Shown: positions 1 through 64,000 of the stretch, piece by piece
How positions within the stretch are numbered: the first letter of the stretch is position 1
Layout: every line of letters starts with the position of its first letter
From: Achatina immaculata
Lineage: Eukaryota; Mollusca; Gastropoda; Stylommatophora; Achatinidae
DNA: 64,000 nucleotides
Assembly (NCBI GenBank): GCA_009760885.1
Contig: CM019710.1
Location: 1,590,633 to 1,654,632, forward strand
Reading direction: 5' to 3'
The notes under the pieces: model-generated
What the model saw: the letters and a program-made list of their open reading frames with translations, nothing else
Told to the model about the DNA's origin: nothing
Databases searched by the model: none
Program-made: the position numbers and the translations under genes

Positions 1-229
1 AAAACTGGTAGTTGTGAACCATGAAAGATGATATCCATGTTGTAGAGCTTGAACCATGAAAGATGATATCCATGTTGTAGAGCTTGAACAATGGAAGATG
101 ATATCCATGTTGTAGAGCTTGAACCATGAAAGATGATATCCATGTTGTAGAGCTTGAACAATGGAAGATGATATCCATGTTGTAGAGCTTGAACCATGAA
201 AGATGATATCCATGTTGTAGAGCTTGAGC
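1..229. repeat. 35-bp minisatellite, left arm
   Basis: About six and a half copies of a 35-bp unit containing GATGATATCCATGTTGTAG. The array continues after the LINE-A insertion at 1275, so the two arms were once one array. Left-arm units read GATGATAT where right-arm units read GATGGTAT. Confidence 0.95.
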
Positions 230-1237
230 TATGGAATACCATCTAAAATTGTCAACATCATTAAGGACTTATACAATGGATATGGCTGTGCAGTCAAGAC
301 AGAAGAAGGGATGAGTGAATGGTTCCAGATTGAAACAGGCGTGAAACAAGGATGTATACTGTCTCCTTTACTTTTTGGGATTACAATAGACTTCATAATG
401 AAAAAATGCTGCACAGGTAACACAGGTATTGACTGGGTACATGGGACCCAACTAGAAGATCTTGATTTTGCTGATGACATAACTCTTATCAGTAATAATG
501 TGAATTCCATGCAAGAAAAAACAGATAGCCTATCTTCACTGGCTAGCAAAATAGGACTTGAAATTAACAAGGACAAAACAAAAATAATGAAAATTCCCAT
601 CAATCAAAATGGAAAAATACACATAGAAGGGACAGATATTGAAGAAGTCAATCAATTTGCATACCTTGGCAGCTACATAGACCAGGATGGTGACACTAGA
701 AAGGAAGTTAGGATCAGAATTGCAAAAGCAGCATCAATCTTCAAGAATCTTGAGAACATATGGAATTCAAAAGTTATAAGCACAAAAACCAAGTTAAGAC
801 TATTCAATTCAAATGTAATATCCACCCTCATTTATGCATGCGAAAGCTGGAAAACAACTAAAGAAATACACAAGAAATTAGACTCTTTTGAAAACAAATG
901 CCTAAGGAAAATACTCGGCATCAAGTGGAATGAATTCAAGAACAATGCAGAGATAAGACAGATGACTGAACAACAACCAGTCTCACGGGTGATCAGGAAA
1001 AGGAGATGGACATATGTTGGCCACTTGATGAGAAGAAATGATCAGAGAATCCCAAAACAAGCTATCAAGTGGAACACAACAGGCCGAAGAAAAAGGGGCA
1101 GACCGCGTGAAACTCTGAAGAGAACATTATTAAGAGAGGCCAAGTTAACAGGCATAAAATCCTTTGATGAGGTTGAAAGACTCGCCGAAGACAGGAAAAA
1201 TTGGCGAACTACTTTGCGAGCCCTATGTGACGTCTAA
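230..1237 (+). CDS. LINE-A reverse transcriptase, C-terminal part (open, partial)
   Basis: An uninterrupted frame of about 335 codons with no start of its own, because the element is 5'-truncated. It shows the RT block GVKQGCILSPLLFG (about residue 39), the catalytic motif FADD (about residue 82), and the LINE C-terminal region with YACESW, RWTYVGHLMRR and GRPRETLKRTLL, ending LRALCDV. In a full element this enzyme would prime reverse transcription at a nicked target. This copy lacks the endonuclease and the N-terminal RT blocks and has no promoter, so it should be inactive. The lack of stops makes it one of the youngest LINE-A copies here. The family resembles RTE-like or related APE-endonuclease LINEs common in molluscs; the exact clade is not settled. 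Confidence 0.85.
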   Translation, partial: YGIPSKIVNIIKDLYNGYGCAVKTEEGMSEWFQIETGVKQGCILSPLLFGITIDFIMKKCCTGNTGIDWVHGTQLEDLDFADDITLISNNVNSMQEKTDSLSSLASKIGLEINKDKTKIMKIPINQNGKIHIEGTDIEEVNQFAYLGSYIDQDGDTRKEVRIRIAKAASIFKNLENIWNSKVISTKTKLRLFNSNVISTLIYACESWKTTKEIHKKLDSFENKCLRKILGIKWNEFKNNAEIRQMTEQQPVSRVIRKRRWTYVGHLMRRNDQRIPKQAIKWNTTGRRKRGRPRETLKRTLLREAKLTGIKSFDEVERLAEDRKNWRTTLRALCDV

Positions 1238-1274
1238 CGGCACGGGAAGGATATAAGATATAAGATATAAGATA
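230..1274 (+). mobile_element. 5'-truncated LINE-A copy inserted in the minisatellite
   Basis: A non-LTR retrotransposon fragment that begins abruptly inside the reverse transcriptase and runs to the 3' end, finishing in a short ATAAG-rich tail (GATATAAGATATAAG). It lies between AGAGCTTGAGC at 219-229 and AGAGCTTGAAC at 1275-1285. This is an 11-bp repeat that breaks the 35-bp phase of the array, as expected for a target-site duplication. Related copies lie at 24911, 30641, 31105, 33219, 35838 and 44841. Confidence 0.9.
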
Positions 1275-1489
1275 AGAGCTTGAACAATGGAAGATGGTAT
1301 CCATGTTGTAGAGCTTGAACAATGGAAGATGGTATCCATGTTGTAGAGCTTGAACAATGGAAGATGGTATCCATGTTGTAGAGCTTGAACAATGGAAGAT
1401 GGTATCCATGTTGTAGAGCTTGAACAATGGAAGATGGTATCCATGTTGTAGAGCTTGAACAATGGAAGATGGTATCCATGTTGTAGAGC
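1275..1489. repeat. 35-bp minisatellite, right arm
   Basis: Six copies of the same unit as the left arm, almost identical to each other, with GGAAGATGGTATCC where the left arm has GATGATAT. Open frames on the minus strand here are translated repeat and not genes. Confidence 0.95.
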
Positions 1490-1584
1490 GACCCTGAAGC
1501 CCAAGCTGAAAATATGGACCTACACAAGCGACAGTCAGAATGTTTTTAGAATTGAAAATTTCCTATGCCCTGCAGATTCCTAAG

Positions 1585-2046
1585 TAAGATGGATATATTA
1601 GCTAAGGTTAGTTGGATATATTAGCTAAGGTTAGTATGGATATATTAGTTAACGTTAGTATGGATATATTAGCTAAGGTTAGTATGGATATATTAGTTAA
1701 CGTTAGTATGGATATATTAGCTAAGGTTAGTATGGATATATTAGTTAACGGTAGTATGGATATATTAGTAGTTAATGTTAGTATGGATATATTAGCTAAG
1801 GTTAGTATGGATATATTAGTTAACGGTAGTATGGATATATTAGTAGTTAATGTTAGTATGGATATATTAGCTAAGGTTAGTATGGATATATTAGTTAACG
1901 GTAGTATGGATATATTAGTAGTTAATGTTAGTATGGATATATTAGCTAAGGTTAGTATGGATATATTAGTTAACGGTAGTATGGATATATTAGTAGTTAA
2001 TGTTAGTATGGATATATTAGCTAAGGTTAGTATGGATATATTATCC
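1585..2046. repeat. 24/27-bp minisatellite
   Basis: Tandem units built on ATGGATATATTAGCTAAGG and ATGGATATATTAGTTAACG, with a 27-bp variant ending GTAGTTAATGTTAGT. From about 1730 the variants alternate in a fixed order, giving a higher-order period of about 75 bp. Unit lengths are multiples of three, so a 157-codon frame (repeated MDILAKVS) stays open by chance. Confidence 0.93.
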
Positions 2047-2232
2047 TGTAGATCATCATCATATTATTCATTATTTTTGGAGTGAGATATGATTAATATG
2101 CTAGATTTCCCTACTGAAGATGGTTTTCAAATGAAGTTCATTGCGAAATTTAAGAGCCCAAGAGACCCACTGCAGATTCATGCAAAGGTTGTTGCTCTGG
2201 TGATGTTTCGCAGTATGGTTTGCGTTTATCTC

Positions 2233-2233
<1 letters not shown>

Positions 2234-2295
<62 letters not shown>

Positions 2296-2308
2296 AAGAG
2301 AGAGAGAT
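2234..2308. repeat. (GA)n microsatellite
   Basis: About 75 bp of nearly pure GA dinucleotide with a few interruptions. Confidence 0.95.
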
Positions 2309-2409
2309 TACTAATGGTGACATCTGTTGAAAGGCTGAATTGCCTTTACTTAATTGGAATATATACTGTGCAACTTTTGATCCCTGATGTGGACGGAAGT
2401 TTGTCATTT

Positions 2410-3658
2410 TGTCTAAACAGTTCTGTGGGTTGTCTAAACAGTTCTTTGGGTTGTCTAAACAGTTCTGTGGGTTGCGTTGTCTAAACAGTTCTGTGGGTTG
2501 TCTAAACAGTTCTGTGGGTTGAGTTATCTAAACAGTTCTGTGGGTTGTCTAAACAGTTCTGTGGGTTGAGTTGTCTAAACAGTTCTGGGGTTGTCTAAAC
2601 AGTTCTGTGGGTTGGGTTGTCTAAACAGTTCTGTGGGTTATCTAAACAGTTCTGTGGGTTGAGTTGTCTAAACAGTTCTGTGGGTTGTCTAAACAGTTCT
2701 GTGGGTTGTCTAAACAATTCTGTGGGTTGTCTAAACAGTTCTGTGAGTTGTCTAAACAGTTCTGTGGGTTGTCTAAACAATTCTGTGGGTTGTCTAAACA
2801 GTTCTGTGAGTTGTCTAAACAGTTTGTGGGTTGAGTTGTCTAAACAGTTCTGTGGTTGTCTAAACAGTTCTGTGAGTTATCTAAACAGTTCTGTGGGTTG
2901 TCTAAACAGTTCTGTGGGTTGAGTTGTCTAAACAGTTCTGTGGGTTGTCTAAACAGTTCTGTGAGTTGTCTAAACAGTTCTGGGGTTGTCTAAACAGTTC
3001 TGTGGGTTGGGTTGTCTAAACAGTTCTGTGGGTTATCTAAACAGTTCTGTGGGTTGAGTTGTCTAAACAGTTCTGTGGGTTGTCTAAACAGTTCTGTGGG
3101 TTGTCTAAACAATTCTGTGGGTTGTCTAAACAGTTCTGTGAGTTGTCTAAACAGTTCAGTGGGTTGTCTAAACAATTCTGTGGGTTGTCTAAACAGTTCT
3201 GTGAGTTGTCTAAACAGTTCTGTGGGTTGAGTTGTCTAAACAGTTCTGTGGGTTGTCTAAACAGTTCTGTGAGTTGTCTAAACAGTTCTGTGGGTTGTCT
3301 AAACAGTTCTGTGGGTTGAGTTGTCTAAACAGTTCTGTAGGTTGTCTAAACAGTTCTGTGGGTTGAGTTGGCTAAACAGTTCTGTGGGTTGTCTAAACAG
3401 TTCTGTGGGTTGGGTTGTCTAAACAGTTCTGTGGGTTGAGTTGTCTAACAGTTCTGTGGGTTGAGTTGTCTAGACAGTTCTGTGGGATGAGTTGTCTAAA
3501 CAGTTCTGTGGGTTGAGCTATCTAAACAGTTATGTGGGTTGAGTTGTCTAAACAGTTCTGTGGGTTGAGTTGTCTAACAGTTCTGTGGGTTGAGCTGTCT
3601 AAACAGTTCTGTGGGTTGAGTTGTCTAACAGTTCTGTGGGTTGAGTTGTCTAACAGTC
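2410..3658. repeat. 21/26-bp satellite, block 1
   Basis: Tandem TCTAAACAGTTCTGTGGGTTG (21 bp) mixed with a 26-bp form that adds GAGTT. The first part is mostly 21-bp units and the last 300 bp mostly 26-bp. A stretch near 2585-2920 is repeated at about 2980-3310, offset about 395 bp, so multi-unit blocks have also duplicated. Confidence 0.95.
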
Positions 3659-3900
3659 CTCGTGATTGAGACATGGAATTTAACAGCTTTTGTATTTGAT
3701 GTGGTCTGAGGTTTGATCGGAGGCTCAGATGCGCCTAGTGCTTAACTATTCCTGTCCAGTGCCTGCTGTTATCATGCACTATGGTTAAATGTATGTAGAT
3801 CCATGCATTGAGGAGCGGATGATTATGGATCTATACATTGTTGTTCGATGATTGCGGAATATGGTATACGCTCTTCCAAGTTCTCGAATGTCGATTCACA
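3659..3900. repeat. Unique spacer of the super-unit, copy 1
   Basis: About 240 bp of non-repetitive sequence (starts CGTGATTGAGACATGGAATT) between the two arrays. Near-identical copies lie at about 6480-6720, 8976-9217 and 10280-10527. No credible reading frame. Confidence 0.9.
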
Positions 3901-4962
3901 CGTGAGGGAGGCATGTAGTAACATGCGCTGATTGAGGGGGGGGGGGTGTAGTATCATCCGTTGTCGTGAAGGAGGCATGTAGTATCATGCGTTGTCGTGA
4001 AGGAAGCATGTAGTATCATGCGTTGTCGTGAAGGAGGCATGTAGTCTCATGCGTTGTTGTGAAGGAAGCATGTAGCATCATGCGTTGTCGGGGGGGGGGG
4101 TGTAGTATCATCCGTTGTCGTGAAGGAGGCATGTAGTATCATGCGTTGTCGTGAAGGAAGCATGTAGTATCATGCGTTGTCGTGAAGGAGGCATGTAGTC
4201 TCATGCGTTGTTGTGAAGGAAGCATGTAGCATCATGCGTTGTCATGAAAGAGGCATGTAGTATCATGCGTTGTTGTGAAGGAGGCATGTAGCATCATGCG
4301 TTGTCATGAAGGAGGCATGTAGTATCATGTGTTGTTGTGAAGGAAGCATGTAGCATCATGCGTTGTCGTGAAGGAGGCATGTAGCAACATGCATTGTCGT
4401 GAAGGAGGCATGTAGTCTCATGCGTTGTTGTGAAGGAAGCATGTAGCATCATGCGTTGTCATGAAAGAGGCATGTAGTATCATGCGTTGTTGTGAAGGAG
4501 GCATGTAGCATCATGCGTTGTCATGAAGGAGGCATGTAGTATCATGTGTTGTTGTGAAGGAAGCATGTAGCATCATGCGTTGTCGTGAAGGAGGCATGTA
4601 GCAACATGCATTGTCGTGAAGGAGGCATGTAGTCTCATGCGTTGTTGTGAAGGAAGCATGTAGCATCATGCGTTGTCATGAAGGAGGCATGTAGTATCAT
4701 GTGTTGTTGTGAAGGAGGCATGTAGTATCATGCGTTGTCATGAAGGAGGCATGTAGTATCATGCGTTGTCATGGAGGAGGCATGTAGTATCATGCGTTCT
4801 CATGGAGGAGGCATGTAGTATCATGCATTGTCGTAAAGGAGGCATGTAGTATCATGCGTTGTTGTGAAGGAGGCATGTAGCATCATGCGTGGACGTGAAG
4901 AAAGCATGTAGTATCATGCGTTGATTGGGAGGCATGTTTTATCATACGCAGACTGTGGCATG
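3901..4962. repeat. 31-bp satellite, block 1
   Basis: About 34 copies of a 31-bp unit, GAAGGAGGCATGTAGTATCA plus TGCGTTGTCGT, with variants at GTC/GTT and TAGTATC/TAGCATC. Opens with a poly-G run. A multi-unit segment is itself repeated within the block. Confidence 0.95.
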
Positions 4963-5012
4963 AGGCTGGAGAGACTTTTGATCCCTGATGTGGACGTAAG
5001 TTTGTCATTTTG

Positions 5013-6479
5013 TCTGTGGGTTGTCTAAACAGTTCTGTGGGTTGTCTAAACAGTTCTGTGGGTTGTCTAAACAGTTCTGTGAGTTGTCTAAACAGTTCTG
5101 TGGGTTGTCTAAACAGTTCTGTGGGTTGTCTAAACAATTCTGTGGGTTGGGTTGTCTAAACAGTTCTGTGGGTTGTCTAAACAGTTCTGTGGGTTGAGTT
5201 GTCTAAACAGTTCTATGGGTTGTCTAAATAGTTCTGTGGGTTGTCTAAACAGTTCTGTGAGTTGTCTAAACAGTTCTGTGGGTTGAGCTGTCTAACAGTT
5301 CTGTGGGTTGAGTTGTCTAAACAGTTCTGTAGGTTGTCTAAACAGTTCTGTGAATTGTCTAAACAGTTCTGTGGGTTGTCTAAACAGTTCTGTGGGTTAT
5401 CTAAACAGTTCTGTGGGTTGAGTTGTCTAAACAGTTCTGTGGGTTGAGTTGTCTAACAGTTCTGTGGTTTGAGTTGTCTAAACAGTTCTGTAGGTTGTCT
5501 AAACAGTTCTGTGAATTGTCTAAACAGTTCTGTGGGTTGTCTAAACAGTTCTGTGGGTTATCTAAACAGTTCTGTGGGTTGAGTTGTCTAAACAGTTCTG
5601 TGGGTTGAGTTGTCTAAACAGTTCTGTGGGTTGTCTAAACAGTTCTGTGGGTTGAGTTGTCTAAACAGTTCTGAGGGTTGTCTAACAGTTCTGTGGGTTG
5701 AGTTGTCTAAACAGTTCTGTGGGTTGTCTAAACAGTTCTGTGAGTTGTCTAAACAGTTCTGTGGGTTGTCTAAACAGTTCTGTGGGTTGTCTAAACAGTT
5801 CTGTGGGTTTTCTAAACAGTTCTGTGGGTTGTCTAAACAGTTCTGTAGTTTGAGTTGTCTAACAGTTCTGTGGGTTGAGTTGTCTAAACAGTTCTGTGGG
5901 TTGAGTTGTCTAAACAGTTCTGTGGGTTGAGCTGTCTAAACAGTTCTGTGGGTTGAGTTGTCTAAACAGTTCTATGGGTTGAGTTGTCTAAACAGTTCTG
6001 TGGGTTGAGTTGTCTAAACAGTTCTGTGGGTTGAGTTGTCTAAACAGTTCTGTGAGTTGAGTTGTCTAACAGTTCTGTGAGTTGAGTTGTCTAACAGTTC
6101 TGTGGGTTGAGTTGTCTAAACAGTTCTGTGGGTTGAGTTTTCTAACAGTTCTGTGGGTTGAGTTGTCTAACAGTCCTGTGGGTTGATTTGTGTAACAGTT
6201 CTGTGGGTTGAGTTGTCTAACAGTTCTGTGCGTTGAGTTGTCTAAACAGTTCTGTGGGTTGAGCTGTCTAACAGTTCTGTGTGTTGAGTTGTCTAAACAG
6301 TTCTGTGGGTTTGATATGTCTAAACAGTTCTGTGGGTTGAGTTGTCTAAACAGTCTGTGGGTTGAGTAGTCTAACAGTTCTGTGGGTTGAGTTGTCTAAC
6401 AGTTCTGTGGGTTGATTTGTCTAAACAGTTCTGTGGGTTGAGTTGTCTAACAGTTCTGTGGGTTGAGTTGTCTAACAGT
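5013..6479. repeat. 21/26-bp satellite, block 2
   Basis: Same family as block 1: 21-bp units first, then 26-bp units (with GAGTT) dominating the 3' half. Preceded by the linker at 4970-5012. Confidence 0.95.
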
Positions 6480-7310
6480 CCTCGTGATTGAGACATGGAA
6501 TTTAACAGCTTTTGTATTTGATGTGGTCTGAGGTTTGATCGGAGGCTCAGATGCGCCTAGTGCTTAACTATTCCTGTCCAGTGCCTGCTGTTATCATGCA
6601 CTATGGTTAAATGTATGTAGATCCATGCATTGAGGAGCGGATGATTATGGATCTATACATTGTTGTTCGATGATTGCGGAATATGGTATACGCTCTTCCA
6701 AGTTCTCGAATGTCGATTCACACGTGAGGGAGGCATGTAGTAACATGCGCTGATTGAGGGGGGGGGGGTGTAGTATCGTCCATTGTCGTAAAGGAGGCAT
6801 GTAGTATCATGCGTTGTTGTGAAGGAAGCATGTAGTATCATGCGTTGTCATGAAGGAGGCATGTAGTATCATGTGTTGTTGTGAAGGAAGCATGTAGCAT
6901 CATGCGTTGTCGTGAAGGAGGCATGTAGCAACATGCATTGTCGTGAAGGAGGCATGTAGTCTCATGCGTTGTTGTGAAGGAAGCATGTAGCATCATGCGT
7001 TGTCATGAAAGAGGCATGTAGTATCATGCGTTGTTGTGAAGGAGGCATGTAGCATCATGCGTTGTCATGAAGGAGGCATGTAGTATCATGTGTTGTTGTG
7101 AAGGAGGCATGTAGTATCATGCGTTGTCATGAAGGAGGCATATAGTATCATGCGTTGTCATGGAGGAGGCATGTAGTATCATGCATTGTCGTAAAGGATG
7201 CATGTAGTATCATGCGTTGTTGTGAAGGAGGCATGTAGCATCATGCGTGGACGTGAAGAAAGCATGTAGTATCATGCGTTGATTGGGAGGCATGTTTTAT
7301 CATACGCTGA
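6480..7310. repeat. Spacer copy 2 plus 31-bp satellite block 2
   Basis: Spacer at 6480-6720, then about 19 copies of the 31-bp unit to about 7310. The linker follows at 7320-7372. Confidence 0.92.
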
Positions 7311-7372
7311 CTGTGGCATGAGGCTGGAGAGACTTTTGATCCCTGATGTGGACGTAAGTTTGTCATTTTGTC

Positions 7373-8975
7373 TGTGGGTTGTCTAAACAGTTCTGTGGGT
7401 TGTCTAAACAGTTCTGTGGGTTGTCTAAACAGTTCTGTGAGTTGTCTAAACAGTTCTGTGGGTTGTCTAAACAGTTCTGTGTGTTGTCTAAACAATTCTG
7501 TGGGTTGGGTTGTCTAAACAGTTCTGTGGGTTGTCTAAACATTTCTTTGGGTTGAGTTGTCTAAACAGTTCTGTGGGTTGTCTAAACAGTTCTGTGGGTT
7601 GTCTAAATAGTTCTGTGAGTTGTCTAAACAGTTCTGTGGGTTGAGCTGTCTAACAGTTCTGTGGGTTGAGTTGTCTAAACAGTTCTGTAGGTTGTCTAAA
7701 CAGTTCTGTGAATTGTCTAAACAGTTCTGTGGGTTGTCTAAACAGTTCTGTGTGTTATCTAAACAGTTCTGTGCGTTGAGTTGTCTATACAGTTCTGTGG
7801 GATGAGTTGTCTAAACAGTTCTGTGGGTTGTCTAAACAGTTCTGTGGGTTGAGTTGTCTAAACAGTTCTGAGGGTTGTCTAACAGTTCTGTGGGTTGAGT
7901 TGTCTAAACAGTTCTGTGGGTTGTCTAAACAGTTCTGTGGGTTGTCTAAACAGTTCTATGGGTTTTCTAAACAGTTCTGTGGGTTGAGTTGTCTAAACAG
8001 TTCTGTGGGTTGTCTAAACAGTTCTGTGGGTTGTCTAAACAGTTCTATGGGTTTTCTAAACAGTTCTGTGGGTTGTCTAAACAGTTCTGTAGTTTGAGTT
8101 GTCTAACAGTTCTGTGGGTTGAGTTGTCTAAACAGTTCTGTGGGTTGAGTTGTCTAAACAGTTCTGTGGGTTGAGCTGTCTAAACAGTTCTGTGGGTTGA
8201 GTTGTCTAAACAGTTCTGTGGGTTGAGTTGTCTAAACAGTTCTGTGGGTTGAGTTGTCTAAACAGTTCTGTGAGTTGAGTTGTCTAACAGTTCTATGAGT
8301 TGAGTTGTCTAACAGTTCTGTGGGTTGAGTTGTCTAAACAGTTCTGTGGGTTGAGTTTTCTAACAGTTCTGTGGGTTGAGTTGTCTAACAGTCCTGTGGG
8401 TTGATTTGTGTAACAGTTCTGTGGGTTGAGTTGTCTAAACAGTTCTGTGGGTTGAGCTGTCTAACAGTTCTGTGGGTTGAGTTGTCTAAACAGTTCTGTG
8501 GGTTGAGCTGTCTAACAGTTCTGTGGGTTGAGTTGTCTAAACAGTCTGTGGGTTGAGTAGTCTAACAGTTCTGTGGGTTGAGTTGTCTAACAGTTCTGTG
8601 GGTTGATTTGTCTAAACAGTTCTGTGGGTTGAGTTGTCTAACAGTTCTGTGGGTTGAGTTGTCTAACAGTTCTGTGGGTTGAGTTGTCTAACAGTTCTGT
8701 GAGTTGAGTTGTCTAAACAGTTCTGTGGGTTGAGCTGTCTAACAGTTCTGTGGGTTGAGTTGTCTAAACAGTTCTGTGGGTTGAGCTGTCTAACAGTTCT
8801 GTGGGTTGAGTTGTCTAAACAGTCTGTGGGTTGAGTAGTCTAACAGTTCTGTGGGTTGAGTTGTCTAACAGTTCTGTGGGTTGATTTGTCTAAACAGTTC
8901 TGTGGGTTGAGTTGTCTAACAGTTCTGTGGGTTGAGTTGTCTAACAGTTCTGTGGGTTGAGTTGTCTAACAGTCC
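7373..8975. repeat. 21/26-bp satellite, block 3
   Basis: The longest block. Segments of about 190-260 bp, for example 8440-8660 and 8720-8940, are repeated inside it, showing unequal exchange of multi-unit pieces. Confidence 0.95.
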
Positions 8976-9410
8976 TCGTGATTGAGACATGGAATTTAAC
9001 AGCTTTTGTATTTGATGTGGTCTGAGGTTTGATCGGAGGCTCATATGCGCCTAGTACTTAACTATTCCTGTCCAGTGCCTGCTGTTATCATGCACTGTGG
9101 TTAAATGTATGTAGATCCATGCATTGAGGAGCGGATGATTATGGATCTATACATTGTTGTTCGATGATTGCGGAATATGGTATACGCTCTTCCAAGTTCT
9201 CGAATGTCGATTCACACGTGAGGGAGGCATGTAGTAACATGCGCTGATTGAGGGGGGGGGGGGGTGTAGTATCATCCGTTGTCGTGAAGGAGGCATGTAG
9301 TATCATGCGTTGTCGTGAAGGAGACATGTAGTATCATGCTTGGACGTGAAGAAAGCATGTAGTATCATGCGTTGATTGGGAGGCATGTTTTATCATACGC
9401 TGACTGTGGC
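8976..9410. repeat. Spacer copy 3 plus contracted 31-bp satellite block 3
   Basis: Spacer at 8976-9217 followed by only about five 31-bp units, against about 34 in block 1. The linker follows at 9415-9466. Confidence 0.9.
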
Positions 9411-9466
9411 ATGAGGCTGGAGAGACTTTTGATCCCTGATGTGGACGTAAGTTTGTCATTTTGTCT

Positions 9467-10279
9467 GTGGGTTGTCTAAACAGTTCTGTGGGTTGTCTAA
9501 ACAGTTCTGTGGGTTGTCTAAACAGTTCTGTGAGTTGTCTAAACAGTTCTGTGGGTTGTCTAAACAGTTCTGTGTGTTGTCTAAACAATTCTGTGGGTTG
9601 GGTTGTCTAAACAGTTCTGTGGGTTGTCTAAACAGTTCTTTGGGTTGAGTTGTCTAAACAATTCTGTGGGTTGTCTAAACAGTGCTGTGGGTTGTCTAAA
9701 CAGTTCTGTGGGTTGTCTAAACAGTTCTGTGAGTTGTCTAAACCGTTCTGTGGGTTGAGCTGTCTAACAGTTCTGTGGGTTGAGTTGTCTAAACCGTTCT
9801 GTGGGTTGAGTTGTCTAAACAGTTCTGTAGGTTGTCTAAACAGTTCTGTGAATTGTCTAAACAGTTCTGTGGGTTGTCTAAACAGTTCTGTGGGTTATTT
9901 AAACAGTTCTGTGGGTTGAGTTGTCTAAACAGTTCTGTGGGTTGAGTTGTCTAAACAGTTCTGTGGGTTGTCTAAACAGTTCTGTGGGTTGAGTTGTCTA
10001 AACAGTTCTGAGGGTTGTCTAAACAGTTCTGTGGGTTGAGTTGTCTAAACAGTTCTGTGGGTTGTCTAAACAATTCTGTGAGTTGTCTAAACAGTTCTGT
10101 GGGTTGTCTAAACAGTTCTGTGGGTTGTCTAAACAGTTCTGTGGGTTTTCTAAACAGTTCTGTGGGTTGTCTTAACAGTTCTGTAGTTTGAGTTGTCTAA
10201 CAGTTCTGTGGGTTGAGTTGTCTAACAGTTCTGTGGGTTGAGTTGTCTAACAGTTCTGTGGGTTGAGTTGTCTTACAGT
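9467..10279. repeat. 21/26-bp satellite, block 4
   Basis: The shortest block, about 0.8 kb, mostly 21-bp units with a short 26-bp tail before CCTCGTGATTGAG. Confidence 0.95.
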
Positions 10280-10825
10280 CCTCGTGATTGAGACATGGAA
10301 TTTAACAGCTTTTGTATTTGATGTGGTCTGAGGTTTGATCGGAGGCTCATATGCGCCTAGTGCTTGACTATTCCTGTCCAGTGCCTGCTGTTATCATGCA
10401 CTGTGGTTAAATGTATGTAGATCCATGCAGTGAGGAGCGGATGATTATGGATCTATACATTGTTGTTCGATGATTGCGGAATATGGTATACGCTCTTCCA
10501 AGTTCTCGAATGTCGATTCACACGTGAGGGAGGCATGTAGTAACATGCGCTGATTGAGGGGGGGGGGGGGTGTAGTATCATCCGTTGTCGTGAAGGAGGC
10601 ATGTAGTATCATGCGTTGTCGTGAAGGAGGCATGTAGTATCATGCATTGTCGTGAAGGAGGCATGTAGTATCATGCGTTGTCATGAAGGAAGCATGTAGT
10701 ATCATGCGTTGTTGTGAAGGAGGTATGTAGCATCATGCGTGGACGTGAAGAAAGCATGTAGTATCATGCGTTGATTGGGATACATGTTTTATCATACGTT
10801 GACTGTGGCATGAGGCTGGAGAGAC
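10280..10825. repeat. Spacer copy 4 plus 31-bp satellite block 4
   Basis: Spacer, a G12-13 run, then about seven 31-bp units. The sequence then leaves the satellite at ACTACATGTATTAAAGC and enters the LINE-F leader. Confidence 0.88.
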
Positions 10826-10919
10826 TACATGTATTAAAGCTTAATAAATGCCAATACGTTTTCTCTAATTTGATTTATTCAAATTAACCGGACTTGGAGT
10901 TATTACATATTATTCACTA

Positions 10920-11180
10920 TGTCTAGTTCTAAGGACTGTTATAGCCGGAGGTGGGGTGGAGGATAAGCTCTCCACTACAATTAAATGTCTCCAAGGCCTG
11001 CGTCTCAAATAGCCTCTGACAGTCCAAGTCCAGCTCTTGGCCTTCTCGTGCCGGAACTTTAAACTGACAGGAGAATAAGCGAAAGGCGAGTACCTGGTGC
11101 CTGAAAACTAGACGCTTCGGGTAGATGAGACTTGTTAGTCTTGGTTGGTACCTCATCTAGGAGAAGGAAAACTGATTTCA
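10920..11180 (+). repeat. 250-bp module upstream of LINE-F (copy 1)
   Basis: About 250 bp starting at GACTGTTATAGCCGGAGG. It recurs in the tandem duplicate (12558-12818) and, inverted and diverged, at 19785-20030. It sits directly before the LINE-F leader, so it may be 5' UTR of that element. Short minus-strand frames here are not convincing genes. Confidence 0.75.
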
Positions 11181-11404
11181 AACCCCCTGCTGCTTTGTAG
11201 GTAGGCTCTGGTCAGAGTCAAAGGCTAGTGAAATAAACCATAAACAAACATGTGGAAGGCAAGGGGAGATCAACACTGTAAATTCCCAAGAACAATCATG
11301 ACAATCCACAATTCTTTGAATCATAACGACGTTAATGGGGGTTCCAGTGGAACCACCTCGTCCGGTAGGGTTTATCACATGCGACAGGTGACACCAGATA
11401 GTCA

Positions 11405-12000
11405 TCCAACTACTATTCGCAAATAAAACATAAGCAACACCACAGTAATTGCAATATGGAACATTAGAACACCAATAGATCTTGGAAAACTGGAAAACAT
11501 CGAAAGAAAAATGAAAAGAAAGGAAATTAACATCCTTGGTTTATATGAAATGAGATGGACTGGAGCAGGAAGCAGTGATCATAAAGACTTAAAAATAATA
11601 TATTCTGGGGGAAACCAGCGTAGAAATGGAGTTTGCATAATATTAGATAAGAAGACAGCAAGAACCGTGAAAAGTTTCTGGTGCATATTGGACGGAGTGT
11701 TAATGGTTAAATTAAAGGGCCACCCAATAGACAAAAATCTCATCCAAGTATACATACCAACTTCAGAAAGCTCTGATGATGAGATATTTTACAACAGTCT
11801 GGACATGGCAATGAAACAGTGCAAACCATGAGAAGTAAACTTTGTGCTAGGTGATTTAAACGCGAAAGTAGGGACTGAACAAGGCAATGAAGCTACTGGC
11901 AAGTATGGAATAGGTATCAGAAATACAAGAGGAGAGATGTTGATTGAGTGAGCAGAAAAGAATAAAATGATAATAGGAAATATTTGGTTTCAACAGCACC
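11405..12000 (+). pseudogene. LINE-F endonuclease fragment, copy 1
   Basis: Start of a LINE second ORF: an APE-type endonuclease that would nick target DNA for target-primed reverse transcription. Visible motifs are AIWNIRT (the usual N-terminal WN-R), LGLYEMRWTG, a VCIILDKK core strand, and FVLGDLNAKVG (the GDFNA-type motif). A TGA at 11829-11831 and another stop near 11950 break the frame. It ends in a CT tract at 12008 and has no reverse transcriptase attached in this copy. Confidence 0.85.
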
Positions 12001-12005
12001 AAAGG

Positions 12006-12007
<2 letters not shown>

Positions 12008-12054
<47 letters not shown>

Positions 12055-12055
12055 G
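12008..12055. repeat. (CT)n microsatellite
   Basis: Pure CT tract at the junction of LINE-F and the minus-strand LINE-G end. The duplicate tract lies at 13648-13699. Confidence 0.95.
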
Positions 12056-12129
12056 AACCTTAAGTGCCCAGGGCACATGGGGCTTCCGCAAGGGTTTTCC
12101 ACAAATACCTGTCCTTTGCCTTTTTTTCT

Positions 12130-13652
12130 GCTCTTCCAAGTTCTCGAATGTCGATTCACACGTGAGGGAGGCATGTAGTAACATGCGCTGATTGAGGGGG
12201 GGGGGGGGTGTAGTATCATCCGTTGTCGTGAAGGAGGCATGTAGTATCATGCGTTGTCGTGAAGGAGGCATGTAGTATCATGCATTGTCGTGAAGGAGGC
12301 ATGTAGTATCATGCGTTGTCATGAAGGAAGCATGTAGTATCATGCGTTGTTGTGAAGGAGGTATGTAGCATCATGCGTGGACGTGAAGAAAGCATGTAGT
12401 ATCATGCGTTGATTGGGATACATGTTTTATCATACGTTGACTGTGGCATGAGGCTGGAGAGACTACATGTATTAAAGCTTAATAAATGCCAATACGTTTT
12501 CTCTAATTTGATTTATTCAAATTAACCGGACTTGGAGTTATTACATATTATTCACTATGTCTAGTTCTAAGGACTGTTATAGCCGGAGGTGGGGTGGAGG
12601 ATAAGCTCTCCACTACAATTAAATGTCTCCAAGGCCTGCGTCTCAAATAGCCTCTGACAGTCCAAGTCCAGCTCTTGGCCTTCTCGTGCCGGAACTTTAA
12701 ACTGACAGGAGAATAAGCGAAAGGCGAGTACCTGGTGCCTGAAAACTAGACGCTTCGGGTAGATGAGACTTGTTAGTCTTGGTTGGTACCTCATCTAGGA
12801 GAAGGAAAACTGATTTCAAACCCCCTGCTGCTTTGTAGGTAGGCTCTGGTCAGAGTCAAAGGCTAGTGAAATAAACCATAAACAAACATGTGGAAGGCAA
12901 GGGGAGATCAACACTGTAAATTCCCAAGAACAATCATGACAATCCACAATTCTTTGAATCATAACGACGTTAATGGGGGTTCCAGTGGAACCACCTCGTC
13001 CGGTAGGGTTTATCACATGCGACAGGTGACACCAGATAGTCATCCAACTACTATTCGCAAATAAAACATAAGCAACACCACAGTAATTGCAATATGGAAC
13101 ATTAGAACACCAATAGATCTTGGAAAACTGGAAAACATCGAAAGAAAAATGAAAAGAAAGGAAATTAACATCCTTGGTTTATATGAAATGAGATGGACTG
13201 GAGCAGGAAGCAGTGATCATAAAGACTTAAAAATAATATATTCTGGGGGAAACCAGCGTAGAAATGGAGTTTGCATAATATTAGATAAGAAGACAGCAAG
13301 AACCGTGAAAAGTTTCTGGTGCATATTGGACGGAGTGTTAATGGTTAAATTAAAGGGCCACCCAATAGACAAAAATCTCATCCAAGTATACATACCAACT
13401 TCAGAAAGCTCTGATGATGAGATATTTTACAACAGTCTGGACATGGCAATGAAACAGTGCAAACCATGAGAAGTAAACTTTGTGCTAGGTGATTTAAACG
13501 CGAAAGTAGGGACTGAACAAGGCAATGAAGCTACTGGCAAGTATGGAATAGGTATCAGAAATACAAGAGGAGAGATGTTGATTGAGTGAGCAGAAAAGAA
13601 TAAAATGATAATAGGAAATATTTGGTTTCAACAGCACCAAAGGCGACTCTCT

Positions 13653-13695
<43 letters not shown>

Positions 13696-13776
13696 TTCTC
13701 TGAACCTTAAGTGCCCAGGGCACATGGGGCTTCCGCAAGGGTTTTCCACAAATACCTGTCCTTTGCCTTTTTTTCT
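12130..13776. repeat. 1.65-kb tandem duplication, unit 2
   Basis: Second copy, 9 bp longer because of the CT tract. GCTCTT sits at all three borders (10492, 12130, 13777), the mark of recombination between two 6-bp matches. Confidence 0.95.
13043..13640 (+). pseudogene. LINE-F endonuclease fragment, copy 2
   Basis: Same frame, same motifs and same stops as the copy at 11405, inside the second unit of the tandem duplication. Here the LINE continues beyond the duplication: after the minus-strand LINE-G insertion (13700-14112) LINE-F sequence resumes at 14113. Confidence 0.85.
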
Positions 13777-14112
13777 GCTCTTGCCCAGGTGAGCCCTCTT
13801 TTGCTCAACATTCTCTCTGTTGTTCTTCTCCATGTCTCTTTTGGTCTACCCTTACTTCTGTTCTCCTTTGGTGTCCATCTTAGTGCTATTTTTGGTAGTG
13901 AGTTGTCAGTCATTCGGAGCACATGTCCCAACCATCGCCAGCGTCTTTCTAGAATAATTGCTGTCAGTGGCTTCATCTGCATTTCTGCCAACAAGATGTT
14001 ATTTCTTATGGTGTTTGGCCAAAATATTATTTTAATTCTTCGTAAATATTTAGTGTGGAAAGAATTCAGCTTGTTTTCTATAGTTCTGGTGATTTTCCAG
14101 CATTCACTTCCA
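13700..14112 (-). mobile_element. LINE-G 3' end
   Basis: Minus-strand C-terminal RT region of a LINE. The frame at 13707-13994 reads RWRWLGHVLRM, PKIALRWTP, GRPKETWRRT and WARAEKKAKDR, the usual tail signature of these elements, and a broken frame continues to about 14112. The 3' end abuts the (CT)n tract, which read on the minus strand is a (GA)n tail. LINE-F text lies on both sides, so LINE-G inserted into LINE-F. Confidence 0.82.
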
Positions 14113-14335
14113 TAAAGGTAGCAGCTAAAAACAAAGAACTAGATAGAGAGCTGTTACGGAAAGATAAAGCAAGACAAGAACAATATAGGACCATAATACA
14201 TAATAGGTATAATGCTATAGAGAAGACTGAAACGATTGATGAACAATGGAATACGCTTAAAGACTCTATTCAGCAAACAACTATCGAAATCCTACCTCCA
14301 AATAAACGACACGCTAAACAGGGGTGGATGACAGA
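14113..14335 (+). pseudogene. LINE-F middle segment
   Basis: Continuation of LINE-F between endonuclease and RT. The frame reads KDKARQEQY, EQWNTLKDSIQ and RHAKQGWMTEEI, typical linker text. It stops at 14335 where an inverted RT block begins. Confidence 0.75.
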
Positions 14336-14530
14336 AGAAATTTTGTTTATTCGTTTCCACCATTGTTCTCATTACATATGTGTCATTACTTGTGCCTTTT
14401 CTTTCGAGGAAACCACACTGTTCTTCGCGATTTCTGGTTTTATTTCGCCCCTGACTCTTCTCATGACAATACAAAGCAAGATTTTAGTAACATGGCTCAT
14501 AGGACTAATGGTTGAATGTGAAGACCATCG
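14336..14530 (-). pseudogene. Inverted RT block
   Basis: On the minus strand this reads SHVTKILL, EEQCGFLERKGTS and RTMVE, the RT block that normally precedes the palm domain. It is opposite in direction to the LINE-F text on either side. At 14502-14541 ACTAATGGTT and AACCATTAGT form a short hairpin, and RT text like HRTISL is readable on both strands there. An internal inversion or a separate antisense insertion would explain it. Confidence 0.65.
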
Positions 14531-14540
14531 AACCATTAGT

Positions 14541-14578
<38 letters not shown>
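14541..14578. repeat. (TA)n microsatellite
   Basis: Pure TA repeat of about 38 bp directly after the inverted RT block. Confidence 0.95.
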
Positions 14579-14581
<3 letters not shown>

Positions 14582-14589
14582 TGAGAACA

Positions 14590-15735
14590 TTGACGGAAAG
14601 ATCAATAGAAGTAAAGACTGACCTATACTTATGCTTCATAGACTACTGTAAAGAGGATTCGATAAAGTGAGACACATAACAATTATAAGAATGTTGGAAG
14701 ACATCAACATAGATGGGAAAGATCTGAAACTCATCAAAAACATATATTAGCAGCAATCAGCAGCAATGAAGGTTGAGAACCAAATAGGAGCATTCCAAGA
14801 CATAAAATTGAGAGTGAGACAAGGATGTGTTCTATCTCCTGACCTCTTCTCCTTGTACTGCAAAAACATAATGAGAAATATAGAGAGCTTGCCAGGAATA
14901 TCAATTGGCGGGTAAAACCTTAACAACTTAACATATGCAGACGACATAGTTCTGATTGCTAAAAGTGAAAGGGAGATACAGGCTCTTCTGGACATAGTGG
15001 TTCGTGAAAGTAAAAGTAAAGGTCTCAGTCTGAATAAAAAGAAGACTGAAGTGATGGCCATCTCAAAGAAGAGAATACCACCAAAATGTAGCATTACTAT
15101 CGATGGCACAGAGCTGAAACAAGTTAATAGATTCAAGTACTTATGAACAATTATAAAAGCTGATGAAAAATGTCACAACGAAATAAAAAGCAGACGTGCT
15201 CAGGCCAAGTCAGCATTCCAGAAAATGAGAAACATCTTGTGCAACAGATCCATATCAGTGGAAACAAGATTCCGAGTACTTAAATGTTATATCGAGCCAA
15301 TTTAGTTTTATGGATGTGAAGCACAGTCCATGAATAAGAGAGTACAGCGAGAAATGGAGGCCATGGAAATGTAGTTCATAAGCAGGATGTTGAAGGTATC
15401 ATAGACAGCTAAGAAAACCAACGAAGAAGTCTTAAGAGAGGCTGGAGTCAAAATGGAGGCAAATTACAACAAAGATCAGAGGCAGATAAATGAGATTTGT
15501 AGGACATTTTATGAGAAGATGAAAATTGGAACACATTGTGGCAACTGGCAAAATTGAAGGAAGAAGAGACAGAGGAAGACAGAGAGAGAGAGAGAGAAAT
15601 AGAGAGAGAAATTACTGGATAGGCTGTCAGCGTGGCTCGGAAGAAAGTCACCGGCGGATCTCATAATCAAGTCTAAAGACAGGGAATTGTGGAGAGAAAT
15701 GATGGCCACGCCACGCGGCACGGCACTTGATTGAT
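14590..15735 (+). pseudogene. LINE-F/C-like reverse transcriptase remnant
   Basis: A decayed RT with stops and frameshifts throughout. Recognisable pieces are a LYLCFIDY start, RQGCVLSPDLFSLYC, YADDIVLIA, KYL-TI and GRRDRGR near the end. The 3' end CGGCACTTGATTGATTGATT is a (TTGA)n tail. It probably belongs with the LINE-F fragments upstream. Confidence 0.8.
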
Positions 15736-16797
15736 TGATTCACTGTCTAGTAGAATGTTCTTGTCCGATGAGATTTGACGGAGGTGGGAGGGGGGATATG
15801 CAACAGAATAGAATATGTAATTGGGCTGGTAGAAAGAAAATAATAGTCTCCCCTGTAAAGAGTTAATTCTGTATATTTATGGACGTGAGCAGCAGGAAAA
15901 TCTGTTGTAAAGTTCGCACGTATTTGCACTCATAGTGAACGAATTTGGAACAGACGCACAGAAAATAGGGAGACGAGAAGAAAGAATGATTGAGACGGGT
16001 AAGAAAGAAGATTCTAGAAATGTAGGCACGCACGTTTTTCTTCATAGTCAGTATTTTAGTTGGGCTTCTAAATAGTAGAATATAGATTGTAGTCTCTCCT
16101 GTGTAGGAATGCTTAGTATTGGTTAAATTGTGTCCTTTTCAGGTCAGTTTCTTCTGAATTCATTTTTTGAGAGAGTATGTGGTATTGTCTGTAGTAAGAA
16201 GCAAAAATGTCCTTCAATATCTTGCCATGTGAGAGGTCGTCCCTTGGCGACGTTAAGTCGCCCGGATATTTTTTTCACGTATTTGTGAATTCCATCAGTC
16301 TTCTCACGCCACTTCCATTTGGCAATATCCACCAACAAATGTGCTCTCATCAAAAGTCTTTTTGTATTGTAACTGTTTGTGCACACTAAATCTTTAATAT
16401 GAAGCGGTTTTCAAGGGGCAGGCGGCTTCTGTCAGAGTAACATTATTTGGGGACTATAACTTGGATGTCAAGCTTACCTCAATGGCTGGGGGCATTGAAA
16501 TTATTAAAAACTGGCTTAGAAGCTTTCTGGGAGATATTATAAAGGTATTTCAGGATGCAGTCGTCTGTGAATCTCCCATGGTGCGTGAGGATAGCTTTGA
16601 GAAAAGTAACAGATATCGTTTCTATGACTTACAGGGCAACGAGAATGATTGCACTTATATTTTTTTAAAGAAATAAGCAGACTCCCTCTCATGTGGTCAT
16701 ATTAAGAGAAAGGATACGAGGTACATTGGTAAGGGATATGAGGTACATTGGTGAAGGATTCGAGGAACACTCGGCACGGATACGAGATTCACCCTAG
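15736..16797. other. No feature recognised
   Basis: About 1 kb without repeats or a convincing reading frame. Short frames on both strands (60-80 codons) show no domain signature and no clear splice borders. Confidence 0.5.
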
Positions 16798-17107
16798 AGT
16801 TATACGCTACTTGAGATCCATAATAAAACTCCACTGTAAATTGATGTAAGGAGAGGATAATCACAGTGAAAGCCAGTTGTAAATTGATGTAAGGAAAGGA
16901 GACCCACAGTGAAGCTCCACTGTAAATTGATGTAAGGAGAGGAGAACCACAGTGAAACTTCACTGTAAATTGATATAAGGAGAGTAGAACCACAGTGAAA
17001 GCCCACCATAATTTGATGTAAGGAGAGGATAACCACAGTGAAAGCCCACTGTAAATTGATGTAAGGAGATGAGACCCATAGTGAAAGCCCACTGTAAATT
17101 GATGTTA
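16798..17107. repeat. 43-bp minisatellite
   Basis: About seven copies of a 43-bp unit containing CTGTAAATTGATGTAAGGAG. Overlapping minus-strand frames are repeat translation. Confidence 0.93.
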
Positions 17108-18500
17108 GGAGGGTTGAGAATCACCTGTTTTGGAAAATGCTAACACAAAACTATAATCTACAATTTTGCCTGGCCGGAAATGCTTCCTGCATATTTTTTT
17201 TTTTTACATTTTAACAAATAAATCTTAACTGTCAAAATGAAATATTGTACAAAAAATCTGGGCACGTATTTCCTGCCATCATGCATGCGGAAGGTTTTGA
17301 AAAAGTAAACAAATAAATAATAACATTTAAAAAATACTTGCATCTGGTTTCATTTTGGCTGTTGTTAAAAGCAGTGTATGTGCTGAATACACGAATCATG
17401 ACAGTAGGTGTGTGTTTATTAATTTGTTCGCACAGTCTTCAGGTTACAAAAGTCGTAGAATTAACCAAGACAACATATCATTCTGTAAGTTACAGCATGA
17501 CACCATTAATCGCATCACACTGAAAAAGTAGTGTTGAACAACGGAATAATACATCTTTCTCGTTTTCATGCTGTGAGGCAGTCAAATGAAGACATTGGTT
17601 ATGTGGTACTGAAAGTGCAGATGTGTTTTTCATGATAGTGGCCTTTTAGCTGTTAACAAAGACAACCTTTCAACAAACAACATCTGTTATTTAGTACTTG
17701 AAGTTCAGATACGTTTCCCCTGTTGATAGCCTCTTGACTACAGAGGGAAGAAATACTGCATTAAGAAAATTGTTGTGAAGTGGTTTTCAAATTATAAGTA
17801 ACGCGTGTATATTAAATAAACAATTCTCCTTTGACAATAATATCTAAAAAATTATAAAACGTATAATACACTTTGCAATTAAATAGAGTCTAACAGCTTA
17901 AAAATAACAACAAAACGTTGTCATAAAAAAGGGCTGGGCGGGGGCGATCGTTTAAAAAACAACAACAAAAAAAGCTTACAACTAACATTTTTAAAAATGT
18001 AAAATAAAAGAGAAGAAAAAAAACCGATCAAAATATCAACAAATTACAGACAGACAAAACCTAGCAAATATGGCAGACAAACAAAATTTAGCAAATAAAG
18101 CAGACAACCTAGCAAATAAGGCATACAAGCAAAATTATAAAACAGATAAGACATGCTAGAATTTTAGAATAAACAGAAGTTTTAAGTTAAAAAACAATAA
18201 CTAAGTGAAACTTGAGAAAAATGGTAGTAATGAAAAACACTCATTCAAGCTGAGAACAAAACGCGCGTGTAGTTTTATTAAAGAGCAGACAAGCGGGGCT
18301 TAAGAGCAGCAACAAGAAAACTGATGAGTTGTTGCTGATTGACAGAGAACATTCAAGCAAATTTTTAAACAAGTAGTTGTTGCTGCTTGACAGAGAACAT
18401 TCAAGCAAATTTTTAAACAAGTAGTAATAAATAAATAAGCAAGTAGGGCAAGAAAATGTGTGGAACTGACTAGGAAAGAATGGACAGTTCTGAGCCGGAC
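17108..18500. other. AT-rich DNA, no gene seen
   Basis: AT-rich sequence with short A-runs. A 17-bp motif around AGCAAAT/AGACAAACAAA is loosely repeated near 18060-18130, and a 46-bp unit (ACATTCAAGCAAATTTTTAA) occurs twice at 18349-18425. No coding or transposon signature. Confidence 0.5.
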
Positions 18501-18503
18501 ATA

Positions 18504-18620
18504 CAATAATAACAACAACAGTAACAATAACAGCAACAACAGTAAAAATAACAGCAACAACAGTAACAATAACAGCAACAACAGTAACAATAACAGGAAC
18601 AAAAGTAACAGCAGCAAAAA
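18504..18620. repeat. Trinucleotide-rich repeat (AACAGCAAC)n
   Basis: Imperfect AAC/AGT/AGC trinucleotides. On the plus strand it encodes Asn/Ser runs and on the minus strand Leu/Val runs; neither is likely protein. Confidence 0.93.
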
Positions 18621-18660
18621 GAAACACTTCAGGCAGAACACCAACATTTTTTAAAAAAGA

Positions 18661-20030
18661 GATCTTCTTCTTCTTCGTTCGCTTCTACCACCAAGACCGC
18701 CCCGTGATCCTACCGAATGTACTCCTGTGGTCCTCGATAGGTCCCATAGTCCCCCGAGAGGACCACACGAGATCCCCGAGAGGACCACAAGAGATTCAGA
18801 GTATCGCAGGGCTTGGCCTGTATTCTTAGTGGGTCGCAGAAGCGGGATTGCGTGACACTGTGGTTTTCGTTGCACCAGTTTAATTTAGCGTTGGACTTTC
18901 TCACTGGAAAATCTCGACGTGTTTTGGGATATCCTTGTATCCCCGCCGGGTGAGAGATGGTGCCCATCTAGCCTAGAGTTGGACTTTCTCAACGGAAAAC
19001 CTCAGCGTGAATAGGATATGCATACATCCCCGTCGGGTGAGAAGTGGTTGCCTATCTAGACTGCACTGGTCCATTGTCTCCGACTTCAGCATTTTTGTGG
19101 TCGTGGCCGCTATCCTTCCTAGTCCAGGAGGACGAATCCTCGCCACTAATAAGTTTCATACCTGGTTTGAGCCGATTTAGGCGTATTATCCCAGTATGGG
19201 CGTGTTTAGGAGGTGACCGACCTCTAGAGCGGAGATACCGTGACATGGGTAGTCATCACGTTTCACCCCCTGGGTTAAGCCTGTTTAGGCAAATTTCACC
19301 AGTATGGGTCTATATCGGACGTGGCTGGCCTCTAGAGCAAAGGTCCATGGTACGAGTAGCTCTCACCGCGAGACTACTGGACATACGGATTAAACTTCAC
19401 TTTATTCTTTCCATCACCTTTTCACAGCGGCGCCCCCCCCCCCCCGGCAACCCTAATCGCATTTTCTTCATTGGCCGGGAGGAGTTTCACTCCACGCGAG
19501 GCAGCCGAAGAATCTCGCCAGCAGTGTCTTAGTTTTACCCATGGGTTAAGCCGATTTAGGAAATCTGCCCCAGTATGTGTGTAAAAAGGACGTGGCCGGC
19601 TTCTAGAGCAGTAGTGCCGTGATTTGAGTGGTCCTGACCTCAATACTACGGGTTACTTCACTTAATCCTTTCCTTCACCTTTTCCACGACGTTGCTGCAC
19701 GGCAACCCTAATCGCATTTTTCTTCATTGGCTGGGATGAGTTTCACCCCACGCACGGCAGCTGAAGAATCTCGCCAGCAGCGGGTTTTAAATCAGAGTTT
19801 TCCTTCTCCTAGATGAGCTACAAAACATGACTCTCATCTACCCGAAACGTCTGGTTTTCAGGCGCCAGATATTCACCTTCGTAGTTTCTCCTGTCAATTT
19901 GAACAGTTCCGCTACGAGAAGGCCAGGAGCTGGACTTGACCGTTAGAGGCTATTTAAGACGCACACCTTGGAGACATTTAATTGGAGTGGAGAACCCCAC
20001 CTCCGGCTATAACAGTCCATAGAACCAAAA
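18661..20030. repeat. R1, a 1.37-kb non-coding dispersed repeat
   Basis: The first 200 bp match 40741-40880, the part at 18869-19175 matches 45085-45405, and the last 240 bp are an inverted relative of 10930-11180. Inside it, GGTTAAGCCGATTTAGG followed by CCAGTATG and a CTCTAGAGC block occurs three times (about 19165, 19270, 19550). No coding frame recognised; it may be 5' regulatory sequence of a LINE or a composite element. Confidence 0.75.
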
Positions 20031-21984
20031 AAGAGATAAATGTTCTAGGAATTCAGTACCGGGACAAACTGTGACTTTTCGTCTCTTCCTTTTGTTCTTT
20101 TATGAGCTTCTATTATTATTATTATTATTATTGTGTTTCATCTTAAAAATCAGGTTCTTGAGTCTTAAGCTAAGGACTGAGAGCAGTCACGTGACTTCTC
20201 AAGTTCTGGAGAAATAGAAACTTCAACACTTTCCCTATCATACGACCCTAAATTTGCTGCAGTAATAACTTTGCTATAGTGCCCGGAAAAAAGAGAAAAG
20301 GGACAACTTCGCCGCAGGTGGACTCGGGACATCACGGAAAGTCTGAATGTATCATTGCGAGACGTTGGTCAAAATGCCAGGATCGTGTTGCGTTCAGTGA
20401 GAGAGGCAACGCTCTGGACAGGACATGCCACATGAATAAATCATTTTGTTGCATAGTAGAGGATGTTTTGACATACTGTAGTCTGATTTCAGTGAAACTA
20501 TAAATCCCAACAAGGAAAATGCTGAGAACTGCTTTTTTTTTTTTTAATGCTAGCTCAGTTTTACAGACACACGCACACAAGAGCACACCATACGCACACA
20601 CACCACCACCAACGTACACACCCACACAAGTAAGAAATGTCTTGACGACTGGAGGAACAAGACAGGTCACCCCAACACTCCCCCACATTTCTGAGCGTCT
20701 GTTAGGACTGACTCACATATACAGTGTTCTATCACAGAACGCACTATGATACATTTCTTAAAATTTCAGTTTTGCGTTGTGGTAGATAACGATGTTGACG
20801 ACGACGACGACGATAGATAATGATGATGGTGACGATAAGGCTGTCACTGGTTTCCAGTTGTCTTGGAACTTACATAGAAACAAGCGATCATGTCCTCATA
20901 TGCAGCTACATTATCAGGCAAAGCTGGGTCACGGTGAGGATAATGTCGATTTCTCATCATCAAATTGGCGTGAGGTTGTGTTCTTCATTTAGCGGATACG
21001 GGAAACAAGGCTATGTTCGCCAGCTTGTATACTTGTTTTAAGGTAAATTACATATTGATAGGACGTAACACAACTATTACATATTAACAGGACATAGCAC
21101 AACTACTGTACTATTTTTTCAGCACTTGGAGGTTTCCTTTGTCTTAGTGGCACGTATAAATGTCGACATACGGTTCTCCGTTCCTGCCAGGTCACATTCA
21201 GGATCACGCACGCCAAATAAAAACATGAGCTGGCTGCCTACGGTCCTGGCTGAAACTTGAACCACGTATATAGGCGAGGATGAATATAGGAGAGAAAGAA
21301 TGTAGAAAAACGTCTATATCAGGTCTGTCTAATGGGCTACAGTTTGTAGCTGTATTCCGTTGCGAGTTTTGAAGTTTTTAGGCAAGGAATTTGCTGGCTT
21401 CTTTATATTTTATACGTATGTGACAGGTATGTGCACTCTGTTTTCCTGTCTTCTTTTCTTTCATAAGTTTTGTTGTTTCATTTCCATGGAAATGTTTAAA
21501 TTTGATGGAAAAGATGTAATTCAACCTGTTAGAGATGGTGTGTTCACTTACAGCTCATGAAGAGCAATTGAGAAATGAAAACGACGCTCAAAATGAGGCA
21601 AGATGGAATGATTCAGCCTCTTCTGTACATGCCCCGAGCTGATGACCAGAATTACATTGATCAGTCACTTGTTTCCCGCCATGAGACGATACTCTGTTGT
21701 TGATGCCGAAGATCTTGTCATCCTTTCTAACTTGATGCTCCTGGATATCTTTTGACAGTTCGACAGCATAATTTTTCCATATGTTTGGTTCATGTCCATG
21801 TCAGTGGTGGATTATCCATTAAGCTGAAAATCTTCCATGAAAACAGAATAACACCTCATTAACGTTATCTTTAAACTGAAATTTTGTGCATAATTTATTT
21901 AAATATTTCAAACACAATGTTTGAGATATGCACACCTTCTACTATTCTACAGCTACGATCACTGCAAAACTTACTGATGTCACC
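20031..21984. other. No gene recognised
   Basis: Contains (ATT)n at 20111-20132, a CA-rich stretch at 20565-20635 and a GAC/GAT-rich stretch at 20790-20840. Short frames show no domain signature. Confidence 0.5.
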
Positions 21985-22004
21985 TACTGCTGCTGCTGCT
22001 GCTA

Positions 22005-22036
<32 letters not shown>

Positions 22037-22045
22037 CCTGTTACT
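21985..22045. repeat. (CTG)n/(CTA)n microsatellite
   Basis: Runs of GCT and ACT triplets, then GCT again. Confidence 0.92.
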
Positions 22046-22084
22046 ATTTCTGCTACAATTAATACAACTCGGAGATGTAATCGT

Positions 22085-22245
22085 GTTGACTGGCACGGAC
22101 TGAAGTCATGTAATAGTGTTTATTGACACGGGCTGAAGTCATGTAATCATGTCGACTGACACAGGCTGAAGTCATGTAATCGTGTTAATTGGCATGTGCT
22201 GAAGTCATGTAATCGTGTTGACTGGCACGGGCTGAAGTCACTTTA
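22085..22245. repeat. 33-bp minisatellite
   Basis: About five imperfect copies of a unit containing GGCTGAAGTCATGTAATCGT. Confidence 0.88.
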
Positions 22246-22514
22246 AAGACGATTTGAAAAGTCACGGATTCCACCAATTCCAACCCAAAGACAGGAATAA
22301 CAAATTAGATCTCCACTGTTTTGTTGTTAAAATGCTTATAGTAGTTCTGCCAACTCCGAAATAGTAGGGAGAGAGAATAACTCGAGTGCAAAATTCTTTC
22401 AATTGAAAGGAAAAACAGAAACCGGAACAAATGGGTATCTACGATGCTTTCGGGACAGTGAATATTTTTTTCAGATACCGGACGTCTGGTAACACAGTTT
22501 CACGCAGTCCACAG

Positions 22515-23690
22515 CTCATCTATCATCATCATCATCATGTGCCGTGCCGACTGGCGTTGGCTGTTATGCTTCTCCACAGTACACGATCCTTCATGCAGGC
22601 CATCAGCTCAGTTGATGATCTCCTCTCACACCGTCCCGTCAGATTGTCCAGTATCATTTCTCTTGGTCATCTTTATCTTCTTCCCTATTTTTTTCCTGTT
22701 GTTATAATATTTTCAATGCCCCCTCTTCTCATTGCATGTCCTATGAAAGTACATTGTTTCTCTTTTATCTTTTTGACAAGGCTTTTTGTCTCTCCAGCTC
22801 TTCTCATACATTCTTCATTAGTTATTTTTGCTGTTCAGGGGATTCGCAACATTCTTCTAATAAACCACATTTCTGCTGCTTACAATGATTTTGTGCAGAC
22901 CTGTCTTTTGTTCATTATTCACTTCCATATAACAAGATAGGTTCAGTATAGCATTTTAGGACTCGTTTTCTAACATTCATTGATAAGGATGTGTTGGATA
23001 ATATGTTTCTCATTCTCTGAAATGCAGTCTTTGCTTGGCCTATTCTGTTCCTGATTTCTGTTCTGCATTTCCCATCTGAAGTTATTACTGTTCATTCATT
23101 CATTTGCATGTCCCTTGCGGAACTTTACCTCCCAAACAGCACTCCTGTAGGCCTCTCAGTTGTGAGCAAGATGGCCTGCTGCTGCTGCATCCATTTGCAG
23201 ATCGTCAACAATTTCTTGCAGCCATCTTCGTTTTGGTCTTCCTCTTTTTCTTTTTCGCATTATGTATCCTTCCAATACGGTCTTATCTAAATTATCATGA
23301 CATTTAATGTGTCCAAAATATTTAAGTTTTCTCTCTTTAATCCTCTTTACTAGCCAGCCTTCTTCAATATTAAGCTCTTGTAGTATAGATATATTTGTTC
23401 CAAGGTATTTGAATTTCTGCACCTGCTTTAGAATAGTTCCATTTAATTTTATAATGCATGCTGGTGGATTCTGTTTCTTAGATATAACCATAGTCTCTGT
23501 CTTTTTTTTTTATGTTTAAAGTAAGGCCTTTCTGTTCACTTCCTGTGGCGACTTTGTCCAAGAGATTTTGCATGTCTTGTTGGTTCTCAGCTATCAGTAC
23601 TGTGTCGTCAGCACACCGAAGTTGTTAATATTGTATCCTCCAATTTTTATGCCTGGTTCTGTGTTCTGTCTTGTACTAGTAATAAAAAAT
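22515..23690 (-). mobile_element. LINE-C copy, 5'-truncated, carrying a LINE-B insert
   Basis: On the minus strand this is the C-terminal RT of LINE-C (compare 55741-56575): KPSIKIGG-type start near 23660, YKYLG, LYGS, RIPWTA and GRSRGR, then a (CAT)n tail at 22520-22540. It is interrupted at 23100-23400 by LINE-B. The insertion site can be read from intact copies (GTTATTACTG joined to TTCCAAGG). Confidence 0.88.
23100..23400 (-). mobile_element. LINE-B fragment nested in LINE-C
   Basis: Minus-strand 3' end of LINE-B with HIKCHDNLDKT, KRKRGRPKRRWLQEIVDDLQ and AGHLAHN, finishing in a (TGAA)n tail (ATTCATTCATT on the plus strand). It appears almost identical to the LINE-B piece at 28130 but is shorter at the 5' end. 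TGTTC at both borders may be a 5-bp duplication. Confidence 0.87.
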
Positions 23691-23824
23691 ATGCTTCACT
23701 GACATCTCTCTGTATACTGTCCGACATATTTCAATTTACGGTCTTAGTGTGTGCGCCGTGACGTAATTACACAATAATCGGTTTATTTTAGACGGTAATG
23801 ACGTCAGACATGGGAGATTCGCAT

Positions 23825-24060
23825 AGGACATAACGCAAAATGTATAAACTAGGAAACAAGTAGGAACATAGGACATAATGCAAAATGTATAAACTAGGAA
23901 ACAAGTAGGAACATAGGACATAATGCAAAATGTATAAACTAGGAAACAAGTAGGAACATAGGACATAATGCAAAATGTATAAACTAGGAAACAAGTAGGA
24001 ACATAGGACATAACGCAAAATGTATATACTAGGAAAAAAGTAGGAACATGGGACATAACG
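23825..24060. repeat. 45-bp tandem repeat made from a foldback-element arm
   Basis: Five copies of a 45-bp unit with GCAAAATGTATAAACTAGGA. The unit contains the first ~30 bp of the inverted terminal repeat of the element that follows, so the arm itself has been amplified. Confidence 0.9.
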
Positions 24061-24910
24061 CAAAATGTATAAACTAGGAAACAAGTAGGAACAGCTTTAT
24101 TACTTAACGATTACAAAGTTGTGACTTGTCCAACGCTGTGTGTCAGAAATGAGCATGGTAGGGCCTAAAGACTCTTTAAATGGAGACCTGTGATGTGTGG
24201 TCGGTGGGTCGTAACTGGGGGTGGTGAGGAATGGAGAGAGAGTGGTACAATGTTAACCTAGCCAGCAGAAGGTGAAATAAATGATTATAGTTAGGGTAGA
24301 GGGGTTGTAATGTGATGCTGTGAAGAGGTTCTGAACAGAACTATGTGTAACAAGTGAGAAGGGAGAGGAGCTTAGTGGAGAGGGATTATAATTGTTGAAG
24401 AGGAGAATGTTAGGTGTAACTGAATAGCGAGTTTAACCCGTGTGGTTCCAGCATCCCATAATCCTGAATGTAGCGGTTCTCAAGCGCATGGCGGCTTGTG
24501 TCATCTGCGTGACATTGTTTGATGGCTGTTACCAGAAAATCAGATTTGCTTCTGTGGTTGGAGCCACTGAAATGATTCGACACCAGTCTCAAATCAGGGT
24601 TTCCCCACCCACTACCCCCAGTTACGACCCACCGATTACACATCATGGGTCTCCATTTAAAGAGTCTTTACGCCCTATCATGCTCATTTCTGACACACAG
24701 CGTCGAACAAGCCACATCTTCTTGCAATAACAGCTAAGTGCCCTATTCATTATTATTAATAACATTCATGTGAATCTATACTTTATCTCCTCTCTCTGTT
24801 TCTTCGCCCTGTATGTTTTTGTATGATTAAGACTCACGCCGAAACGTCAAAACTTTGTAGTTCTTAAGTAATAAAGCTGCTCCTACTTTTTTCCTAGTTT
24901 ATACATTTTG
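24061..24910. mobile_element. Foldback (long inverted repeat) element 1
   Basis: The left terminus CAAAATGTATAAACTAGG is mirrored at the right by CCTAGTTTATACATTTTG; about 40 of 42 bases pair. Further inside, AAGACTCTTTAAATGGAGAC (24168) pairs with sequence around 24650 and a GGGTCGTAACTGGGGGT block pairs with ACCCCCAGTTACGACCC. No transposase frame. A smaller relative is at 47659-48025. Confidence 0.88.
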
Positions 24911-25118
24911 CTATCAAGTGGAACACAACAGGCCGAAGAAAAAGGGGCAGACCGCGTGAAACTCTGAAGAGGACATTATTAAGAGAGGCCAAGTTAACAG
25001 GCATAAAATCCTTTGTTGAGGTTGAAAGACTCGCCGAAGACAGGAAAAATTGGCGAACTACTTTGCGAGCCCTATGTGACGTCTAGCGGCACGGGAAGGG
25101 TATAAGATATAAGATAAG
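24911..25118 (+). mobile_element. LINE-A 3' fragment
   Basis: The last ~200 bp of LINE-A (KWNTTGRRKRGRPRETLKRT through LCDV) and the ATAAG tail. It is flanked by ATACATTTTG at 24901-24910 and 25119-25128, a 10-bp target-site duplication. The insertion point is exactly the right end of foldback element 1. Confidence 0.92.
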
Positions 25119-25128
25119 ATACATTTTG

Positions 25129-26521
25129 ATATCACAGCTTTACTGCAGTGCTTCGTGTATAGTTGTATACTTATACATTAATTATTGTAGGACATAACGC
25201 AATCAGATTTAGAACAGCAGCCCCTTACACGCCCTGTTATCACAGCATCCCGCAGACAATGATAATCTGAGGTTTTGAATGATAATTTAAATTACACAGA
25301 AGTGGAGCTTTTTATTTAGAAATAGAAGGAACTGACAAATACAAAATTAAAGTCAGAAACTAAAGTCGAGTCTAAAGAACGCTGATGGTATACGAAGTTT
25401 ATTCCTGTATAAATAAAAAAAATAAGTAAATTAATGCTGAGATATTTGATAAAGTAGATTCATCTTGAAGTTGCTTGCAAAGATTTGAAACTTGACTTGA
25501 GACTTGACGTTAGACTTGCCGTGAAGATTCTTGAACTCATCTCTTTGTCTGCTGCGCTACATTTTTCATAATTCTAATTTCTCTTTTCTACAACAAAATA
25601 CTTTTTTTCAAAAAGTTATATGAAGATTTTGGAAGTGCGTCTTTCCAAATCTGTGCAGATATTCTAAGAGCAATTTACCCCAAAGCTCTCCGAAGATTTT
25701 GCTGAAATCATCACAATTTTACGAGTGTGTGCCAAAGAATGTTATGTTACATTTTTTTAACGTACGTCTAATGTTACACGAAAACTGTGACATTTCTAGG
25801 GTGGGTTGAATGTATTCAGCGGAGAGATATCACTCGGGACTTTAATGCACGTGTTTGTTTCTGAGTTCCTGCACGTTTCTGTCCCAGGTCTGATCGTGAG
25901 AAGAACGTGCCATTTTGTTTCAGTTCACAGTCGTTCAGTGGAGGTGACCTCGAAGGTAAAACTTTGTACTCTTTTCACTCTCTCTCTCTCCCTCCGTCCC
26001 TCCCTCCCACCTATTCACACACACACACTCTCTCTCTCTCTCACCCTCCCCCCACCAACCCACACACACATACACTCTCTTCCCCCACCCCAACTTCTCT
26101 CGGTCACATTGTCTCTGCCTTTCTTTCTCAGCAACACTTCTGTATCTCTGCCTTTCTTTCTCAGCAACACTTCTATATCTCTGCCTTTCTTTCTCAGCAA
26201 CACTTCTGTATCTCTGTCATTCTCATCTTTATCTTTACATCTATTATTTAGACATTTGTCTCTTTATTTTGGTGCCCGCCATAAACAGAAAATAAAGAAT
26301 TCTCTTAAACTATGAAACAGAATATGTCATTTTCTTTACGAAGAGTTACAACATACATTTATCCAGACAAGTTCACAATCACTTTAGTTTTGAAATGTTT
26401 CTAAAAAAATGTTTATAGCAACTTGAAAGCAAATAAAACATAATTTCATTCATGTACGTTGCCCTTTGCAAAACAATAATTTCTTGATGGCTAATCTAAA
26501 ATACCTCATTGTCAAGCCAGC
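25129..26521. other. No gene recognised; low-complexity CT/CA tract
   Basis: Mostly AT-rich. At 25975-26100 there is a CT/CA-rich low-complexity stretch, and at 26115-26215 a unit of about 35 bp (TCTCTGCCTTTCTTTCTCAG) occurs three times. A frame at 25806-25955 ends at a possible donor (CGAAGGTAAAAC) but shows no domain. Confidence 0.5.
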
Positions 26522-26870
26522 ATTTAATAATAATAATAATAATAATTTTTATTATAATCAAGAGAAGATTAAATATATACAAGTTTTCTTTGTTACATTG
26601 TATCTACTGTAATAATAGGGCCGAAACACTTGTCTGGGGGGGGGTACTTCCTCTGATGATCTGAAGGAGTTGTGTTGTTGTTCCGCTCTCTACGGTAGAG
26701 AGTTTCCTGCATATGTAATAATAATTTTTATTATAATCAAGAGAAGATGAAAAATCTACCAATTTTCTTTGTTACATTGTATCTACTGTAATAATAATTT
26801 TTATTATAATCAAGAGAAGATGAAAAATCTACCAATTTTCTTTGTTACATTGTATCTACTGTATATGCAA
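26522..26870. repeat. Repeat with ~78-bp units
   Basis: An ATA microsatellite, then three copies of a unit containing TTTTTATTATAATCAAGAGA and TTTGTTACATTGTATCTACT. Copies 2 and 3 are adjacent; copy 1 is separated by about 85 bp of other sequence. Confidence 0.88.
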
Positions 26871-27230
26871 ACCAGCTCCAAGATAAGAGGGAAATAGCAG
26901 TAAAATTACTACAATCTTTATTTTTCTAAATCCAGTAAAAATGTCTTTTCCCAACAAAAAGAAATCTTTCTTTTCTTATTTTCTGTTTATAGATTCACAG
27001 TTTTTCTTTCACTCATCTCTCTGCAAGTAATTAGGTTTTTCTTTCTTCTTCAAACTCCTGTTTCAACTTTTTGTGTGACTAAAAGCTGATCAAAGCACTT
27101 GATGTGGTGGTAAAGTTGGAAGTTTAATCAAGAAACAAAAACATGGTTTGGCTGTTTGAACCTAGACAGTTATTTGACAAATACCGTACCAATATTTTAA
27201 TGTGGCTCTCTTCATTTTTTTTTTTTTTAG

Positions 27231-27401
27231 TATTTAGGTGCTAACAAGTGCATAGTCACTGGTTACAGATATCACATTTGTGCACAATGAAAATTGGTCC
27301 AACATTCATATCCAGCATTGTTGTGGTGGTGGTATTTTCTACAACACTAGTAATACTGACCAGTGGACAGACAACAAAAAGGCCATCACATAGTTCAGCT
27401 G
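27231..27401 (+). CDS. Tandem-CRD secreted protein, exon 1 (5' UTR and signal peptide)
   Basis: Coding starts at ATG 27287 (context CACAATGA). Residues 1-28 form a good signal peptide: MKIGPT, then a hydrophobic run at about 7-24 including IVVVVVF, with likely cleavage near TSG-Q27/28. The following TTKRPSHSS is polar. A poly-T tract ending in AG at 27229-27230 is a strong acceptor, so an upstream non-coding exon is likely. The donor is CAGCTG/GTATTG after 27401 (phase 1); AATG/GTTGGT after 27434 is an alternative in the same phase and adds 11 residues. Joined to exon 2 at phase 1 it gives SSAG-CEEIYLPMC. Assignment to the CRD gene is inferred from position, phase and the need for a secretion signal; it is less certain than exons 2-6. 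Confidence 0.55.
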
Positions 27402-27555
27402 GTATTGTTGGCCAGAGGAATAAGAAAAATAATGGTTGGTGCTGTCATCATATTATGATCTGTCTGATATGTGGTTGTCTGTTATGTGTCTCTTTCTATG
27501 ATATCTCATTGCCTGTTATGTGTCTCTCTGTATGATATCTGGCTGTTTGACATTT

Positions 27556-27790
27556 TTTATCCATGATGACTGCTGATATGATCCTATCATATGTCTGATG
27601 TGTGATTGCCTGATATGATCCTATCATCTGTCATCCTATCATCTGTCTGATTGCCTGATATGATCCTATCATCTGTCTGATGTGTGATTGCCTGATATGA
27701 TCCTATCATGTCTGATGTGTGATTGCCTGATATGATCCTATCATCTCTCTGATTGCCTGATATGATCCTATTTGTCTGATGTGTGACTAT
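27556..27790. repeat. Minisatellite, ~37-bp unit
   Basis: Imperfect repeats of TGATATGATCCTATCATCTG and TCTGATGTGTGATTGC, in intron 1 of the CRD gene by the model here. Confidence 0.88.
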
Positions 27791-28052
27791 GTATGGCTCT
27801 GGTTGCACAGGCGACTGTCTGAAAGTATGTGATTTCATTTTATATCTCTAATTGTAAAAGGTAAAATTTCCATTTATATGTCACTAAGGCATATTGGGGA
27901 TATAGTGTTAGGTTCATATTTCCAAGACCATCAGTACATGAAAGTGTGATGTGGTCAATGTCTGGCTGGATTTACCTTCCCAGAATTCTCTAGTACCCAT
28001 GTTTAGAGACTGGCCAGACCCTGGGGCCTTTTATGGTGTATACCATAAAAAA

Positions 28053-29593
28053 GAAAGAGCTTTAGAAGTACAGAAAGATCTCTACTTATGCTTCATTGAT
28101 TACACCAAGGCATTTGACAAGGTGAATTCATTCATTCATTCATTTGCATGTCCCTTGCGGAACTTTACCTCCCAAACAGCACTCCTGTAGGCCTCTCAGT
28201 TGTGAGCAAGATGGCCTGCTGCTGCTGCATCCATTTGCAGATCGTCAACAATTTCTTGCAGCCATCTTCGTTTTGGTCTTCCTCTTTTTCTTTTTCGCAT
28301 TATGTATCCTTCCAATACGGTCTTATCTAAATTATCATGACATTTAATGTGTCCAAAATATTTAAGTTTTCTCTCTTTAATCCTCTTTACTAGTCAGCCT
28401 TCTTCAATATTAAGCTCTTGTAGTATAGATATATTTGTTTTGTTTTTTTTTTTTTTTGTGTCCACGATATTTGGAGAACTCTTCTGTAGAATTTACATTC
28501 AAAGGCATTTATGTGCTTCTCAGCTGTGACAAGGTGAAACATAATGAAATTATTAAAATGCTTGAAGACATCAATATAGACGGCAAAGACCTGAGAACTG
28601 AAAAACATCTATACCGGCAGCAAGAAGCAGCAGTTCGAGTTGAAAATAGAATTGGAAAATATCAACCTATAAAACAAGGGGTGCGACAAGGATGTGTACT
28701 ATCTCCAGACCTTTTTTCTCTGTATAGCGAGAATATTCTAAGAACAATCATCACAGAACCAAGAATAAAAATTGGAGGATACAATATTAACAACCTTTGG
28801 TATGCTGACACACAGTACTGATAGCTGAGAACCAACAAGACCTGCAAAATCTCTTGGATAAAGTAGCCAAAGAAAGTGAACAGAAAGGCCTTACTTTGAA
28901 CATCAAAAAGACAGAGACTATGGTTATATCTAAGAAACAGAATCCACCAACATGCAGTATAAAATTAAACTGAACTATTCTAAAGCAGGTGCAGAAATTC
29001 AAATACCTTGGAACAGTAATAACTTCAGATGGGAAATGCACAACAGAAATTAGGAACAGAATAGGCCAAGCAAAGACTGCATTTCAGAGAATGAGAAACA
29101 TATTATCCAACACATCTTTATCAATGAATGTTAGAAAATGAGTCCTAAAAAGCTATATTGAACCTATCTTGTTATATGGAAGTGAATCATGGACAATAGG
29201 CAAGTCTGCACAAAAATTTTTGGAAGCTGCAGAAATGTGGTTTATTAGAAGAATGTTGCGAATCCCCTGGACAGCAAAAATAACTAATGAAGAATATATG
29301 AGAAGAGCTGGAGAGACAAAAAACCTTGTCAAAAAGATAAAAGAGAGACAATGTACTTTCATAGGACATGCAGTGAGAAAAGGGGGCATTGAAAATATTA
29401 TAACAACAGGAAAAATAGAAGGAAGAAGATCAAGAGGAAGACCAAGAGAAATAATACTGGACAGTCTGACGGGATAGTGTGAGAGGAGATCACCAACTGA
29501 ACTGATGGCCTACATGAAGGATCATGTGCTCTGGAGAAGCATAACAGCCAACGCCAGTCGGCACGGCACATGATGATGATGATGATGATGATG
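28053..29593 (+). mobile_element. LINE-C copy inserted in SINE-1
   Basis: 5'-truncated LINE-C on the plus strand: LYLCFIDYTKAFDKV at the start, RQGCVLSPDLFSLYSE, YADTQ (a one-base loss in YADD), YLGTVITSDGKC, LLYGSESW, RIPWTA and GRRSRGRPRE, then a (GAT)n tail at 29573-29593. Several stops make it non-functional. The 11-bp target duplication ACCATAAAAAA is at 28042 and 29593. A LINE-B fragment splits it at 28130-28516. Confidence 0.9.
28130..28520 (-). mobile_element. LINE-B fragment nested in LINE-C
   Basis: Minus-strand LINE-B 3' part with the (TGAA)n tail at the left. LINE-C text on both sides carries TGACAAGGTGAA (28116-28127 and about 28526-28537), a 12-bp target-site duplication. It contains a T-rich stretch at 28438-28457. 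The last ~300 bp are nearly identical to the copy at 23100. Confidence 0.9.
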
Positions 29594-29934
29594 ACCATAA
29601 AAAAATCCCAGTAGTGGTACTTGAGCCCAGTACCACTGGATTAGTAAAGTGATCACCTCACCATTCAGTTATCCAGGCCAGCATAGTTCTAGTTGTGGTA
29701 ATGAGAAACTCTATGTTAATATTGTAAATTTCTATCTGAAATGACAGGTATAATTATAAATTTCTATCTGAAATGAAAGGTATAATCATAATTGACTATA
29801 TAAATCTAAGCAACATTCATGTTGCCTTGCTACAACTTTAGCAGTGAACTCTGCACATAACCTCTCTTAATTCAGGTGGTAATGGTCGTCCTTCTAAAGT
29901 ACAAAGAAAAAGGGCAATGGTAATGCACGTTCAG

Positions 29935-30023
29935 GATGTGAAGAGATTTACCTGCCCATGTGTAGGGGTCTGGTACCTTACACCCACACAAAACTGCCCA
30001 ACCAGTTCAACCACACCACACAG
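29935..30023 (+). CDS. Tandem-CRD protein, exon 2: N-terminal part of CRD1
   Basis: Encodes the first third of a Frizzled-type cysteine-rich domain: CEEIYLPMC, then VPYTHTKLPN and FNHTTQ. This is the family pattern C-x-x-I-x-L-P-x-C, (P)Y-x-x-T-x-x-P-N, with an N-glycosylation sequon NHT where Frizzleds often have one. The donor is CACACAG/GTAAGC after 30023 (strong, phase 0). The 5' border is less clear. AG at 29933-29934 gives phase 1 and matches exon 1, but its pyrimidine tract is poor. A much better acceptor (CTCTCTTAATTCAG, ending 29875) would read into TAA at 29895 in the CRD frame. Either the weak site is used or a one-base change in the sequence hides a longer exon. CRDs bind Wnt lipid or other acyl chains outside the cell. 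Confidence 0.8.
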
Positions 30024-30420
30024 GTAAGCCGGAGAAATGGGTTTGCTGCAACTTCCAAAGGTTAATTTTTAGACCTAACAATAACAGACATATTGTTTAA
30101 GTGACATCCTCTCTACAATACACAAAAGTATTATGTGAACATAACATTACATCCAGGAATATTTTGTGTGTGTGGTGGTGTGCATGTATGTGTGTTATGA
30201 GTGCACATTCTATGATGGAAGAAAGGATGAAGGCGAGGTTGCAGTTTTGCAAGAAGGTCAATAGATCAAATGAGGAGGGAAAAGAAAAAAGAAAAAAAAT
30301 TATATTGAAAGGCAACAAACACCACCATTGTAATTATCTGGGATTATTTATCTAAATGATTTTATATGTGCTCTATTTTTTTCTTACTTACATTTTACAT
30401 CCTTCCCAAGCTGTGAAACT
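30024..30420. other. Start of CRD-gene intron 2, nothing else seen
   Basis: Intronic sequence after the exon 2 donor, with a short TG-rich run (30165-30200) and no recognisable element. Confidence 0.5.
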
Positions 30421-30422
30421 TA

Positions 30423-32640
30423 AAACCAAGTTTGACTGATTTTGGTGGGCTTTTCAACCTCATCAAGGGATTTTATGCCTACTAATTTGGATTCTCTTAA
30501 AAATTCTTCTTTAGAGTTTCATATGGTCAACCTCTTTTTTATTTGACCTGTTGTGTCCCACATGATAACTTGTTTTGGGATTCTTTGATTGTTCCTTCTC
30601 ATCATGTGGCTGATATATGTTCCATGCAAAAGTTACAACCACAAAAACCAAGTTAAATTATTCAATTCAAATGTGATATCTGCCCTCATTTATGCATGCA
30701 AAAGCTGGAAATCAACTAAAGACAAGAAATAGGACTCTTCTGAAAACAAATGGCTAAGGAAAATACTTGGTATAAAGTGAAATGAATTCAAGGGCAATGC
30801 AGAGATAAGACAGATGAGCAAACAACAACCTGTCTCATGGGTGATCAGAAAAAAGAAGATGTAGGCCATGTGATGAGAAGAAGCAATCAGAGAATACCAA
30901 AACAAGCTATCAAGTGGAGCACAACAGGCTGAAGAAAAATAGGTTGACCACATGAAACTCTAAAGAGGACATTGTTAAGAGAAGCCAGTTTAGTGGGCAT
31001 AACATCCCTTGATGAAGTTGAAAGACTCGCGAAGAACAGGAAAACTTGGCAAACAACTATGCAAACCCTATGTGACATTTAACAGCACGGGAAGGATGTA
31101 AAAAAATGAGACAGGTTGTTGTTCACTCATTTGCCTTATCTCCACGCTGGTCTTGAATTTGTTCCCACTTTATACAGAGCATTTTTCTTAGCATTTGTTT
31201 TTAAAAAGTTTAATTTGTTGTATGTTTCTTTTGTTGTTTTCCAGCTTTTGTATGCATAAGTAAGGATGGATATTACATTTGAATTGAACAGTCTTAGCTT
31301 TATTTTCATGCTTATTACTTTTGATTGCCATATTTTCTCAAAATTCTTTAAGGTCAATGCTATTTTTCATTTCTAACTTTCTTTCTGGTGTCACTATCCT
31401 GGTCTATGTAGCTGCTGAGGTATGCAAATTGGTTTACTTCTTCAATGGCTGTTCCTTCCTATATGTTTCCTTCTTGATTAATGGGAAGTTTCATTATTTT
31501 CAATTTTTCTTTGGTAATTTCAAGTCCTATTTTATTAGGCAGCGAAGACAGAGAATCTGCTCTTTTTATTGCATCACATTCACACTATCTCTAATAAGAG
31601 TTATGTCATCTGCAAAATCAAGTTCTTCTAGTTGAGTCCTATGTACCCAGTCAGTGCCTGTTTTACCTGTACAACATTTTTTAATTATGAAGTCTTAGCA
31701 ATTCCAAAAAGCAAGGGAGATAGCAAACATCCTTGTTTCATGCCTGTTTCAATCTGGAATCATTTGCCCATTCCTTCTTCAGTGTTGATTGCACAAACAT
31801 AGCCATTGTAAAGATCCTTAATGATGTTGACAATTTTTAGTCTTAAAACTCTCCACAATGAGTCTGTGTATGTTATCAAATGCCTTTTTAAAGTCTATGA
31901 TGTTCAGGATTAACGATGTTTGCTTTTCAATATGTTATTCAAGTATTATTCTCAGAGTAAAGATCTGGTCAAGACAGTTTCTCCCTTTTCAAAATCCTCC
32001 TTGTTCTCCTCTCATAGCAGTATCCATTGCATCTTTTATTCTATTCAGAATGACTTCGCAAATACTTTTGCCACAACTGATAGAAAGGTTACTCCTCTCC
32101 AGTTATTGCATTTGCTAAGGATACCTTATTATCTGGTATTTTAACAATGATTTTTAAAATTTTGAATGGACCTTTTCTTCTTTCCAAATTTTATTAAACA
32201 TTCTCTGTAATTGCTCATGTTGTTACTGTTAATGGCTTATAACATTTTGGTTGTTATTTCATCTTCATCTGCAGCTTTGTTGTTAGCCATAAGAGTCACT
32301 GCTGTTTTAATTTCAATCAATGTAAATTCATCCAGGCTGACATTTAGTTGTGGGACTGGTATGTTGGTTTCAAGGTCTATCAATTCTTTTGGGCGTGGTC
32401 AGTCAAGCATTTCTTGGAAGTGCTTGGCCCATCTTTGCTTTTTATCTTTACTTGATGTTAGTGGGTTGCCATTTTTGCTAAACATCAGTCTTTCTTTGGA
32501 TGTAATAGTACACTTTAGACTCTTTTATAGAGTTTTGCTGTCTCCTGTCTTTGCTACTTTCTCTGCTTCTTTTGCCATATTGTCTATATATTCTCTCTCT
32601 CTTTTTTTTTAATACTTACCCTGAATTTGTATTTGTTTCA
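30423..32640 (-). mobile_element. LINE-A copy, decayed, with a LINE-A insert
   Basis: Minus-strand LINE-A text runs from about 32640 (RT N-terminal half) through the palm at about 31600 (LDFADDITLI region, mutated) to the C-terminus, and resumes at 30640-30423 after a plus-strand LINE-A insert. Many stops and frameshifts. One frame at 31136-31357 keeps YKSWKTTKE and VISMKIKLRLF. Confidence 0.82.
30641..31104 (+). mobile_element. LINE-A fragment inserted antisense in LINE-A
   Basis: Plus-strand C-terminal part of LINE-A (TKTKL-LFNSNVIS through the GTGACATTTAACAGCACGGG end). LINE-A text on the minus strand is continuous once this segment is removed. Confidence 0.82.
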
Positions 32641-33218
32641 AAGTATTAATCTTGAAATTTTTTTTAAACCAATTTTTTTACCCACTGATAGTGTGTGATT
32701 AAAAGTACCTCACCTATATGTTCATACTTACATGAACAAAGCAAGTATGAGAGAAATGAGTCTTAAGCTGAAAATATCTTTAGTGAAGGTCACACAAGCT
32801 TTATAATAAAAAAAAACTTCATTAAGCCAATGTATAATCTCTAAATCTAGGTGGAAAATATGCACAACATTATTAACATCCATGCCATGTTTTCTTTGTG
32901 GACTTCCTATAACTTTTTAATAAACTCTGAAGCAGAGCATTATGGTACATCATGTAAATGTTCAGTGTAGACCACAGCAACAAAACAAGACTGTGTCATG
33001 CTAAACTAAATTATCTGCATGATGGGGTAAGAATATAAACTGCAAAAGTAAACTATGATAACAAAATAACATTCCAGCACTAGAATACTACTTCAGCACC
33101 TCTCCATGGAAACAGAATTTTCAAACGCTTGTCAAAATCAAGCCCAGCACTTTAAAGTGTATTTCAGACTTCGAGCACATTCCTTATTACATGTCTGACC
33201 TCCCCTTCTTACATCTTA
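32641..33218. other. Intron sequence, no element recognised
   Basis: AT-rich; no coding, tandem or transposon signature. Confidence 0.5.
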
Positions 33219-34190
33219 CATCCTTCCTGTGCCATTAAATGTCACATAAGGCTCACATAGTAGTTTGCCAAGTTTTCCTGTTTTTTCCAAGCTTTTCAAC
33301 CTCATCAAGGGATGTTATGCCCACTAAATTGGTCTCTCTTAACAGTGTCCTCTTTAGAGTTTCACATGGTCAACCTCTTTTTCTTTGGCCTGTTGTGTTC
33401 CACTTCATAGCTTATTTTGGGATTTTCTGACTGTTTCTTCTCATCACATGACTGACATATATCCATCTTCTTTTTCTGATCACCCATGAGACAGGTTGTT
33501 GTTTGCTCATTGTCTTATCTCAGTGTTGTTCTTGAATTCGTTCTACTTTATACAGAGTATTTTCCTTAGACATTTATTTTCAAAAGAGTCTAATTTCTTG
33601 TCTATTTCTTTAGTTTTCCAGCATAAATGAGGGTGGATATCACATTTGAATTGATAATCTTAACTTCATTTTTGTGCTTATAACTTTTGAATGCCATATG
33701 TTCTCAAGATTCTTGAAGATCAATGCTGCTTTTGCAATTCTAATTCTAACTTCCTTTCTGGTGTCACCATCCTGGTCTATGTAGCTGCCAAGGTATGCAA
33801 AATGATTTACTTCTTCAACATCTGTTCCTTCTACATATATTTTTCCTTCATGATTAATGAGAAGTTTCATTATTTTTGTTTTTTTCCTTGTTAATTTCAA
33901 GTCCTATTTTACTAGCCAGTGAAGACAGGGTATCTGTTTTTTCTTGCATTGATTTCACATTGTCACTGATAAGAATTATGTCATCTACAAAAGCAAGATC
34001 TTCCAGTTGGGTCCCATGTACCCAATCAATACCTGTGTTGCCTGTGCAGCATTTTTTCATTATAAAGTCTATGGCAATTCCAAAAAGCAAGGGAGATAAT
34101 ATGGAGCCATTTGCTCATTCCTTCTTCTGTGTTGACTGTACAGACATATCCATTGTTGAGAACTTTAATGATGTTGACAATTTTAGATGA

Positions 34191-34893
34191 TGTTCCATAT
34201 ATCCTCTATCTTAATGTGAAGAAAACTAAACTGATGACAACTGACAAAACAAACAAGCCAGCTGAAATATGTATCAATGACAAAAAACTAGAAGAAGTGG
34301 AGAGTTTTGAATATCTTGGATCACTACTAACTAATAATGGAGATACAATGAGGAAAATTAAAAAGAGGACATCTATCACTCTTCAGAAAGTAAAACAATT
34401 AAAGAATCTGTGGAGAGGAGCAGACAAAACTACAAAAATAAGATTTTTAAGGGCATGCATCTTTCCCATCCAACATATGCCTGTGAGACCTGGACACTTA
34501 ATAAAACAGCTGAGAAACACATAAATGCCTTGAATGTAAATGCTACAGAAGAGTTCTTCAAATATCATGGACACAAAAAAAGAACAAATATATCCATACT
34601 ACAAGAACTTAATATTGAAGAAGGCCAGGTAGTAAAGAGGATTAAAACAGAGAAAACTTAAATATTTTGGACACATTAAACGTCATGATAATGTAGAGAA
34701 GACCGTCTTGGAAGGGTACATAATGGGAAAAAGAAAGAGAGGAAGACCAAGGCGAAGATGGCTGCAAGAAATTGTTGATGATCTGCAAATGGATGCATCA
34801 GCAGCTGGCCATCTTGCTCATAACCGAGAGGCCTACAGGAGTGCTGTTGGTGAGGCAAAGTTCCCCAAAGGACATGCAAATGAATGAATGTAT
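34191..34893 (+). mobile_element. LINE-B copy nested in LINE-A
   Basis: Plus-strand C-terminal RT of LINE-B: VESFEYLGSLLTNNGD, KIRFLRACIFP, KYFGHIKRHD, KRKRGRPRRRWLQEIVDD and AGHLAHNREAYRS, then a (GAAT)n tail. TTCCATAT on both sides (34183-34190 and about 34899) is the likely target duplication. It defines the LINE-B 3' end used to identify the copies at 23100 and 28130. Confidence 0.87.
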
Positions 34894-35837
34894 GATTCCA
34901 TATATTCTTAAAATTCTCCACAGTGAATGTCTATGTATGCTATCAAATGCCTTTTTAAAGTCTGTGAAGTTCAGGATTAATGGTTTTTGCTTTCCAATGT
35001 GTTATTCAAGTATTATTCTTAGAGACAGCTTCTCCCTTTTTGAAATCCTGCCTGTTCTTCTCTCATTGCAGTATCCACTATATCTTTAATTCTATTCACA
35101 ATAACTTTGCAAAATACTTTTGACACAAATGATAGTAAGATTACTCCTCTCTAGTTATTGCAGTCACTAAGGTTGCCTTTTTTTTTGCATATTTTAACAT
35201 TGATTCCTTTTTTAACCATCTAGAAGGGACCTTTTCTTCTTTCCAAATTTTATTAAACATTCTGTATTTGTCCCATGTTGTCATTGTTAATAGCTTTTAA
35301 CATTTTGGCTGTCATTTCATCTTCACCCGTAGCTTGTTGTTAGCCATTCGATTCACTGCTGTTTCAATGTCATTCAATGTAATTTCATGTAGTTTGACAT
35401 TCAGTTGTGGGACTGATAAATTGATTTCAAGATTTATTAATGCATTTGGGTTGGTCGATTAAGTATTTATTGGAAGTGTTCAGGCCATCTTTGCTTTTGG
35501 TCTTTACTTGATATTAATAGGTTGCCAGTTTTGCTGAAGATTGGTCTTTCTTTGGATGCAGTAGTACCTGTTAGCTTCTTTTGTATGTTATATAGAGTTT
35601 TACTTCTCCTGTTTTTGCTGCCTTCTCTGCTTCCTTTGCCATATTGTTCATGTATTCTGTTTTATCCCTTCTAGCTGAACTTTTTACTTTATTGTCTATT
35701 TTCTTTATGTTGCTTTTGCAAAACTTTTCCAAGATCTGTCTTTACATTCAACATGGCTAATTTGGCTGCTCATCTTTCATGTTTGTATTTCCATGTGTTA
35801 TCTGATATCATTGCTTTTCTACTCATTTTTTGCAATC

Positions 35838-36333
35838 CAGCACTTAAGGATATAGTGGATACTGCAATGAGAGAAGAACAAGCAGAATTTCAAAAAGGGA
35901 GAAGCTGTCTTGACAAGATCTTTACTCTAAGAATAATACTTGAAAAACATATTGAAAAGCAGAAACCATTAATACCGAACTTCATAGACTTTGAAAAGGC
36001 ATTTGATGGCACACACAGAGATTCATTATGGAGAATTTTAAGTCTATATGGAATACCATATATAACTATCAACATCATTAAGGACTTGTACAATGGATAT
36101 ATTTGTGCAGTCAAGACAGAAGAAGGGATGAGTGAATGGTTCCAGATTGAAACAGGTGTGAAACAAGGATGTATACTGTCCCCTTTACTTTTTGGGATTA
36201 CAATAGACTTCATAATGAAAAAATGCTGCACAGGCAACACAGGTATTGACTGGGTACATGGGACCCATCTAGAAGATCTTGATTTTGCTGATGACATAAC
36301 TCTTATCAGTAACAATGTGAATTCCATGCAATA
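35838..36333 (+). pseudogene. LINE-A reverse transcriptase, palm region
   Basis: Open for about 165 codons of LINE sequence, covering RT blocks from EEQAEFQKGRSC through FEKAFDGTHRD, GVKQGCILSPLLFGITIDF and FADDITLISNN. Ended by TAA at 36331 where the intact copy (230-1237) has GAA. RT frames continue at 36404-36745 and 36715-36930. Confidence 0.82.
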
Positions 36334-37080
36334 AAAAACAGATAGCCTGTCTTCACTGGCTAGCAAAATAGGACTTGAAATTAACAAGGACAAAACAAAA
36401 ATAATGAAAATTCCCATTAAGCAAAATGGAAAAATACACATAGAAGGGACAGATATTGAAGAAGTCAATCAAATTGCATACCTTGGCAGCTACATAGACC
36501 AGGATGGCGACACTAGAAAGGAAGTTAGAATCAGAATTGCAAAAGCAGCATCGATCTTCAAGAACCTTGAGAACATATGGAATTCAAAGGTTATAAGCAC
36601 AAAAACCAAGCTAACACTATTCAATTCAAATGTAATATCCACCCTCATTTATGCATGCAAAAGCTGGAAAACAACTAAAGAAACAGACAAGAAATTAGAA
36701 TCTTTTGAAGACAAATGCCTAAGGAAAATACTCGGCATCAAGTGAATGAATTTAAGAATAATGTAGAGATAAGACAGATGACTGAACAACAACCAGTCTC
36801 ATGGGTGATCAGGAAAAGGAGATGGACATATGTTGGTCACTTGATGAGAAGAAATGATCAAAGAATCCCAAAGCTATCAAGTGGAACACAACAGGCCAAA
36901 GAAAAAGAGGCAGACCGCGTGAAACTCTGAAGAGGTCATTGTTAAGAGAGGCCAAATTAACAGGCATAAAATCCCTTGATGAGGTTGAAAGACTCGCTGA
37001 AGACATGAAAAATTGGCGAACTACTTTGTGAGCCCTATGTGACGTTTAATGGCACGGGAAGGATATAAGATATAAGATAA
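35838..37080 (+). mobile_element. LINE-A copy nested antisense in LINE-A
   Basis: 5'-truncated plus-strand copy closest to the one at 230-1274. It starts earlier, at KDIVDTAMREEQAEFQKGRSC, and shows DFEKAFD, GVKQGCILSPLLFG and FADD. A TAA at 36331 and a one-base loss near 36744 break the frame, and the ATAAG tail ends at 37080. Confidence 0.88.
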
Positions 37081-37509
37081 GACTTGCTTTTGCTGCTGTG
37101 GTTATGGCTGTGCTGTAGGAATTCATAATTCATCTATATCTGTCTCCTCAACCTCACTGAATGCTGTGAACTGTTTGGTAAGTTTCAGACTGAAATTACT
37201 GTTATTTTCTTCCTGCAGGCTATGACTGTTTATCTTTCTGAGTATTGCTTTCTTGTGTTGGCTTTTCAGATTTAATCTTATTTTCTCTATACGCAGATTG
37301 TGATCAGTGTTGACATCTGCACCCTTATATTCTCTTACATCTATCAGAGATGTTCTTAATTGCTTTCTAACACAAAAATGATCTATCTGGTTTCTGGTTC
37401 TATTATCTGGAGATATTCATATTGTTTTATGTATTTCTTTGTGTGGAAATATTGTTCTTCCAATGACCATGCCCTCTGTTAAACATAATTCAATTAATCT
37501 TTCTCCATT

Positions 37510-38037
37510 CTAATTTACCATATCAATTCCTTCTTTCCCCATTATTTTTTCAACGTCTGTGTTATCTTTTCCTACCTTGGCTTTGAAGTCTCCCATGACA
37601 ATTAAGATGTCGTGTATAGGCGTTTTGTTAATGAGTTGTTGTAGTTGGTGATAGAAATTGTCTTTTATTTCATTATCTGCATCATCCGTGCGTGCATAGC
37701 ATTGTATGATTGTCATTCTTCCATGCCTTGTTTTGTATCGTGCTCTTATTATATGACTGTTCACTGGTTCCCATTCTGTAAGGCTCTTTGCTGCTACAGA
37801 TGACTTAATTATGCCTACTCCGTCTGGGTATTTCCCATTGTCTCTGCCTGAATGTATTATTAACTTACATTTTTCCGCCATTCTTTGCTCCACTTCTGGC
37901 CATTGCATTTCACTGATGCCAAGTACACCCATTTCTTGGATTACCTGAGCAGTTTTTGATGGTGTTGCCATTGTTCTTACATTCCAGAATCCAATTCTCT
38001 CACATATTTGGGGCAATGAATGTATTCTTTCAGTCAT
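37510..38037 (-). pseudogene. LINE-A APE-type endonuclease domain
   Basis: A 175-codon minus-strand frame with ERIGFWNVRTM (N-terminal active-site strand), GISEMQWPEVE (the catalytic-Glu region), DGVGIIKS, MTIIQCYARTDDAD and ILIVMGDFKAKVGKD (the GDFNA motif). It would make the first-strand nick for LINE insertion. Coding text continues past its stop at 37510 (GRTIFPHKEIHKTI, then DHFCVRKQLRTS) with further stops. It belongs to the interrupted LINE-A at 33219-38060. Confidence 0.85.
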
Positions 38038-38060
38038 TGTCTGCAGTCATCAGAGTTGGT

Positions 38061-38770
38061 ATCCCTGATGCTCGGTTGATTTAGTTGCAAGTTTCCATAA
38101 CAGTTGATTTCTTTCTCATTTAAAGTTGCCTCTTGATGGGTCTCAGGATAAGGTTGTTAGTTAGTGTTGTGACCAACTCTCATTTTAGAATATGTGATGA
38201 AGCAAAAGAATCATACGAAAGTATACTGGCAAGAGTCTTCCCTAGACAGGGACAAATAGAGTTGCAGTGCTGCAGCTCATCAGAAGGATAATGTATTTTG
38301 ACCTATCAAATATCAGTTCTCTTGGACTCTTAGTTGAGTTTTCCTCTCAGTGGAGTGAGATTTATGGCTTTTTTCAGTTAAACAAGTGACAAAAGTTCAT
38401 TCCTGTACTGTAATTCATTATTTTGTTTTTAATCAATGCCCAGTTATTTTTAACTGACCGAGGACAATAATTACAGCTTGTCTAATTCTAATTTGCTAGA
38501 AATATTCGTGAAATTTGTTTTATATAATGATTGAAAAACCATGAAACAGATTATATTTCTGTACCTTCAGTGAAACAGAGTAAAAGCAAATGATGGATGT
38601 TCATGTACATCATCTGTTTCATCAAACTGGTCATCTAAAATTTCTGTAAGTAATAACAGTAATTCAAGCTCAACTTCAGGATTGATAATATCATATCATC
38701 TGAACAAAAGAAGTTTCAGAAACTTGCCCTCACATCCCAGATCTACTAATCAAAGCAACATTTTAAAAAA
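38061..38770. other. Intron sequence, no element recognised
   Basis: No tandem repeat, coding frame or transposon end identified. Confidence 0.45.
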
Positions 38771-38774
38771 GTCA

Positions 38775-39225
38775 GGATTTATGTATCCATAAATAAGATA
38801 CAGAGAGTGCTGCAATGTTACACTGAACCAGTCCTACTCTGTGGGTGTGAAGCTTGGGTGGTCAGTAAAGAGAAGATTGAAATCAGCTGAAATGTGGTTC
38901 TTAAGAAGAATGCTGAAGGTACCATCAACAGCAAGAGAAGTGAATGAGGAAGTTCTGAAAGAGGCACAAGGAGCAAGAATAATTATAACAATGATCAGAA
39001 CATGACAATCCAGATATGTGGAGCATGTCTTAGGAAAGGTGGGCTAGAGCACCTCATGACAACAGGGAAGATTGAAGGTAGAAGAGACAAGTAGACAGAG
39101 AGAAAAGATGTTTGATGGTTTGGCATCCTGGCACGAGAAATACTTAGTGACAAGCCTGTTGAGATGTACAAGGGATTGAGGGCTATGGAAGGACATGATA
39201 TCCTACGCCTGTCGACAGGGACCTG
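38775..39225 (+). pseudogene. LINE-C-like RT C-terminal fragment
   Basis: Broken plus-strand text: QCYTEPVLLCGCEAWVVSK, LRKGGLEHLMTTGKIEGRRD and AMEGHDILRL. It lies within 90 bp of exon 3 of the CRD gene, so this LINE landed almost at the acceptor. Confidence 0.75.
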
Positions 39226-39311
39226 GAGAGAAAGATATGAGATATCAGTAGTTAAGCATACGTGTATATGAAAGGACACATATGTACAGATATCCTTGAA
39301 TTAATCCACAG

Positions 39312-39533
39312 CTGGAGGTGTACAAACAGCTGTCACATCTTTGGGCTTACATGGATCACTCATGCTCTAAAAACACCCGTGTCTTAATATGCTCCACCTA
39401 TCTGCCCAAGTGTCATGGAAGACAGCCTGCTCAAGGACCCTGCAAGAAAACCTGCATGTTGGCCAAGAAGAAATGTGCTAAACCTCTCAAGGATCTCATG
39501 AATTTTAACTGGGATGTCACATTGGAATGTAAG
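39312..39533 (+). CDS. Tandem-CRD protein, exon 3: rest of CRD1
   Basis: 74 codons in phase 0 at both ends. Acceptor TTAATCCACAG/CTGGAG; donor GTAAG/GTAAAA after 39533, chosen because the alternative TGTAAGG donor leads to a stop after splicing. It encodes the remaining CRD cysteines: LWAYMDHSC, RVLICSTYLPKC, QGPCKKTCMLAKKKC and FNWDVTLEC. This matches the Frizzled pattern F-L-C-S-x-x-x-P-x-C, P-P-C-R-x-x-C-x(6)-C and W-P-x-x-L-x-C. With exon 2 it completes one CRD with nine of the ten usual cysteines visible; the tenth follows in exon 4 (LPSKNC). Basic patches (KKTCMLAKKK) are unusual. Confidence 0.9.
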
Positions 39534-39552
39534 GTAAAAAAAAATAATTTCC

Positions 39553-39832
39553 AGGGTTGTTGCTCTTGTTGCTGTTGTTATTGCTGCTGCTGCTTTTTTC
39601 ATTACTGTTGTTACTGTTGGTGTTATTATTGTTGCAGCAGCTTCTGTTGATGTTTTATTGTTGTTACTGCTGCTATTGTTGTTACTACTATTGTTTTTAC
39701 TGTTGTTGTTGCTGCTGCTGTTCTTGTTGCTTCTTCTGTTGTTACCATTATCATTGCTGTTGTTATTGAAGCTGTTGTTGCCGTTATTGTTTTTACCATT
39801 GTAGCTATTGTTATTACTGTTATTCTTGCTGT
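39553..39832. repeat. Trinucleotide array (TTG/CTG/TTA)n
   Basis: About 280 bp of imperfect GTT, GCT and ATT triplets, starting only 20 bp after the exon 3 donor. It lies in intron 3; its translations (poly-Leu, poly-Cys, poly-Asn) are artefacts. Confidence 0.93.
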
Positions 39833-40740
39833 TGAGAGAAAAAAGGGAGGGAAAAGAACTGACATACCATCTCCCTGCAGCTGTGATTTTTAACAATAGC
39901 CTTGATCAATGCCAGATAGATTTTTAAAAAATAGACAGACTGGCAGGTAGGCAGACAGAAAGATCATGGAGAGGTGTGTAGACAGGTAAGTAGATTAGAT
40001 TAGTAGGCTGATATGCACATGTATTGTTTAGTGAGTAGACATGTTATAGTTGAATTCTGACAAATTAAAAGGAAAGAGTTTCATCTTTTCTTGTTAAAAG
40101 ACAGAATCAAGTGATGTGAATCTCTCTTAAACTCTCAGAAGGGCAGAATGTAAGACGGGCCTGCGTGCCCAATTCTTTACCCTTGAAAAATAAAGATTCA
40201 TTCATTCATTCATTCATTCATTCACTATATTCATTTGATTTCTAGATGCACATGATTCTTACAAATATTGGCCCTTTATATACAAATGCTCCTTAGCTTA
40301 AGAGGGGTATGTTTCAGTCAACCTCTCATAAATAAGTGTTATGTTTCAGTCAACCTCTCATAAATAAGTGTTATGTTTCAGTCAGCCTATCATAAGTAAG
40401 TGTTATGTTTCAGTCAACTTAAGTTGAAAATATGAATATAAGTAAATAAAAAAGTACTGAGTCTCAGAACTTTTAGTGAATGTCTTGGGCTTAGATTTTT
40501 GGCATAATTTGATTGGTTTATGTAAATATGGCATGAATCAAATTATTTGAATAGCTGGACAGTCCAGTCAGGTTTCAGTTATTTTTTCATGACACTTTTG
40601 ATGGATGTCACAATCAAAGATTTTAGGCAGAATGTGATTGGTTTAGGTAAATTTTTTTCAGAATAGGTAATCTGATTGATTCTGACAGGTGACATGTTTG
40701 AAAATAGCAGTATATAACAATTCTGGGAACAGATTCCTTT
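39833..40740. other. Intron 3 sequence with short tandem repeats
   Basis: (ATTC)n at 40197-40223, preceded by 60 bp (GGGCCTGCGTGCCCAATTC) that look like the 3' end of a retroelement. A 32-bp unit (GTTATGTTTCAGTCAACC) occurs about three times at 40330-40425. Confidence 0.7.
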
Positions 40741-40885
40741 TTTCCTTCTTCCTTCATCGTTTGCTTCAACCGCCAAGATCGCCCTGCGATATTACTGAAT
40801 TATCTCCCATGGTCCTAGAGAGAAGTCTCATTTAGGATGGAGGCTGAGAGTATCAAGGGACTTGGGTCTATATTCTTGTGAAGTG
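40741..40885. repeat. R1 fragment
   Basis: Matches the first ~200 bp of the R1 repeat at 18661 (CCGCCAAGATCGCCCTGCG against ACCAAGACCGCCCCGTG), diverged. Confidence 0.7.
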
Positions 40886-41640
40886 TCAGGGACAAGTTAT
40901 TAAGAGAACACATTTGATCAATCCTTGTCCTTTGCACAACATGTGGACAATGGCCAGCAAAGCATTAGGAACAGTTAGGTTAATGGCTGCAGCAAACTTT
41001 CCACAGCTCACTGTATTCTTGCTGATGCAGGCACTGGTGATGTCTCTAATGGCGTACGGTCTCTGCCTACTCACCCTGTCAAATGCACAGCTGAACAGAC
41101 TACAGGGTGTACAGAATGAGGTAATGAGAGTGGTCTTGGGTTGCACCAAGGATACTCTTGTAGTGGCCATGCACTTTCTGCTTGATATGCAGAGTATGAA
41201 GTCTAAACAAGTATGCTCGGGTAAAGGCATACATCAGGGTTACTGGCATACATCAGAGTTACTGGCATACATCAGGGTTACTGGCATACATCAGGGTTAC
41301 TGGCATACATCAGGGTTACTGGCATACATCAGAGTTACTGGCATACATCAGAGTTACTGGCATACATCAGGGTTACTGGCATACATCAGGGTTACTGGCA
41401 TACATCAGAGTTACTGGCATACATCAGAGTTACTGGCATACATCAGAGTTACTGGCATACATCAGGGTTACTGGCATACATCAGGGTTGCTGGCATACAT
41501 CAGGGTTACTGGCATACATCTGAGTTACTGGCATACATCAGGGTTACTGGCATACATCAGGGTTGCTGGCATATGTCAGGGTTGCTGGCATGAAGAACCA
41601 TCCTCTCCGTAAAGAGCTGGGGTTGACAAAGGGCAGGCGC
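40886..41640 (+). pseudogene. LINE RT C-terminal fragment with internal minisatellite
   Basis: About 110 codons of LINE text (MASKALGTVRLM, LMQALVMSLMAYGL, LNRLQGVQNEVMRVVLGCTKD, LLDMQSM), then a 19-bp tandem array, then NHPLRKELGLTKGRRIK. The tandem array keeps the frame open for 244 codons. The text type (LQ--QN-VMR-ILG-TKDT) is that of RNase-H-bearing LINEs, probably related to LINE-D. Confidence 0.75.
41226..41592. repeat. 19-bp minisatellite inside a LINE
   Basis: About 19 copies of GGCATACATCAGGGTTACT (G/A variant AGAGTTACT), in register and very uniform, embedded in LINE coding sequence. Confidence 0.95.
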
Positions 41641-42542
41641 ATCAAATGAGGCAGATCCTGGATGGCTGGGGCTGAGGATACAATAATGTCAGGGTGTGAT
41701 CTAGATGAGGTGCCTAAAGGTGATGACTGGTTACGAGTACAGGACCAACCTCAGCTAACAAAGTCCCCCTGGAAACAACTGCGTTAAGAACACACTTATC
41801 TTAACATGGTCTTTGTGAAACAAGGAACATTGATCTGTTTGCTTAAAAACTGTGACCTACTTCTGTAGCCCAGAAACCTGTAGCAATCAACACTAATTGT
41901 AATTGTTATTTTTGTAAAATGTAATGTCAGGTTGGTGGACGGATGTGGACATGGAGATTGCCGGCGGGGATGAGGAAAATCTGGTATGAAACCAATGAAT
42001 CCAGGACGTGACAAGCCTATGGGTCTCTACAACAACGGCTGTCAGAATGATGTAAACAAAACAGAGCCAGCAGACTAAAGGTGGTGGGGAATGGATATTG
42101 TTGAGGCACTCATCGGATTCCTCATCTCAAAGTTGGAGTGTCTCTGTGGAACTGTCTCAAAGTCATCTGGCCTGCCAGCATTGCATGCTGTATCTGATGT
42201 GGAGAAGGGGCGTAAGTACAGCCTACACCAATGTCTTCATGGCAGTCCAAGCAAGACCACAGTCTGCCCTAGCAAGGAAAGGTGCTGAAGTTGAAGGTAC
42301 CCAGCCAAAAGGCGCATCACAAAAATCAGGGTACCACGCATTATCGCTAATGAAATGTCTCTATCTGCAGTTTTCCATGGTGCTCGCCCTGTGAAGACTA
42401 ACCAGGCAGGTGCAGTGCTGAGCCCCCTGCCCCCTCCAATACTACTGGAGCTCCTCTCATTTCATCTTGTGGAGACAGGAGACATGAGAGTAGAGCTACT
42501 GGCCAAAAAATACAACAGAAAACTACCAAAAAGCAAGAACTT
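41641..42542 (+). pseudogene. Possible LINE-D 5' region / first ORF
   Basis: Broken plus-strand frames of 60-100 codons upstream of the LINE-D endonuclease. No CCHC knuckle or other signature seen; assigned by position only. Confidence 0.4.
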
Positions 42543-44840
42543 GAACTAATGCAATGGAATGCTGAGGGTATCAGCAGTGTTAGAGATGGCTATAGCAAAA
42601 AGGTGGAACTAGAGAACATACTCTTTGCAGAACAGATAAGTATATGTGAGACACAGGAGACCTAACCAAAGATCATCATCATCATCATCAAGTGCTGTGC
42701 TGACTGGCGTTGGCTATTATGCTTCTCCAGAGTACACGATCCTTCATGCAGGCCATCAGCTCAGTTGGTGATCTCCTCTCACACCATCCCGTCAGACTGT
42801 CCAGTATCATTTCTCTTGGTCTTCCTCTTGATCTTCTTCCTTCTATTTTTCCTGTTGTTATAATATTTTCAATGCCCCCTCTTCTCATTGCATGTCCTAT
42901 GAAAGTACATTGTCTCTCTCTTATCTTTTTGACAAGATTTTTTGTCTCTCCAGCTCTTCTCATACATTCTTCATTAGTTATTTTTGCTGTCCAGGGGATC
43001 GCAACATTCTTCTAATAAACCACATTTTTGCTGCTTCCAATGATTTTTGTGCAGACCTGCCTATTGTTCATGATTCACTTCCATATAACAAGATAGGTTC
43101 AATATAGCATTTTAGGACTCATTTTCTAACATTCATTGATAAGGATGTGTTGCATTATATGTTTCTCATTCTCTGAAATGCAGTCTTTGCTTGGTCTATT
43201 CTGTTCCTAATTTCTGTTCTGCATTTCCCATCTGAAGTTATTACCAAAGATGCAGCCTTTAAAATCAGAGGCTACCAGTTTTTTAGATCAGACCGACAGG
43301 ACAGAAGAAAAGGAGGAGTACTCACACTTGTTAAGAATAACATCACAGCATGTCAGGTAGTAGTATACATGAAAGAAGCCAAATACCAGATGATCCATCT
43401 AAAATCCAGTAATACAGACTTCCACCATCTTAACTATTACTGTCCTAATGACAGTCCACTAGCTCTAGAAACAATCCCACATAAAGAGAGACTGATGGTC
43501 TGTAACGATTTTAACAGCCATTCTCAGACTTGGGGCTATGACCACATAGACAAGAGAGAAGAGGAAATTGAGAGCTAGCAGAATGATAATGGACTTCTCC
43601 TGATCAACCAGCCAATGGATTCCCCAACATTTTACTCAAGGACTTGACATACAACCTCAGCACCAGATCTGGCATTCCACTCTCCAGACCTGAAGTGGAA
43701 CATTACACACAAAGTTGGAAAACAACTTGGAAGTAGCGACCTGACAATAGAAAATTAACTCATTAACACCAGTACCCTTCTCCCCAGATGGAACTATGAA
43801 AAAGCAAACTGGACAGTGTAAAAGACATCATGCAGATATCCTGATGGAACAATTGTCCATAGAATTTAAGGATATTAACAGCATAGTGAAAAATTCAATG
43901 CTTGTATCCTTCAGGCTGCCCGTGAAACCATTCCCAGAGGAGCTCATAGGGACTATAAACCATACATACTGGTCTAGTGAGGTGGGAAAAATTCCATGAT
44001 GATGTGGAAACAGCTCGAAAGCAAGCAGAAAATAGACAGTGCCAAGAACATCACAGCAATTACCAACATGCCAAGGCCAAATTTCAGAAAGCCAAGCTGC
44101 AAGTCAGACGGGAAAGTTGGAGAGAGAAAACAGTCCCTAAACTTTGAAAAGGATGGAAGGAAACTGTGGAAACTAATCAAACAGTTAAATGATGAGACCA
44201 CTGGAAGAAGTACAAAGATTACACTAATAGAGGATGGGAAAACTCTTACAGGTAAGCAGGTAGCATATCACTTTGCTCGCATGTTTGCACAATACTGCAA
44301 CATTAATATTCATCCAGAGAAAGAGCATACAGTGTGCAATGACCACAGAAAGAAGAGGAACAAGTCAGAAAAGTGGAGGTCATGGATGCACCAATCACAT
44401 GCAGCAAGTTAGACCTAGCAATCAGTAAACTGAAACCAAGGAAATCACCAGGACCAGATGGAATGTCCAAAGAAATGATCAAGAACCTGGGAATAGCAGC
44501 AATGGGAAAGCTGTTGGATATTTTCAATATGTGCTGGTGCACAGGTAAGTTACCTCAAATCTGGAAGGAAGCAAGCATAGTACCACTGCTAAAGTCAGGA
44601 ATAAACAGCGATACAGCCTCCAGCTACAGGCCAATCAGTCTCACTAGCTGCCTATGCATAACAATGGAACACATCTTTGACCTGAGGCTAAAATGATACC
44701 TAGAAAGTGAAAACTTCCTCATTCCACGACAAGCAGGATTTAGGCAGTACTTCAGTACAGAAGATCAAGTGACCTATCTCTCTCAAGAGACTGAGGATGC
44801 ATTCCATGACAAAAACCTTGTACTAGCAACGTGGATAGAC
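42543..44840 (+). pseudogene. LINE-D endonuclease and RT N-terminal half
   Basis: Starts LNLMQWNAEGI (endonuclease N-terminus), is interrupted by LINE-C at 42662-43246, then resumes FFRSDRQDRRKGG, VCNDFNSHSQTWGYD (GDFN motif, mutated), SKLDLAISKLKPRKSPGPDG, MLDIFN-CW, LPQIWKEASIVPLLKSG and YRPISLTSC (RT fingers), then ATWIDLK. This is the I/Jockey-type arrangement. Stops and shifts are frequent. The palm domain with its (F/Y)xDD is missing: the text jumps at 44841 to LINE-A and R1 sequence. Confidence 0.82.
42662..43246 (-). mobile_element. LINE-C 3' fragment nested in LINE-D
   Basis: Minus-strand LINE-C end with the (ATC)n tail at 42673-42690. ACCAAAGAT on both sides (42664-42672 and 43243-43251) is a 9-bp target-site duplication in the LINE-D endonuclease. 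The frame 42688-42963 keeps GRRSRGRPREMILDSLTGW. Confidence 0.9.
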
Positions 44841-45084
44841 CTGAAGACTTATGAGTAACAATGTGAATTCCATACAAGAAAAAACTGATATCCTGTCTTC
44901 ACTGGCTAGCAAAATAGGACTTGAAATTAACAAGGACAAAACAAAAATAATGAAATTTCCCATTAATCAAAATGGAAAAATACACGTAGAAGGGACAGAC
45001 ATTGAAGAAGTCAGTCAATTTGCATACCTTGGCAGCTACATAGACCAGGATGGTGACACCAGAAAGGAAGTTAGATATAAGATA
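44841..45084 (+). mobile_element. LINE-A internal fragment
   Basis: About 240 bp of LINE-A from just after the FADD motif (MSNNVNSIQEKTDILSSLAS to AYLGSYIDQDGDTRKEVR), ending in an ATAAG-like tail (GATATAAGATAAG). The cut after KEVR and the tail suggest an internal deletion. Confidence 0.8.
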
Positions 45085-45405
45085 AGTTTAATTAGAGTTG
45101 GACTTTCTCACCAGAAAACCTCGATGTGTTTTGGATATCAGTATATCCTCGCCGGGTGAGAGGTGGTTGCTCATCCAGCCTAGATTAGGACTTTTTCACC
45201 GGAAAACCTCAGTGTGATTAGGATACGCATACATCCCCATCAGGTGAGAGGTGGTTGCCTATCTAGACTGCACTGGTCCAGTGTCTACGACTTCAGCAGT
45301 TTGTGGTCGTGGCTGCTACCCTTTCTAGTCGTGACTAGGATGGAGCTTTTGTCCAGGAGGACAAATCCTCGCCACTAGTACGTTTCACTCCTGGGTTAAG
45401 CATGG
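45085..45405. repeat. R1 fragment
   Basis: Matches 18869-19175 of R1 (GTTGGACTTTCTCACC, CCGGGTGAGAGGTGGTTGC, CTATCTAGACTGCACTGGTC). Confidence 0.82.
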
Positions 45406-46383
45406 GGATCTAGTGAAAGAATCCTCAAGAATGTATATCAGGAAAGCATTCTACCACATTTAGAATATGGTTCAACAGCTTGGTGCACAGCATCAAACAC
45501 TATGCTGAATAATCTAAGCAAGCTACAAAAGCAGTCACTACGGATTATCACAGGTGCCATGAGGTCCACACCAGTAGTAGAAATGCAGAAAATAGTTGGT
45601 GTTCAAGCACTAAAAGAACATAGAGACACAAAGGTCATGACCTTGGGAGAGAAATTCCTCAGCTTTGTAAGCCATCCCCTGAAGGAGAGATTCAATAACT
45701 TGGCACTAAGAAGGCTTAAAAGAAGCAGTTTCATTCATCAAGCCAAGCGTATGCGTAAGTTGATACCTGACCTTCCAACTGTAGTTGCTCCATTATCATC
45801 TGTACCAGAGCATACACCATGGAAAGAAGCAGATTATACACAAATAACTATTCAAACTGAAGTAAAAGGTGTGCAGAATGGTGAGATGCAGAGCAGTCTT
45901 GTAAGATCAACAGCCACACTTAGTGTGCTAGATGACAAATATCCATGTGACACCTGGATACATGTGTATACAGACGGATCTGCACACAATGCCATAAAGA
46001 ATGGAGGGGCAAGAGCACATATAGAATATCCAAACAACACCACTGACAAGATTTCCATACCTACTGGAAAATACTGCAACAACTTTGATGCAGAAGTTAG
46101 GGCAGTTATTGCTGCAGTTGAAAAACTATCAGCCTCTAGAATTGATACATGTCCTGTAGTAATTCTCACAGATGCAAGATCAGTACTGGAAGCTCTTCAG
46201 AGCAACAAACTACCAGACCTTAAGGATGCCTTGTTAAAAATTGGCTTACAACACAGAGTCACCATGCAGTGGATTCCCTCCCACTGTGGGATACCAGGCA
46301 ATGAGAAAACTGACCATCTGGCCAAGGAGGGCACTGAAATGGAGCAACCAGACATACCAACCATAATCAGAAAAAAAGCATGA
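45406..46383 (+). CDS. LINE-D RT C-terminus with RNase H domain (open, partial)
   Basis: An open frame of 293 codons from 45502 (upstream text from 45406 is in the same LINE). The first ~150 residues are the connection region (LQKQSLRIITGAM, LSKLQKQ). RNase H follows with its four acidic positions in order: YTDGSAHN (D158), DAEVRAVIAAVE (E198), LTDARSVLEAL (D224) and PSHCGIPGNEKTDHLAKEG (D271). RNase H would remove template RNA during element copying. RNase H in a LINE points to the I group or a relative. It ends at a stop at 46381-46383, and further LINE text follows in other frames (HILQNCTNY, ETTKENKLYGS) to about 46795. No start or palm domain remains, so it is not functional. Confidence 0.85.
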   Translation, partial: GSSERILKNVYQESILPHLEYGSTAWCTASNTMLNNLSKLQKQSLRIITGAMRSTPVVEMQKIVGVQALKEHRDTKVMTLGEKFLSFVSHPLKERFNNLALRRLKRSSFIHQAKRMRKLIPDLPTVVAPLSSVPEHTPWKEADYTQITIQTEVKGVQNGEMQSSLVRSTATLSVLDDKYPCDTWIHVYTDGSAHNAIKNGGARAHIEYPNNTTDKISIPTGKYCNNFDAEVRAVIAAVEKLSASRIDTCPVVILTDARSVLEALQSNKLPDLKDALLKIGLQHRVTMQWIPSHCGIPGNEKTDHLAKEGTEMEQPDIPTIIRKKA

Positions 46384-46796
46384 TAAAAATCTACAGGAAA
46401 CCACAAACACCACCACATGATGACTACAATATGCTAAACAGAAAGGAAAGAAGCAAGTCACCATTTTCTGTCTCCGAACAGGACACAGCCGACTCTGAAG
46501 TCACATGTATAGAAAGTTTAAGGTTGGTACTATTACTCTTTGTACATGTGCCCAGGTGCCCCAAACTGTGGAACATATCCTCCAAAACTGCACCAACTAC
46601 AAGACACTGAGAAGTAATTACTGGCCCAGTGAAACCACCAAAGAGAATAAGCTCTACGGTTCCATACATGAATTACAAAAAAACAATGAAATTTATCCAA
46701 GAGACAGGACTGCAGATATAGACAGACAGTGTAAGAAGAAGAAGAAGAAGCTATCAAAGATTATTATACAGAAGGGCCATGAATGTAGAGACTGAG

Positions 46797-47650
46797 CACA
46801 GGGGGCAGTTGAACTTTGGGTTAAAGTTCTCATCCAGCATCACTGTGGGTCTTCCGATACAGTAATATATACCGATGGCTCAGTGTCTTGGAACAGCAGA
46901 AGTGGTTGTGGTTTTGTTGTCTACTACAGTGAAAGAGTAGTGGCACAGGGTTCAGGAGACCTTGAAGTCACCGTATCATGCATGTGAATGGAAATTGAGG
47001 CTGTGTCGGCAGCAAAGGAATGGCTAATTGTCCATGATGTAGTTCATGGCCTCTCTGTGACAGATTCACAGAGCATGCTTCATAAGATTGAGAAAAAATT
47101 CCTTCAAAAAGAATGGGTTCGTCTGTTAAGTTAACTGTGAGGAGCCTAATGTGGCTTTATTGTCCAGGGCATGCGGGAGTACATTGCAATGAAGTGACAG
47201 ATAGGCTTGCTGACAGGCTAAAGTAAATGACAGGCTGAGAATGGACAAGGGGGACATTGCTAAAGCCATATTGGAAAGACTGCAGGAAAATGAAGAGCAG
47301 GAGTGGAAGAACAATGTTATTGCAGAACAATTGCTGGACCTAGGATAGATTAAGGATGCTGGTAGGAAATCTGAACTGTGTGGCAGAAAACACATCATAA
47401 AGAACCAACAAATTGATGGGAACTATTAGCAAAAATACTCATGGATGGATGTTGCAGCATGTGGCAGAACATATATGGGGTTGTCCTGACTGCAGTGACA
47501 CTGGAGTATGATTTTGAACCTTTGAACTTACTTCCTCCAAAGACTGACCCAAACACAATATATGTGTACATAGCTCTTCTAAAGACTGACTCTTTACATG
47601 CATAATTAGTGTATAAGTCATAACTATACATGAAACCACCGCAGTAAAGT
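46797..47650 (+). pseudogene. LINE-H RNase H fragment
   Basis: A second, more decayed RNase H: VIYTDGSVSWNSRSGCGFVVYY, MEIEAVSAAKEWL, LSVTDSQSMLHKI, and a WCPGHAGVHCNEV-like stretch near 47160, with stops between. It differs clearly from the LINE-D RNase H, so it is another LINE. Confidence 0.75.
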
Positions 47651-47658
47651 TGTGATAA

Positions 47659-48025
47659 CAAAATGTATAAACTAGGAAAAAAGTAGGAACAGCTTTATTA
47701 ACGGGCACACAGTTGTAACATTTCGGTGTGAGCCTTAATCATACAAAAACACACAGGACAAAGAAATAGTGAGAGAAGATAAAGTATAAATTCACATGAA
47801 TGCTATGTAAAAAAATGAATGGAAAAAAATTAGAATAAAATAAAATGAAATGAATGGAGCACTTAGCTGTGACTTGTAAGAAGCTGTAGCTTGTAAGAGG
47901 CTGTGTTCAGAAATGCTGTGTTCAAAAATGTTTTTGTATGATTAAGGCCCACACCAAAACATCACAACAAGGTGCTCGTTAATTAATAAAGCTGTTCTTA
48001 CTTTTTTCCTAGTTTTTACATTTTG
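47659..48025. mobile_element. Foldback element 2
   Basis: 367 bp with the same termini as element 1: CAAAATGTATAAACTAGG at the left, CCTAGTTTTTACATTTTG at the right. Inner sequence CTTAATCATACAAAAAC pairs with GTTTTTGTATGATTAAG. No coding capacity. LINE-E begins at the very next base. Confidence 0.87.
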
Positions 48026-49310
48026 AGACAGGCGTGAGACAGGGGCGTGTCCTCTCACCAATGTTATTCAGTGTCACAATAGACTGGGTCATGCGCAGTA
48101 GCACAAAGGATAGCCATCTGGGTATTGCACGGACCGAGGGCAAAACTCTCGAAGATTTAGACTTTGTGGATGATATAGCGCTACGGAGCGCGTCACATGC
48201 AGACGCCCAAGAGAAAACGGGTCGCCTCCACTCCTGCTCAAAACAACTTGGCCTACAAATTAATAAGGAAAAAACAAAAATTACTGATCTCACAAATAGA
48301 CCTGACGAGATCTTGCTAAATGGTTTTGCTTTTGAAAAAGTCCAGAATTTCACCTATTTGGGAAGCAAAATGTCAACCTCAGGTGATACAACACCATAAA
48401 TCAAGTCCCGCATTGCAATGGCTTCCAGTACTTTCAATACTGTCTACTATCTGGAAGTCAAATATGCTCAGTAAAACCATGAAATTTTGAACTTCTGTGT
48501 GATCTCAGTGTTAACATACGGTTGTGAGAGTTGGATATCAACCAGTCTACTCAGTCAAAGACTTGATGCATTTGAGAACAAATGTTTTCGTAGACTATTG
48601 AACATTAGATGGTTCAACTTTAAATTGAACGAGTCAATAAGACAGGAATTGAACGTAGTCCATGTATCAAGCTACATCAAAAGATGTCGATGGGCCTATC
48701 TCGGCCACGTTCTCAGAATGGACGAATCCAGACTCCCTTGCCAAGCCCTCACATGGTCAGAGAATGGCAAAAGAAAGCAAGGCAGGCCAAGGGAGACTCT
48801 ACATAGAACCATCACTACAGAGAGTACAGGCCAAGGGAGACTCTACATAGAACCATCACTAGAGAGAGTACAGGCCAAGGGAGACTCTATGTAGAACCAT
48901 CACTAGAGAGAGTACAGGCCAAGGGAGACTCTACATAGAGCCATCACTAGAGAGAGTACAGGCCAAGGGAGACTCTATGTAGAACCATCACTAGAGAGAG
49001 TACAGGCCAAGGGAGACTCTACATAGAACCATCACTAGAGAGAGTACAGGCCAAGGGAGACTCTACGTAGAACCATCACTAGAGAGAGTGCAGGCCGAGG
49101 GAGACTCCACATAGAACCATCACTAGAGAGAGTACAGGCCAAGGGAGACTCTACATAGAACCATCACTAGAGAGAGTACAACTTTGGGGTTCGAGTCCAT
49201 CCAAGACCTACAGCGGGTGGAAGCAAGTCATCAGGCATGGAAAGATATGATTTCCGCCCTATGAGCCAATGTCGGCCCTAAAGGAAAGTCAATCAGTCAC
49301 TCAATATAAA
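48026..49310 (+). mobile_element. LINE-E copy, 5'-truncated, with internal minisatellite
   Basis: RT from ETGVRQGRVLSPMLFSVTIDW through LEDLDFVDDIAL (palm, FADD mutated to FVDD), FTYLGSKMS and a stop at 48397, then a second frame (48487-48894) with YGCESW, RWAYLGHVLRMDESRLP and GRPRETLHRT, a 44-bp array, and the end EASHQAWKDMI. Flanks TTACATTTTGA and TATAAATTTTGA (about 49305) resemble an imperfect target duplication. Confidence 0.83.
48783..49180. repeat. 44-bp minisatellite inside LINE-E
   Basis: About nine copies of a 44-bp unit with GGCCAAGGGAGACTCTACAT and CCATCACTAGAGAGAGTACA. The unit is made from the GRPRETL coding segment of LINE-E itself. Confidence 0.95.
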
Positions 49311-49433
49311 TTTTGACCCTTTACATGTGTACATGACTTTTCCAAACATTAACGCTATATATATTCACATGACTTTTCACTGACTCTTGTATTCACATGA
49401 CTTCCTGATTTGTTTCCCTTCTCTCTATCTCAG

Positions 49434-49589
49434 GGCTTGCCATCTAAAAACTGTGTGAAGCCGGTGAAAGACACCAAGTGCCCATATGAGTACACCCATT
49501 GTATGGAGAACTCCGTCATATCTGTGTGTGCAAATCTGACCTTCGCTTTTGGAACAATGCCTAATATGTTTGGACAATGTAACACTGAT
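49434..49589 (+). CDS. Tandem-CRD protein, exon 4: linker and N-terminal part of CRD2
   Basis: 52 codons, phase 0 at both ends. Acceptor CTCTCTATCTCAG/GGCTTG (strong); donor GAT/GTTAGT after 49589 (moderate). It begins GLPSKNC, finishing CRD1 (exon 3 ends LECK; Frizzleds have C-x-R-L-P there). Then CPYEYTHC and CMENSVISVC lead into CANLTFAFGTMPNMFG, the CRD pattern C-x-x-L-x-Y-x-x-T-x-M-P-N, with sequon NLT. It ends QCNTD where exon 2 ends NHTTQ, so the intron position is the same in both domains. Confidence 0.88.
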
Positions 49590-49924
49590 GTTAGTTTATG
49601 CTAGAGAAAAATGTTTAAGCTCTGATTTCATGAATACAAAAATATTATTCCATTCACAGTGCTACAGTCACATTACTACAACCACTATCACTGTTGTGGC
49701 TACTACTACTACTGCTTATACTATGCTGGTTTCTTTTGCTACATGATGGCTACTGCCAGGAATAGTGTACATAGCCACTGCTGGGACCGGCATAGGCTAA
49801 TGAGATAATTCTGTCAACATCATCTGCATTATTAAATATTAGTAAATGTTCTGTGGGCGTGTAGTACACTTCAGTATTTTACCACAATCACCCTGTGATT
49901 TTGTTAACAGCCCTAGTATAAATA

Positions 49925-50360
49925 TTGTATTGCTAATAACACTGATATGTGAAGACAGAAGTTGGAGAACTTAATAATGACTGTAAAATTCAAGGGAAAA
50001 GGAGAGGGAGGCCAAGAGAAAAATATTGCATTTGACTGACCAAGTGGCATAGAAAAAAGAAAAGCATCTAAATTAATCAGGAACATCAAATGATCACCAA
50101 AGGAGCCAGGAGCACCAAATGATCACCAAAGCTATGAGCCAGGAACACCAAATGACCACCAAAGCTATGAGCTAGGAATACCAAATGATCACCAATGGTC
50201 AGAGCCTGCAAGAGAAATTTTAAAAGCCTGCGCAAAACTATCTTAAAACAGAAGAAGCCCTTTAAGTCCTTCCTTAAATCAGGGAAGATCTCCAGAGCAG
50301 TACACCAGCTGCACTCCCATCTCGGTGGACCTGCCAGTGCATGTAATGAATGAATGAATG
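49925..50360. pseudogene. LINE scraps
   Basis: GKGEGRPREK-like LINE C-terminal text at 49990-50030, three copies of an approximately 35-bp ACCAAATGATCACCAAAG unit at 50085-50200, and a (GAAT)n tail at 50347-50360 after CCTGCCAGTGCATG, like LINE-B ends. Confidence 0.6.
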
Positions 50361-50499
50361 TCGTAAATTCACCATTACAAGTAGTTCTAATATAATAAAT
50401 TCATTATTACTGGTAGCTCTAATGTAATAATGCTACATTGATTTTCTCAAAGTGAAAGTTATGGTTTAATGACATCACTGCCAGCATCTTCAAGTTAAC

Positions 50500-51100
50500 A
50501 TGCAACTGGCACTCTCAAGTTGTTTACCTGCTATAAGCTCATACAATATGACCCACTATCAGCACCCTCAAGTTGTTTACCTGCTACATGCTTATACAAT
50601 ATGACCCACTATCAGCACCCTCAAGTTGTTTACCTGCTATAACTTCATACAATATGGCCCACTATCAACACCCTCAAGTTGTTTACCTGCTATAAGTTCT
50701 TTCAGTATAACTCACTATCAGCAACCTCAAGTTGTTTACCTGCTATAAGCTCTTTCAATATAACTCACTATAAGCACCCTCAAGTTGTTTACCTGCTATA
50801 AGCTCTTTCAATATAACCCACTGTCAGAACCCTCAAGTTGTTTACCTGCTATAAGCTCTTTCAATATAACCCACTATCAGCACCCTCGAGTTGTTTACCT
50901 GCTAAAAGCTCTTTCAATATAACCCACTGTCAGAACCCTCAAGTTGTTTACCTGCTATAAGCTCTTTCAATATGAACCACTATCAGCACCCTCAAGTTGT
51001 TTACCTGCTATAAGCTCTTTCAATATGACCCACTATCAGCACCCTCGAGTTGTTTACCTGCTATAAGCTCTTTCAATATGACTCACTATCATTACCCTCA
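50500..51100. repeat. 53-bp minisatellite
   Basis: About eleven copies of a unit with TCAAGTTGTTTACCTGCTAT, AAGCTCTTTCAATAT and CCACTATCAGCACCC. Confidence 0.94.
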
Positions 51101-51338
51101 GAATGACCTACCACCAGCTTCTTCAAGTTGATCAAGTTGTAAAAGTGGATACCTGACAAACTTATGCTAGGAAAAAGAGCCTCTGACAATGGAGAACTCC
51201 TGTCTGCACAGTGAGATACATCAAATTATTCTGCCTACAACTGATGGGGAAACTGCAAGATTACGTGATGGTTAGATCTGTTTATGAGGAACATTATCAG
51301 AGCCCACAAAGGGTGAAAAAAAAAAATTACTGTCTCTA

Positions 51339-52628
51339 CAAGGGCTGATTGATAAGTTCTCTGCATAATGCATAACGGATTATTTGTCGACAACTTTTTT
51401 GAGTTATTTCTCAACATAGCCCCCCTGCAAGTTTATGCACTTAGTCCAGTGATCCTGGAGCATACTCATCCCTTTGTAAAAGTCAGTATCTTGTGCCAGT
51501 AGAAAGTGGTCTACAGCATGAATGATGTCATCATATGAAGCAAATTTGGGACCACTAAGCTCCTTTTTGAGTTTGGTAAACAAGTAAAAGTCTGAAGGAG
51601 CCAAATCTGGGGAATAAGGAGAATGTTCAAGAAGCTGGAAGCTGCATTTATGAGTGACAGCCATTGCCACCACCAACTTGTGAAATGGAGCATTGTCTTG
51701 ATGAAAGATGACTCCTCTCGTCAATTTCCCTCCAACCTTTTCCTTCAGTTTGACCCGCAGTTGCTTCACTAGATTAGCGTAATAGGGCCCGGTGACCATT
51801 CTGTCCCTTTTGAAGATAGTCTAACAATAGCACACCTTCTGCATCCCAAAAGATGGAAGCCATCTTTGCCTGCAGACAGAACAACCTTTGCTTTCTTTGG
51901 AGGTGGGGATCCATGATGTTTCCACTTCTTTGACTGTTCTTTGCTTTCTAGTTGAAAATAATGAACCCAAGTCTCATCTGTAGTCACAAATTGCTGAAGA
52001 AACTTTTCAGGATCTGCAGAAAAATGGCCAAGATTGTCTCTTGACATGTTGAGACGCTGTTGTTTGTGATCATCTTCAAGATGTTTCTTGACCCATCGAG
52101 CAGAGACCTTTGTCATTTGAAGATCATTGTGAATAATGGCATTAACTTGTTCCTGGGAGATGCTCAATTCAGTAGCAATGTACTGCTCAGTTGGTCGTTG
52201 ATCCTCCATTATCATGTCATGGATTCTGCCAGTGGTTTCATCAGTGGTTATCATTCTTGGTCTTCTTGGACGGGGATCATCTTCCAGACTCTCCCTTCCA
52301 TGTTTGAATTGAGCTGCCCATTTGTTCACTGTGCTGTAAGAAGGGGCACTCTCCCTTAGAGTCTGCACCATATCCTCATGGATCTCCTTTGATGAAAAGC
52401 CCTTGATGCAGAGGCAGCGAATGACTGTTAGATGAGAAATGTTATGCATTTTCTCAATTTCTGCTATCCCTTACCATTCAGTAGCCTGTAAAAAAAAAAC
52501 TGGTTGCAGTTAATTTCTTGAAACTTGGTGTTTAATCTTACATTAACCTGATCTACAAATGCACATAATATCAACTGTGTGTTTCAAATATTTATACCTT
52601 ATGCTGAGAACTTATCAATCACCCCTTG
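51339..52628 (-). mobile_element. Mariner DNA transposon (complete, frameshifted)
   Basis: 1290 bp bounded by TA dinucleotides (51337-51338 and 52629-52630). Imperfect inverted ends of about 30 bp: CAAGGGCTGATTGATAAGTT at the left and, read inward from the right, CAAGGGGTGATTGATAAGTT. The length is normal for mariner, and one transposase gene fills the minus strand. Confidence 0.93.
51401..52449 (-). pseudogene. Mariner transposase with two frameshifts
   Basis: Cut-and-paste transposase of the mariner family. ATG at 52449. Residues 1-110 hold the paired helix-turn-helix DNA-binding region (YSTVNKWAAQFKHGRESLEDDPRPRR). The WVPHxL-type linker is ARWVKKHL at about 117-124. Catalytic triad: D158 in VTTDETWVHYF, then HQDNAPFH and HSPYSPDLAPSD, with 34 residues between the second and third Asp (DD34D, as in mariner). 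The frame shifts near 51865 (after VVLSAGK) and again near 51795; the middle piece reads ASIFWDAEG in a third frame and ends at a stop. The last frame ends LQGGYVEK. Domain content is complete, so this is a young loss. Confidence 0.92.
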
Positions 52629-52644
52629 TATCTCCACTGCAGCT

Positions 52645-52925
52645 GCCATTACTATACTACAGCTACTCTTACTACTATACAGCTGCCTCTACTACACTAC
52701 AGCTACAGCTACCATTACTACACTATAGCTACAATTACTACACTATAGCTACCATTACTACACTATAGCTACATTACTACACTATAGCTACATTACTACA
52801 CTATAGCTACATTACTACACTATAGCTAAATTACTACACTATAGCTACATTACTACACTATAGCTACATTACTACACTATAGCTACAATTACTACACTAT
52901 AGCTACAATTACTAAAATACAGTTA
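52645..52925. repeat. ~20-bp minisatellite
   Basis: Repeats of CTACACTATAGCTACATTA, with CTACAATTA and CTACCATTA variants, just outside the right end of mariner. Confidence 0.93.
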
Positions 52926-53013
52926 CCTCTGCAACTATACACCTGCCCATACAACTATACTACATTTTAATCTCTGACATTTAGCACTGTATTCACTGTT
53001 GTTCTTGATCCAG

Positions 53014-53163
53014 GAACTTAATGCAGAGATCCAACAGTTCAACATGTTGCTCGCAACCAATTGCCACCTGAATCTCAAGTTTCTGCTCTGTGGAATTTTC
53101 TCTCCTTTCTGTGTCAGAAATGAGGTTCCTTTCTCTTTGCCTTGCAGGGAGATTTGTGAGGAG
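53014..53163 (+). CDS. Tandem-CRD protein, exon 5: middle of CRD2
   Basis: 50 codons, phase 0. Acceptor GTTCTTGATCCAG/GAACTT; donor GAGGAG/GTAAGT after 53163. It encodes ELNAEIQQFNMLLATNC, LKFLLCGIFSPFC and SLPCREICEE, a near-textbook CRD core (F-x-x-L-x-x-x-C, F-L-C-S-x-x-x-P-x-C, P-C-R-x-x-C-E). The exon's last ~30 bp and its donor form the first unit of a 45-bp tandem array that runs on to 53572, so several equally good in-frame donors lie downstream. Using donor n would add 15(n-1) residues of repeated FSLPCREICEE-type sequence to the protein. Confidence 0.92.
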
Positions 53164-53572
53164 GTAAGTAGATCTTTCTCTTTGCCTTGCAGGGAGATTT
53201 GTGAGGAGGTAAGTAGATCTTTCTCTTTGCCTTGCAGGGAGATTTGTGAAGAGGTAAGTAGATCTTTCTCTTTGCCTTGCAGGGAATTCTGTGAGAAGGT
53301 GAGTAGAGAGTTCTCTTTGCCCTGCAGGGAATTCTGTGAGAAGGTGAGTAGATCTTTCTCTTTGCCCTGCAGGGAATTCTGTGAGAAGGTGAGTAGATCT
53401 TTCTCTTTGCCTGACAGAGAGTTTTGTGAAGAGGTGAGTAGAGCTTTATCTTTGCCTTGCAGGGAATTCTTTGAGGAGGTGAGTAGAACTTTATCTTTGA
53501 CCGCAGGGATTCTTTGAGGAGGTGAGTAGAGAGTTCTCTTTGCCCTGCAGGGGGTTCTGTGAGAAGGTGAAT
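53128..53572. repeat. 45-bp tandem array carrying exon end and splice donor
   Basis: About ten copies of a 45-bp unit: TTCTCTTTGCCTTGCAG, then GGAGATTTGTGAGGAG, then GTAAGT or GTGAGT. Units 1-3 have GTAAGT, units 4-9 GTGAGT, unit 10 GTGAAT. Units 1-8 are in the exon 5 frame; unit 9 has lost bases. Each unit also holds a pyrimidine tract and CAG, that is, an acceptor-like site 16 bp before the donor. Confidence 0.95.
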
Positions 53573-54080
53573 GGAACTCTCTGAACATGATCAGAGGATG
53601 TGGATTGAAAGGAGAGTCAGAGAGTGAAAGAAGAAAATCAGTGAATGAAAGAAGAGTTGGAAAAAAAATCTATGAACATGATGACAGAGGATGTGGTGTG
53701 AATGATAGGTGTCTTTCACATATTCAGAATATATCAGAGGAAAGAGTGATATGTGCTGGTTATCTGTGAGTGTTAGTTAGCTACAGCTTTGGTTTCATCC
53801 AATCTTCATTCTAAAATTAAAGTCCATACCACAGAGGCCACAGGAAAAAAAAAAATTTTATGTGCACAAAAATGTAAGTCTGCCTAATACACAAGGTATG
53901 CCCAAATGTACAGTATTTGTTTGCTAACAGAATGAGCAACAGGAGAAAATAAGATAACTCATTATATAATACAGCTAATCAGTTCAAGAGAAAGAAACAG
54001 AAATGGAAATAGCTATAGCTCTTATTTATGACGAAAAAAAAGGAACATTTTCTACCCAAAATTCCCTGTTGTTTTCTCAG
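53573..54080. other. Rest of CRD-gene intron 5
   Basis: No repeats or coding signature; ends in CCTGTTGTTTTCTCAG, a strong acceptor. Confidence 0.7.
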
Positions 54081-54227
54081 ATTCGACAGTCATGTGAGCC
54101 ACATTACAAACGACTGTACCATGACCTCCCATGGCCACAAAAACTCCAATGCCACAGATACCCAACAAGTGAAAACACAGACATTGAGTGTGTCATGCCC
54201 AATGAAGGATCTACTTTTTTTGGATGA
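54081..54227 (+). CDS. Tandem-CRD protein, exon 6: end of CRD2 and stop
   Basis: Acceptor TTGTTTTCTCAG/ATTCGA, phase 0. It encodes IRQSCEPHYKRLYHDLPW, QKLQCHRYPTSEN and DIECVMPNE, then STFFG and TGA at 54225-54227. Joined to exon 5 it gives C-EEIRQS-C, the same six-residue spacing as C-MLAKKK-C in CRD1, followed by the W-P-x-x-L-x-C and final Cys of the family. So CRD2 is complete. Read straight through, the protein ends 12 residues after the last Cys with no membrane anchor. Total predicted length is 292 residues. An internal donor (ACAA/GTGAAA at 54168) could instead lead to further exons, and I see no clear poly(A) signal soon after the stop, so the end is provisional. Confidence 0.85.
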   Translation: MRQSCEPHYKRLYHDLPWPQKLQCHRYPTSENTDIECVMPNEGSTFFG

Positions 54228-54725
54228 TAAGGGAACATTCATCTTATATCTATCAAGAATTAATGAATATGATAATGAATATGATGGAAGCAATAACTTT
54301 ACTTTTGTAAACATAAACTTGAAATTTTTCAAAAATTTGAATGTGCTGCAGATTCAGTTTCTTGCCAGTTCTAAATACAAAACTATTGCCCTTTCAGCTC
54401 AAATGAAGTGACCTGTTCAATTTGACCACAAGTATTTGCCACTCAGTGCGAGTCATTTCGCATTGGTCATCTTTCACTAACTGCTATTTCATTTTTATGT
54501 AGTATTAAGAAATAAGGGGGGTAATCACTGGACAATTTATTCTACAGACTCTGTCAAGTTTATAAATCTGACTTGGACATAGTTCATAAATCTGCTTTTG
54601 TTTATAAATTTCACTGCACACTGATCATGAATGTAACTTTTAGATTTTGTGTGACAAAATTAGTGAACATTATAAATCTGACAGTGAAACTTTGCTTGAC
54701 AGAATTAATGAATGTTTTTAAATCT
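54228..54725. other. Presumed 3' UTR or flank, nothing recognised
   Basis: AT-rich with loose repeats of TTTATAAATCTGA near 54560-54730. No AATAAA within the first 300 bp. Confidence 0.5.
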
Positions 54726-55230
54726 GATTTTTAGACGTTATATGACAGAAGCAGCTAAACATCACCAGATCTATCTTTGGTATGACAGAAGCAGCTAAAC
54801 ATCACCGGATCATTTCTAAAGGTTTGTCTTGCCTGGCACGGAAGGCGACCATGAAATAAATTTTAAAAAAAAGGTGGTCTTTCTACCCAGGTTAAGTTTA
54901 ATCAACAACCCTCACCACACACACGTGGTAAAATTATCTAGGAAACCCATGCGGGCACTAAAAAATAAAAAAATTTTTTTAATCTTTGGTATGACAGAAG
55001 AAGCTAAACATCACCGGATCTATCTTTGGTATGACAGAAGCAGCTAAACATCACCAGATCTATCTTTGGTATGACAGAAGCAGCTAAACATCACCAGATC
55101 TGTCTTTGGTATGACAGAAGCAGCTAAACATCACCAGATCTATCTTTGGTATGACAGAAGCAGCTAAACATCACCAGATCTATCTTTGGTATGACAGAAG
55201 CAGCTAAACATCACCAGATCTGTCTTTGGA
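54726..55230. repeat. 40-bp minisatellite split by SINE-2
   Basis: Eight or so copies of a 40-bp unit (TATGACAGAAGCAGCTAAAC, ATCACCAGATCTATCTTTGG) at 54740-54806 and 54985-55230, interrupted by a SINE-2 copy. hAT begins at the last unit. Confidence 0.93.
54808..54984 (+). mobile_element. SINE-2 copy 1
   Basis: Non-coding insert, GCCTGGCACGGAAGGCGACC ... CTACCCAGGTTAAG ... CCCTCACCAC, ending in an A/T-rich tail, inside the 40-bp array. Same family as 55270-55416. Family unknown to me. Confidence 0.75.
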
Positions 55231-55269
55231 CAGGGTTGCCAGACATCTGTTTTCTGGTACAGTCCCAGT

Positions 55270-55416
55270 ACTAATCCTAGAATTATATCAGTACAAGGAT
55301 TACTTACCTGGCATGGAAAACGACCATGGTGGTCCTTCCGCCCAGGCTAAGAAAATTTTAATACAAAAACCCTCACCACCACAAGGTGGTTCACTTTCAT
55401 CCTTGCAAGTGTAAAA
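55270..55416 (+). mobile_element. SINE-2 copy 2, nested in hAT
   Basis: 147-bp insert (CTGGCATGGAAAACGACC ... GCCCAGGCTAAG ... CCCTCACCACC) flanked by GGTACAGTCCCAGT at 55256-55269 and 55417-55430, a perfect 14-bp target-site duplication. Confidence 0.9.
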
Positions 55417-55740
55417 GGTACAGTCCCAGTTTTTAAATAAAAAAATTCACTGTCCCAAATAATGCTTTTGGGACACCTATTTGTCCCCGTCTTTAGTTTT
55501 CATTTCAAATAGAAGAATTTTGCATTCAAATTCTTTTCTCTCCCTATGATTTCAGCCTGGCAGAACTGCTATACATATTTTAAAACAACAATAAGACAGT
55601 GGAAACTTAATTTGTTATCTCTGTCTCTGGGTTGGAACTGGCTCACATTTTGTGCAGTTTTATGTCATTTCATTTTTCCTTCAGTTGTCTTCACAAGAGA
55701 GACATTTTATATTGGTGGTATCATAGAATATGATTTCTTT

Positions 55741-56565
55741 GTCACAGAACCAAGCATAAAAATTGGAGGATACAATATTAACAACCTTCGGTATGCTGAT
55801 GACACAGTACTGATAGCTGAGAACCAACAAGACCTGCAAAATCTCTTGGATAAAGTCGCCAAAGAAAGTGAACAGAAAGGCTTTACTTTGAACATCAAAA
55901 AGACAGAGACTATGGTTATATCTAAGAAACAGAATCCACCAGCATGCAGTATAAAATTAAATGGAACTATTCTAAAGCAGGTGCAGAAATTCAAATACCT
56001 TGGAGCAGTAATAACTTCAGATGGGAAATGCAGAACAGAAATTAGGAACAGAATAGGCCAAGCAAAGACTGCGTTTCAGAGAATGAGAAACGTATTAACC
56101 AACACATCCTTATCAATGAATGTTAGAAAACGAGTCCTAAAATGCTATATTGAACCTATCTTGTTATATGGAAGTGAATCATGGACAATAGGCAAGTCTG
56201 CACAAAAATCATTGGAAGCAGCAGAAATGTGGTTTATTAGAAGAATGTTGCGAATCCCCTGGACAGCAAAAATAATTAATGAAGAATGTATGAGAAGAGC
56301 TGGAGAGACAAAAAACCTTGTCAAAAAGATAAGAGAAAGACAATGTACTTTCATAGGACATGCAATGAGAAGAGGGGGCATTGAAAATATTATAACAACA
56401 GGAAAAATAGAAGGAAGAAGATCAAGAGGAAGACCAAGAGAAATGATACTGGACAGTCTGACGGGATGGTGTGAGAGGAGATCACCAACTGAGCTGATGG
56501 CCTGCATGAAGGATCGGATACTCTGGAGAAGCATAATAGCCAACGCCAGTTGGCACGACACATGA
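55741..56565 (+). CDS. LINE-C reverse transcriptase, C-terminal part (open, partial)
   Basis: An open frame of about 274 codons, continuous by chance with upstream hAT sequence from 55546. Motifs: RYADDTVLIAENQ (palm, YADD intact), KTETMVISK, KFKYLGAVITSDGKC (the thumb-proximal YLG), ILLYGSESW, WFIRRMLRIPWTA, CTFIGHAMRRGG, GRRSRGRPREMILDSL and WRSIIANASWHDT at the end. It lacks the endonuclease and RT N-terminus. Its copies in this window carry (GAT)n tails. Confidence 0.87.
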   Translation, partial: VTEPSIKIGGYNINNLRYADDTVLIAENQQDLQNLLDKVAKESEQKGFTLNIKKTETMVISKKQNPPACSIKLNGTILKQVQKFKYLGAVITSDGKCRTEIRNRIGQAKTAFQRMRNVLTNTSLSMNVRKRVLKCYIEPILLYGSESWTIGKSAQKSLEAAEMWFIRRMLRIPWTAKIINEECMRRAGETKNLVKKIRERQCTFIGHAMRRGGIENIITTGKIEGRRSRGRPREMILDSLTGWCERRSPTELMACMKDRILWRSIIANASWHDT

Positions 56566-56575
56566 TGATGATATG
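55741..56575 (+). mobile_element. LINE-C copy, 5'-truncated, nested in hAT
   Basis: Starts at TEPSIKIGGYNINNL and runs to the family 3' end with a short (GAT)n tail (CATGATGATGATATGG). It is the best-preserved LINE-C here and serves as the reference for the copies at 22515, 28053 and 42662. No clear target duplication seen. Confidence 0.88.
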
Positions 56576-56949
56576 GTATCATATCCTTTTCACAGCTCTG
56601 TACCAAAAGAAAACAACATCTGTGTAACAAAACTCAGACTCTTATAATCAAGAAATTACTTCAACTAAGGTGTGACATTTTCCCTGTCCACTGTCTTAAA
56701 TTGTTTTTGGAGACTAGAGTGGTTGCAAGTTTAACACGTTTTGGTGAAAAATAAAAAATCTCTTTTACCATTATCTGTGCCATAGCTCTGAAAATCAGTA
56801 ATGTATTTCTGGCTGTATTTCTCTCTTATGACTAGTGAAAGAAAGAAAAATAAGTGCTTTTTTACAAAAAGCCAGTGTTGAGAGAAACCCATGTTCTTTT
56901 TTTTTTTAATACTACTGGTGTTACAATAATTACATGAAGTGTTTTCAAA

Positions 56950-57660
56950 ATGTCTAAGAGAAAGTGTCTTTTTCAGGAAAACTATTCACAAGAATGATCT
57001 TTTATAAAACGAGGGAGAAATGACCATGAAGCAGAATGCAAAATATGTGTTACGTTGCCTCTGCACATGCGGAAGAGCGAATATACGTAAAACACCACCT
57101 AGCAAGTGAAAAGCATAAATCAGACATGTATTCTGCAAACATTTCTAAAAGGCTGGACAGTTGTTTTGTGGCAAAATCTTCTGAACAGGAAAAATCAGTA
57201 CAAATGCAGAACTAACAACATGCTACCAAATAATTATACATCATATGTTGTTCAGTTCAATGAAGTGAAAAACCATGTTGAGATGTAAAATTTTTAATGA
57301 TTAAAAAAAAAATTGTGGCACTGGGGAGAACTAAAGCAACAGCAATAGTAACATCCATTTGAGCTCCTGACACTACCAAACAATTATGTGATAATTTAGC
57401 AAATGCGCACTATTTTGACATTGCAACCGATACTAGTAACCATGACGCTGAGAAAATTTTCCCATTGATTGCTCTGTACTTTAGTCCTAAAAATGGTATG
57501 ACCATAAAATGACCTAGTTCCTTAAAATGTGAAGTTGGTTCTGAAATAATCAATTACTGTTTTAATGCATTAGAAGAAAACAATATTGATAAATGCAAAT
57601 GCACTGCATTCTGTGATGACACTGATAATACAAATTTTGGTACTATTCTTTATTAGTAAT
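56950..57660 (+). pseudogene. hAT transposase N-terminal part, decayed
   Basis: Begins ATG at 56950 (MSKRKCLFQENYSQE, then a stop), continuing SFIKRGRNDHEAECKIC and LASEKHKSDMYSA, a BED-type zinc finger with C-x2-C and H-x3/4-H. The hAT core start follows: TKATAIVTSI, FDIATDTSNHDAEKIFPL, YFSPKNG and CTAFCDDTDNTNFG. SVDTSN- and FCADN-like motifs are characteristic of hAT proteins of the ZBED/SCAND3 type. Stops and a frame break after LRKSEYT make it dead, and the C-terminal dimerisation domain is absent. It lies inside the hAT ends at 55231 and 57743, with which it agrees. Confidence 0.82.
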
Positions 57661-57751
57661 TAATGATGATATTTGAATAGCTTTTCTTTTTTCAGTCTGA
57701 GAAAAATGTCCGTGTTGTTCGCTTACAGAATCTGGCAACCCTACCTTTGCA

Positions 57752-58033
57752 AGAAAAAAAACACTGAATTATTTAAAAATTTTACATTTTCTAAAATTTG
57801 TCACTGACTTTCTGCCAAATGATAAATCATGTAGTGAGTAAAATAATGATGTTAATTAATTTTAAACTATTATTTACTCTTAGAATGTTTTTCCTATGTT
57901 TGATGACCTTGGAATATCATACACTGAACAATTTATTACTGGATCAGCAAAATATTTTAAGATGGTATCAATAATTCTGGCCTAAGACTCCAAGTAATCT
58001 CTTAGAAACATACTTTCTTCAGATAAATGTAAG
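57752..58033. other. No feature recognised
   Basis: AT-rich flank of the hAT element. Confidence 0.5.
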
Positions 58034-58440
58034 TTGGACATCTACTTTCACTCAAAAGTTGGAGAGCTACATTCACTCTAAGTCAGACTGCTACATTCAC
58101 TCTAAGTTGGACAGCTGCTTTCACTCTAAAGCTGGAAACCACTTTCACTCTAAAGTTGGGCAGTAATTTTCACTCTTTTTGAACAGCTGCCTTCACTTTA
58201 AGTTGAACATCTACTTTCACTCGAAAGCTGGACAACTACTTTCACTCTAAAGCTGGACAACTACTTTCACTCTAAAGCTGGACAACTACTTTCACTCTAA
58301 AGCTGGACAACTACTTTCACTCTAAAGCTGGACAACTACTTTCACTCTATAAAGTTGGACAGCTATGTTCACTCTAAAGTTAGATGGCTGCTTCTATGTT
58401 CACTCTAAAGTTAGATGGCTGCTTTCACTCTAAAGTTGGA
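58034..58440. repeat. 24-bp minisatellite
   Basis: About sixteen copies of TTCACTCTAAAGCTGGACAA plus CTAC. The centre (58220-58345) is uniform and the edges are diverged. Confidence 0.94.
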
Positions 58441-58744
58441 CATTTGCAGGTGATCAAGACACCAACTCTCTTTCTTGCAGTGCCCCCCTGTGCCAAAGCA
58501 GCAGCCTGATAGACAAAGCTGGGATCAGTGTGGGTAGAGTCGGGGGAGGCTTTGCTCAGAAATCGGACATTGTTGCCAGCTGGAGGGCATTATCCAATTC
58601 TGTTGTGTATATCTCTAGATGTAATTAATGGCATGATAGGTTTCTTTCATAATCATCATTACAGCCATCATCATTATCATTTGGAAGAAGACAGCAAGCA
58701 CAACTTGTCAATTTTCAGAACAATATACATGGCTTCATGCATGA

Positions 58745-59165
58745 TTCTTCAGTTTCTAAATCTTGCTGTTTTTGTGTGGATTACAAGTTATATTGAACAG
58801 TTTCTAAATCTTATCATTTTTGTGTAGATTATAATTGCTATATAATAGTTTCTAAATCTTGCAATTTTTATATAGATTACAAATTGTCTAGAACAGTTTC
58901 TGAATCTTGCCCTTTTTGTATAGATTACAGGTTCTACAGAACATGTTCTAAATCTTGCCATTTGTATGTAGATTACAAGTTCCATACAACATATTCTACG
59001 TCTTGGCATTTTTGTGTGAATTATAAGTTCTGCAGAGCAGTTTCTGAATCTTCTCATTTTTATTTGCCTGTAAGTTCTGTAGAATCTTATTACCTTTATG
59101 TGAGCTAAAAATGCCATAGAATAGTTTCTAAATCTTGTTATCTCAGTCTGAACTACAAGTTCTAT
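58745..59165. repeat. Diverged ~48-60-bp repeat
   Basis: Eight or so imperfect copies around CAGTTTCTAAATCTTGCC, TTTTTGTGTAGATTACAAG. A frame of about 130 codons on the minus strand is repeat translation. Confidence 0.88.
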
Positions 59166-59184
59166 AATAAAAGGTAATGCTCGC

Positions 59185-59378
59185 ACATGGGGGATATGAT
59201 GTTAGTGCCCTTGATCTGTCAGCACATGGGGGATATGTTAGTGCCCTTGATCTGTCAGTACATGGGGGATATGATGTTAGTGCCCTTGATCTGTCAGCAC
59301 ATGGGGGATATGATGTTAGTGCCCTTGATCTGTCAGCACATGGGGGATATGTTAGTGCCCTTGATCTGTCAGCACACT
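59185..59378. repeat. 36/39-bp minisatellite
   Basis: Five copies of CACATGGGGGATATGATGTT and AGTGCCCTTGATCTGTCAG, with or without a 3-bp GAT. Confidence 0.94.
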
Positions 59379-59464
59379 AGATAATTTGTTATTAGCATCA
59401 TGCCTGGTTGCCTTCCTTTCCCCAGCTCCAGAATAAGCTAGCTACCCATTTCCACAGCTGATAT

Positions 59465-59630
59465 ACTAGGGCACCTTCAGCTTGATAGACTAGGCCACTT
59501 TCAGCTTGATAGACTAGGGCACTTTCAGCTTGATAGACTAGGGCACCTTCAGCTTTATAGACTAGGGCACTTTCAGCTTGACAGACTAGGGCACTTTCAG
59601 CTTGACAGACTAGGGTACTTTCAGCTTGGA
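59465..59630. repeat. 24-bp minisatellite
   Basis: About seven copies of TAGACTAGGGCACTTTCAGC plus TTGA. A tRNA-like scrap follows at 59640-59700 (CCGCCAGCTTTCACTTTGAG). Confidence 0.92.
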
Positions 59631-59829
59631 TTCAAACCGCCAGCTTTCACTTTGAGCGATTAGTGCATTAACTGCTTTGCTAGTCAGGTGCCCCTAGGTT
59701 CTGAAGATCATGTCATTTTGACATGGACTACAACCGATATAGAATAGTTTATTGCCACTTTTATGTTTTCAATAGGATCCTGATTTTATGTGAAATATAA
59801 GTAATAAAGAACACTTTACAATATCTTGC

Positions 59830-60125
59830 CACTTTTATGAGAAGTAAAAGTTTAGTAGAATCTTGATTTTATGCAAAATACAAGTTTCTGATACAGTAAT
59901 ATCAATTCTAAAGCCACATTTATGAGAAGTAAGAGTTGAGTAGAATCTTGATTTTATGATACAGTAATATCAATTCTAAAGCCACATTTATGAGAAGTAA
60001 AAGTTTAGTAGAATCTTGATTTTATGATACAGTAATATCAATTCTAAAGCCACATTTATGAGAAGTAAAAGTTGAGTAGAATCTTGATTTTATGATACAG
60101 TAATATCAATTCTAAAGCCACATTT
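59830..60125. repeat. ~68-bp minisatellite
   Basis: Four copies of a unit with TCTAAAGCCACATTTATGAG, AAGTAAAAGTTGAGTAGAAT and GATACAGTAATATCAA. Confidence 0.92.
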
Positions 60126-60630
60126 CACAGACGAAGACGTGTCAAAACAGGGACACAGATTAGTAAATATTTAAAATGATGACAAAAAAATTACCCATGA
60201 TGCAAATTTTGTAGTAAGAATCCCAGTGTGACAACACAAGCGCAACTGTTTCTGGAGACAAGGAGCAAGAAGTACCAGCAGACATTTTCTGAGTACTAGA
60301 TGTCTGCAGCTCAGCAGCCATATGTACCTTAATATAACTTGAGACGTTTGCTGACCAGAAAAATATTTGTATAGGACCATTAATACATGGAGTATGTGAA
60401 CTGTCTAGGGTTAATGGATGAAGTGGGATGGGGTTTTGGTTTATCTTCTGATAACAACTGAGATCAGTACTGTCAATTTTAGAATCTCCAACTTGGATTA
60501 ACAAATATCTAAAAATATTCATATCCTAGACCTACAAGACTCTACAAAACAAAACTCACCGACAATTTCATGGAAATCTGGCACACCAGAACGCGAGTAA
60601 TAAATGCGCCATTGCTTTACTTTGATGTTA
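60126..60630. other. No feature recognised
   Basis: Non-repetitive. A minus-strand frame of 120 codons (60160-60522) has no domain I can name and no clear splice borders. Confidence 0.45.
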
Positions 60631-60635
60631 TAAAT

Positions 60636-60920
60636 GTTTAAAATAGCAGGAACTAGCCTATATGAATGTTTAAAATAGCAGGAACTAGCCTATATGAATG
60701 TTTAAAATAGCAGGAACTAGCCTATATGAATGTTTAAAATAGCAGGAACTAGCCTATATGAATGTTTAAAATAGCAGGAACTAGCCTATATGAATGTTTA
60801 AAATAGCAGGAACTAGCCTATATGAATGTTTAAAATAGCAGGAACTAGCCTATATGAATGTTTAAAATAGCAGGAACTAGCCTATACAAAAGTTTAAAAT
60901 AACAGGAACTAGCCTATAAT
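60636..60920. repeat. 32-bp minisatellite
   Basis: Nine copies of AATGTTTAAAATAGCAGGAA plus CTAGCCTATATG, nearly identical. Confidence 0.95.
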
Positions 60921-60950
60921 TTTTGTAACATCCCGTTGATATTTTATTTT

Positions 60951-61155
60951 GGCGGCCTGGGTGGCTGAGTAGTTAGGCGCTCGGTTTACTAATCCGGTGG
61001 TATCTGGTTCAGTCCCAGCAGTGGGGATTTTTTTCTGGTACAAGACCGAAAAAGGCCCCGGGTCGACCCAGCCTCTAAAAATGGGTACCAAAGAAATCTG
61101 GAAAGGTAAAGGGGCCAGGCGTGATACTGACCACATCAAACTTTCATGTGCCGAA
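60951..61155 (+). mobile_element. SINE-1 family copy, plus strand
   Basis: tRNA-like head with an A-box-like TGGCTGAGTAGTTAGGCGC and B-box-like GGTTCAGTCCC, then the body GGGTCGACCCAGCCTC, ATGGGTACCAAAGAAATCTG and the tail ACATCAAACTTTCATGTGCC. Its tail meets the tail of the next copy. Confidence 0.83.
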
Positions 61156-61424
61156 AAGTAAAGTAAAGATAGTCCCATAGCAAATGCCGTAGGGGGTGAA
61201 GCGTTAGAGACCTCATTATGCTGGGTCATCAGCGTATGAGATAGGGTGGCCAGTTCCTTTCCTCGCTGCCTTTACTTCCCAGATTTTCTCTGGTACCCAT
61301 TTTACGAGGCTGGGTCGACCTCGGGGCCGTATTGGTCGGAAAAAAAGTCCCGCTCAGCTGGGGATTCGAACCCTCGACCATTTGGTTGCTAGACGAGTGC
61401 TCTAACCACTACGCTAGCCGGCCC
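61156..61424 (-). mobile_element. SINE-1 family copy, minus strand
   Basis: Read from 61424: GGCTAGCGTAGTGGTTAGAG (A box) and GGTTCGAATCCCC (B box), then GAGGTCGACCCAGCCTC, AATGGGTACCAGAGAAAATC. The head differs from the neighbour's but the body is the same. It is not a functional tRNA gene: there is no proper acceptor stem pairing or anticodon arm. Confidence 0.82.
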
Positions 61425-61574
61425 CGTGTGCCGAAGCTCATGGAAAATACGGGGCCTTAGTGGCATGGAGACAGGAACTTCACCTTACCTGGTGATATTT
61501 TATTTTTAGAACAGTAATCGCAGTTACCATAACTAGTACTAATAGTACTACACTACAGTCAACAGTTTTGAACT

Positions 61575-61890
61575 GAATAAAACATAAACATGACCTAAAT
61601 CACGACATTAACATGATCTAAATCGCGACATTAACATGACCTAAATATCGACATTAACATGACCTAAATCACGACATTAACATGATCTAAGTTACACCAT
61701 TAACGTCGTCAGAGTCCCGTCATTAACAATGATCTAAGTTACATCTTTAACATCGTCTAAGTCACAACATTAACATGACTTAAGTCACAACATGTGCATG
61801 ACCTAAAAATCACATTAGCATGACCCGAAGTCACAACATTACCATGACCTAAAAGTTACAACATGAACATAACCTAAAAGTCACAACATG
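61575..61890. repeat. 22-24-bp minisatellite
   Basis: About thirteen diverged copies of ACATTAACATGACCTAAATC plus AC(G). Confidence 0.92.
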
Positions 61891-62126
61891 AACATTTTAG
61901 AATTGAAAGCTGAATGCTCTTATGAAAACAAAATGTCTGACTACGAAACAAACAGTCACTTCTGTTGAGAATACTCACTGGGACCACAACTTTTTCTAAG
62001 AGCACATTTAGCTTATCAGGCAAAGTGGAAACGTTATCAAACACAATAAAGTACTCCACAGATGAGACACGATGAAATGGCGAGGGCAAATACGAGAATG
62101 CCCAAGAGTTGAAATTTGACATAAGG

Positions 62127-62130
<4 letters not shown>

Positions 62131-62170
<40 letters not shown>
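62131..62170. repeat. (CT)n microsatellite
   Basis: Pure CT, about 40 bp. Confidence 0.95.
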
Positions 62171-62172
<2 letters not shown>

Positions 62173-62745
62173 TAAATTTGAAAGTTAATATCTCTTACTA
62201 GCACGTCCCTGTCAAATACGCTTTGCTGCAACTCGCAGAAGCAATTCACTAATTGCCCAGCGCTGTTCAAATATTAAACGCCCTCTTTATGCTATAGCCA
62301 AGGCCAGTCAAATGGCAACGCTGTTCTAACGAATTTCATTAAACATGTTTTTGTCTTTCCATCGTTGTGTCAAGAACTGATCAAAGCAACAGTAATATTA
62401 AATTAGATGTGAAGATAATACTTCATGCCATCAATTTCCTGAAAGTGTTGAACATGACAGTTATTCAAATTATTTTTCAAAAGTTGGGACAGTGAGGCTG
62501 TTCATTTCTCATTAAATATGTTATAGCTCATACAGCTCAGCTTTGTGTGAAAGTCTCCAGAGTTGCAATGCTCCATGTCACGGGGACAGTCTCGATAGTA
62601 ACAAAATATTGTGGAGACAGAGATGATTTTTTTTAATGAAAAAGCACAATGAAGACATTTTTGTTTCATTTTTAAATGTTTAGTTTTGTCAGTGATAGTT
62701 GTCTGTAAATATTTACAGAATTTAGATATCTTACAAGAACGTTCT
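62171..62745. other. No feature recognised
   Basis: Non-repetitive DNA with no coding signature. Confidence 0.45.
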
Positions 62746-62749
62746 GTTT

Positions 62750-63030
62750 TTACAGTTTGTGAGTTTAGATTAATGTTTTATTTTGTTTCCATGCTGTGTA
62801 AGTTTAGATAACGTTTTTATTTTATTTTTCCACGCTGTGCCGTGAGTTAAGATGATATTTTATTTTATTTTTCCGGGCTCTGTGAGTTAAGATGACGCTT
62901 TACTGTATGTTTCTATGCCCCGTCAGTTGAAATGATGTTCTACTTTATTTGTCCGCGTCCCATGAGTTTAGATAATGTTCTAATTTATCTTTCCACGCTC
63001 CGTGAGTTTACTTGATGCTGTTATTTATGT
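62750..63030. repeat. Diverged ~55-bp repeat
   Basis: Five or so copies of GAGTTTAGATAATGTTTTAT followed by TTTATTTTTCCACGCT. Confidence 0.8.
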
Positions 63031-63044
63031 TTGCACATTCGATA

Positions 63045-63250
63045 CTTTGTTATTTTATCCTTCCTCTTATACCGTGAAGTGTCGATGGGAGATGCAGCTG
63101 GCACTTTTGGGCCGTATGAGCGGCCTTTGTTCACGCCGTAATTCACGAGTATTTCTATAACACTATCTATCCATCTTTTTCGGGGTCTTTCTCTTGATGT
63201 GTGTCCTGTAGTTCTTTGGTTGAAGGCCCTCGCGGCTGGCTGTATATATG
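63045..63250 (-). pseudogene. LINE 3' scrap
   Basis: Minus-strand text RTTGHTSRERPRKRWIDSVI, then GRSYGPKVPAAS and IDTSRY; the RPRKRW-D motif is the usual LINE C-terminal signature. Family not assigned. Confidence 0.65.
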
Positions 63251-63916
63251 TGTCATTCACGTTAAGAGGCCAAAGCACTTAATTCTGTTCCTTAAGTATT
63301 GTAGGCATGGTGTAGTTCCTACCAATTGTATACTTTACTTCGGTGAACTACAATTTTTCTACTGACTTTAAAGAAAGTGGAGACTTCTTTTCAACACCCC
63401 TTACCGACAGCTCCTTAAAAACTTCTATAAATCAACTGATTTAATTTTCATATTTTATATTCATTCTTTCTATTACGAGAAGATTATGCAGGAAATGAAT
63501 AGTAACTAATGAGACAGTTCGGAAAAGCGATCCGTCTCAAATTATTTTACGAAATTAGAAAAGTACGGCGCGGGCCGCACGCTTCATGAGAAAATCTCAC
63601 TTTTCAATGATAAAATATTGTTCTATGAAATTTATACAAGGAAGTGAACAGTACAGGTCGAGAGGACCCTCGCTAACTTTAGCCCAGAAGCCAGGACGGC
63701 GGTTAATCTATCACTGATTCACTTCCTTTCACTAATTTAGCACTTGAAAATTAAACCTCACTTTGATAACAGATATCTTGTGATATAAGAGGACTAGCTA
63801 GTGACAGAAAATATCTTTACTTGACAAATTAAAAGTAATATAAACGCCTCTCTGCTACTCTTTCGGTAGCAAAGTACAGTAAAATACAAGCACACATCAC
63901 TAAGACATTGACAAAC
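63251..63916. other. Possible intron of the edge gene; nothing recognised
   Basis: AT-rich, non-repetitive. If the exon at 63917-64000 is real, this would be its first intron. Confidence 0.4.
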
Positions 63917-64000
63917 CTGGCATGTGAGCGCTGCCACCCAAAAACCTGTAGAACAAGGCCACGTAGTACTCGTCAAATTCATCGTCGATGTACGGCATTG
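63917..64000 (-). CDS. Possible first coding exon of an unrecognised gene (edge)
   Basis: On the minus strand an ATG at 63998 opens MPYIDDEFDEYYVALFYRFL, then GGSAHMP, with a donor-like CCAG/GTTTGT after 63917 (phase 1). The text is acidic and aromatic, unlike the repeats around it, and local base composition is less AT-rich. Reading through the donor gives only a short tail before a stop. I do not recognise the protein. The exon may continue past the window edge upstream. Confidence 0.35.

Follow-up and report, generated by a model that had tools for sequence, protein, structure and literature searches.

A minisatellite that repeats an exon end and its 5' splice site in a predicted two-Fz-domain gene of Achatina immaculata

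INTRODUCTION

A minisatellite made up of splice donors was reportedly found by Turri, Cuin and Porter in 1995 in the human gene IFI6 (6-16, G1P3). The repeat unit of IFI6 is 12 bp long, which is a multiple of three. Two units lying downstream are reported to serve as donors (PMC4526556). In amphioxus, minisatellite-like tandem duplications of exon-intron boundaries have been described in globin genes and are termed "mirages," a name given to the Adh3 case and adopted for the globins; according to that description, AG/GT signals are present in many, not all, of the units, and the length varies (PMC3087553). Adh, troponin C, and globin mirages are listed in another account, which likens PGBD5 repeats to them (PMC3902484), and the Adh3 and globin data reportedly suggest that regular splicing stays intact (PMC3087553), mirages being said to give no aberrant mRNA (PMC3087553, PMC3902484). 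For human genes, variable tandem repeats at exon-intron boundaries are reported as potentially altering splicing or forming introns (PMC2812944).

Here, we describe an array of this sort from a snail gene. It had been presented originally as a system without a named counterpart, which was wrong, as the amphioxus mirages (PMC3087553, PMC3902484) and the human IFI6 minisatellite (PMC4526556), as described in these sources, are of the same kind. Together with the human paralog repeats, these precedents place the array within a known kind of boundary minisatellite.

RESULTS

Ten in-register units at the end of exon 5

The window analyzed, i.e., the whole stretch of 64,000 nucleotides of A. immaculata DNA, contains a boundary array at the end of exon 5, whose presence was confirmed (Table 1). 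The original prediction of about ten in-register copies of the exon end plus its 5' splice site was borne out, since exactly ten units were found. TRF delimited the array at positions 53129 to 53570, with a period of 45, 9.9 copies, 87% matches, and a score of 558, compared with a top score of 50 among 200 dinucleotide shuffles of positions 52920 to 53800. When the array was split at the donors and the units were aligned, units 1 to 8 and 10 turned out to be 45 bp long and unit 9 (53490 to 53532, plus strand) to be 43 bp long. The 45-bp unit comprises 34 bp of the end of exon 5 and 11 bp of the start of intron 5 (the 6 donor bases and 5 more); as in the mirages, the tandem copies thus run across the boundary of a gene, here a predicted one. 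Splice signals are likewise present in many units, with a GTRAGT donor in 9 of 10 and a CAG before the 16-nt exon-like segment (15 nt in unit 9) in all 10.

The segment encoded is LPCREICEE in units 1 to 3, LPCREFCEK in units 4 to 6, LPDREFCEE in unit 7, and LPCREFFEE in unit 8, and the expectation that every unit would add LPCREICEE holds for the first three only, variant segments being found in units 4 to 8. Elsewhere in the window, the unit gave four matches of only 11 to 15 bp (E values of 0.025 to 0.43), which we judged to be due to chance. The searches for relatives in a viral and a bacterial/archaeal collection, where an animal gene is not expected, gave 20 and 84 pattern matches, respectively, with none confirmed in either.

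Table 1. Features of the predicted gene and of the array at the end of exon 5 (positions in the window)
Feature	Position	Strand	Description	Evidence
Exon 2 (part)	29937..30023	+	From first CRD cysteine to donor; acceptor not settled	Local HMM, joined model
Exon 3	39312..39533	+	222 nt, phase 0; most of first Fz CRD	Pfam Fz, joined model
Exon 4	49434..49589	+	156 nt, phase 0; closes first Fz CRD and encodes N-terminal part of second	Weak local HMM match (10.2 bits), sequence, joined model, edges
Exon 5 (via donor 1)	53014..53163	+	150 nt, phase 0; middle of second Fz CRD	Pfam Fz, PDB match, edges CCAG/GAA and GAG/GTAAGT
Minisatellite	53130..53577	+	10 units	TRF, unit split at donors, alignment
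Donor 1	53164..53169	+	GTAAGT; leaves second Fz domain uninterrupted	
Donors 2 to 9	53209..53527	+	GTAAGT (2) and GTGAGT (6), starting at 53209, 53254, 53299, 53344, 53389, 53434, 53479, and 53522	Computed U1 duplex energy same as that of donor 1
Donor 10	53567..53572	+	GTGAAT	Computed U1 pairing, -6.9 kcal/mol
Exon 6	54081..54227	+	Last part of second Fz CRD, then stop codon TGA	Pfam Fz, joined model, edges

The host gene is predicted to encode two Fz domains

In the predicted gene model, exons 2 to 6 encode two Fz domains. Over its 253 residues, which start at the first CRD cysteine and end at the stop codon, the model scored 138.9 bits in two stretches against PF01392 (Pfam gathering cut-off, 32.1 bits). 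Exons 3, 4, and 5 all have lengths that are multiples of three and are joined in phase 0, and since exon 4 seems to complete the first Fz domain and to begin the second, both domains would belong to one gene. The local HMM used alongside Pfam was built from five Frizzled-type sequences and a sixth joined from window sequence; it placed exons 2 and 3 and, weakly, exon 4. When exons 5 and 6 were joined at donor 1, the product reached 60.9 bits for Pfam Fz and matched a PDB chain of Frizzled-8 at an E value of 3.1e-14. Pfam Fz, the local HMM, and the joined model all bear out the claim that the array lies inside an Fz CRD, across the exon 5 end and its donor.

Within the window, the gene does not have the makeup of a Frizzled receptor: the model stops in exon 6 straight after the second CRD, and a Pfam search of the three plus-strand frames of positions 54228 to 63900 revealed no seven-helix Frizzled membrane region and only a reverse transcriptase fragment. 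No Rfam family (at the gathering score) and no tRNA was found in the window. Remnants of a mariner-type transposase are present on the minus strand of intron 4 (51407 to 52470), with a Mos1-type HTH domain scoring 32.9 bits, above the cut-off, and a DDE piece scoring 17.4 bits, below it. GTT/GCT-rich repeats occupy positions 39556 to 39767, starting about 20 bp past the exon 3 donor.

Nine of the ten donors are alike in computed U1 pairing

The listing of the donors agreed with the claim of a consensus donor in nine copies, GTAAGT in three and GTGAGT in six; the remaining one is GTGAAT. The U1 duplex energies computed for donors 1 to 9 ranged from -12.3 to -12.4 kcal/mol, so that donor 1 was indistinguishable in its U1 pairing from donors 2 to 9. 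The pairing computed for the exon 2, 3, and 4 donors was weaker (-11.0, -6.8, and -1.5 kcal/mol, respectively), the last being a GTTAGT (49590 to 49595), in contrast to the nine strong donors that follow exon 5.

Joining to exon 6 is in frame from donors 1 to 8, each unit adding 15 residues, and leads to a stop inside the array from donors 9 and 10. The idea that donor choice would change the protein in 15-residue steps is thus correct for donors 1 to 8 but not for the last two, because unit 9, being two bases short, breaks the frame. In the donor 1 form, the second Fz domain was matched in one stretch both by the local HMM (positions 4 to 113, 79.6 bits) and by Pfam (positions 5 to 109, 74.0 bits), whereas with each of donors 2 to 8, the local HMM match was broken into at least two pieces. 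In Pfam, the summed, whole-protein Fz score of the donor 2 form was 77.3 bits in two stretches and thus not below that of the donor 1 form.

Published experiments suggest which of these donors may be chosen. In a set of minigenes, two identical, strong donors lay 52 nt from each other, with flanking introns of 365 nt; every construct tested spliced from the upstream donor only, a result reported to hold under exon definition (PMC9225289). Exon definition would be expected for exon 5 as well, since the introns on both of its sides are long (3,424 nt for intron 4, positions 49590 to 53013, and 917 nt for intron 5). Older classical work cited in the same paper describes a preference for the intron-proximal donor (PMC9225289), by which the late copies would be favored. 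Judging from these other systems, of which the cited minigenes compare two donors as opposed to the nine strong ones here, donor 1 is probably the one used.

The units vary without sparing the donor

Four of the 6 donor columns are invariant, compared with 26 of the 45 columns of the unit (P = 0.50 for at least that many, with the little power that ten units give), and for columns -3 to +6, the count is 6 of 9 (P = 0.42, with the same little power). The invariant share being similar in both, the donor shows roughly the same conservation as the other parts of the repeat, and donor-specific conservation was rejected, as there was no excess over the 45 aligned columns. The variable columns numbered 6, 5, and 8 of 15 at codon positions 1, 2, and 3, respectively, which is too few to argue for coding constraint.

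Damage is seen in units 7 to 10: a Cys is lost in unit 7 and another in unit 8, two bases are missing from unit 9, and the donor is weakened in unit 10. These lesions would matter if the units were coding. Units 1 and 2 do not differ at all; one column sets unit 3 apart from both, and one column likewise sets unit 5 apart from unit 6; all the unit pairs other than 1 and 2 differ at 1 to 12 of the 45 columns. The identity of units 1 and 2 and the one-column differences fit local repeat turnover, of which they are a usual mark. In a mirage, local homogenization between units would be expected to leave out the edges of the cluster. Here, the most divergent units are 7, 9, and 10; unit 7 is internal, and the first unit, at the 5' edge, is not divergent.

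The exon-like segments do not work as coding microexons

Each unit had also been read as a 16-bp microexon with its own acceptor. The acceptor-like CAG is indeed there in every unit, but the segment, which in unit 9 is 1 nt shorter, fails as a coding device: in 8 of the 9 single inclusions after donor 1, a stop appears three codons past the junction, and the neighboring donor-to-acceptor gaps are only 28 to 29 nt, so this candidate was ruled out. The sole single inclusion in frame was that of unit 9. A stop three codons past the junction was also met when exon 4 was spliced straight to unit 1 and in the one triple inclusion tried (units 3, 5, and 7). The gap from donor 1 to acceptor 3 is 74 nt.

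The array lies in a window crowded with minisatellites

Counting arrays with a unit of at least 10 bp and a score of at least 100, we found that 37 merged arrays cover 24.3% of the window and 30 arrays cover 13.1% of the part from 11 to 64 kb; five shuffled windows contained none. One of eight mapped splice edges (a count without exon 1 edges or the exon 2 acceptor) lies in an array, and the expectation under circular shifts was 1.95 edges for the whole window and 1.05 for 11 to 64 kb. At least one edge fell in an array in 77% and 61% of the shifts, respectively (P = 0.61 to 0.77). In a window this crowded with minisatellites, one of eight edges within an array is to be expected; the placement is at chance level, and the overlap of array and edge needs no special cause.

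Positions 1 to 10300 form a block of interlocking minisatellites (21 to 47 bp of the TTGTCTAAACAGTTCTGTGGG type, 31 bp of the CGTGAAGGAGGCATG type, and others) with 81% coverage and a strong GC skew. Another minisatellite, with a 19-bp unit (ACTACACTATAGCTACATT), extends over positions 52647 to 52914 and ends about 100 bp 5' of the exon 5 acceptor, so that arrays flank exon 5 on both sides. In the region from 10501 to 13638, a stretch of about 1.5 kb (10501 to roughly 12000) recurs base for base 1,638 bp downstream (100% identity in fifteen 100-bp steps), and both copies carry the same reverse-transcriptase-like ORFs; this could reflect tandem duplication in the very recent past or an effect of assembly.

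DISCUSSION

We hold with good confidence that the array is a boundary minisatellite that arose by slippage or unequal exchange, that the gene is spliced mainly at donor 1, and that the extra copies are drifting. A 45-bp segment that by happenstance lay across the edge of exon 5 and intron 5 would have been expanded in a two-Fz-domain gene located in a minisatellite-crowded stretch of the genome, and the extra copies would be intron sequence. The spliceosome would define exon 5 from its upstream acceptor and use donor 1 in most transcripts, the downstream donors being used rarely or not at all, while the extra copies drift and their number varies between individuals; length polymorphism of the array is likely. 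Since a minisatellite-rich genome can be expected to yield such an overlap without selection, a row of intact splice sites alone is not evidence of function. Such a locus is a natural test bed for the choice made by the splicing machinery among nine near-identical strong donors. With it, the known boundary minisatellites come to include one in a Frizzled-domain gene.

The downstream donors may nevertheless be used to some extent, as in IFI6. Donor 1 would then be the main one, and donors 2 and 3, perhaps up to 8, would yield in-frame isoforms of minor abundance, lengthened within the second Fz domain by 15, 30, and so on up to 105 residues, with no selected function. Donors 2 to 9 do match donor 1 in U1 pairing, donors 1 to 8 are in frame to exon 6, and two downstream units are reported as donors in IFI6 (PMC4526556). 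However, identical competing donors under exon definition are reported to give the upstream product only (PMC9225289), the amphioxus mirages are said to yield no aberrant mRNA (PMC3087553, PMC3902484), and each insertion splits the local Fz match, although the summed Pfam score of the donor 2 form is no lower. We regard such minor use as possible but the less expected outcome; as it shades into the explanation by drifting copies with downstream donors employed rarely if at all, our confidence in each overlaps with that in the other, and the two need not sum to one. It is far harder to credit a functional splicing ladder, the idea put forward originally, in which regulated donor choice would tune the second Fz domain by 15 residues at a time. 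The frame is open across eight units and nine of ten donors have the consensus, but copying one 45-bp unit with little divergence would by itself give an open frame and intact donors. Constraint specific to the donor is absent (P = 0.50), cysteines are lost in units 7 and 8, and the frame is lost in unit 9; the ladder is also unsupported by the reported minigenes with identical donors, which favor the first donor under exon definition (PMC9225289). Just as improbable is its hypervariable form, in which copy number and donor choice would together give up to eight in-frame proteins, with one to eight LPCRE(I/F)CE-type segments (most with two cysteines) in the second Fz domain, differing between individuals and tissues.

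The units might instead act as poison microexons, a 16-nt segment included between donor 1 and exon 6 adding a stop and lowering the output of the gene. Most units have a CAG acceptor and a strong donor, almost every single inclusion and the exon 4-to-unit 1 form do carry the early stop, and the distance from donor 1 to acceptor 3 is longer than that between neighbors. Against this, an exon of 16 nt is far under the usual size, the adjacent gaps are short, and the stop is a side effect of reading the copied exon end in a shifted frame, with no added signal, all of which makes this reading very unlikely. We also give little credence to a copy number made or inflated by misassembly. An extra or a lost copy could escape notice because units 1 and 2 are identical, and a 1.5-kb tandem duplication without mismatches, in another part of the window, could itself be real or an artifact; however, the differences among the remaining unit pairs make most copies distinct, and 36 further merged arrays with a unit of at least 10 bp are present in the window. 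The explanation by slippage or unequal exchange and splicing mainly at donor 1 is the one we retain.

Among the systems described, intron gain by tandem duplication (the Rogers model and potato RdRp) resembles the present case in that duplicated splice signals can supply donors and acceptors (PMC4974935). Here, however, with gaps of 28 to 29 nt and a 16-nt piece whose inclusion disrupts the frame, there is no sign of a new intron. The tandem repeats of human paralogs, as reported, are also variable minisatellites at exon-intron boundaries, but they occur within segmental duplications and came to light when transcripts were compared with the genome (PMC2812944), whereas the array here is a single locus read from genomic sequence. 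As in IFI6, tandem copies lie at the end of an exon, several of them providing donors, and the unit is a multiple of three, 12 bp there and 45 bp here. Use of two downstream units is reported for IFI6 (PMC4526556). With the amphioxus mirages (Adh3, the globins BflGb6 and BflGb9, and troponin C), as these have been described, the array shares minisatellite-like copies of a boundary, many of them with splice signals, and possibly turnover among copies (PMC3087553, PMC3902484). In the mirages, either edge of a real exon may be repeated; here it is the 5' splice site side, present 10 times, in a unit of different make, with its acceptor-like CAG coming from coding sequence. What is particular to the present array is that each unit brings its own acceptor-like CAG, that the 45-bp step stays in frame over eight units, and that the host gene is one with Frizzled domains.
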